Notes: generated by a model from the sequence alone, not told the origin. Positions 1 through 42,690 are shown, numbered from the stretch's first letter. The stretch: 42,690 bases of DNA from Candidatus Pacearchaeota archaeon (GCA_017609405.1 JAFCDZ010000006.1:1-42690); one strand, 5' to 3'. Translations and numbers: made by a program.

Positions 1-61
1 TATAACTCTTAAATAAAGGCGATATCAAAATATTTAAAAATCTCTGGATCTAAGATGATTT

Positions 62-709
62 ATGGATGATTCAAATAAATTTCGAAACTTAACCTCAATA
101 GAAAAGATAGAATATTTAGTTAAAAAAATTAATGATAAAAGGGATCCTAATAGGGCCCGGCATCTAATTAGGGTTCTTTCTAGACCACAAAATAATACTG
201 TGGAACTTAGAAAAGCTCTTAGTAACTCAGATAATCCTTTTCTAAAAGGTATTGCTGTAACATTAGAGTACCTAACCCTTTCAGAAGAAGAAAAAAGAAG
301 GTTTGAATTTAATGAAGATTATTCTGGATGGGGGTTATATGAGCAAATAGAAACTGGTTTACATAGCGGTAACTATGCATTATGGTTTGCAAAAATAGGT
401 GGAGATGCAATTCTTTCTGGTTATCGTTCAGGCCATGGATGTGAATTTCGTGATAGAAGTAAAAGTGATGGAACTGAAAGCGGATGGTACAGTTATTTTA
501 GAAATCATTCTCAAGCAAGCGGATGGAAAAGCGGATGGTATAGTGAGTTTGAAGATCAAGCAGAGCCAACAGGGGTGCTTAGTGGATGGTATCCAAGATA
601 TGGATTTCTGAGTAGTGAAAGTGCACCTTATCCTACCAGTAGTAATCTTCCACCTATCCCTTGTGCTCCATCATCCATTAATCTCGAAAGATTATTTGGA
701 ATAATTTAG
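62..709 (+). CDS. hypothetical protein with imperfect SGW(Y) repeats in its C-terminal half
   Basis: 215-aa ORF; repeated motifs SGYRSG, ESGWYSYF, SGWKSGWYSEF, LSGWYPRYGF. Confidence 0.6.
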   Translation: MDDSNKFRNLTSIEKIEYLVKKINDKRDPNRARHLIRVLSRPQNNTVELRKALSNSDNPFLKGIAVTLEYLTLSEEEKRRFEFNEDYSGWGLYEQIETGLHSGNYALWFAKIGGDAILSGYRSGHGCEFRDRSKSDGTESGWYSYFRNHSQASGWKSGWYSEFEDQAEPTGVLSGWYPRYGFLSSESAPYPTSSNLPPIPCAPSSINLERLFGII

Positions 710-924
710 AAAATAAAGAAAAACAAACCAAAGTCAGATTTATAACAATAGACTTTATTTCATAAGAAATAGTAAAATAAGTTAGAATATATTTCTGCGA
801 AACAAATTCTCTCAAAAGACTAAAACCCCTTCTTTAATTCATAAAAATCCCTTGACATATTCTCTTTTGAGGGGGAATCTTTTGAAAAAGAAATAATTAT
901 AAATGGAAAATTCCATATTTAAAC

Positions 925-2403
925 ATGGGAAGAGAAGAGCAAATAATAGAGCAGAGAAAAAAGAAAATTGAAGAATTGAGAAAACAAGGAATAAACCCTT
1001 ATCCTTATTCTTATGATGTTAAGGATTTTGCAGGAGAGTTGCAGGAAAAATACAAAGAATTGAAAAATGAGGAAAGGGCTGGTAAAACTGCTCAAATTGC
1101 TGGAAGATTAATTGCAAAAAGAGACTTGGGAAAAATATCCTTTGGGAAAATAAGAGATTATACTGGAGAGATTCAGATTGTTCTTCAAAATGAAGAAACT
1201 CCAGAAGAAAAATTATCTTTCTTCAAAAAATTTGTTGATATTGGAGATTTTATTGGAGTGAAAGGAGAAATCTTCAGGACAAAAAGAGGAGAGCTTTCAA
1301 TACTTGTAAAAGATGTTGAGATACTTACAAAAACACTAAAGCCCCTTCCAGAAAAGTGGCATGGGTTAAAAGATAAAGAAGAAAGATACAGAAAAAGATA
1401 TTTGGATTTAATTATGAATCCAGAAGTAAGAGAAGTATTCATTAAAAGAGAAAAAATAATTGATGCAATAAGAGAGTTATTAAAGAAAAAGGGATTTGTA
1501 GAAGTTGAAACACCTTACTTACAAACAATTTATGGAGGAGCAGAAGCAAGGCCATTTAAAACTCATTTAAATGCATTGGACATTGATTTATACTTGGCAA
1601 TTTCTCCAGAATTATATTTAAAAAGATTAATTGTCGGAGGATTTGACAAAGTTTTTACAATTGCGAGAAATTTCAGAAATGAAGGTATAGATAGATGGCA
1701 TAATCCTGAATTTACAATGATGGAAGTTTATCAAGCTTATGCAGATTATAATGATATGATGAAGCTTTTTGAAGAAATTTATGAATATGCATGCAAAAAA
1801 GTTCTTGGAACAACAAAAGTAAAAGTCCAAGGACAAGGAATTGACTTTAAAAGACCTTGGAAAAGAATGACAATGGCTGAAGCAATTAAAAAATTTGTTG
1901 GAATTGATGTTCTGAATATGAGTGAAGAAGAATTGCTGGAATTTGCTGAAAAAAACAATATTGAATATAAAGAAAAGACATGGGGGTGGTTGGTTGCTGC
2001 AATATTTGAAGAGCTTTGCGAGGATAAAATAATTCAGCCAACTTTTATAATCGACCATCCAAAAGAAACTACTCCTTTATGCAAAGTGCATAGAAAAGAC
2101 CCAAGATTAATTGAGAGATTTGAGCCCTTCTGTATGGGAACTGAGTTAGGAAATGCTTATTCAGAATTAAATGACCCTCAACTACAAAAGCAATTATTAG
2201 AAGAGCAACAAAAGAAATTAAACAAAGGGGACGAAGAAGCAAATCCTTATGATAAAGATTTTGTAAATGCTCTTGAAATTGGAATGCCTCCAACAGGTGG
2301 GCTGGGTCTTGGAATTGATAGAATGATTATTCTTTTAACTGGCCAGAATTCCATAAGAGATGTTATACTATTTCCATTTATGAAACCTGAAAAAGAAGAT
2401 TGA
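925..2403 (+). CDS. lysS: lysyl-tRNA synthetase, class II
   Basis: 492 aa; OB-fold N-terminus (GKISFGKIRDYTGEIQIVLQ), class II motifs (RYRKRYLDLIMNPEVREVFIKR, FRNEGIDRWHNPEFTMMEVYQAYADY, GLGLGIDRMIILLTGQNSIRDVILFP). Confidence 0.96.
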   Translation: MGREEQIIEQRKKKIEELRKQGINPYPYSYDVKDFAGELQEKYKELKNEERAGKTAQIAGRLIAKRDLGKISFGKIRDYTGEIQIVLQNEETPEEKLSFFKKFVDIGDFIGVKGEIFRTKRGELSILVKDVEILTKTLKPLPEKWHGLKDKEERYRKRYLDLIMNPEVREVFIKREKIIDAIRELLKKKGFVEVETPYLQTIYGGAEARPFKTHLNALDIDLYLAISPELYLKRLIVGGFDKVFTIARNFRNEGIDRWHNPEFTMMEVYQAYADYNDMMKLFEEIYEYACKKVLGTTKVKVQGQGIDFKRPWKRMTMAEAIKKFVGIDVLNMSEEELLEFAEKNNIEYKEKTWGWLVAAIFEELCEDKIIQPTFIIDHPKETTPLCKVHRKDPRLIERFEPFCMGTELGNAYSELNDPQLQKQLLEEQQKKLNKGDEEANPYDKDFVNALEIGMPPTGGLGLGIDRMIILLTGQNSIRDVILFPFMKPEKED

Positions 2404-2512
2404 GTTTAATAAGAAGAAGTTAATCTGTTTTTTATCTTCTTATAATACAGGCAATTTTGGTAAAAATTATTGTTGCTCGCCTTTTTTGTTTCTTTTTCTG
2501 AAAAATAAGAGA

Positions 2513-3106
2513 TTATTTTTTAGCCATTAAAAAAGCCAATTTATTTATTTGTTTTTCATCTTCATCATATTCTTCATATTCCTCATAGTCTAAAATCTTC
2601 CAAGAAGAATAAATCTTTTTTAACTCTCCTTTCTTGAAATAATACCCTACAGAATCCTCTTCTTGAGAAGGATCCCCTTCTAAAAATACCTCAAAAACAT
2701 TAAGTCCGTTTTCTTTAGTATGATCCTTTATCTCCTTGATTAATTTAAAGATAATTTTTTTCGGAAGAAAATGGAAAACTCCAGTGCAAATAATAACATC
2801 ATAATCTTCTTCAATTTCAAAAGTTTCTAAATCTTTTATTAAGGCATTTATTTTTATCCCTCTTCTTTTTGCTTCTTTTTTAACATTCTCAATTGCTGTC
2901 TTAGATATATCTACACAAGTAATTTCAAATCCTTTATCAGCTAGTGCCAAAGAAGTTCCGGCTTCTCCACAACCCAAATCCAAAACCTTTCCACACTTTT
3001 TATTTTTCAATATATCTTCAATTAACTCCTCGTCTTTTTTGAAAGTAAATTCATAATCCTCTTTTGAAAAAACTTCATTTTCAAAAAACATCTTTTCTTC
3101 AGTCAT
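2513..3106 (-). CDS. SAM-dependent class I methyltransferase
   Basis: Motif I VLDLGCGEAGTSLALADKGFEITCVDIS; motif YDVIICTGVFHFLP; start overlaps the HIT gene end by 8 nt. Confidence 0.85.
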   Translation of the reverse strand: MTEEKMFFENEVFSKEDYEFTFKKDEELIEDILKNKKCGKVLDLGCGEAGTSLALADKGFEITCVDISKTAIENVKKEAKRRGIKINALIKDLETFEIEEDYDVIICTGVFHFLPKKIIFKLIKEIKDHTKENGLNVFEVFLEGDPSQEEDSVGYYFKKGELKKIYSSWKILDYEEYEEYDEDEKQINKLAFLMAKK

Positions 3107-3569
3107 CTTTTATTATCTTCCTTGCTAACTCTGCAAGTTTTTTATCATCAGATCTCTTGTAGTCATGAGATGAAATATAGCCTTCATATTTTTCAAAAAA
3201 TTTATCCACATTTGATTTTATTGGTTTCCATTCTTTCATATTTGCAGTTCCGTGCATAGGAAAAAGCTTGGCATGGACGTGGTCTATTCCAAAACCTTCA
3301 AAAATTAGACCTGTTCTTCCAACATCTTCTAATTTTCTATCTAACAACTTCGCTACTTTCTTTGCTGCAATAATCAAATCTTTTAAAACATCATCTGGCA
3401 AATCAAAAGCATAACTGGGATAATGTTTTTTTGTAATCAAGACTGTAAATCCTTCAGTGTTTGGATAAATTGAAAGAAATGCTAAATGTTTCTCGTCTTC
3501 CCAAATTTTATGGCAGGGTAATTTACCTCTTACAATCTTACAAAAAATACACTCCCTTTCTGATACCAT
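3099..3569 (-). CDS. HIT family (histidine triad) hydrolase
   Basis: CIFCKIVRGKLPCHKIWEDEKHLAFLSIYPNTEGFTVLITKKHY and HVHAKLFPMH; ATG at 3569 preferred over the longer ORF start at 3602. Confidence 0.9.
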   Translation of the reverse strand: MVSERECIFCKIVRGKLPCHKIWEDEKHLAFLSIYPNTEGFTVLITKKHYPSYAFDLPDDVLKDLIIAAKKVAKLLDRKLEDVGRTGLIFEGFGIDHVHAKLFPMHGTANMKEWKPIKSNVDKFFEKYEGYISSHDYKRSDDKKLAELARKIIKDD

Positions 3570-3669
3570 ATTATTATAAATTGACAAATATATTATAAAC
3601 ATTTTGAAAATTAAGTGCTCATCTCATGAGAAATTTCAAATTATAACAATATACGTAATAAAGAGGAGT

Positions 3670-3704
3670 TTTCAGACGACTGAAATCTAAGAACAAATTT
3701 AGAT
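3670..3704 (-). terminator. paired inverted repeats after the 3704-4591 gene (possible 3'-end structure)
   Basis: TTTCAG-ACGA-CTGAAA at 3670-3685 and ATCTAA...TTAGAT at 3685-3704; no strong T-tract. Confidence 0.3.
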
Positions 3705-4591
3705 CAACTCAAGCTTAAGAGTGAAAACAAAACTCCTGCTTCAAGTGGTTTAAGACTTCGCCATTTATCTCTTATTTTAGGATTGGGAGATTGTTGCAAT
3801 TCTCCCTTTTCATACATAATTAGAGCATCCCTAAGAGAGATCCTTTCTGGAACAGGTTGGATATTTAAGCCTCTTTCTTGAGCCAGATATGCTTTAACAT
3901 ACATATCTTTCCAAAAACAAGTCTCACTATGATATAATCCACCTGTTTGTCTATCAATAACTAAAATGGGATTTCTAACCCTTTTTTGACAAGCACGATT
4001 ATCACAATATAAAATTGAATTTCCAAATTCATCGATTTTAGATTTGTCTTTGTGCATTTCAAAATCAGAAGGCATAGGATCACCAACAACATTCATTATT
4101 TCTGCTGGAGTATAAATTAAACCTAATCTATGGGCAATATCTTGATCTTCTTCATTCAAAAACGCTATTCCTTTTTCAAAATCAACTCTTGCTCCAAAAG
4201 TATTGCCCAAACCTCCATCTAAACCATCAATTTGAATTAGACGAGCTACCCTTCTTCCTACTCTAATTTCTAGAAGGGGCTTTTTAGGATTATATACACA
4301 AATTATAATATCTCTTAAACCTAATAATTTGCCCAAGTGAAATCTTTTATTTCTACAAGGAGATAAATGAATTCTTGTTGAATTATATTCATCTTGAAAC
4401 ATAAAACTATTCTCATTATGCCATTTATCATAATCAGAAGTTGCTTCTGTTTGCTCGACTATCGCATCTTGATTAATTGCAAATGGCCAATAATTTTGAA
4501 GAACATACCAAAATCTAACCTTGGGGGCAGCTCTTGAAATCGCCTGATTCAAATCTTCATAATCTTGCAAAGTCAGTTTTGTTGTATTCAT
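3704..4591 (-). CDS. hypothetical protein with a C-terminal Cys/His cluster (CDNRACQKR...YHSETCF)
   Basis: 295-aa ORF; possible zinc-ribbon-like element; no family recognised. Confidence 0.65.
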   Translation of the reverse strand: MNTTKLTLQDYEDLNQAISRAAPKVRFWYVLQNYWPFAINQDAIVEQTEATSDYDKWHNENSFMFQDEYNSTRIHLSPCRNKRFHLGKLLGLRDIIICVYNPKKPLLEIRVGRRVARLIQIDGLDGGLGNTFGARVDFEKGIAFLNEEDQDIAHRLGLIYTPAEIMNVVGDPMPSDFEMHKDKSKIDEFGNSILYCDNRACQKRVRNPILVIDRQTGGLYHSETCFWKDMYVKAYLAQERGLNIQPVPERISLRDALIMYEKGELQQSPNPKIRDKWRSLKPLEAGVLFSLLSLS

Positions 4592-4750
4592 TATAAAAGA
4601 GTTATTTAGTTGAACTTTTAAAGATTTTGTTTTTCTATTTCAAAATGGCTAACTGAAAATCTCTTCAACACTTCTTATCCACAGAACCTCCGATTAACGA
4701 AATCATAATCTTTTTAAATCTCAGAGCATTAGTTAGATAAAAGAGGTAAA

Positions 4751-4936
4751 ATGGGAATTATTGTAAAATCAAAAATCAGGTCTCTTGTAAAAGAGCTTGA
4801 TAAAGAAAATGCTATTTCATCTGTTGCTGATGAAGTAGAGAGAGCTCTTGAAAGAAAAGTTGAAGAAATTTTAATTCAAGCAATTGAAAGAGCTAAAGCA
4901 AATAAAAGAAGAACTTTGCAAGCAAGAGACCTATAA
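4751..4936 (+). CDS. archaeal histone-fold protein (61 aa)
   Basis: VADEVERALERKVEEILIQAIERAKANKRRTLQARDL matches the archaeal histone fold C-terminal half (AKxxxRRTLxxxD). Confidence 0.85.
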   Translation: MGIIVKSKIRSLVKELDKENAISSVADEVERALERKVEEILIQAIERAKANKRRTLQARDL

Positions 4937-4937
4937 A

Positions 4938-5213
4938 ATGGATGTAACACTCATGTCAGGAATTCTTGGTGGAATTGGAGGACTAACAAGAGGCCTTGTT
5001 GGACTATTAAAAGCTCTAAGTTTAAGAAGGAGAATCCTCTGGCAGTATTATTTCATCACTGTTGCAATTGCAGTTATAATTGGAGTTTTCGTAGGAATTA
5101 TTTTTAATTTTGACAAGAGATTGTCATTATTAGCAGGATATGCTGGAACAGATATTTTAGAAGGGATCTACAAAAGTTTTGCTGTTCAAAAAGTATATGT
5201 TAAGAAAAAATGA
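4938..5213 (+). CDS. small membrane protein with Gly-rich N-terminus
   Basis: ATG 1 nt after the histone stop; hydrophobic segment YYFITVAIAVIIGVFVGIIF. Confidence 0.65.
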   Translation: MDVTLMSGILGGIGGLTRGLVGLLKALSLRRRILWQYYFITVAIAVIIGVFVGIIFNFDKRLSLLAGYAGTDILEGIYKSFAVQKVYVKKK

Positions 5214-5410
5214 AAATAAAAAAATGGCTCTTAATTAATTGGGAAAAAGAAAAAATAGCTGTTGCATTAACACTTTGGCTTTTTTCTTTTTTATTACATA
5301 ACTTTTTAGAAGGAGTTTCTCCAATTCTTTCAGGTTTTTTCTTTATTATAAGTATCTTTGTTATACCCTTATATCTAATTTCTGCAATATTGTATAGTTT
5401 ATTCAAATGA
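5210..5410 (+). CDS. small membrane protein (two predicted TM segments)
   Basis: ATGA overlap with the upstream gene; hydrophobic 66 aa. Confidence 0.55.
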   Translation: MKIKKWLLINWEKEKIAVALTLWLFSFLLHNFLEGVSPILSGFFFIISIFVIPLYLISAILYSLFK

Positions 5411-5455
5411 AAGTAAAATCAAAGATTTTCAAACATTCGAATTTAAAAAATTCAA

Positions 5456-5671
5456 ATGAAAATAACAATTGAAATTGACCCAGAAGAAGAAAAAATACTT
5501 AGAAGGAGAGCAAAGAAAAACTTAATGACTTTAAAAGAGCAAGTAGAAGATATAATTAGGAGAAGTTGTGTTAATTTTAAAAAAATAAAATATAGAAAAA
5601 TAAAAGTTGATGACAAATTAGTTGCTATATTCTCAAGAGAAAGAAGAGGCAGAAGAAGAAAGATTAATTAA
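5456..5671 (+). CDS. small basic hypothetical protein (possible ribbon-helix-helix-like)
   Basis: MKITIEIDPEEEKILRRRAKKNLMTLKEQVEDIIRR; 71 aa. Confidence 0.5.
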   Translation: MKITIEIDPEEEKILRRRAKKNLMTLKEQVEDIIRRSCVNFKKIKYRKIKVDDKLVAIFSRERRGRRRKIN

Positions 5672-6308
5672 TGCCATCCCATTCTTTAAAAAATTCTTCT
5701 AAAAAATCCTCCATAAATTTATGCCTATGCTCTGCAATTTTTTTAGCTGTTTTAGTGTTCATTCTATCTTTAAGAAGAAGTAATTTTTCATAAAAATGAT
5801 TTATTGTCGGGCTTTTGCTTTTCTTATATTCTTCAAAAGTTTGATGCATTATTGGTTTTATTTCAGGGTCATAAATCTCTCTTGCTTTTGAACCACCATA
5901 AGCAAAAGTTCTAGCAATTCCAATTGCCCCAATTGCATCTAATCTATCAGCATCTTGAACGACCATCCCTTCTTTTGTTCCCATAACTGAGCTAACTCCT
6001 GCACCTTTAAAAGACAAATTTTTAATAATATCACAAACATCAGAAATTATTTTTTTGTCAAGAGACAATTCTCCCATAAATTTTTTTGCTAAAACAGGCT
6101 CACCATGAGAATTAAATTTCCAATCATCAATATCATGCAATAGTGCAGCAAGCTGGACAATGAATAAATCAGCATCTTCTTTTTCCGCAAGTTTTATAGA
6201 CATTTTCCAAACCCTATAAACATGCCACCAATCATGCCCAGAACTATCTCCTAAAAGAAGGGATTTAACATATTCTACTGTTTTGTTTATGATTTCTTGG
6301 TTATTCAT
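5664..6308 (-). CDS. HD domain phosphohydrolase
   Basis: GHDWWHVYRVWKMSIKLAEKE...LAALLHDIDDWKF...QDADRLDAIGAIGIARTF (YedJ-like HD signature). Confidence 0.9.
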   Translation of the reverse strand: MNNQEIINKTVEYVKSLLLGDSSGHDWWHVYRVWKMSIKLAEKEDADLFIVQLAALLHDIDDWKFNSHGEPVLAKKFMGELSLDKKIISDVCDIIKNLSFKGAGVSSVMGTKEGMVVQDADRLDAIGAIGIARTFAYGGSKAREIYDPEIKPIMHQTFEEYKKSKSPTINHFYEKLLLLKDRMNTKTAKKIAEHRHKFMEDFLEEFFKEWDGIN

Positions 6309-6525
6309 AGAATAAAATTAAACTTTAGAGATAAAAATGTTTTGTTAGGAAGTGTTTGAAAGTAAAATGCGGAAGTAAAGTATGGGGATTTTCCATTAAT
6401 GGCTAAATGGGATTAGTGATTTAGTATAAAATTGCAAATTCTCGTCTATAAAATGAAGTTATTTAAGAGGGTAACTTTGGTTTGTAAAGATCGATTTAAT
6501 AAAAGAATTATTGTGATGCATTTAT

Positions 6526-7302
6526 TTAATGAATCTTCTCATTTGTTGATTTTTTCTTAACAAAAATATATTGTAGATGTGCTTTTGGAAAGATTTTTCT
6601 TAATTCAATCAGTTTTTCTAAACTGCACTCTTCAATTTTTAATTCTACGCTCCCTTCTTTTATAGATAAAACCTCAAAATTAGCAAAATTTTTTTTAGAA
6701 TATTCATTATTCTCAAACTGAACTAGTAAAAAAGGTGAATAATTTAAAGATTTATAGAAATTAATTGCACCATCGAGTGCTCCAACATTAATTTGGTTGT
6801 ATTTTTTAAACCCTCTCATCTCAAATTTACTTACTAATAATTTTCCAAAGCCCCTTCTTTGAAACCTCAAATCAATTGCTAGTTCACTCATTAATAAATA
6901 ATCTTCTCGGGGGAAACCGCAAACCACCCCAATCAATTCATTTCCGAGATATAATCCTATAAAAAAGTCTGGAAAATTGGTATATTTTTTCTTTAAAAAT
7001 TCTTTTCCCCTGACTCTTCATTTCCCCAATTCATTATCTAAAATTTCCATTGCCTTCTCAAAATCTTCTTCGGGAAGTGTTTTTATTTTTAAATCTGTTA
7101 GAAGGTTCATTTTTTTAAATTCTAAAAATAACCTCTTCTCGAAGTCATCTAATAGATCAAAGATTACTCCTGAAGATAGTTTTTTCAAAAAGCCTTCATA
7201 TTTTAGGTCAATTTTTAGATCACTCAATCTTTTGCAATCACAAATAAAAATCGCTTTTTTATCCTTCCTCCACTTAACCTCCTTTTTTAGTGTTTGCATC
7301 AT
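6526..7302 (-). pseudogene. GNAT family N-acetyltransferase interrupted by an in-frame TGA (7018-7020)
   Basis: ORFs 7018-7302 and 6526-7017 are in the same frame, separated only by TGA; conceptual join ...LPEEDFEKAMEILDNELGK*RVRGKEFLKKKYTNFPDFFIGLYLGNELIGVVCGFPRE...LRFQRRGFGKLLV. Confidence 0.6.
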
Positions 7303-7541
7303 CTTATATTTAAATTAAATCTTGTATTTAATATTTTTTTATACTCTCTCTGTTTTTTTAATCCTAATGCTTCGCCATTCTTCACACAAAAAGGAGTTGG
7401 AGAGAACCCATTTTCAAAATATTTAAAACTTTGAGCAACACATTTGTTGCATTTGCTCAACATCTTGCACCCTTCACAGATAATTTGATTGTGTCCACAA
7501 ACTATGAGCTCGTTTTTCGCAAGAAAAAGTTTGTTTGATTT
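7299..7541 (-). pseudogene. 5'-truncated Cys-rich ORF fragment ending in an ATGA overlap with the GNAT reading frame
   Basis: 80 open codons: KSNKLFLAKNELIVCGHNQIICEGCKMLSKCNKCVAQSFKYFENGFSPTPFCVKNGEALGLKKQREYKKILNTRFNLNIR; no ATG/GTG/TTG before the first Cys. Confidence 0.4.
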
Positions 7542-7758
7542 TTATTAGACTCTCCTCAGCAGGCTAATAATTTGAAGAAATTTCTGGGCGATGTCAATAG
7601 TTCTAGAAGAAATTTGAGGGATAATTGATTTCTTTTATTTCAAACAAAAAAGGGATTTGAATTAAAAAGCTTTCAGATATACCACAACAATCCTGAAAAC
7701 AACAAATAATAAACACCAAACCCAAAAACTAAATAAACCCTCTTTATTTTATTCAAGC

Positions 7759-8202
7759 ATGAATGAAAAGAGGTTGGAAGAAAAAAAGCTGAAAAACAGC
7801 ATCAGAGGAAAAAAAAGTCGTGCTGCTGGAGCAAGATTTGAAAGAAAAGTCAGAAAAGATTTAGAAGATAAAGGATGGCTAATCGATAAATGGACAAATA
7901 ATGTTGATTTAGAAGAAAAAAGGGTAGTAAAAGCAAAAAGAAAATACAATCCTTATTTAAGAGCTCTTGCTGTTGGAACTGGTTTTCCAGATTTTATTGG
8001 AATAAAAAAAGCTACAAAAAAATATTATGAAATAATTGGAATTGAAGTAAAAGCAAACGGGTGGCTTGACAAAGAAGAAAAAGAAAAATGCAAGTTCTTG
8101 TTGGAAAAACAAATATTCAGCAGAATTTTAATTGCAAAAAAAGCAAAAAAAAGAGGGCAAATTGAGTATCTTGATTTTAAAGAGAGGTATTTAAATGATT
8201 AA
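7759..8202 (+). CDS. PD-(D/E)XK-type nuclease (VRR-NUC/resolvase-like)
   Basis: RAAGARFERKVRKDLEDKGW...GTGFPDFIGIKKATKKYYEIIGIEVKANGWLDKEEKEKCKFLLE. Confidence 0.75.
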   Translation: MNEKRLEEKKLKNSIRGKKSRAAGARFERKVRKDLEDKGWLIDKWTNNVDLEEKRVVKAKRKYNPYLRALAVGTGFPDFIGIKKATKKYYEIIGIEVKANGWLDKEEKEKCKFLLEKQIFSRILIAKKAKKRGQIEYLDFKERYLND

Positions 8203-8989
8203 AAAATTTTTTGGAGTGTTTTTCCATAAATCGAAAAAAGTTAGTTTGGTTTTAGGTAGCGGGGGTTTTTTAGGTCTTAGTCACATCGGTGTTATAAAAT
8301 CAATAGAAAATAAAGGAATAAAAATTGATGAGATTGTTGGCTGTAGTATTGGTGCAATTATAGGGGCAATTTATGCTTTAGAACCAGATTCAAAAAAACT
8401 TGAAGAGCTTGCTTTATCTCTAACGAAAAAGGACCTCCTTAGTTTTTTAGATTTTAGAATCCCTAAAAATTCCATTCTTGCTGGAAAGAATATAAGAAAA
8501 TTTCTTGAAAAAGTTTTAAAGAATAAAACATTTAGAGAGACAAAAATACCTTTAAAGATAATTGCAACAGACATAGAAAAGGGTAAAGAAGTGGTTTTAT
8601 CAAAAGGGAGAATTCTTGATGCAGTTATGGCTAGCATAAGCATCCCAGGAATCTTTCCTCCTGTTAGGGTAGGAGATAGAATTCTTGTTGATGGCGGGCT
8701 TACAAATCCAACACCAATAGATAAGGCAAGTAATAAAAAAGTAATTGCTGTTGACCTTACAATGAGAAATGAGAAAAAACTTGAATCAGAAAGCATATTA
8801 AATGTTCTTTTACGCTCTTATGAAATTTCAAGAAGCGAATTAACAAAAAGAAAGATTTCTAAGAATAATAATTTGATTTTAATAAAACCAGATATATACA
8901 GACTAAGGTCTTTTAAGAAATATGAAATATCTAAGTTTATAGAAGAAGGGTTTGAATCATGCAATAAATATTTAAATAAAAAAATCTAA
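8195..8989 (+). CDS. patatin-like phospholipase
   Basis: GSGGFLGLSHIGV oxyanion loop, GCSIGA (GxSxG nucleophile), LVDGGL (DGG); overlaps the nuclease by 8 nt. Confidence 0.92.
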   Translation: MIKKFFGVFFHKSKKVSLVLGSGGFLGLSHIGVIKSIENKGIKIDEIVGCSIGAIIGAIYALEPDSKKLEELALSLTKKDLLSFLDFRIPKNSILAGKNIRKFLEKVLKNKTFRETKIPLKIIATDIEKGKEVVLSKGRILDAVMASISIPGIFPPVRVGDRILVDGGLTNPTPIDKASNKKVIAVDLTMRNEKKLESESILNVLLRSYEISRSELTKRKISKNNNLILIKPDIYRLRSFKKYEISKFIEEGFESCNKYLNKKI

Positions 8990-8997
8990 AGATAATT

Positions 8998-9669
8998 ATG
9001 AAAAAGCAGGTGAAGATTGAGATTAATATTACAAATAAGGCATTTTATACTTTAATAGCTATCGGTATTCTATTGGTAATGATTCTCAGTGTATGGGCCT
9101 ACCAATCAAACATGCGTGCAGGAAATCCGCTGATTATGGGACATTCTGCTGGAGAAATTTATGTTGAAAACTCTGCTGGAGAAATTATTAGTTTGCAAGA
9201 TGCATTAGATAATTTAACAAATTCTCTAAATAGGCGATTTATAGCTTTTGAGGTTTATAATCCTGATACTAAAACCTATGCTTGTGTAGATAAAGATCTT
9301 AAAGATTTATGTGGTGATGAAGATGGTTGTGATATTAGATTAGAACTGCAACATGAAACCGATTCATCTGATCAAGTGAAAACAATTGATGAACATATTT
9401 TTATGGAACAACCAGATATGTCTAATAACAGAAGTCCTGGTATTTATGGGTATACAAGACAAGAAGGTGGTGGAGACTTCTCTTGGATAACTGGAACAGA
9501 GAAAAGATACACTATTTTTTCTCCTTGGGGCTGGATGTGGATGCTTAATTATAGATCCAAGCATTGTCCAGAACAGTCAGGAAAAGCAGGTCCGGCATGG
9601 AGTGACCCTTATAAATTTACATTCGTATCTTCCCCAAAGACTAGAACTAGAGTTATCATTTATGACTAA
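8998..9669 (+). CDS. hypothetical protein with N-terminal TM anchor
   Basis: KAFYTLIAIGILLVMILSVWAY TM segment; extracytoplasmic domain with four Cys. Confidence 0.65.
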   Translation: MKKQVKIEINITNKAFYTLIAIGILLVMILSVWAYQSNMRAGNPLIMGHSAGEIYVENSAGEIISLQDALDNLTNSLNRRFIAFEVYNPDTKTYACVDKDLKDLCGDEDGCDIRLELQHETDSSDQVKTIDEHIFMEQPDMSNNRSPGIYGYTRQEGGGDFSWITGTEKRYTIFSPWGWMWMLNYRSKHCPEQSGKAGPAWSDPYKFTFVSSPKTRTRVIIYD

Positions 9670-9711
9670 TTATTTCCATAAGTAAAAATAAATCAAAGGT
9701 ACTACTTTTTA

Positions 9712-10122
9712 TTATACATCCAACACAACCTGACAAACCCAAGAGTTGTTTATTTTTTTTACAAACATCTCATTATAGGTAATTGCTTTCACCGGATTTG
9801 AGAAATTATAATTTTCTGCTTTATCACCAAGAACTTCTGCTTTTAATGTTTTTTCACTTAGATTAATTTTGTTTATTTTTGATAAAATAAATCCTTTGCT
9901 ATCAAATAAAAATAAGAACTCTTCTAAGAAATTATATAAAAGAGATTCGTAATCTTCTCCAGTAACTTCAACAATCTCTTTAATCTTTGGTGTTATGTTT
10001 GTTTGCTGAGACATTATAGAACCCAAAGCAAGAGCAGCGTTAGAAAATGCTTCAGGGAGTGTTTTACCAAAAGACCTAAATTTTATATCTGCTGTATGTT
10101 CTAAAAATTCGTAGTTCTTCAT
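9712..10122 (-). CDS. archease (RNA ligase RtcB cofactor family)
   Basis: YEFLEHTADIKFRSFGKTLPEAFSNAALALGSIM...LLYNFLEEFLFLFDSKGF...AITYNEM. Confidence 0.95.
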   Translation of the reverse strand: MKNYEFLEHTADIKFRSFGKTLPEAFSNAALALGSIMSQQTNITPKIKEIVEVTGEDYESLLYNFLEEFLFLFDSKGFILSKINKINLSEKTLKAEVLGDKAENYNFSNPVKAITYNEMFVKKINNSWVCQVVLDV

Positions 10123-10261
10123 TTAAATAATACAAAGGGTGTTTTTATATTTCTTTTGTTTTTTATTTTAAAATACAAATTGAAGATTTCCATATTCAAG
10201 TGAGTCCTTCTTTAAATATAGTTAAAAATATTTAAAAATAGGGAATTCTTCCAATAATCAA

Positions 10262-10373
10262 GCGCGGGTGGCACAGCGGCTACTGCGTCCGCCTGCAGAT
10301 TCAAGCTTTGTTTGAATCGCTTCCTTGAGAAGCAGTTAGCGGATTTTCCCGGGTTCGAGTCCCGGCCCGCGCT
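10262..10373 (+). tRNA. tRNA-Cys(GCA) with a 39-nt intron (10299-10337)
   Basis: Acceptor GCGCGGG/CCCGCGC, anticodon stem TCCGC/GCGGA, T-arm CCGGG-TTCGAGT-CCCGG, anticodon GCA at 10295-10297; intron at 37/38 with BHB central helix CTGC/GCAG and 3-nt bulges AGA and TTA. Confidence 0.93.
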
Positions 10374-10394
10374 TTGAAAAAATTAAAATAAAAA

Positions 10395-10808
10395 ATGAAA
10401 ACATATACAAAATATTTAACAATTAATACTGAAAAAAGAATTGAGTTAGTGAACATCACAAGGGAAGTTGAGGAAGCAGTTGAAGAGTCCGGTATAAAAG
10501 AGGGAATTGTTTTAGTTAATCCCATGCATATTACTGCATCTGTTTTTATTAATGATGAAGAATCTGGTTTAAAACAAGATTTTGTTGAATGGCTTGAAAA
10601 ACTTGCACCAAAAGATTTTGATTATAAACACCACCAAACAGGAGAAGATAATGGATATGCTCATTTATGGAGAACAATTATGGGAAGAGAAGTTGTTGTT
10701 GCAATAACAAATGGGAGATTAGATTTTGGACCATGGGAGCAAATCTTTTATGGAGAATTTGATGGTCAGAGAAATAAGAGAGTTCTTATTAAAGTAATTG
10801 GGGAATGA
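10395..10808 (+). CDS. YjbQ/UPF0047 family protein
   Basis: [22 protein letters not shown]...[61 protein letters not shown]. Confidence 0.95.
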
Positions 10809-10928
10809 GATTTGCTCTGTCGCCCAAGCGTGGTCGAGCAAGGGAGCAAATCTTTTATGGGGAGTTTGATGGGCAAAGGAATAAGAGAATTCTTATTAAA
10901 ATTATTGGGGAATGAGATTTGCTCTGTC
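10735..10928 (+). repeat. imperfect direct duplication of the yjbQ 3' end (copies 10735-10821 and 10842-10928)
   Basis: 87 aligned nt with 8 mismatches, offset 107 nt; the second copy still reads [23 protein letters not shown]-stop. Confidence 0.92.
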
Positions 10929-11098
10929 TTCAAAAATGGTTGAACAAAAAGCCTTATTGTTAAATTCTGCTTAAAATGTTTTCTTATTAACCCTTATAAA
11001 AGATTTTTAACAAACTTTGAGAATAAACAATAAAGTGTAGTAACTCAAAAAGGGTTACAAAACAAAAAGTTTATAAAGACACCAAACCCGATATAGAT

Positions 11099-11464
11099 AT
11101 GGATGGAGACCTTATTATGAAAGTATATATGGAAGTAAGTGGCTTTAAAGGCCTTTTAGAAGGGGATAGCAGTCCAAAACCAGTTGATGATAGAAGTTTA
11201 AGAGGAATTATGGGATGTGAAAAGAGTGAAAAAGCTTTTATTGAAAGACTTCTAAGAATAACAAATAAAGAAGGAAGGGTTGAATTAGGAAGAGGAAAAG
11301 TATTAAGAATAACAGAGGTTCAATATACAAAAATAGGGCAAGATCCGGAAGATAGACAAGGTTTATTTTATCCTTTGGATAGATTAGATATGCCCTTTGG
11401 AAAGTATTATGAAAGGGGAAGAAAAAATAGAATTTCCTTAGGAATTGAGGTATTATCTGATTAA
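11099..11464 (+). CDS. hypothetical protein
   Basis: 121-aa ORF, VSGFKGLLEGDSSPKPVDDRSLRGIMG...; probable start at 11099 or 11117. Confidence 0.65.
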   Translation: MDGDLIMKVYMEVSGFKGLLEGDSSPKPVDDRSLRGIMGCEKSEKAFIERLLRITNKEGRVELGRGKVLRITEVQYTKIGQDPEDRQGLFYPLDRLDMPFGKYYERGRKNRISLGIEVLSD

Positions 11465-11502
11465 ATAATAAAACTTAAAATAATCAAAACTTATTTTAAA
11501 TT

Positions 11503-12168
11503 ATGAAGAAAAAAATATTTTTATTACTCTTGTTGTTATTAATTAAAGGAGTTCTTACTCTTCAAATAACTGAAGTTGAATTAAATCCTTCTGGAAGTGA
11601 TTCAGGAAATGAGTGGATTGAATTTTATTCTGAAAAGGAAGTAGATTTAGGAGAGTATAAAATTATCAATAATGATGGAGATGAGATAAAATTATCAGGA
11701 AAAGTTAAGGGTTTTTATGTTTATGTTTTTGAAAAACAATGGCTGGACAACTCAGATGAAAAAATAATTTTATACAAAGGAAATGAAAAAATACAAGAAA
11801 CACTAATTTTTGAAGATTCAAAAAATAATGAACTAACTTGGCAGTTCTGCGACAAATGGGAATTTAAAACATCAACAAAAGGAAAAGAAAACTGCGAAAA
11901 ACAAACTGAAGAAAAAGAAGAACCTCAAGAAGACCAAGAAGAAGCAGAAGAAGAAGTTCAAGAGCAAAAAGACCCGCAAGAAGAGAGCAATGAAAAAAAC
12001 AGCACAAAAAAGCCAAAACAAATAAGATTAGAAGAAATAAAATTAAATGCAAAAGATATAAAAAGAGATAAAATCTTAGATAAAAAAGAATATGCTATAG
12101 TTGTGTTGGTTATCCTCACAATAATAGTTATATTCTTATTAATAAAAAAATGGCACAAGATAAAATAG
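11503..12168 (+). CDS. lamin-tail-domain-like secreted protein with acidic linker and C-terminal TM
   Basis: Signal peptide; LQITEVELNPSGSDSGNEWIEFYSEKEVDLGEYKIINNDGDEIKL (LTD-like); E/K-rich linker; C-terminal TM. Confidence 0.75.
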   Translation: MKKKIFLLLLLLLIKGVLTLQITEVELNPSGSDSGNEWIEFYSEKEVDLGEYKIINNDGDEIKLSGKVKGFYVYVFEKQWLDNSDEKIILYKGNEKIQETLIFEDSKNNELTWQFCDKWEFKTSTKGKENCEKQTEEKEEPQEDQEEAEEEVQEQKDPQEESNEKNSTKKPKQIRLEEIKLNAKDIKRDKILDKKEYAIVVLVILTIIVIFLLIKKWHKIK

Positions 12169-12584
12169 AAGCAATAGTAATGATTGAAATTCTAGGGAAG
12201 CCTCCAGAACATTTGGTCTCAACATTAGAAGAAATTATATCAAAAATAGAAAAAGAAATAGGTCTAAATGTAAAAGAAAAAAAGATTCATGAACCTAAGG
12301 AATTGAAAGAAAACAAAGAGCTTTATACAACTTTTGCAGAAATTGTTATAGAAGCTGAAAAAATTTCACAGATAGTTGCATTAGCATTTAAATATGCTCC
12401 AGCACATATAGAAATAACAAATCCTGAGGAGATTCTTATGAGCAATCATGAATGGAATGATACTCTTAATGGTATTTTAATGATAATCCACAAATATGAT
12501 GAAGTTGCAAGAATTTTACAAAATGAAAATAAGATACTTGCAAAAAGATTGGAAGAACTATCAAAAAAAAATAAAAAAGATTAA
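12150..12584 (+). CDS. hypothetical cytosolic protein
   Basis: 144 aa; overlaps the upstream gene by 19 nt; C-terminal coiled-coil-like segment. Confidence 0.65.
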   Translation: MAQDKIEAIVMIEILGKPPEHLVSTLEEIISKIEKEIGLNVKEKKIHEPKELKENKELYTTFAEIVIEAEKISQIVALAFKYAPAHIEITNPEEILMSNHEWNDTLNGILMIIHKYDEVARILQNENKILAKRLEELSKKNKKD

Positions 12585-13804
12585 ATTCCTTGCATAGGGA
12601 TTTTTTGTTCCTGCTTTTTCTTAAATAATAAATTTGTTAAAAAATTTGATTTTCCTTTGTATTTTTTTGAATAAAACCACAAAACCCCTATAAGGGCAAT
12701 GGCTATGAGTATTATGACTATCTTTGAAGATGAAGAACTACCTGAATTTTGGTTTTCAGAAGAAGCATTTTCTTGATTTAAATTCTGTGAATCATTAGAA
12801 ATAACATATTCATCCTCAAAAGGATTATATCTCTCGAAAAAGTGTGCTTCAATTGGAAGGGTTTCTATCACACCATTATATTTATCAAGAACTGCTATTT
12901 CTCCATAGATATCTTCCTCATCATCAGAGAAAAAAACAACATCAAAAGAGATGCTCTCATTCACATCTAATGAATCTATTTTTCTTAAAGATAGATTTAT
13001 ATTATTTATTAAAGAATCAGATAATTTTAATGTCAAGTTCTCTAATTTTACATTTCCTGTATTTTTCAAAGAAACTTCTTTTGTTTTAGATAAAGGAATA
13101 ATTGTAGAGATATTTAGGAGATATTCAGAAAAAGAAACCCTTATTTTTTCTTCTTCGCTAACATCTTGCCCTAATAAATAGACTAAGAAAGAGAAAGAAT
13201 CTAAAGAAGAGAAATTAATACTAGTTAACTTTGAAGAATTAATCTCTTTAATAGAAAAATAAATTTTCTTTTCATCTCCTGGAAGAATTTCAAGAGTTTT
13301 TTTATTTCCAATGCTTTTTCCAGTTATTGAATCCATTATTGAAATATCCTCCCCAGTAGATACTTTTACATTTATTGTAGAACCAAGAACATTTTTAATA
13401 ATCACTTGAAAAGATTCTGAAGTTGTTATAAATCCTTTATCTATTTGAAAAGCAAATGTTTGATTAGAGATTGTAAAATTTTTTACATAATCATTCTCAA
13501 CATATTTTCCATTAGAATAGGACAAGATATTCTCAAGAACAATAGAATAATTACCTGAATCATAAGGAAGGTTTGTAAATAAATAATAATTATTTTTTAT
13601 CTTTCCAAGAGAAAAATCAAGAGGTACTTCCACCCCATTATGATAAAAATGAATATCTTGTTCAGTTATAGGAGATAAAAAAACCCCTGAGATTTTTGCT
13701 AAAAAAGGTTCTCCTTTTTTGTATTCTTGTTTTATCTGAATATCTAATGAACTTATATTTGACAGCAAAAGAATAAATAAGAGTATAATAATTATCTTTT
13801 TCAT
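12581..13804 (-). CDS. secreted, C-terminally TM-anchored surface protein
   Basis: Signal peptide MKKIIIILLFILLLSNISS; beta-rich ectodomain; S-rich linker and TM KIVIILIAIALIGVLWFY. Confidence 0.7.
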   Translation of the reverse strand: MKKIIIILLFILLLSNISSLDIQIKQEYKKGEPFLAKISGVFLSPITEQDIHFYHNGVEVPLDFSLGKIKNNYYLFTNLPYDSGNYSIVLENILSYSNGKYVENDYVKNFTISNQTFAFQIDKGFITTSESFQVIIKNVLGSTINVKVSTGEDISIMDSITGKSIGNKKTLEILPGDEKKIYFSIKEINSSKLTSINFSSLDSFSFLVYLLGQDVSEEEKIRVSFSEYLLNISTIIPLSKTKEVSLKNTGNVKLENLTLKLSDSLINNINLSLRKIDSLDVNESISFDVVFFSDDEEDIYGEIAVLDKYNGVIETLPIEAHFFERYNPFEDEYVISNDSQNLNQENASSENQNSGSSSSSKIVIILIAIALIGVLWFYSKKYKGKSNFLTNLLFKKKQEQKIPMQGI

Positions 13805-13842
13805 GGATTTTATAAAAATTGAGAATATAAAAACTTTTTTAA

Positions 13843-15540
13843 TTAAGGTAAAGGTCTTCTTGGACCTGGACTAATTCTTTGTGGTGGAAAAGGAGGCCTT
13901 CTTCCAGGTGGTGGAGGGAAAGGCCCTCTTCTCATTGGAACCCCTTTCCCCTGTTTAAACCTCCTTCTATATATCCAAGCTTTAATTTTATTTCTGTAGA
14001 TTATTCCAATTACAACAAGAATAATTAAAATTACAAGCAAATAAATCCACCATTTAGAAGACTTTTTTTCTGGAGATGGTTGAACAGAAACTCTTTTACA
14101 ACATACATCATTTGCATCTAAACAAGAATAAGTTGTCTCAGTTTCATCATCTCTACAAACACCTCTACAAACACCTCCTTCTTGCTCACACTCAGAAACT
14201 TCTATTCTTGGATTACAGGTTCCATGCAAACAACAAACCTCTCCAGACCGAAGATCAGAAGTTGTTATTTTATCACCAGTGCAAACTTCATTAGAATTAC
14301 AAATTAAGCCTCCTCTATCTGAGCAAGTATCTTGAGCAGGCTGTTTATCACAACATACAAGAGGATAGAAGCAATGATAATTAATAGTATTCCCTCCTGC
14401 TTCACTACATGCGCTATTTGAAACACAATAATATCCTTCAGATTCGCAATCTAATTGAGTATGCTCATTGTTATCAAAGTCTCTTGGCCAAACAGAACTA
14501 AGGATAAAAGCAGTATTTACAACATCATTATCCCAACAACCATTAGGGCTTTGCTTCTCAAGTAACCATTCTTTTGCAGAATCTTTTTCTGATAAAGTAT
14601 CATAAAAAAGAGAATTTAATGCAAGAGCAGTGTCAAAGAACCTATCTCCAGAAACCTCCCAGTATTTGCCAACTCTTTGTAAATTAAGAAGCTCTTGCCT
14701 AAACTCAGCATCTTGTGTAAGTGAATATATTATAGAGTATGGAAGTTCTTTTTGATTATTTTTTGCTTCCATCTTTAGGTATGGTAAAAAGGGTTTAATA
14801 TCTTCGCCAAGCGAATCAAGAGCATAAGCAGCCCATAAAGTTCCTGCGTAATCACAAGAGCTCCCTTGTTTTAGACAAAAAAGGTTTATTTTCTCTTTTG
14901 TTTTTCCACCTGCTGAAGCAGAATTAACTTCCTCTGGAATATAAATAATTGGTGAATTTTCTTTTTGATATAGTAAATTAGTTGTAAAATCTGAATCACA
15001 AGTTATTTCAAATTCTTGATTATAGCAAGAAGGAGATATTTTAATCCAATATCCATTTGAAGAAACACTAAAACATCTTCCAAGATCCCCAACAATTTTT
15101 TTGTCTTCATTAATTAAAAAAGCTCTTCCAGAGATTTTACACGTGGTCTTATTTCTTGAATCTACCTGAATATACCAAATTAGATTATTCGGAATTACCT
15201 TTTGGGATAACAACCATTGTTTTGTTTTTTCAACAGACCCTCCTGCTTTTTTTAGAGCTAACATTGCCTGAGCAGTTGTCTTGATATTGCATCTTAGTTT
15301 TGGAAAACATCCTGAAGCATCCATCTGCGATTCAACATCATCAAAACATTTTCCTGTAGCAAGAAGAGAGAAAATTTGGGATTCTAATCCAAGAGAACTG
15401 CAATCCCCTATGAGATTATTTAAACAATCATAGGCTTTATCAATTCTATCCTGTTCAGAAAGATTTCCCAAATCAATTGCTAAAATTTGATTAAATAAAA
15501 ATAAAGTAATTACCACCATAAACAGCGCTCTTTTTATCAT
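13843..15540 (-). CDS. secreted Cys-rich protein with prenyltransferase/terpene-cyclase-like alpha-helical repeats, TM and Pro/Arg-rich tail
   Basis: Signal peptide; TTAQAMLALKKAGGSVEKTKQWLLSQ, DTALALNSLFYDTLSEKDSAKEWLLEKQSPNGCWDNDVVNTAFILSSVWP; Cys-rich domains; TM; tail RRGPFPPPPGRRPPFPPQRISPGPRRPLP. Confidence 0.7.
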   Translation of the reverse strand: MIKRALFMVVITLFLFNQILAIDLGNLSEQDRIDKAYDCLNNLIGDCSSLGLESQIFSLLATGKCFDDVESQMDASGCFPKLRCNIKTTAQAMLALKKAGGSVEKTKQWLLSQKVIPNNLIWYIQVDSRNKTTCKISGRAFLINEDKKIVGDLGRCFSVSSNGYWIKISPSCYNQEFEITCDSDFTTNLLYQKENSPIIYIPEEVNSASAGGKTKEKINLFCLKQGSSCDYAGTLWAAYALDSLGEDIKPFLPYLKMEAKNNQKELPYSIIYSLTQDAEFRQELLNLQRVGKYWEVSGDRFFDTALALNSLFYDTLSEKDSAKEWLLEKQSPNGCWDNDVVNTAFILSSVWPRDFDNNEHTQLDCESEGYYCVSNSACSEAGGNTINYHCFYPLVCCDKQPAQDTCSDRGGLICNSNEVCTGDKITTSDLRSGEVCCLHGTCNPRIEVSECEQEGGVCRGVCRDDETETTYSCLDANDVCCKRVSVQPSPEKKSSKWWIYLLVILIILVVIGIIYRNKIKAWIYRRRFKQGKGVPMRRGPFPPPPGRRPPFPPQRISPGPRRPLP

Positions 15541-15574
15541 AATTAAATGTGGTATGAGTTATTTATAAAATTTG

Positions 15575-16864
15575 TTATTTAGAAGGCTTTTTTGGAGTAT
15601 TTCTCTTCTGCCTGCTGTTTGATAGAAAATTTTTCTTAATTGCATAGCTTAGAGGATTTTTTATTTTTTCACATAAATTATCTGGAGAACAGACACCAAT
15701 ATTTTGATAAAATTCCCTACAATTTGGTGGGGGGAAAGGTTTTTTTCTAAAAAACCAATTTAACTGAGATTTAATATATCCTTCTTTAAGTTTTGATTTA
15801 TTTCTATCATTCCATTCCCAAACCCTTTTTTCAATTTCTGCCTTATCTAAACCAATTGAACGGAAGAAATTCAAAAGAACAAACAAACCTCTTTTTTTTC
15901 CATCTTCCATACCTTTTAGAATATTTTTAATACAAGGGGGAAATAAAGAATCTGATAGATTCTCAATTTTAATTTCCTGGTGTGAAATCTCTCTTTTTGG
16001 TTCTTCTCTATTTTCCTCGTTGTTCCAATCTAATGCTTGAATTAAGAGTGTTGAAGCTTCTCCTTCTTGAGAATCTGGAATGAAATCTCTTATATTCTCC
16101 TTCTTTATCTTAAAAGGGTCAGCATCTTTTAAATCAAAATTTTCTAATTCCTCTTTTGTTAAAACAATGCTTGATAGAGATGTTTTTTCATGAAGAGAAT
16201 AAGGCATACGAAATAGATGGCGTGGAGACACAAGAACCAAATCAGGAACAACCTCTTTAAAAGCATCATAATCTTTAACATATTTGCTTTTTGTTGATAA
16301 GAGTGTTATTTTTTCTATAACTTTATTCTTAGTCTTTTCGCGAATATAATTCAATAGAATTCTTGGCCACTCTGGGAACATATCAGAAGTATCCATACCA
16401 TTAAGTTCCTTTGGAAAGGATTTCCAAGGAATAATAAGATGAAATCCTTTACTACCGCTAAATTTAATTCCAATATTCTTTACTCCATGATATTCTAAGA
16501 ATTTTATTATTTCAATAGCCATAATCCTGCTATAATCAATATATTTAGAGTCAATATCAATTAGAAAATCCCAACCAATCCTTAACGTGTTATAGTCTCC
16601 TTCACTCATCTCAGAAGAAAGTTCAAGAGGGTCTCTCCAAAGCTCTTCTGAACAATGAAAACTTGTTGCGCCCTTTTTTGCAAGCTCTAATACATCTCTT
16701 GCAAACTGGATAGTATCGGGTCTTTTTCCAAAACCCTCATAATATCTTGGAACAACCTCCCTATTTACAGAGAAATCTGCAATTGCTCTTTGAATTTCTG
16801 GTCTTGAATAATATATCAAAGTAATGCTTCTAATTCTTTGTTCTTTCTTTGATTTTTCATCCAT
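15575..16864 (-). CDS. priS: DNA primase, PriS fused to a PriL C-terminal Fe-S-like domain
   Basis: PriS: REVVPRYYEGFGKRPDTIQFARDVLELAKKGATSFHCSEELWRDP...DFLIDIDSKY...IKFSGSKGFHLIIPW; PriL-CTD-like: PPCIKNILKGMEDGKKRGLFVLLNFFRSIGL...PPNCREFYQNIGVCSPDNLCEKIKNPLSYA. Confidence 0.92.
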   Translation of the reverse strand: MDEKSKKEQRIRSITLIYYSRPEIQRAIADFSVNREVVPRYYEGFGKRPDTIQFARDVLELAKKGATSFHCSEELWRDPLELSSEMSEGDYNTLRIGWDFLIDIDSKYIDYSRIMAIEIIKFLEYHGVKNIGIKFSGSKGFHLIIPWKSFPKELNGMDTSDMFPEWPRILLNYIREKTKNKVIEKITLLSTKSKYVKDYDAFKEVVPDLVLVSPRHLFRMPYSLHEKTSLSSIVLTKEELENFDLKDADPFKIKKENIRDFIPDSQEGEASTLLIQALDWNNEENREEPKREISHQEIKIENLSDSLFPPCIKNILKGMEDGKKRGLFVLLNFFRSIGLDKAEIEKRVWEWNDRNKSKLKEGYIKSQLNWFFRKKPFPPPNCREFYQNIGVCSPDNLCEKIKNPLSYAIKKNFLSNSRQKRNTPKKPSK

Positions 16865-16956
16865 GTATACCTAAAACAAAAAGGGTTTAATAAATTAAGG
16901 TTATGATTATGAGATAACACCATAATCCTTAAAAACAAAGCAAACATAACTGTTTT

Positions 16957-17682
16957 ATGAAAGCAAAATTAGACAATCCAAAAATATTATCTAATGCAAT
17001 AGATATAATCTCTGAATTAGTTACTGAAGTAAAAATAGAGATAAATGAATTTGGATTAAGTATTGTAGCAATGGACCCTTCAAGGGCATCTATGGTAAGC
17101 TTTAAAATTCCTGCAAGTTCTTTTTCAATTCTTGAAGCAGATTCAGAATCTTTAGGGGTTAATTTAGATGATTTAAAAAAGATATTGAGAAGAGCCTCAA
17201 ACGCAAGTTCAATTATCCTTGAAAGAATTGAAAATGATTTAAAAATTACAATTGAAGACAAGATATTAAGAGAATTCTCATTAAATTTATTAGATATTGA
17301 AGGAGAAGAAACAAAACCAAGAGATTTGGAATACAGCGCTCATGTAGAGATAAACTCTTCTGATTTAAATGATTCAATTGAAGATTGTGCAATTGTTGCA
17401 GATGCTTGCTCATTTATAATTGAGGATGGAAAATTCATTATTGAAGCAAAAGGTTTGAATTCTGCTCGCTCTGAATTCTCTGGAGATGAAGCAAAAATAG
17501 AAGGAGAAAATTGTAAATCAAGATATGGATTAGAATATCTCCAAAAATTTATGAAAGGCTCAAAAATATCTGATAAAGCTCTATTGAGTTTTGCAAATTC
17601 TCATCCATTAAAAATAGATTTTAAAAACCCCCAAGCAGAATTAAGTTTTCTTCTTGCCCCTCGTGCTGAAGCAGAAGATTAA
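16957..17682 (+). CDS. pcn: DNA polymerase sliding clamp (PCNA)
   Basis: MKAKLDNPKILSNAIDIISELVTEVKIEINEFGLSIVAMDPSRASMVSFKIP...ISDKALLSFANSHPLKIDF. Confidence 0.96.
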   Translation: MKAKLDNPKILSNAIDIISELVTEVKIEINEFGLSIVAMDPSRASMVSFKIPASSFSILEADSESLGVNLDDLKKILRRASNASSIILERIENDLKITIEDKILREFSLNLLDIEGEETKPRDLEYSAHVEINSSDLNDSIEDCAIVADACSFIIEDGKFIIEAKGLNSARSEFSGDEAKIEGENCKSRYGLEYLQKFMKGSKISDKALLSFANSHPLKIDFKNPQAELSFLLAPRAEAED

Positions 17683-17707
17683 AAAACTCAAAAAACATCT
17701 TTAAGAT

Positions 17708-18490
17708 ATGAATAAAAAAAGAGGGCAAGCAAGTTTATTTGTTCTTGGAGGGATTATTTTAGTTGGTTTAATAATTTTATTTCTAATCTCAAGAAACATA
17801 GAGATAAAACAAACTCCAAAAATACAAGGAAAAGATATACATTCAAAACTTCAGTATTGTATTGAACCAAAACTAAAAGAGATAATAAAAACAATAGGAG
17901 AACGAGGAGGTTCTGTAAATCCTGAATTATATATAAAATTTCAATTTGAGGAGGAAAAAGAACCGCACAATATAAGTTTTTTATGTTATAATAATCTATA
18001 TTACTATCCATGCATAAACCAAAACCCTCTTTTAATAGAGCATGTAAAAAATGAAATAAAAAAAGAAGTAGAACCTGTTGTCAGAGAGTGTTTTGAAAAA
18101 ATAAAAGAGGATTATGAAAAAAAAGGTTATTCTTATTCAGGAAATAAAAATATTACCCTTTCTATAAATTTAAGTGAGGGAAAAGTAATCTTAGATATAA
18201 AAAATAATATCTTGTTAAAAAGAGAGAACAAGACAATTGAAAAAAAAGAGTTTAGGTTGTTTTTTGATGATTATATTTATGATTTAATGATTTTAGCACA
18301 AGAGATTGTTAATCAAGAAGCTGACTATTGTGATTCTTATTATGCTGAGCTCTCAATATTAAACCCTCAAATAGACATATCAAAATTTAGAACTAGTGAT
18401 TTAAATATAATCTATACCTTAAGATATATTAAAAATAATGAAACTTTCAGATTTGCTGTAAGGGGGTGTGTTATACCGCCAGGAATATGA
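17708..18490 (+). CDS. membrane-anchored protein with pilin-like N-terminus (module A small subunit)
   Basis: KKRGQASLFVLGGIILVGLIILFLI; homologous to 23336-24115 (CIEPKLKEIIKTIGERGGSVNPELY / CIREDLEKAIEKVSLQGGSLNPEHY). Confidence 0.75.
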   Translation: MNKKRGQASLFVLGGIILVGLIILFLISRNIEIKQTPKIQGKDIHSKLQYCIEPKLKEIIKTIGERGGSVNPELYIKFQFEEEKEPHNISFLCYNNLYYYPCINQNPLLIEHVKNEIKKEVEPVVRECFEKIKEDYEKKGYSYSGNKNITLSINLSEGKVILDIKNNILLKRENKTIEKKEFRLFFDDYIYDLMILAQEIVNQEADYCDSYYAELSILNPQIDISKFRTSDLNIIYTLRYIKNNETFRFAVRGCVIPPGI

Positions 18491-21400
18491 AAATAAAAAG
18501 CTTTTTTGTGTTTTTGGAGGTTTTTCTAATATTAAGTTTTAGTATTTCTACAAGTTACCTAATTGGACAATCTTTTCCACAAACAAGAACAGATTCTTTT
18601 AATGATGTAAGATGGATTTTGGAAAATTTAGGAGAATTCTTGAAAATAAAACAAATTAGCAGTGTTTCTGCATATGAGAATATTTGGAAATGTTGTCCTG
18701 AGACAAAATATGGCGCAAGATGTGTGGATATACCTGAATCTGCAAGAGATTCTTGTAAAATAAATTTATTAGATGTTTCTTGTAAAGAAAGTGATATTTG
18801 TGCGATTGGTTGTTGTATTGACCCTTTTGAAAAAACATGTACATCAAGAGCAACAAAACAGCAGTGTTTATTAAACGGAGGAATTTGGAAGCCAGAAGAA
18901 AATTGCAGAATTCCAGAATGTAAAAAAGGTTGTTGTGTTTTAGGAAATGATGTAGAGTTCACAACAAAACAAAGGTGTGAGAAACTATCTGAAGAAAAAG
19001 GTTTTATCTTTGATTTCAGAGCATATCAAACAGAAGATATGTGTCTTTTTTTAAAGAATAATTTAACAGAAGGGGCTTGTATACTAAATGGTGCTTGTAG
19101 ATTAGAAACAAAAACAGAATGTATTGGAAAAAACGGTACATTTTATGAAAACATGCTCTGCTCTAATCCTTCTTTGAATACATCTTGTAAAAAGCAGGCA
19201 TATATTGGATGTGTTGAAGGTAAAGATGAAATATATTGGTTTGATTCTTGTGGAAATAGAGAGAATATCTATTCTGCAGATAAAAATTTGAGCTGGAACA
19301 ATGGATATTTGCTTTCAAAATACAAGAGTTGTAATATCTTATCAAATAATGCTGGTTCAGAAAACTGTGGAAATTGCGATTCATTAAGAGGAAGTATTTG
19401 CTCAAAAACATCTCCTGATGAGAAACATGTTAAAGATGGGAATTATATTTGTAAAAGCTTAAAGTGTATTGATGAAAATGGAAAAGAAAGAGAAAATGGA
19501 GAGAGTTGGTGCGTCTATGATGGATATATTGGAGATGGAAAAGATGTTGTAGGCTCAAGACACTGGAGAAGAATTTGTGTGAATGGCCATATAAAGACAG
19601 AACCTTGTGCAGATTACCGAGGGCAGATTTGCGCCCAGTCAATTATAAAAAATAACCAAACAGGTAAAGAATTCTCACAAGCAAGGTGTGTTTCAAATGA
19701 AGCAATAAAGTGCCTGGCATATAATGAAAATATGGAAACAATGCCTGGAAAATGTCTCAATAACTCTCATTGTATTTTAAAGGAAATAAAAGTAAGTGAT
19801 GGATTTAAATTCAAATTATGCACTTCAAAATATCCAAGGGGTTTTGACCTAACTGGAAAAAGAAGAGATAAAGATAGAGGTATTTGTAGTTTAGCAAATC
19901 AAAAATGTATAGTAGTTTATCAAAAAAAATTAAGTGGTTGGAAATGTATACAGAATTGTGAATGTGAAACAAAAAAATTCTTTGAGCAAATGAATGATTT
20001 ATGTATCTCTCTTGGTGATTGTGGTAGCTATGTAAATATTCTTGGAGAAGGAAGTAATAATGTTGTTGTAACAAATTCTCCTAAAGGCTCGTGGGAAGAA
20101 TATAAAAAATATGCAACACCTGTTCCAGGACAATATGTCTCTTTTAAGAACTTGACTGAGTTTCTCAACTTATATGGTTTAAGGCTTTCAAAACCTTCTG
20201 GTCCTGAGGGCCTTCCCCCTCCTGCTTTGACTGGAGCAATAAAGACTATTGGAGAGATTTCAGGAGGTGTTGTAAGTTTAATGGCTGGTTTATCCTTTGG
20301 TGGGGAGTTTTTATCTGCTCTTGAAGGAGGGGCAAGTTTATTTAGCGCTATATCTAAAGGATTTGTAGAAGGAATGAATCTTGTTCATAATGTTCCTGCT
20401 TGGGGAATATTTGGAACAACAGGTTTAATGCTTGCTGTTGCTTCATTATCAAATATGATTTTTAAATTGCAAGGAGATGCTGCAACAGTAGTAAATGCAG
20501 TGGCATTAACTTTATCTCTCTACTCAATAAGTGCAGGAATTGCTAACACATATTTTGGAGCAAGTTGGGCAGTGTTAAACCCCTTTCTTGGAGCAGCAAT
20601 AATTCTTGCTTTTGCACTAACAATGAAAATGCTTGGTGTTGGGGAAACAAAAAAAATAATTGTAAAATTTGAGTGTCATCCTTGGGAGGCTCCTGTTGGG
20701 GGAGATAATTGTGAAAAATGTAATGAAGACCCTCTGAAACCTTGTTCAGAATATAGGTGCACCTCTCTCGGACAAGCATGCGGGTTAATTAATCCTTATA
20801 AAGAAAATCCAGAATGTAAGAAAGTATTTCCAGATGATGGAAAACCACCTCTTGTTAATTTTAGTGTCATGAGAGGATACTTAATCAACAAAAACAGTAG
20901 TTATGAATATATAATAAACAAAGAAGATGGCAGTTGTATACCTGAATTTACTCCAATAATTATTAATTTAACAACAAATAAATTTTCACAATGTAAATGG
21001 GATTTCAAAAGAAAAGAAAATTCTGAGGATATGGATTATTATGTTTCTGGAGATAATGGTTTCTTGAAAAACCACATAATAACATTATTCGCGCCAAGTT
21101 TGGAAAGTGTAAATGTATATAACATTTCTGGAAATTTCATAGATAAACAAGGAAGAACTCAAATTTTCATAAGATGTCAAGACAGATATGGAAATTATAA
21201 TATCAAAGAATATTCTTTAAGATATTGTGTGAGAAACGGCCCTGACTCAACCCCTCCGATTTTATTTAAAACTTCCCCAGAGAATAACACAATCCTTCCA
21301 ACCAATAAAGAAGAAATTAATCTTTCTATATGGTTAAATGAACCTGCGGAGTGTAAATTTAGTTCAAGAGATAAAAATTATTCAGAAATGGAAGGTCTAA

Positions 21401-22137
21401 TGAATTGTTCAACAGGATTAGAAATGTTAGATGAATTTGGCTGGAGGTGTTCTGCAAAATTAAGCACACCTGAAAAAGAGAACAAATTTTATATTAGATG
21501 CAGAGACAAACCATGGTTAGGAGAGAATAGCACAAGAAACATAAACCAACAACCTTTTGTTTATGTTATAAGAAAAACTGAAAATCCTCTAAAAATTGAT
21601 TATATTAGTTTATCAGATAATAGTACAATAACTCTTGGACCTGAAAAAGAGCCAATTGATTTAGAAGTAAGGACAAAAGGAGGAATAAATAATGGAGAAT
21701 CTGTTTGTTTATACGGATTTAAAAAAGATGGTGAATCAATATTAATGTCTGGAGAAATAAATCATCATGCAAGAGTTTCATTCCCTTTTGAAACAAAGTA
21801 TATTATTTACATAAAGTGTGTAGATAGTGTCGGAAATATTGCAAAAGAAAATAGGGCAGTTCATATTAAAATTGACTCAAAACCTCCTGAAATTATTAGG
21901 ATATTCAAAGAAGGAGCAAACATAAAATTCCAAACAAATGAACCTGCAAAATGTTATGTAAATGAAAAATATTGCTATTTTGATTTATCAAAAACAAAAC
22001 CCTTATCTGAATTTTTCCTAAAAACACATTATATTGAGTTTGATAATAAAAAGACATATTACATTAAGTGTAAAGATGCTTTTGAAAATGAAAATCCTTC
22101 GTGCGCTGTAATAATAAATCCTGAAGAGCTTGAATAA
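18487..22137 (+). CDS. giant secreted Cys-rich protein (module A, fused form)
   Basis: ATGA overlap with the upstream stop; N-terminal hydrophobic segment; repeated CC motifs; internal hydrophobic region; C-terminal TPP..NEPAEC repeats. Confidence 0.8.
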   Translation: MKIKSFFVFLEVFLILSFSISTSYLIGQSFPQTRTDSFNDVRWILENLGEFLKIKQISSVSAYENIWKCCPETKYGARCVDIPESARDSCKINLLDVSCKESDICAIGCCIDPFEKTCTSRATKQQCLLNGGIWKPEENCRIPECKKGCCVLGNDVEFTTKQRCEKLSEEKGFIFDFRAYQTEDMCLFLKNNLTEGACILNGACRLETKTECIGKNGTFYENMLCSNPSLNTSCKKQAYIGCVEGKDEIYWFDSCGNRENIYSADKNLSWNNGYLLSKYKSCNILSNNAGSENCGNCDSLRGSICSKTSPDEKHVKDGNYICKSLKCIDENGKERENGESWCVYDGYIGDGKDVVGSRHWRRICVNGHIKTEPCADYRGQICAQSIIKNNQTGKEFSQARCVSNEAIKCLAYNENMETMPGKCLNNSHCILKEIKVSDGFKFKLCTSKYPRGFDLTGKRRDKDRGICSLANQKCIVVYQKKLSGWKCIQNCECETKKFFEQMNDLCISLGDCGSYVNILGEGSNNVVVTNSPKGSWEEYKKYATPVPGQYVSFKNLTEFLNLYGLRLSKPSGPEGLPPPALTGAIKTIGEISGGVVSLMAGLSFGGEFLSALEGGASLFSAISKGFVEGMNLVHNVPAWGIFGTTGLMLAVASLSNMIFKLQGDAATVVNAVALTLSLYSISAGIANTYFGASWAVLNPFLGAAIILAFALTMKMLGVGETKKIIVKFECHPWEAPVGGDNCEKCNEDPLKPCSEYRCTSLGQACGLINPYKENPECKKVFPDDGKPPLVNFSVMRGYLINKNSSYEYIINKEDGSCIPEFTPIIINLTTNKFSQCKWDFKRKENSEDMDYYVSGDNGFLKNHIITLFAPSLESVNVYNISGNFIDKQGRTQIFIRCQDRYGNYNIKEYSLRYCVRNGPDSTPPILFKTSPENNTILPTNKEEINLSIWLNEPAECKFSSRDKNYSEMEGLMNCSTGLEMLDEFGWRCSAKLSTPEKENKFYIRCRDKPWLGENSTRNINQQPFVYVIRKTENPLKIDYISLSDNSTITLGPEKEPIDLEVRTKGGINNGESVCLYGFKKDGESILMSGEINHHARVSFPFETKYIIYIKCVDSVGNIAKENRAVHIKIDSKPPEIIRIFKEGANIKFQTNEPAKCYVNEKYCYFDLSKTKPLSEFFLKTHYIEFDNKKTYYIKCKDAFENENPSCAVIINPEELE

Positions 22138-22190
22138 AATATCTTCAAAAATACAACAAAATATATAAATTTTTGAAAAGTTTTATTAGA

Positions 22191-23291
22191 ATGAGTCTTC
22201 AGAATAAGATTCTTAAGATTAGTAGAAGAATTATTCCAACATTAGCTCTTGGATGTTCTTTAGGATTCCTAAACGGATGCGCTTCTGATGATGCTGATTT
22301 GCTTTTGATGACTATGGGTGCAATGGCTCCGTTTAATGAAAATCTCTCTCCACTTGAACAAGCATTATGGTCGGGAATTGGGCAAGCAGCAAAAGCAGAT
22401 TATGAGAGACAAGCAAGAATAGATGCTGCAAAAGTTGGAAAAACAGAAGTAAATGTTAATATTAACAGAGAATCAAAAGATAGCCAAACCAGTGGAGAGT
22501 ATGTAACAGAACAAAGAACTTCAAGAACAATCTTTGTATTCACACATAATCAAACATTCAATGATGATAATGAAAATGGGGTGATTGAATTCAATGAGCT
22601 ACGTGGAAAAAATAAAAAAGAATATTTAATTGGCCTTGAAGGATTTGGAATTGGATTTAGAGATATTGATTCCCCGGGAATAGGAAGAGTAGAAATGTAC
22701 AATGGGTATGGTGATTTAATTTGGAATGAAACATTCCAATATAAAAGAGGTCAAAAAGTTTTTCTAATTGGTATGGATGAAGACCAAACAGGATTTATAG
22801 ATAAAACAAAAAGATTAGAGGGAGAGCATCTTCTAAGAATTTTTTCAAGGAGAATTAATAGTAGGAAAGATGAACTTGTAAGGGAATTAAGAGTGAAATT
22901 TAGGGATTTTAGAGGAAAGTTATTGGTTTTTAGTGATTATGTTGGTAATCTAAAAAAGGAGGGCTTTATACTTGAAAAATTTAAAGGTGTTGGAAAAAGG
23001 TCTTTTAATTTGGAAAAAGAATCTATATGTATAATTTGGGGAAAAAGAAATGCTTTAGATCGAGTTAGAGTAGAGATTATCTCTCCAGAAGGTAAAAAAA
23101 TTGCTGATAGATATGCTGGAGATGTATATTGCTGGGGATATTTTCCTAATAAAAAAGAATCTCCAGACACTTTTTTGAGAGGATTGATAAGATGTGGTTC
23201 TGGAACATATCATATAAGAGTTGTTGATAGAAAAGGATATGTCTTAGAAGATACACCTTTAGAAATAACAGCCCCTCCATTAAGGAAGTAA
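22191..23291 (+). CDS. putative lipoprotein with an EF-hand-like loop
   Basis: Lipobox-like LGFLNGC; loop DDNENGVIEFNE fits the EF-hand consensus; start ATG 22191 preferred over 22173. Confidence 0.65.
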   Translation: MSLQNKILKISRRIIPTLALGCSLGFLNGCASDDADLLLMTMGAMAPFNENLSPLEQALWSGIGQAAKADYERQARIDAAKVGKTEVNVNINRESKDSQTSGEYVTEQRTSRTIFVFTHNQTFNDDNENGVIEFNELRGKNKKEYLIGLEGFGIGFRDIDSPGIGRVEMYNGYGDLIWNETFQYKRGQKVFLIGMDEDQTGFIDKTKRLEGEHLLRIFSRRINSRKDELVRELRVKFRDFRGKLLVFSDYVGNLKKEGFILEKFKGVGKRSFNLEKESICIIWGKRNALDRVRVEIISPEGKKIADRYAGDVYCWGYFPNKKESPDTFLRGLIRCGSGTYHIRVVDRKGYVLEDTPLEITAPPLRK

Positions 23292-23335
23292 AAATAATAA
23301 AAAAGATTTATAAATAAGGGATTCATTTAGAGAAT

Positions 23336-24115
23336 ATGGTTATTGGGAAAAAAAGAGGTCAAATAACTTTATTTGTGATAATTGCTTTAATCATTATTGG
23401 ACTTGCTATTTTATTCTATTTATTTTATCCAAAGATAAAATCTTTTGCTGGATTTTCTTCTGAAAACCCTTCAGACATCTTAGACAGGTGTATTAGAGAG
23501 GATTTAGAAAAGGCAATAGAAAAAGTTTCTTTACAAGGAGGTTCATTAAATCCAGAGCATTACTATTTATTTAATGGGAGTAAACTTGATTACTTATGTT
23601 ATAGTTCTGAATATTATAAAACATGTGTTGTTCAGAAACCACTTCTTCTAAGAGAGGTTGAAAAAGAATTAAAAAAAGCTCTTGATAAAAAAGCAAGACA
23701 ATGTGTTAGTGAATTAAAAGAAAAATACACAAAAAAAGGATATTCTGTAAAAATAGAGAACGAAAGTTTTAACTTGTTAATCTATCCTGGAAAAATTATT
23801 TTGAGTTTTGGTGATAAACTCACTTTGAAGAAAAACGAAGAAACAAAAAGGTATAATAAAATAGATGTTATAATAAACAATAATCTTTATGAACTTTTAG
23901 ATGTTGCTACTGATATAATTAAATGGGAAACTCAGCTTGGAGATTCAGAATCAACTTATGAAATGTCAAAATACAGAGGAATAAAAGTAGAAAAGAAAAA
24001 ACAAGAGGATGGGACAACAGTATACATACTCACCCATAGGGAGAGTGGAGATAAATTCCAATTTGCAAGCAGAAGTTTAGCATGGCCTCCTGGATATGGG
24101 GCGACATTATATTAA
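23336..24115 (+). CDS. membrane-anchored protein with pilin-like N-terminus (module B small subunit)
   Basis: KKRGQITLFVIIALIIIGLAILFYLF; homolog of 17708-18490. Confidence 0.75.
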   Translation: MVIGKKRGQITLFVIIALIIIGLAILFYLFYPKIKSFAGFSSENPSDILDRCIREDLEKAIEKVSLQGGSLNPEHYYLFNGSKLDYLCYSSEYYKTCVVQKPLLLREVEKELKKALDKKARQCVSELKEKYTKKGYSVKIENESFNLLIYPGKIILSFGDKLTLKKNEETKRYNKIDVIINNNLYELLDVATDIIKWETQLGDSESTYEMSKYRGIKVEKKKQEDGTTVYILTHRESGDKFQFASRSLAWPPGYGATLY

Positions 24116-24116
24116 A

Positions 24117-25667
24117 ATGAAAAAAATAAGCATATTAGTGACGTTGTTATTGATAGTAAGTGTTTTAGTTCGAATTAGTGCATTAGATACTGGAGGGGTT
24201 TCATACTGTTGTGAAAGAACAATTATAAAAGATGATGGAAGCGGAGGTGCTTGGTGTGTGAATGCTCCAGAACAAGAGTGCGACCCTCAATATAGAAAAG
24301 CTCCTGCATCATGTGAAGCAACATCTTATTGTAAAAAAGGATGCTGCTATGACAGCCAAGAAGGAATTTGTATGGAAAATACACCTATGAAAGTTTGCGA
24401 AGAGGCGGAGGGTGTGTGGAGTGATAGTCCAGATTGCGATATACCTCAATGTGAATTAGGTTGTTGTAGAATTGGAGACCAAGCTTCTTTTGTAACACTA
24501 ACAAAATGTAAAAGAATGGGTTATTTTTATGGAATTGATATTTTCTTTGATAAGAGTATAAAAAATGAGCTTCAATGCTTAATGAGTATTAATTCTCAGA
24601 AAAAAGGTGCTTGTGTTTATATGAAAAATTTTGAAAAAGATTGTAAAGTAACAACCCAGGAAGAATGTATGAAACTAAAACAAACCCTTGAAAATGTAAC
24701 ATTTCATCAAGAATTTTTATGTACTGCAGAAGACCTTGGAACAAAGTGTGTACCAACAGAGAAAACTACTTGTGTAGAGGGAAAAGACCAAGTTTATTTT
24801 GTAGATTCTTGCGGAAATATCTGTAATGTTTATGATGCAACAAAAATAAGAGATAAAGAATACTGGAGAAAAATAAAAGACCCCAGTGAAAGCTGTAATT
24901 ATGGACAAAGTAATGCAGGCTCTCCTTCTTGCGGAAATTGTGATTATTATCTCGGAAGTGTGTGTAAGAAATATGAGAGAAGTGATGGAAGAAGGCCAAG
25001 TTATGGAGATTATATTTGTAAAGATTTAAGCTGTGAATGGAATGGAAGAAAATACAAACATGGAGAAAGCTGGTGTGCAGTAAATCAAAAAAGAGTTCCA
25101 ATTATAACAACAGAAGATAATAAATTCTTTTCAATAAATGCTGTTGGTTCAAAATTCTTTAGATTAATCTGTTATGAAGGAGAAGTAACTGTTGAGCCAT
25201 GTGCAGAATATAGACAAGAAATCTGTAAAGAATCTTCTGTAAATGGATTCAAAACTGCTGCATGTATTGCTAATAAATGGCAGGATTGCACTGAGCAAGA
25301 CAATAGGAAGGATTGTGAAAATAGAGATGTAAGAGATTGTAAATGGATTGGAGGAAATAATAAGATAAAATGTGTTCCAATTGTTCCACCTGGATTAGAT
25401 TTCTGGAATCCTGATGGAGATGCTGAAAAAATATGCTCAAGTGCTACTGCAACATGTAAAATAACATGTCATGAGAAGTTCGGTGGAGATATGAAATGTG
25501 AGAGCGAGCCTGCTGGGTGTGGAAAAGATGATGATTTAGAATTAAATCCTGAATGGATTGAAAAAGTTGGTGAGATTTGTTTTTCAATGGGTGACTGCAG
25601 TAGTGAAGAGAAAGTAAAGACAAATTATATTGGAGATTTAGGCTTTTATGACGAGGAGGAAAAATGA
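24117..25667 (+). CDS. secreted Cys-rich protein (module B, N-terminal half)
   Basis: Homologous to the N-terminal half of 18487-22137: CVEGKDQVYFVDSCGN, GNCDYYLGSVC, GDYICKDLSC...HGESWC. Confidence 0.8.
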   Translation: MKKISILVTLLLIVSVLVRISALDTGGVSYCCERTIIKDDGSGGAWCVNAPEQECDPQYRKAPASCEATSYCKKGCCYDSQEGICMENTPMKVCEEAEGVWSDSPDCDIPQCELGCCRIGDQASFVTLTKCKRMGYFYGIDIFFDKSIKNELQCLMSINSQKKGACVYMKNFEKDCKVTTQEECMKLKQTLENVTFHQEFLCTAEDLGTKCVPTEKTTCVEGKDQVYFVDSCGNICNVYDATKIRDKEYWRKIKDPSESCNYGQSNAGSPSCGNCDYYLGSVCKKYERSDGRRPSYGDYICKDLSCEWNGRKYKHGESWCAVNQKRVPIITTEDNKFFSINAVGSKFFRLICYEGEVTVEPCAEYRQEICKESSVNGFKTAACIANKWQDCTEQDNRKDCENRDVRDCKWIGGNNKIKCVPIVPPGLDFWNPDGDAEKICSSATATCKITCHEKFGGDMKCESEPAGCGKDDDLELNPEWIEKVGEICFSMGDCSSEEKVKTNYIGDLGFYDEEEK

Positions 25668-27709
25668 TAAAACTAAATAATCTAAAAACAAGAAGAGCAA
25701 AGATTAGCCTATTTGAAAGCATGCTCCTTATTTTATCAGTTATTGCTTTTGCTTATATGCTTGGAGAGAGTATGAGGGAAGTGAGTGCAGGAGATGAATT
25801 TGTTGGGAGTATTGTAAAATGGTTATTTAAAAGAAGCAATTTTAAGGGGGGTTTCTTGGGGGATCCGGCAAAAGAGAAATTAAAGGAGTATGGTTTGACT
25901 GAGGAAAGCGCAGTTGGTTGGGGAGGATTCATGGGAGGATTAGCCCAATCCCTTGCTTGGGCTGGACTTGCTTATGGCCTTGCTAATATGGTTGGTGGAT
26001 TTTTTGGATTAGATAAAGGAGAAACAAAAGGAGTTTCACTATCTCTTGCAGCAGGGTTCGGTGTTTATAGGGGTGTTTATTTATTAAAAGAAAGGGGGTG
26101 GTGGTTCAAGTCGTGGACTTCTCAAGGATGGGGTGTGACAGCTGGAATAATCACTGCAGCAATTGTATTTTATTTCACTTATGAAAAAACAAAAACAAAA
26201 ACATTTACAATAGAATGTAAACCTTGGAGTCCTCCGACAGGGGGCGAGAATTGTGAGAAATGTAATAATCAAGAGCTTCCTTGCTCAGAATATCAGTGTA
26301 GAAGTCTTGGACAATCATGCCAATTATTAAACAAAGGAACTGGAAATGAAAAATGTGCTTGGGTTAATAGAAATGATGTAAAGCCACCAGTTATTACTCC
26401 TTGGGATGAGGTTCTATCAAGAGACCACGAATATACTCCGGATAATACAATTTCTCCACCAGATAGGGGGGTAAAAATTATTAACAAAAAGAGCAGTGAT
26501 GGTTGCTTAAAAGCATTTACCCCGATAATGTTTGGAATAAGAACAAATGAGCCTGCAATGTGTAGAATTGATTATATAAGAAAAGCCAATTTTAGTGATA
26601 TGGATTTCTATTTCGGAGGAACAAACCAATACTTATACAACCATACACAATTAATAAGCCTTCCAAGCCCTAATTCAAGTGCTGCTGAAGGAATTACATT
26701 AAGAAATAATGGAGACCTAAACCTTTATGTAAGGTGTATGGATGCTAACGGAAACACTAATCCTGCTAATTTTGTATTTAGAATGTGTGTAGAAAAAGGT
26801 CCTGACACAACCCCTCCAATCATAATTGCTACAAATCTAAGAAACAATATGCCTATTGCATTTAACAAAACAGAGCTTCCATTAACCCTTTATATAAATG
26901 AGCCAGCAGAATGTAGATGGAGTAGAACAGACCAAAATTATGAAGATATGGAACATGATATGACTTGTGCAACAAGCGTGACAGAAATAAATGCTCAAAT
27001 GACTTATGAATGTAAAACAATCTTAAGAGGAATAGAAAATGGAAAAGATAATAATTTCTACTTCAGATGTAAAGATAAACCTCACAACCCTGAAAATGAA
27101 AGAAACACAAACACTCAATCTTTTAAATTCACAATTAAGGGAACACAGCCATTAGTAATAAAAGAGGTTGGACCAAATGAAACAATAAAAGGTGCAGCAT
27201 CTCCTGTAAAAGTAATATTAACTGCTGAGACTATTGGAGGATATCAAAATGGAAAAGCAACATGCTACTATAAAAATACAAACAGCACAATGCAATATGT
27301 TGCATTTTTACACACAAATTCAAATACACACTCTCAAGAGTTATACTTCCCAGCAGGAAGACACACATACTCTATTAAGTGTATTGATTTGGGAGGAAAC
27401 AGTGATGTTAAAAACACAACATTTTATGTTGATGTAGATGTAGTTCCCCCAGAGATTGTTAGGGTAACAAAGAGTTCAGACCAATTAATTATCATGACAA
27501 ATGAAGAAGCAAGATGTGTTTATAGCACAAGAGATTGCAATTATGAATTTGAACAAGGAACAGAAATGACAACAACTGATAAGATTACACATACTACAAC
27601 ATGGAACCAAGCAAATACTTATTATATTAAGTGTAAAGACAATTATGGAAATATTCCTTATACTGGCTATTGCACAATGATAGTTAAGCCAACTAACGAG
27701 GATTATTAA
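25664..27709 (+). CDS. secreted/membrane Cys-containing Ig-like repeat protein (module B, C-terminal half)
   Basis: ATGA overlap with the previous gene; homologous to the C-terminal half of 18487-22137: FTIECKPWSPPTGGENCEKCNNQELPCSEYQCRSLGQSC; NEPAECRWSRTDQNYEDMEHDMTC. Confidence 0.8.
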   Translation: MIKLNNLKTRRAKISLFESMLLILSVIAFAYMLGESMREVSAGDEFVGSIVKWLFKRSNFKGGFLGDPAKEKLKEYGLTEESAVGWGGFMGGLAQSLAWAGLAYGLANMVGGFFGLDKGETKGVSLSLAAGFGVYRGVYLLKERGWWFKSWTSQGWGVTAGIITAAIVFYFTYEKTKTKTFTIECKPWSPPTGGENCEKCNNQELPCSEYQCRSLGQSCQLLNKGTGNEKCAWVNRNDVKPPVITPWDEVLSRDHEYTPDNTISPPDRGVKIINKKSSDGCLKAFTPIMFGIRTNEPAMCRIDYIRKANFSDMDFYFGGTNQYLYNHTQLISLPSPNSSAAEGITLRNNGDLNLYVRCMDANGNTNPANFVFRMCVEKGPDTTPPIIIATNLRNNMPIAFNKTELPLTLYINEPAECRWSRTDQNYEDMEHDMTCATSVTEINAQMTYECKTILRGIENGKDNNFYFRCKDKPHNPENERNTNTQSFKFTIKGTQPLVIKEVGPNETIKGAASPVKVILTAETIGGYQNGKATCYYKNTNSTMQYVAFLHTNSNTHSQELYFPAGRHTYSIKCIDLGGNSDVKNTTFYVDVDVVPPEIVRVTKSSDQLIIMTNEEARCVYSTRDCNYEFEQGTEMTTTDKITHTTTWNQANTYYIKCKDNYGNIPYTGYCTMIVKPTNEDY

Positions 27710-27747
27710 ATAAGAAAATTTAAAAGAAAGAAAAACATCTTATTTTT

Positions 27748-28236
27748 ATGAAAAGAGGTCAGATGAAGTTATCTTTTGGGATGATTTTTTCAATTATGCT
27801 AATTATTGTATTTATTGGATTTGCGATTTATATTATTGCTAACTTAATCAGCTTCCAAAAAAATCTTACAACAAACAGCTTTTTTAAAAATTTTCAAGAA
27901 GATGTGGACTCTATGTGGAGAGGTGCAGAAGGAAGCACAATAATTAAATATTCACTGCCATCAAAAGCTGAAAAAGTCTGTTTTGTTGACTTTTCTTCCC
28001 CCCCAAAAAATAATAGAGATTTATATTATGAGTTACAGCTTTTCTCAAGTGGAGAAAAGAATCTTTTTGTATACCCAATTTCAGAAACAGAAGGCAGTCC
28101 TGGAAGAAAAATAAACCATCTTAATATAGCAGAAATAACAAAGATAAAAAACCCTTATTGTATTGAAGTAGAAAACGGAAAGGTTGAAATAGAGATTATA
28201 AAAGAGTTTGGTGAAGAACTAGTAAAGATAAAATGA
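27748..28236 (+). CDS. pilin-like small membrane protein
   Basis: MKRGQMKLSFGMIFSIMLIIVFIGFAIYIIANLI. Confidence 0.65.
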   Translation: MKRGQMKLSFGMIFSIMLIIVFIGFAIYIIANLISFQKNLTTNSFFKNFQEDVDSMWRGAEGSTIIKYSLPSKAEKVCFVDFSSPPKNNRDLYYELQLFSSGEKNLFVYPISETEGSPGRKINHLNIAEITKIKNPYCIEVENGKVEIEIIKEFGEELVKIK

Positions 28237-29153
28237 AAAGAGGTTTTTTAGACATATCTTTTGGAGTATTATTTGCAATAATTGTAGGAGTCATTATTTT
28301 GTTTTTTGCAATTTATACCTCTTCAAAAATAATTCGGAGTGGTGAGCACACAATAAACACTGAAACAGCAAAAAGGCTCGGGGTTTTAACAAACCCTCTT
28401 GAAACAGGTTTTGAAAGTGCTGAAAAAAATAAGATTGTTTTGGATGCTGAAACAAGAATTTACAATATATGTGATGAATCAGGAAACTTTGGAGAGCAAA
28501 AAATAGCAATATCACAAAAGAGTTTTGGAAAATGGGGGGATACAGGAGCAAATATTATTTTTAAAAATAAGTATTTCTTTTCTGAAGGAATAATTGAAGG
28601 AAAAGAATTTTATTTATTTTCAAAGCCATTTAAAATGCCATTTAAAGTTGCTGATTTGATTATAATAATACCCAAAAACAAAGAATATTGTTTTATTGAT
28701 GCACCAAGAGAAATTGCAGAAGAATTAAATGCTCTTGAAATTGAGAACATCCATACAGAAAACTGTTCAGGTGATGAAATAAAGGTTTGTTTTTCTATTT
28801 CTTCTGGTTGTGATATAATTGTAAATCTAAATGCTAATTATGTTCAAAAAAGAGGTTCTGTAGTTAATTTTATTGGTGATGCTCTTATGTATGGAGCTAT
28901 TTTTTCAGATAAGGATGTTTATGAATGCCAAATAAAAAGACTTATGAAAAGAATCTCAGAATTAGCAAAAGTTTATATTACAAAAGAGGGAATTATATCA
29001 AAAAGAGATTGTAACAGCAATTTAAATAAAGAATTAACAGAATTATCAACAAAAGCAAGAGAATTAGAGAATTCAGGAGAATTATTCTTTATTGATGACC
29101 TTGCAAAGAAAATTGATAGTATTGAAAGGAGCGCAAGTTGTAGATTATGGTAA
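28233..29153 (+). CDS. pilin-like membrane protein
   Basis: ATGA overlap; MKRGFLDISFGVLFAIIVGVIILFFAIYTSSKII. Confidence 0.65.
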   Translation: MKRGFLDISFGVLFAIIVGVIILFFAIYTSSKIIRSGEHTINTETAKRLGVLTNPLETGFESAEKNKIVLDAETRIYNICDESGNFGEQKIAISQKSFGKWGDTGANIIFKNKYFFSEGIIEGKEFYLFSKPFKMPFKVADLIIIIPKNKEYCFIDAPREIAEELNALEIENIHTENCSGDEIKVCFSISSGCDIIVNLNANYVQKRGSVVNFIGDALMYGAIFSDKDVYECQIKRLMKRISELAKVYITKEGIISKRDCNSNLNKELTELSTKARELENSGELFFIDDLAKKIDSIERSASCRLW

Positions 29154-29662
29154 AAGGACAAATAAAAATACAACAAATGGCAATTGTTCTTGTGGCTATT
29201 GTTTTGTTGTTTGTTATAGTTGGTTTATTTTTTACAGGTTTTGGTATAAATTACCTAAGGAAGTCTGCAACAAATATTGAAGAAAAAAATGCCAAGCTTC
29301 TGGTTGCTAAATTATCAGATACCCCTGAATTCTCATGCGGAGAGAGTTTTGGAACTGGAAAAGTATATTGCGTTGATTTTGATAAAGCAATGGCTCTTTC
29401 TCTGATTGAGGATTATTCTGATTTCTGGGGTGTTGCAGAGATAAAAATAAGAAAAATATACCCAAAAGAAAAGGAGAAGATTTGTAATATTGAAAATTAT
29501 CCTGATTGCAACACATTAATTGTATTTTCTGATAAGAATGTTAAAAAAGGTCCAATGCAATTTAATTATATTATTTTATGCAGAAAAGAATCTTATGGAG
29601 GAAAAAGTTATGATAAATGCGAAATTGGAGAGTTGCTTGTTGCAGGAGTGGTAAAAAAATGA
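29147..29662 (+). CDS. pilin-like small membrane protein
   Basis: MVKGQIKIQQMAIVLVAIVLLFVIVGLFFTGFG; overlaps the upstream gene by 7 nt. Confidence 0.65.
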   Translation: MVKGQIKIQQMAIVLVAIVLLFVIVGLFFTGFGINYLRKSATNIEEKNAKLLVAKLSDTPEFSCGESFGTGKVYCVDFDKAMALSLIEDYSDFWGVAEIKIRKIYPKEKEKICNIENYPDCNTLIVFSDKNVKKGPMQFNYIILCRKESYGGKSYDKCEIGELLVAGVVKK

Positions 29663-30138
29663 AGAGGGCTCAAGAAGAGATGGTCGGATTTGTATTAATA
29701 TTTATTATAATTTCAATAGTTGCTCTCTTTGCAATTGGTTTCCTAATAAACAAAGGAAGTGGAGAAAAAGAAGACAAAGATTATTCTACAATGTCTTTAT
29801 TGAACGCAATATTACAATATAGTACAGATTGTGCGAATCTTTATGAGCCAAATTATTATTCGGTGAGGGGATTAATTAGTGCTTGCGAAGAGGAAAAAAA
29901 GTGTTTAGATGGGAGAAAAAGCTGTGAAGTATTGAAAAATGTGATAAGTGACATATTAAATAAAACAATTATAATTGGAAATGAAAGTAGATACAAAGGA
30001 TATGAATTTAAGATGTTTTCAGAAAATTCTAAGAAAATAGAGATTATTTCAGGTAAAAAAACAAAAAATTATGCTGGAGCACTTGAGATATTAAGTGGAA
30101 ATGAAAAAATTACAATAATTCTTAGAATCTATTACTAA
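29659..30138 (+). CDS. pilin-like small membrane protein
   Basis: MKRAQEEMVGFVLIFIIISIVALFAIGFLIN; ATGA overlap; start 29659 preferred over 29617. Confidence 0.65.
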   Translation: MKRAQEEMVGFVLIFIIISIVALFAIGFLINKGSGEKEDKDYSTMSLLNAILQYSTDCANLYEPNYYSVRGLISACEEEKKCLDGRKSCEVLKNVISDILNKTIIIGNESRYKGYEFKMFSENSKKIEIISGKKTKNYAGALEILSGNEKITIILRIYY

Positions 30139-30494
30139 ATATTTATGTGAATTGTAACTGATGTTGTTGAAATAACAGGTTTGTGTCTTATCCTATTATT
30201 ATGTTTTTCTTCAATTAGATCAATAAACCCAAATCTTTCAAGTAATTTAACATCATCAAGAACTGCTTTAAAGTTTCTTCCAAGAATCTTTGCAAGTTCA
30301 TAAAGGGATTCTGGTTTATTGTTTTTAATTACACAAAGCATTCTTGCTTTTTCATTGGTTAAAAGATTTCTTAATGCTGCCAAACCTGAAAAATCATAAT
30401 CTTCTTTTGAATCTTTTTTTGATTTCACAAATGAAAAAGTTCCTTTTGACTCTTTTATAGTTATTTCACGAACCTTTGTCTTTGCCATTTTCAT
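30135..30494 (-). CDS. winged-HTH regulator, HVO_A0114-like family
   Basis: LAALRNLLTNEKARMLCVIKNNKPESLYELAKILGRNFKAVLDDVKLLERFGFIDL; start possibly 30485. Confidence 0.75.
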   Translation of the reverse strand: MKMAKTKVREITIKESKGTFSFVKSKKDSKEDYDFSGLAALRNLLTNEKARMLCVIKNNKPESLYELAKILGRNFKAVLDDVKLLERFGFIDLIEEKHNNRIRHKPVISTTSVTIHINI

Positions 30495-30710
30495 ATAGGT
30501 TATATTTCTAAATATATATATGAAACATAGTTTTTAAATTTATCTATTTGGAAATTATATATATTAAAAAAATTATAGATATTGAGAAAACAGCGAGGGA
30601 AATTAATAAAACAGAGGGCTTCTTAATTTATTAGTAACACCGAAAGATTTATAAATAAACCTTAAAAAAAGCTTGTTTTTTATAGTACATGTTATTATAT
30701 AATAGTAAGC

Positions 30711-30824
30711 TTTTTAAATAAAGATGGATTGGTAATATTGCGCGTAAGCGCAGGAGAAACCTAAATGGTTGTCATTGACAACATGGTCAATAGAGGTGAA
30801 AGGAGGTATAAGGAAAAAAGAAAA
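30711..30824 (+). promoter_or_regulatory. S-layer gene promoter and structured 5' leader
   Basis: TATA-like TTTTTAAATA 30711-30720; hairpin TGCGC-GTAA-GCGCA 30739-30752; hairpin GTTGTC-ATT-GACAAC 30768-30782; SD GGAGGT 30802-30807. Confidence 0.6.
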
Positions 30825-33242
30825 ATGAAATTTAGAAAGATACTAGCTGTTTTAGGTAGTGCTGTACTTGTTGGTTCATCTATGGGTTTTGCTGCTGCTG
30901 CAAACTATCCTGCTCCTTTCAATGAAGGAAAGGTTGCAGTTGTTTATGGTAGCAATGCAGCAGGCTCAGATATTGCTCAAGCTGCAAACATATTTGCAGG
31001 ATTGAATAAATTATCAACAAGTACAAGTGCGACAACTAGTGCTAGTGTCAGTGGTGAAGCATATGTCTTACAAAAGACATCTACAAAGTTCCACTTAGGA
31101 GACTATGTTGGTGATGTTGTTTCAACAAAAATAACTGATGATGATTTACCAACACTTCTTGCTGACGGAACTTATGTAGATGATGACAATGATGAATTTG
31201 ACTACAGTCAAGAGATAAACTTGTACAACTCATCATTAAGGCTTGAGATGTTTGAAGATAATGACTACAAGCCTGATGAGCCAACAGTTGGTATAAAAAT
31301 AGACAATGGAGACGGTATCCTTAACTATACATTAGACTTCAGTGATGAACCATACTGGTCTGATTTAGCTACAACAGACTTCCCATTATTAGGAAAAGAA
31401 TACTATGTATTAAGTACTTCAAACAACAATTCAATGACTCTCCTTGACTCTGCTGCTGATGCAATAGTTGTTCAAGATGAATCTCAAACAATAACTGTTA
31501 ATGGAAACAGTTATGAGGTTAGCATTGAGTTTATTGGAAGCAGTGATGTGAAATTAAATGTAAATGGAGAGGTTACAAACAGTTTATCTGAAGGAGAAAC
31601 TTACAAGTTAAGTGATGGCTCTTATGTAGGTGTTAAGGATATAATGTACACCTCAAAAGATGGAGAATCAAGTAAAGTAGAAATAAGTATTGGTTCAGGT
31701 AAGCTTGTCTTGACTAATGGTCAAGATGTTGAGCTTAATGAAGACACCATCTCTGGATTAGTAGCTTACCTTGGAAATAACGGAGGTAAATTGTCTAATG
31801 TTACATTATCATGGGAAGCTGATGATGATTTATTCATCACAGAAGATAGCTCAATAACTCTTCCAGGATTTGGAAGTATTAAAATGAGCTTTGGTGGTAT
31901 GGTCTATCCAGCTCAAGAATCAATCAAGATTGAAGCTGGAGGAGATGACTATGCACAATTAAAAGACTTCCCATTAAAAGATACAACATCAAGTATTAAC
32001 TTCCTATACTTTAATGGAAGTGCTTATACTGCTGTTGGAAAAGATGCTAGTGAAAACTTATTAAGAACAAGTGGAACAAATAGCATCACATTTTATGGAG
32101 ACACAGACAGTTACTTCATTGCTTCATGGACTGATGGAAATGATGCAGAGTCTTACTTGATGAGAGCTACTGACTTCAAGAATGATAGTGGTACAATAAG
32201 GTGTGATATCCAGTACATGAAAGATGGTAGCTGGGTAACAAAGAAAGATGGTGCTGAGAATGGTGACACAGTAAGTCTTGGAAATGTTGACCTTAACATA
32301 GGTGCAATAAATAAGGCTGATAAAACTGTAGTCATAGCTGCTGGAAACAATAATGTTGATTTCCACACACTTTACTCTGCTGAAGGTATGAAAGTATACC
32401 TTCCATGGGTGAATACAACAGATGTTACTGTAGCAGACAACAGTTCAACATGTAATAGTGTTTATGGTACATTAGGTGTTGGACAATTAGGTTATGATGC
32501 CACATTAACACTGCAAAATGGAACACAATTTAATTGTACTTACTATCCATCTACTTATAGCCTTATCTTCTCAGAAGAAGATAAGGATGGAAACATAGGG
32601 GATGGTGCAAACATTACTGTTACTCTTGGAGATGACAGTAATGATGAAGTTAGTGTTACAGGTGTTTCTCCATCAGTAGGTGGAAGTTCAACAGAGATAG
32701 ACGACTCTGATGTATACAGAAACTTTGCTTACTCTGACCTAGCTACTGAAATTAAGTGGGACAAAGGTCCAGACCAACAAAAAGCAGAGCTTATCTACCA
32801 CGGTGACGAGTCTTATGGACTTGTCTACATTGGTGCAGAAGATGCATCTGTTGCAGGTGGTAGTAGCTCTTCAAGCACAGCAACATCAACTGTTGATGTA
32901 GAATTAATCAAAGACAGTGAGGTTAGCTCTTACTCTGACAGAAACCTCATTGTTGTTGGTGGTAGCTGTGTTAACAGTGTAGCTGCTAATTTGCTTGGTG
33001 GAAGCTTCTGTGGTGAAGAATTCACAAGCAAGACAGGTGTTGGTGTTGGACAGTACTTAATCCAGAGCTTTGGAGACGCTTACACAGAAGGCAAAATTGC
33101 ATTACTTGTTGCTGGTTATGAAGCTGGCGACACTGTAAATGCAGTTAAATACCTTCTTAACAACAACGTTGACACAAGCGCTGGAAAGAAGTACATTGGT
33201 TCCACTGCAACAAGTGCTCAAGCAGTAGTTACTAGTGCATAA
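30825..33242 (+). CDS. S-layer protein
   Basis: Signal peptide MKFRKILAVLGSAVLVGSSMGFAAA; NYPAPFNEGKVAVVYGSNAAGSDIAQAANI; C-terminal NLIVVGGSCVNSVAANLLGG...YTEGKIALLVAGYEAGDTVNAVKYL. Confidence 0.9.
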   Translation: MKFRKILAVLGSAVLVGSSMGFAAAANYPAPFNEGKVAVVYGSNAAGSDIAQAANIFAGLNKLSTSTSATTSASVSGEAYVLQKTSTKFHLGDYVGDVVSTKITDDDLPTLLADGTYVDDDNDEFDYSQEINLYNSSLRLEMFEDNDYKPDEPTVGIKIDNGDGILNYTLDFSDEPYWSDLATTDFPLLGKEYYVLSTSNNNSMTLLDSAADAIVVQDESQTITVNGNSYEVSIEFIGSSDVKLNVNGEVTNSLSEGETYKLSDGSYVGVKDIMYTSKDGESSKVEISIGSGKLVLTNGQDVELNEDTISGLVAYLGNNGGKLSNVTLSWEADDDLFITEDSSITLPGFGSIKMSFGGMVYPAQESIKIEAGGDDYAQLKDFPLKDTTSSINFLYFNGSAYTAVGKDASENLLRTSGTNSITFYGDTDSYFIASWTDGNDAESYLMRATDFKNDSGTIRCDIQYMKDGSWVTKKDGAENGDTVSLGNVDLNIGAINKADKTVVIAAGNNNVDFHTLYSAEGMKVYLPWVNTTDVTVADNSSTCNSVYGTLGVGQLGYDATLTLQNGTQFNCTYYPSTYSLIFSEEDKDGNIGDGANITVTLGDDSNDEVSVTGVSPSVGGSSTEIDDSDVYRNFAYSDLATEIKWDKGPDQQKAELIYHGDESYGLVYIGAEDASVAGGSSSSSTATSTVDVELIKDSEVSSYSDRNLIVVGGSCVNSVAANLLGGSFCGEEFTSKTGVGVGQYLIQSFGDAYTEGKIALLVAGYEAGDTVNAVKYLLNNNVDTSAGKKYIGSTATSAQAVVTSA

Positions 33243-33282
33243 ATAAGAGGGGTTTCAACCCCCTTATTTTTTCTTTTTTTAT
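33242..33282 (+). terminator. intrinsic-like terminator after the S-layer gene
   Basis: AAATAAGAGGGG-tttcaa-CCCCCTTATTT followed by a T-rich tract. Confidence 0.75.
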
Positions 33283-33543
33283 TTTTTAATTCAATGCTTG
33301 ATATACTTATATTAAGATTATTTCTTGTTAATATTTGATTTAGGGATTATAAAAGAGTTAATTGGAAATATTTATAGCAAGGTTCGGCATTCTCAGAAAA
33401 GATGAGGAATTATCCAAAATCTCGTTTTAACTATTTGCCAAAATTCTATTTATTAACTCTTGAGATTTCAATAAACCCTTTTTATTTTTCAATATGGCTT
33501 CTAAGAGAGTAATCTTTTTATAATCTTGTTTTGTTTTTTAGTT

Positions 33544-34110
33544 ATGAGAAAAATAATGACAAGAGCAGAAAAAGAAAGAATAAGAAAAAAAAGAGAGTTA
33601 ATTGTTGGGGTTGTTCTTACTGCTGTTTTATTATTAAGTACATTTGGTTATGCTTTTATGAATAATAAAGGGGCTTCTACAAGGATAATTAATTATAATG
33701 GATTCAAATTTCAAAAACAAGATATCTTTTGGGTATTAAATATCAATAACCTTAATTTTTATTTTAAATATCTTCCAGATGAGAATATTAAAATCAATAT
33801 AACAAAAAAAATAAGTGACTATTATCAAAAACCATTATATATCTATTCTGAAGAAGAAGGGCTTGAGAAAGAAATATATCAAAACCTAATAAATATTGCT
33901 CAGAGAATTCAACCTGCATGCCCAGAAAATGAAAGCGATTGTAATCCAGAATATCCGATTAAAGATTGCACTCAAAATTTTATAATTATAAAGGAAGGTA
34001 ATGGAAGTGTTGAAGAAGAGAATAATTGTGTAATAATATATTACCAAGACAAAGAAGATGCTCTTAAAAAAATAGATCTTGTTTTATTTAAGATTTTAGG
34101 CATAGAATAA
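33544..34110 (+). CDS. membrane-anchored hypothetical protein
   Basis: N-terminal basic region plus TM LIVGVVLTAVLLLSTFGYAFM; Cys-containing ectodomain. Confidence 0.6.
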   Translation: MRKIMTRAEKERIRKKRELIVGVVLTAVLLLSTFGYAFMNNKGASTRIINYNGFKFQKQDIFWVLNINNLNFYFKYLPDENIKINITKKISDYYQKPLYIYSEEEGLEKEIYQNLINIAQRIQPACPENESDCNPEYPIKDCTQNFIIIKEGNGSVEEENNCVIIYYQDKEDALKKIDLVLFKILGIE

Positions 34111-34139
34111 TTTTTAAATTAAGATATATTTAATAAAGA

Positions 34140-34727
34140 ATGGCAAAACTAAAAAAAGAGGATAAACAGATATTGTTGGTAATTTTAATTGGAATCATAA
34201 TAATTGGCTCATTTTTTGCAGTTTACTATATAAAAAAAAGTGCTGAAACAATAGATTATAAAGGTATGAAATTTAGGATGATAAAAAAGAGTGATGGGAT
34301 AACTACATACCAATATCGTATTCCTTTAATAGTCAAGGGTGAAAGAGTTGATTATATGTTCTATTTAAGAAATAATCCTTGGGAGCTTGAAAAAATTAAT
34401 TTAAGCGCAAACATTAGCTTATTAGATTATATTTTGTTAAAAAGTGAGGGGGATTTAACTTGCGGGGGTGATGGTTTTATTGCTGCTGGAAATCTTGGGA
34501 ATGCTCTTATAATAGATGGAAAAAAACTATTAGTAAACAAAAGCCTGCCTTGTGAAAGCCCAACAAAATATTCCTGTATCATAATAAAAGAATCAAACCA
34601 AACAAGAATAGCAGAAGTAAGAAAAAATGTCTATGAAATTGATGTTGCTAACTGCGAGGTCTTAAAAGCAGTTGAAAGATTTACATTAGAAATTCTTAAA
34701 GATATTCACTCTAAAACTCTTGAATAA
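34140..34727 (+). CDS. membrane-anchored hypothetical protein, possible distant paralog of 33544-34110
   Basis: TM ILLVILIGIIIIGSFFAVYYI; shared IDYKGMKFR / INYNGFKFQ motif. Confidence 0.6.
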   Translation: MAKLKKEDKQILLVILIGIIIIGSFFAVYYIKKSAETIDYKGMKFRMIKKSDGITTYQYRIPLIVKGERVDYMFYLRNNPWELEKINLSANISLLDYILLKSEGDLTCGGDGFIAAGNLGNALIIDGKKLLVNKSLPCESPTKYSCIIIKESNQTRIAEVRKNVYEIDVANCEVLKAVERFTLEILKDIHSKTLE

Positions 34728-35303
34728 TTTTTTTCTAAAGATATAAATAAAGAAGATAACTAATAAGAAGATAATTATAATATTGATATGCCTTAGAATT
34801 ATTGTAGCATTATTCCTAAAAAAGTATCCTAAAAAAATAAGAAAAGCAGACCAGACACCTGCTCCAAGAAAAGTATAAAAAGTGAATCTATAAAGATTCA
34901 TTTTTGAAAAACCTGCAGGAAGGGAGATTAATTGCCGAATAACAGGAATAAGCCTTCCAAAGAAAGTTGTAACATCGCCATATTTATCAAAAAACCTGTC
35001 TGCCCTGTATAAATCTCTTTTTTTAAGAAAGAAAAATTTTCCATATTTATCAATTAACAATTCTACAACATTTCTTCCAAGAAAAAAAGCAAGGAAATAA
35101 TTAAAATAAGCGCCAACTAAACTGCCTAAGATTGAAAAAAATAAGATTTTAAAAAAAGACAGCTTCCCAAGAGCCATTAGATAACCTGCTGGGATTAAAA
35201 CAGCCTCGCTTGGAAATGGAATAAAAGAGCTCTCTATAGCCATAAGGAGAAATATAGAAAAGTAATCCAGATTTGAAAGAAGGTTAATTATTGAGGACAT
35301 CAT
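34686..35303 (-). CDS. DedA family membrane protein
   Basis: ESSFIPFPSEAVLIPAGYLMALGKLSFFKILFFSILGSLVGAYFNYFLAFFLGRNV...FFGRLIPVIRQLISLPAGFSKMNLYRF. Confidence 0.9.
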   Translation of the reverse strand: MMSSIINLLSNLDYFSIFLLMAIESSFIPFPSEAVLIPAGYLMALGKLSFFKILFFSILGSLVGAYFNYFLAFFLGRNVVELLIDKYGKFFFLKKRDLYRADRFFDKYGDVTTFFGRLIPVIRQLISLPAGFSKMNLYRFTFYTFLGAGVWSAFLIFLGYFFRNNATIILRHINIIIIFLLVIFFIYIFRKKLFKSFRVNIFKNF

Positions 35304-35815
35304 CTTAATTTTTCAATTAAAAATTTAATATCATCATAAACAGGAATTGTTTTAATTTTAAAAAATTTAAGTTCAAACATCCAAATAGTTACAACAAAGA
35401 ATGTGCTCAAAAAATACCAAAAGAATAGATGAGCTTTATAAAAAAAAGAAGAACCAATATAAAGGAGATATGATAAAAAGACAATCCTTAAAATATTAAA
35501 AACAAAGAAGAGAAAAAGAGAAAAAAAGACCATCTTTATTCTCTTGAATGGCTTAACATTAGGAATAGAGAAATTTAAGAAGAGTAATAGATAATACCCT
35601 GCCCCACCAATACATGCCCCAATTAGTTTTATTGAAGAACCTCCAAAAGAGATAATGTCATTATCTAAATGTGCATCAAAAAAAAGATTCAATAAAAAAT
35701 ATGAAGAATAAATTGTTATTGGAGAAAAAAATAAATAAAGTAGATAAAATGGACCAATTCCCAACAAAACAACAAAAAGATATCTCAAGAACATATAAAA
35801 AATTCTCTTATTCAT
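35300..35815 (-). CDS. archaeosortase/exosortase-like membrane protein
   Basis: Multi-TM with candidate catalytic Cys (GACIGGAGYYLLL), Arg (FNILRIVFL) and His (YKAHLFFWY) in the family order. Confidence 0.78.
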   Translation of the reverse strand: MNKRIFYMFLRYLFVVLLGIGPFYLLYLFFSPITIYSSYFLLNLFFDAHLDNDIISFGGSSIKLIGACIGGAGYYLLLFLNFSIPNVKPFKRIKMVFFSLFLFFVFNILRIVFLSYLLYIGSSFFYKAHLFFWYFLSTFFVVTIWMFELKFFKIKTIPVYDDIKFLIEKLR

Positions 35816-35844
35816 AAGATAATAAAAAAAAGAATGTTTAAAAA

Positions 35845-37740
35845 TTATTGCTTAGATAGTGAAATTTTTATTGCCAAAGTTATTATTATAACAATTAAGA
35901 CAACATTTGCAATTACAAAGATCCATAAATAACCTTTTTTCCATAAATCTTTCCAAAAAGATTGCTTTTCTTCGATTGAAAGTGAAACTGGTTGAGTTAT
36001 TGTGTTTCCATTACTGTCTGTTAAAGAAACTAAGAAAAGTTTTTCTCCCTCAACATCATCTTTTACTTTAAGAGTTACAGTTACTTCTTCTGATTCTTGT
36101 GGTTTTAATAAAACAACATTTTTTGAAAGAGAAGCTTCATCAGCCCAAGAAGAATATCCAGAAACATTTATTGTGAAAGCTGTTTGTTCTTTTCCAGAAT
36201 TTATAATTGAAATTTTAACAACTGCTTCATCACCTGCAACTCCTCCAGATTCAAGATTAGCAGAGATTGTTGCTTGTGGTTGAATATAACAATTTCCAGA
36301 TACAGAGATTACTTTATAGAATCTTGCTTCATCATCGTCATAATCTGTCTTATAGATATCATTATCCTCGTCATAAACAATAAACTCAAGAGTGTAGTTT
36401 TTCTGTTCAGCATCTTTTGGAATTGAAAGAATCGCAGTTAATTTTTCAGAGTCAAGTGAATCAATATCCCCCACTTCAACTTTTTTATAGATTCCCAATT
36501 CTTTATTTTTTATTAATACACTAACATCTTCTTGGTCGTCTGTTCCGATATTCCAAACATCTGCGCTAACCTCGATATCAGAGCCACATAAAGCATCTTC
36601 TGAAACTCTTATATCATCAAGGATAACAAAATCATTTTCAAGTTGAATATCTATTGTTTGTGAATCACTTACACATGTTTCATTATAATCATAAGCCCTA
36701 TCTTCCCCTGTTGCCCTTACATAGAAAATATATCTGTGGTCATCTACAAGTTCATCAATATCCTCATCAAATTTAAAATCTATATTAAGAATCTTGTATT
36801 TTCCGTCACTTAAACTAAACTCAGGTTCATCTTCTTCAATTATCCATTTACCTTCATCTTCATCATATAAGCCCCATTCCACTTCTATATCCTTAATTTT
36901 TTCAGGGCCATCGTTTTTTATTTTAACTTCAACATTAATTTCATCAAAAGGGAACCAATCCTCGTCTTTTCCAAACCCATGGTCTACATTTATATCTAAT
37001 CTTGTTATCTCCAAATTGCCATTATCTTCAACATCACAATAACTCTTTCTAAGAGTAACTTCTCCAGAAGCAGTTGTATTATCTTCTGCTGTTGCAGTTA
37101 TAATTGCTGTATTATCCCCAAGATCAAGATAAGAGATTCTTTCAGCAAGAGTAACATTAATTTCTTTAGATTCTCCTGGAAGGAGAGAATCAATTGTTTC
37201 TGGAGAAACTGAAACACTCATATCGCCTGAAGCAGTTATCTGGATATTATTTAATTGAACATTTCCTTCATTTTTAATAACTACTTTTGTTTCTTGTTGA
37301 CCTTCTTGAATTGCTGAACTAGAAACACTTAATTGCTTTGATTCTAAAATTGGAACAGAAAAAGTTATTGATTGTTCTGCTCTATCTACGGGTTTTCCCA
37401 CAATTATTCCTGCAAAAGTTCCTGATTGATATCTTTCATTTATAGTAACTTTAACAGTTAAAACCTTTGTTTCGTTTTGAGCAAGAGTGATATTATTAAT
37501 ATCTTCAATAGAGATATTTCCAGAAGTTGGTTGAGAACTAAAAGAAACATTAATCGAATCTGATGTTCCTGTATAAGTTACATTAAAAGTAACATCAAAA
37601 CTTCCAGCATCATGACTAATATTAGATGGTTGCGAAACAATATTCATATTGAGAACGGGACTAGAAGCACTAGAAAAATTCATTAAAACAAGTGCTAAAA
37701 ATATGCTTGCAAAGATTATGAAAGTAGTCTTTGTTTTCAT
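35845..37740 (-). CDS. secreted repeat-domain surface protein with C-terminal TM (NEW3/CARDB-like domains)
   Basis: Signal peptide; repeated beta domains with NVQLNNIQITASG.., LLPGESKEINVTL, LKPQESEEVTVTLKV; C-terminal TM GYLWIFVIANVVLIVIIITLAI. Confidence 0.75.
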   Translation of the reverse strand: MKTKTTFIIFASIFLALVLMNFSSASSPVLNMNIVSQPSNISHDAGSFDVTFNVTYTGTSDSINVSFSSQPTSGNISIEDINNITLAQNETKVLTVKVTINERYQSGTFAGIIVGKPVDRAEQSITFSVPILESKQLSVSSSAIQEGQQETKVVIKNEGNVQLNNIQITASGDMSVSVSPETIDSLLPGESKEINVTLAERISYLDLGDNTAIITATAEDNTTASGEVTLRKSYCDVEDNGNLEITRLDINVDHGFGKDEDWFPFDEINVEVKIKNDGPEKIKDIEVEWGLYDEDEGKWIIEEDEPEFSLSDGKYKILNIDFKFDEDIDELVDDHRYIFYVRATGEDRAYDYNETCVSDSQTIDIQLENDFVILDDIRVSEDALCGSDIEVSADVWNIGTDDQEDVSVLIKNKELGIYKKVEVGDIDSLDSEKLTAILSIPKDAEQKNYTLEFIVYDEDNDIYKTDYDDDEARFYKVISVSGNCYIQPQATISANLESGGVAGDEAVVKISIINSGKEQTAFTINVSGYSSWADEASLSKNVVLLKPQESEEVTVTLKVKDDVEGEKLFLVSLTDSNGNTITQPVSLSIEEKQSFWKDLWKKGYLWIFVIANVVLIVIIITLAIKISLSKQ

Positions 37741-37916
37741 GTAGTCATTTTAGAGTTATGAAGGTTTATAAATATTTCTATTCTTAAGAATATGTTTTTA
37801 ATTTGTTAAAATCGGGCAATTCATAGAATAAAAAACAAACCCAAACGTTTATAAACCACTAATTTTAAATTATATTATCTTTCTAAGATTGTTAAGGTCT
37901 TAGATGGAGCTAAAAA

Positions 37917-38384
37917 ATGATTTTTGTTGTAAAAGTAACCACAAACAAAGAAGAAGGAGTAATGGACCTAATAGAAGATAGAGTAAAAAGGAAAAAATTA
38001 GAAGTTTATTCAGTAACTCGCCCACATGGGTTAAGAGGATATATCTTTCTTGAAGCAAAAGATAAAAAAACAGCAGAGGAAGCAGCATATAATCTTCAAT
38101 ATGTAAAAGGAATCATCGGAACAACTTTAAGTTATGAAGAAGTAGAAAATATGATAAAACCATCAGTAGAATCAATGTCTATTGAAGAAGGGGATATTGT
38201 TGAAATGATATCCGAACCATTTAAAAAGGAAAAAGCAAAGGTTGTAAGAGTGGACAAAGCAAAAGGCGAAGTAGTAGTAAATCTCCTTGGGGCTGTTGTC
38301 CCACTTCCAGTAACAGTTAAAATGGACAATGTTCGAGTAATAAGAAGAGAAGAGCAAGAAGGAGGAGAAGAAAATGGAAATTAA
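37917..38384 (+). CDS. spt5: transcription elongation factor Spt5/NusG
   Basis: MIFVVKVTTNKEEGVMDLIEDRVKRKKLEVYSVTRPHGLRGYIFLEA..., KOW region VEMISEPFKKEKAKVVRVDKAKGEVVVNLLGAVVPLPVTVKMDNVRVI. Confidence 0.94.
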   Translation: MIFVVKVTTNKEEGVMDLIEDRVKRKKLEVYSVTRPHGLRGYIFLEAKDKKTAEEAAYNLQYVKGIIGTTLSYEEVENMIKPSVESMSIEEGDIVEMISEPFKKEKAKVVRVDKAKGEVVVNLLGAVVPLPVTVKMDNVRVIRREEQEGGEENGN

Positions 38385-39018
38385 GTTATTAGTTGATGGG
38401 GGAGCAATGACTCCAGGACCTGCATTAAGCCAAAAATTAGGACCCATGGGAATAAATATTGGTCAAGTTATCTCAAAAGTAAATGAGGCAACAAAAGAGT
38501 TTAAAGGATTAAAAGTCCCAGTCACACTTGTTGTTGATCCTTCAACAAAAGAATTTGAAGTAAGGGTTTCTTCTCCACCAGTATCGGGGTTATTAAAAAA
38601 AGAGTTGGGTCTTGAAAAAGGCTCTGGATTGCAGGAAACAGAAAAAGTAGCAAATGCATCAATTGAACAAATAATATCAATTGCAAAAGCAAAAATGCCT
38701 GATTTATTATGTAAAGATTTAAAATCAGCTGTAAAAACTGTTGTTGGTACTGCTGTAAGTTTAGGAATATTAATAGAAAATAAACCTGCAAAAGAAGTGG
38801 AAATAGAAATTGACGAGGGAAAATATGATAAAGAAATTTCAGAAGAAAAAACAGAAACACCTCCTGAAAAGTTAGCAAAATTAAAAGAATATCTTGAGAA
38901 TTATAAAAGGGAACTTGAAAAGATAAAAATAAAACAAGAAGAAGAGAGTAAAGAGGAAACTCCACAAGAAGAAAAGAAAGAAGAACAAAAAGAAGAGACT
39001 AATGAAGAAAAGAAATAA
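38374..39018 (+). CDS. rpl11: 50S ribosomal protein L11 (uL11) with charged C-terminal extension
   Basis: KLLVDGGAMTPGPALSQKLGPMGINIGQVISKVNEATKEFKGLKVPVTLVVD; highly charged E/K tail. Confidence 0.96.
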   Translation: MEIKLLVDGGAMTPGPALSQKLGPMGINIGQVISKVNEATKEFKGLKVPVTLVVDPSTKEFEVRVSSPPVSGLLKKELGLEKGSGLQETEKVANASIEQIISIAKAKMPDLLCKDLKSAVKTVVGTAVSLGILIENKPAKEVEIEIDEGKYDKEISEEKTETPPEKLAKLKEYLENYKRELEKIKIKQEEESKEETPQEEKKEEQKEETNEEKK

Positions 39019-39052
39019 TTTATAAACTAAAAATACCCCAATAAGATATATT

Positions 39053-39126
39053 GGGGCTGTGGGGTAGCCTGGTTAGCCTTTCAGGTTTGGGACCTGACGA
39101 CCCCGGTTCAAATCCGGGCAGCCCCA
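39053..39126 (+). tRNA. tRNA-Pro(TGG)
   Basis: Acceptor GGGGCTG/CAGCCCC, anticodon stem TCAGG/CCTGA, loop TTTGGGA with anticodon TGG at 39088-39090, T-arm with GGTTCAAATC; no CCA encoded. Confidence 0.95.
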
Positions 39127-39220
39127 TTTTCTTATTTCTCTAAATTCTTTGTTGATTTATAAATATCCTTTATTCTTACAATAAATTACTATAGAAAGAT
39201 TTAAAAAGTTCAAAATCTTT

Positions 39221-39502
39221 ATGGTAATGAAGATGAATGAAGGATTAGAGGTTTTAACAGAAACATTTGAATCCTGGAAGAATTTATCTGATGCTGTTTC
39301 GACTAGAGAAGGGTTTGAATCAGTGAATAAATATGATTGTAATTGGTGTAATACTGGATGTTCTGGATGTGCTGGTTGTGGAGATAGTACTTATGTTCCC
39401 AAAGATCATTTACCTCTTAGAGAGATAGAGAGGGCTGAATCCAAACCACACTATGCTTGTCAGGGATGTGATGGATGTAATGGGTGTAATGGATGCGAAT
39501 AA
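39221..39502 (+). CDS. Cys/Gly-repeat small peptide, candidate RiPP precursor
   Basis: CNWCNTGCSGCAGC and CQGCDGCNGCNGCE blocks after a leader-like N-terminus; starts possible at 39221, 39227 or 39233. Confidence 0.75.
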   Translation: MVMKMNEGLEVLTETFESWKNLSDAVSTREGFESVNKYDCNWCNTGCSGCAGCGDSTYVPKDHLPLREIERAESKPHYACQGCDGCNGCNGCE

Positions 39503-39519
39503 TAAAAAGAAAAGTAACT

Positions 39520-40149
39520 TTAGAAGAGCAATATATTCGGAATTTTTGTCCTGTATAATGAAAAGATAAAATCCTCTTTTTCCTTTTCTACAGAATTTTT
39601 GTGTCCAATATTTAAAATAAACTTATTCCTAGCAAATCCCTTAATAACAACAAAATGTTGTCTTCGATAATCAATATCCTTTTTTGAGAATGATGCAGTA
39701 TTTATCTGACATAAACAGGGTTTTCCTTTTATAAGTGTAGTTATTATATCTTTTTCAGTAAATAATCTGAATTCTACTTTTCCTCCTTTTTCGATAAATC
39801 TTTCCACAGAGGAATAATATTCTCTATCCCCCTTATCTATAAAATTTTCCTTGCTCTTTATTTTCTGTCGAATATATTTTTTTATTTCACTTTCATTTTT
39901 TTTGTTTAGTTCTTCAGGAAAGTATGTATAATTTGTTATTATTAATGTGGGTTTTAACCCAAATTCTATTGCAACTTCGGCAATTACTGGAATAATTACC
40001 CTCCCAACATTTTTTGTTTTTTTTAAGAATTTTTTTAAAATCTCCTTTCGAGATTTTCTAATATTGAAGAAATCCAAAATCATGGCCAAAGAATTGGGAC
40101 CACAAGGAAACTCCTTACCCTGTTCAAAATTCTTTATTTGAAGCTCCAT
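39520..40149 (-). CDS. C39-like papain-fold peptidase (standalone, no transporter domain)
   Basis: N-terminal Cys motif FPCGPNSLAMILDFF; later QHFVVIKGFARNKFILNIGH. Confidence 0.65.
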   Translation of the reverse strand: MELQIKNFEQGKEFPCGPNSLAMILDFFNIRKSRKEILKKFLKKTKNVGRVIIPVIAEVAIEFGLKPTLIITNYTYFPEELNKKNESEIKKYIRQKIKSKENFIDKGDREYYSSVERFIEKGGKVEFRLFTEKDIITTLIKGKPCLCQINTASFSKKDIDYRRQHFVVIKGFARNKFILNIGHKNSVEKEKEDFIFSLYRTKIPNILLF

Positions 40150-40245
40150 ATTTCCTTTATTCTTTATTATTTGAAATATATAAATTTTTCTTTATGCTTT
40201 AAATTATAGAAATTCTTAAAAAGTTTTATTACTACAAAATTAAAA

Positions 40246-41325
40246 ATGGATAACAAGAGAAAAATATTTATTTCAAAGCCGATTGAAACAACTTTTGTCT
40301 TACAATGGCATATAACAAATAAATGTGAAAATAGGTGCGCTCATTGTTATATCCCTCATTTTGAAAAAGAAAACGATTCCCCTTTTAGATTAACATTGGA
40401 AGAGTCTTATAGAATAATTGATGAACTGGTAGAATTAAGTAATGAATTAAACGTTTATCCAAGAATTAATTTTTCTGGAGGGAATCCTTTATTGAGAGAA
40501 GATTTTTGGGACTTGCTCCATTATGCAAATGAAAAAGACGTATTCATTGGAATTTTAGGAAATCCTTTTCCCCTCACTAGAAGAAATCTAGAATCACTAT
40601 GTGAAAACAATGTTCAAAGATATCAGGTAAGCTTAGAAGGATTAGAAAGGACTCATGATTCAATAAGAGGAAGAGGAAATTATCGTCAGACTCTTGAAGG
40701 GATAAGAAAATTGAATGAATTTGGAATATGGGTTTCAGTAATGAGTACTGTTTCTAGACGAAATTATTTAGAACTACCCTCTGTTGCAGAAGTTGCTTAT
40801 CTTTCTGGAGCAAAACATTTTGATTTTGCAAGAATTGTTCCAATAGGAGAGGGGAAAAATTTATCTAAGGAACAATTAGAACCGAACGAATATAGAGAAT
40901 TTCTTTTTAGAATGCTAAAAAAATATGAGGAATTAATAAAAAAAGGGGCCAAACCAAGCTTTATTGGAAGAAAAGATCCTCTATGGTTTTTGATAGAGGA
41001 AGAAATGGGTATTTCTAGACCTTTTGATAAGGAAGGGGGAATAATTGAAGGGTGTAGTATTGGAAAGAATGGTCTATGTTTAGATGTTGATGGATCTGTT
41101 TATTCTTGTAGACGGCTTCCAATTACTTTAGGAAATATTAGAGATAGAAGTTTGAGGGATTTTTTTCTCTTCTCGGAAAAATTAAACGAACAAAGAGAAT
41201 CTGAAAGAATTAAAGGTTGTTGTGATTGTGATTTAATAAATGTTTGTAGAGGGTGTAGAGCAGTTGCTTATGCAAATACTAAAGATTATTTTTCAAAAGA
41301 CCCCCAATGTTGGAGGAAAAAATGA
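40246..41325 (+). CDS. radical SAM/SPASM domain enzyme
   Basis: CENRCAHC (CxxxCxxC); INFSGGNPLLRED; SPASM cysteines in GCSIGKNGLCLDVDGSVYSCRRLP...GCCDCDLINVCRGCRA...DPQCW. Confidence 0.93.
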   Translation: MDNKRKIFISKPIETTFVLQWHITNKCENRCAHCYIPHFEKENDSPFRLTLEESYRIIDELVELSNELNVYPRINFSGGNPLLREDFWDLLHYANEKDVFIGILGNPFPLTRRNLESLCENNVQRYQVSLEGLERTHDSIRGRGNYRQTLEGIRKLNEFGIWVSVMSTVSRRNYLELPSVAEVAYLSGAKHFDFARIVPIGEGKNLSKEQLEPNEYREFLFRMLKKYEELIKKGAKPSFIGRKDPLWFLIEEEMGISRPFDKEGGIIEGCSIGKNGLCLDVDGSVYSCRRLPITLGNIRDRSLRDFFLFSEKLNEQRESERIKGCCDCDLINVCRGCRAVAYANTKDYFSKDPQCWRKK

Positions 41326-42476
41326 AAATAGCTTTTATAGGGAAATACCCCCCCACTATAGGGGGAGAATCGACAAAATTATATTGGTTAGCTAAAGCTC
41401 TTGGTGAGAGGGGAAATGAATGCATGATAATTTCAGATTGTCAGGAGAGAGAAGACAAATCGCCTCTTTCTTTAGAAGATTTAGTTTATTTGCAACCAAA
41501 GAATGTTAAACTTTTTAGCACCTCGAAAATAACGATAGAGTGGTACGAAGAAAGTTTCAAAACAGAGCGATTAGCCGATTTATCAATTAGAGCAACATAT
41601 CATGAAAACCCGGACGTAATTGTTGGATGGTATTTGGTTCCATATGGGATAGCATCTTTTTTAGCTTCAAAATTTACAAATAAACCTTTGATTCTACAAC
41701 ACGCTGGAAGCGATATGAAAAGATTTTTTGGTTCTTCAAATTTGAAATCTTTATTAATAAATCAATTTGCTTCTGCTAAAGGGATAATGGCCTATCCTTC
41801 GTATTATTTTTCGCTTAGATTTTTGAATGAAAATGTTTTTTTACATAATCCTAAAATAAATGTCTCAGAAATAGAAAATTCCCAAAATTTTAATCTTCCA
41901 GAAGAGTTAATTGGAAAGAAACTAATAACTTTTTTAGGAAAAATTAGTAGGGCAAAGGGGGCATTTGATTTACTAAGAGCGTATGAAATACTTGGTGAGA
42001 GTAAAGAATTTGCATTGGTTTATGTTGGTAATGGTATGCAAAAAAAAGAATTAGAAGTCTTGGTAAGGGAAAAAGGTTTTAAAAATGTGTTTATTTATCC
42101 CCCCCTCCCTCCATGGAGGGTTCCAGGATTTTTAAGAAAATCTTCTGTCTTTTTTGTAGGAGAGAGAAACTTTTATGTGTCAAGACATTTTTCAAGGAAA
42201 CCAATGGAGGCCCTTCTTTGCAAGTCACCTTTACTAATTTCTTCAGAGATGAAACAAAAAGGTATTTATAAAAACTTAATTTCTGGTATCCATTGTATTG
42301 AAATAAATCCATATGACATTATTGATGTCTCAAAAAAGTTAAAAATCCTTTTAGATAATCCTTTTTTAGCCAAAGAAATTTCGGAGAATGGATACGAATT
42401 TGCTAAAAGGGCTAATGAAGGGTTTGAAGACTATATTGAAGAAGTGGAAAATTTTTTAAGGATAATGTCCTATTGA
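41322..42476 (+). CDS. glycosyltransferase, GT4-like
   Basis: MKIAFIGKYPPTIGGESTKLYWLAKALGERG...LITFLGKISRAKGAFDLLRAYEIL...EFALVYVGNG; ATGA overlap with the radical SAM gene. Confidence 0.85.
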   Translation: MKIAFIGKYPPTIGGESTKLYWLAKALGERGNECMIISDCQEREDKSPLSLEDLVYLQPKNVKLFSTSKITIEWYEESFKTERLADLSIRATYHENPDVIVGWYLVPYGIASFLASKFTNKPLILQHAGSDMKRFFGSSNLKSLLINQFASAKGIMAYPSYYFSLRFLNENVFLHNPKINVSEIENSQNFNLPEELIGKKLITFLGKISRAKGAFDLLRAYEILGESKEFALVYVGNGMQKKELEVLVREKGFKNVFIYPPLPPWRVPGFLRKSSVFFVGERNFYVSRHFSRKPMEALLCKSPLLISSEMKQKGIYKNLISGIHCIEINPYDIIDVSKKLKILLDNPFLAKEISENGYEFAKRANEGFEDYIEEVENFLRIMSY

Positions 42477-42607
42477 AATTGTTTTTAAAGAAATATTTTT
42501 ATAATCCTCTTTTTAGTTACTTAATTGCTAAAGGAGCATATCTATTAATTAATTCTATAATTCTAAATCTGCTCTAAGGCTCTGTAGAAAGTTTCTTATA
42601 AAAAAGG

Positions 42608-42642
42608 TTGCTCACCTGTTTATGTAAAAAGGAGGTGAGCAA
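42608..42642 (+). promoter_or_regulatory. hairpin overlapping the Shine-Dalgarno of the next ORF
   Basis: Perfect 10-bp inverted repeat TTGCTCACCT ... AGGTGAGCAA (loop 15 nt); SD GGAGGTGA lies at the loop/3' arm, directly before ATG 42644. Confidence 0.7.
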
Positions 42643-42643
42643 T

Positions 42644-42690
42644 ATGAAAAAGAAAAATTTCTATAAAAAGCTTATCCTTAGGATAAAATC
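42644..42690 (+). CDS. start of an ORF running off the window (MKKKNFYKKLILRIK...)
   Basis: ATG 11 nt after the start of an SD-like GGAGGTGA. Confidence 0.45.
   Translation, partial: MKKKNFYKKLILRIK

Follow-up and report, generated by a model that had tools for sequence, protein, structure and literature searches.

On balance, we favor the reading that a run of ten genes in a genome of Candidatus Pacearchaeota encodes a giant adhesin complex which is anchored by pilin-type signals at the S-layer. The computed basis for this reading comprises a specific N-terminal motif, the pairing, fusion, and co-duplication of a protein family termed P with giant Cys-rich proteins, conserved gene order, the topology of fused forms, pilus machinery encoded elsewhere in the genome, and adhesin-like β-sandwich domains. 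From these features we infer prepilin cleavage, assembly by the pilus machinery of the genome, adhesion, and a partner cell, and the block is a strong candidate for the machinery by which these probably host-dependent cells grip other cells. An earlier description of the cluster was not found in the open-licence literature, and subscription journals may hold one.

A Ten-Gene Locus With Conserved Order

The analyzed window is one whole contig (G000:C12; 42,690 nucleotides) of a 740-kb genome that is 87% complete. ORF calling, with starts refined by eye, places ten genes on its plus strand between positions 17708 and 30138 (o1 to o10; Table 1). The initial annotation had described ten co-oriented genes with several ATGA overlaps; all ten ORFs are present and such overlaps exist at four junctions (o1/o2, o5/o6, o7/o8, and o9/o10), and o8 and o9 overlap by 7 bases. 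Two homologous modules exist among the ten genes, each consisting of a P protein (o1 or o4) and a giant Cys-rich protein. The ten genes are flanked by the presumed PCNA gene on one side and by an S-layer gene on the other, and the HTH gene at their end is a candidate regulator.

Table 1. Genes of the locus and neighboring features in the window.
Feature	Position	Strand	Description
uA	12581-13804	-	secreted protein; conserved neighbor of uB
uB	13843-15540	-	secreted Cys-rich protein with C-terminal membrane helix
PCNA (presumed)	16957-17682		named by conserved order
o1	17708-18490	+	P-family protein of module A (260 aa); pilin-type signal KKRGQ-ASLF; globular ectodomain after a single N-terminal helix
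o2	18487-22137	+	Cys-rich giant of 1216 aa (NC); composed of an N-terminal helix, a Cys-rich ectodomain, a hydrophobic region of low confidence, and a β-rich, Ig-like C-terminal ectodomain
o3	22173-23291	+	lipoprotein-like protein with EF hand; variable component of the locus
o4	23336-24115	+	P-family protein of module B (259 aa); signal KKRGQ-ITLF; AlphaFold2 pLDDT 92
o5	24117-25667	+	N half of second giant; Cys-rich ectodomain (8.9% Cys); own secretory signal
o6	25664-27709	+	C half of second giant; helix at the N terminus, hydrophobic stretch rich in Gly, motif CEKCN-CSEYxC, Ig-like domains
o7	27748-28236	+	small pilin-signal protein (KRGQMKLSFGMIF); one helix; N-terminal part homologous to o8
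o8	28233-29153	+	pilin-signal-like protein (KRGFLDISFG); one helix; 306 aa
o9	29147-29662	+	small pilin-signal protein (KGQIKIQQM); one helix
o10	29659-30138	+	small pilin-signal protein (KRAQEEMVGF); one helix
HTH gene (HVO_A0114 family)	30135-30494	-	conserved, convergent, between o10 and S-layer gene
S-layer protein gene (PF05124 S_layer_C)	30765-33242	+	conserved downstream neighbor
x33, x34	33526-34727		pair of small membrane proteins; conserved immediately behind the S-layer gene in about 25 loci

Against Pfam and NCBIfam, none of the ten proteins has a family match above cut-off, except for weak Ig-like matches in the giants. Weak single-member Pfam matches to HincII, GerPC, CoV_NSP4_N, and YxzE were dismissed, being scattered and either below cut-off or implausible. 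A search of genome contigs with o6 alone gave no match; with an alignment of o6 and o2 as query, relatives were retrieved and the named ones belong almost all to Candidatus Pacearchaeota or Nanoarchaeota, now phylum Nanobdellota, in line with the assignment of the stretch to a DPANN genome.

The order P-giant-P-giant-o7-o8-o9-o10-HTH-S-layer recurs across loci L043 to L122, usually with short gaps, and in Pacearchaeota, where the block is seen in dozens of genomes, it is headed by PCNA. Each of the adjacencies o7-o8, o8-o9, and o9-o10 was encountered 42-44 times, and in 38 cases o10 precedes the S-layer gene. In other families of the class the block recurs in part (L134-L136 and L138), and genomes from such families (G081, G094, G111, and G201) show the order PCNA-P-giant-o7-o8, most of them also with o9, o10, and an S-layer gene. 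Synteny of the ten genes had been set beforehand as a test on which the initial proposal could fail, and it passed: the order is conserved among Pacearchaeota and, in part, further families of the class. Elsewhere in the order (L035, L036, L037, and L041, from other families), P and giant are located directly beside relatives of uB instead, and because of this adjacency uB and its neighbor uA probably belong to the same system.

Pilin-Type Signals at the Locus

Six proteins of the locus had been credited with pilin-like N-termini, and these are indeed found in o1, o4, and o7 (KRGQ), o8 (KRGF), o9 (KGQ), and o10 (KRAQ). When ORFs with an N-terminal helix from 80 related loci were scored for a [KR][GAS]Q that leads straight into the helix, the motif was present in 73 of 91 P proteins, 33/42 relatives of o9, 32/40 of o10, and 29/46 of o7 (63-80%), compared to none of the 103 remaining membrane ORFs in these loci; it was also encountered in none of the N, C, and S-layer proteins of related loci. 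Because of this difference, and because the gene order recurs in dozens of genomes, the features noted at the locus exceed chance. In most members of P, o7, o9, and o10, a charged residue at position -2 and G, A, or S at -1 directly precede the helix, as expected for class III signals. Members of the o8 family have Y, F, or A at +1; the Gln motif is present in only 7 of 45 and typically [KR][GA] is followed by Y, F, or A and then by L.

The archaeal prepilin rule fits the [KR][GAS]Q signals, and a Gln at +1 is conserved in EppA-type substrates (PMC4371748). An acidic residue at +5, a feature of a subset of archaeal pilins, predominates in none of the five families, in which this position is mostly occupied by F (P), S (o7 and o8), Q (o9), or V (o10). 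Of the class III or type IV pilin signals proposed in the initial annotation, the motif has stood in view of its specificity against the 103 background ORFs, whereas neither an acidic +5 nor a pilin fold for P was encountered.

The proteins o7 to o10 each possess one helix, and homology between o7 and o8 extends over roughly the first 80 residues. Among P and o7 to o10, no known pilin family is matched above cut-off in Pfam/NCBIfam; the o7 profile matches the pilin PilE1 weakly (E 0.017) and over the helix only, and one relative of o10 matches Pilin_N weakly (E 0.027). Matches of o10 to a DUF2073-like ORF beside P and giant in some relatives were discarded as profile drift, stricter inclusion having put o10 in its expected place.

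The Predicted Fold of P and Its Distribution

P proteins consist of one N-terminal helix, preceded by an invariant Gln after K(R/K)G, and an ectodomain, and display four nearly invariant Cys. A Foldseek comparison of the o4 model (pLDDT 92) with solved structures (PDB) and viral structures yielded low TM-scores only and no convincing match, and a profile search with P detected no convincing relative among known structures. The fold of P is, therefore, a confident prediction without a solved relative. A pilin-like structure was not borne out by prediction: when P alone was considered, the pilin fold (a long α1 on a β sheet) was not recognized, and the o4 model matches no solved pilin. Judging from the model, P may work as a pilin-signal anchor, and its fold does not support an identity as pilin.

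Relatives of P occur in 242 and relatives of o8 in 195 of the 285 genomes of the phylum. Although o8 was encountered without P in 1/195 genomes when read by hand, a functional linkage based on this co-occurrence is not pressed, because many of the genomes lacking P look more divergent, as inferred from weak scores of their platform proteins.

Giant Proteins and Their Coupling to P

The two homologous pairs of P and giant described initially were recovered, with o1 and o4 forming one family and o2 being homologous to o5 in its N part and to o6 in its C part, the second giant thus being split into two ATGA-joined genes. As many relatives likewise pair a one-piece first giant with a split second one, the split between o5 and o6 is natural. 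Cys residues amount to 5.4% of o2, 8.9% of o5, and 3.1% of o6, more than 35 of them being invariant among relatives in the N half of the giants, and a separate N-terminal hydrophobic segment is present in both o5 and o6. For o2, the model (pLDDT 82) predicts with confidence a Cys-rich ectodomain (model residues 44-545) and a β-rich C-terminal part (700-1197), and with low confidence a hydrophobic stretch at about 556-680; in most one-piece giants this Gly-rich hydrophobic region contains 2-4 candidate helices. Foldseek relates the o2 model, in its C-terminal ectodomain, loosely and with low TM-scores to Ig-, FnIII-, and cadherin-type ectodomains, including the bacterial adhesin GhpA and an ice-binding adhesin, and the Pfam Ig-like model Big_13 matches 12 of 18 giant relatives. 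The attachment apparatus considered initially is in agreement with these domains. PilY1 or DUF2341 domains were found neither in o2, o5, and o6 nor in their relatives, and an SLT domain is absent from o2, o5, and o6. For o3, the suggestion of an EF-hand lipoprotein holds in that it displays one canonical EF-hand loop (DDNENGVIEFNE) at residue 131, a second EF-like loop, and, by eye, a lipobox-like LNGC; fewer than half of the loci possess a relative of o3, which is mostly located between N and C.

In related Pacearchaeota loci, the gene after P encodes a giant in 90 of 92 cases. In the tree of P, those members that precede one-piece giants form a clade (34 rows, support 99) apart from most P of the second module, so that P and giant appear to have been duplicated together, as expected of cognate pairs. 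In several more distant genomes of other families, P and giant are even encoded by a single ORF, with P fused N-terminally to the giant (L130, L131, L132, L133, and L139). The sole membrane segment of six such fusions is the P helix with its pilin-type motif, the N-terminal helix and the hydrophobic region of the giant having been lost. As the P helix is the only membrane segment, the globular domain of P and both ectodomains of the giant must be located on the same side in the fused form, presumably outside, and P must adjoin the Cys-rich domain. This same-side topology of the fusions is the strongest mechanistic clue.

Other Partners of P

On the minus strand of another contig of the same genome (G000:C17), a 623-aa protein with an N-terminal P domain is encoded (L153:12325-14196) and its gene is overlapped by that for a 1698-aa giant (L153:7232-12328). 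Relatives possess the same pair in a similar gene neighborhood, with homologous giants. The giant of G119 (2282 aa) shows matches to SLT transglycosylases, and three other giants of this second system that were scanned, including the one from the genome studied here, gave no Pfam match. Large transglycosylase proteins are widespread in Pacearchaeota and Woesearchaeota, and attachment to bacterial walls has been proposed for them (Castelle and colleagues, PMC8204110). The second-system giants agree with those proteins in domain, size, and lineages, the features by which we liken them. P is, therefore, associated with two or more kinds of giant that are unrelated to each other. P-like proteins are also followed by other large ORFs (454-760 aa) at L141:6100-9158, L142:8687-11571, and L134:4476-6602, those of L141 and L142 being without family match, which suggests further types of P partners. 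Neither the second P-giant pair of the genome nor the split second giant, the P-giant fusions, and the S-layer gene and uA/uB travelling with the block had been part of the initial annotation.

Pilus Machinery Elsewhere in the Genome

No pilus ATPase or platform gene was recognized in the window, as had been stated initially, nor within or next to the locus in any of the genomes inspected. The genome-wide search for a prepilin peptidase and GspE/GspF-like genes, which had been recommended, was successful: the genome encodes one match to A24 prepilin peptidases (G000:C17:116203-116544), two T2SSE ATPase matches, T2SSF proteins, and a TadC-like protein, all of them on contigs other than that of the locus (C25 and C17). 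As the A24 family and TadC-like platforms occur in 275 and 278, respectively, of the 285 genomes of the phylum and are thus near universal, the presence of peptidase or type IV pilus machinery does not discriminate between readings. Two type IV pilus clusters exist in the genome, one on C25 (L023) and another on C17 (L024); the latter is located near the A24 peptidase and includes a 718-aa TadC-like protein and several pilin-like ORFs.

Discussion

In the favored adhesin complex, P and o7 to o10 would be made as prepilin-like precursors (o8 with less motif support) and the A24 peptidase would remove their short charged leader in front of the conserved Gln, so that a single hydrophobic helix remains. 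P would hold the N-terminal Cys-rich domain of its cognate giant outside, o7 to o10 might, in the manner of minor pilins, initiate the complex or carry it, and power would be provided in trans by the type IV pilus ATPase and platform of the genome. Such a complex would be located within or above the S-layer, the gene of which is adjacent, and would bind another cell or surface.

The main rival is a static, bindosome-like scaffold of the S-layer, in which class III signals would only insert P and o7 to o10 in the envelope and the giants would brace or decorate the S-layer instead of touching other cells. It would agree with the S-layer gene (PF05124) as constant downstream neighbor (38 loci with o10 followed by it), with a locus encoding no ATPase, and with the prepilin-like signals that bindosome subunits also use (PMC4371748). 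However, giants that act outward are suggested by the Ig-like adhesin domains and by the transglycosylase domains of a separate P-giant system, and some P-giant pairs are encoded away from an S-layer gene, so that we consider a scaffold possible but rather unlikely. An extension of the favored adhesin complex, in which the block constitutes all or part of the gene set for the host-attachment organelle of Nanobdellota, would combine P-anchored giants, o7 to o10, uA/uB, and the S-layer protein into an envelope-embedded contact machine, with the second P-giant pair, of the transglycosylase type, acting on the wall of the partner; we judge it decidedly unlikely.

Four co-directional genes with pilin signals also recall sets of minor pseudopilins, and with the 2-4 candidate helices in the Gly-rich hydrophobic region of most one-piece giants one might think of a secretion system, o7 to o10 forming a short pseudopilus and P and giant a gated export conduit for substrates not named. 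Yet the fused forms lack the hydrophobic region, so that a pore is not essential, and neither a conduit family among the ten proteins nor candidate substrates were found, which makes secretion very unlikely. That unrelated ordinary surface proteins with plain signal anchors are held together by genome compaction would suit a small, densely packed genome and families that are all without annotation; the absence of the motif from the 103 background ORFs, the co-duplication, and above all the fusions and an order conserved across families disfavor it already, and we regard it as most improbable.

No proteins have been named for the attachment structures seen by cryo-ET in DPANN archaea (PMC11420986). 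A conserved gene set is now named and testable, with P present in 242/285 genomes, almost always beside a giant in Pacearchaeota loci and elsewhere sometimes fused to it. If the favored reading is true, P would be a general device for mounting giant proteins on pilin-type anchors in Nanobdellota.

With archaeal type IV pilus systems, including their minor pilins and tip adhesins of the PilY1/DUF2341 type (Makarova 2016 census, PMC4858521), the locus shares several small proteins that bear prepilin-type signals, a gene for a large putative adhesin within the operon, the proximity of S-layer-like genes known from some pilus loci, and peptidase, ATPase, and platform in the genome, although no ATPase or TadC is encoded in the locus itself. 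In contrast to these systems, there is no match to a known pilin or to DUF2341, the fold of P is not a known pilin fold, an acidic +5 is missing, and the adhesin is fused to P or paired with it one-to-one. The bindosome of Sulfolobus, with class III signals on substrate-binding proteins, is another case of non-pilus use of such signals in the archaeal envelope, but none of the ten proteins matches a substrate-binding-protein family and the partners here are giant Cys-rich proteins. An attachment organelle was seen by cryo-ET in YN1, a member of the same phylum, and its protein composition was stated as unknown (PMC11420986); the analysis gave no link between the genes described here and that organelle. 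The lytic-transglycosylase giants of Pacearchaeota and Woesearchaeota (fam00969, PMC8204110) are likewise giant surface proteins from the same lineages. Although o2, o5, and o6 share neither BLAST similarity nor an SLT domain with them, one giant with transglycosylase domains, from a relative, comes right after a P-domain protein, just as o2 comes after o1.
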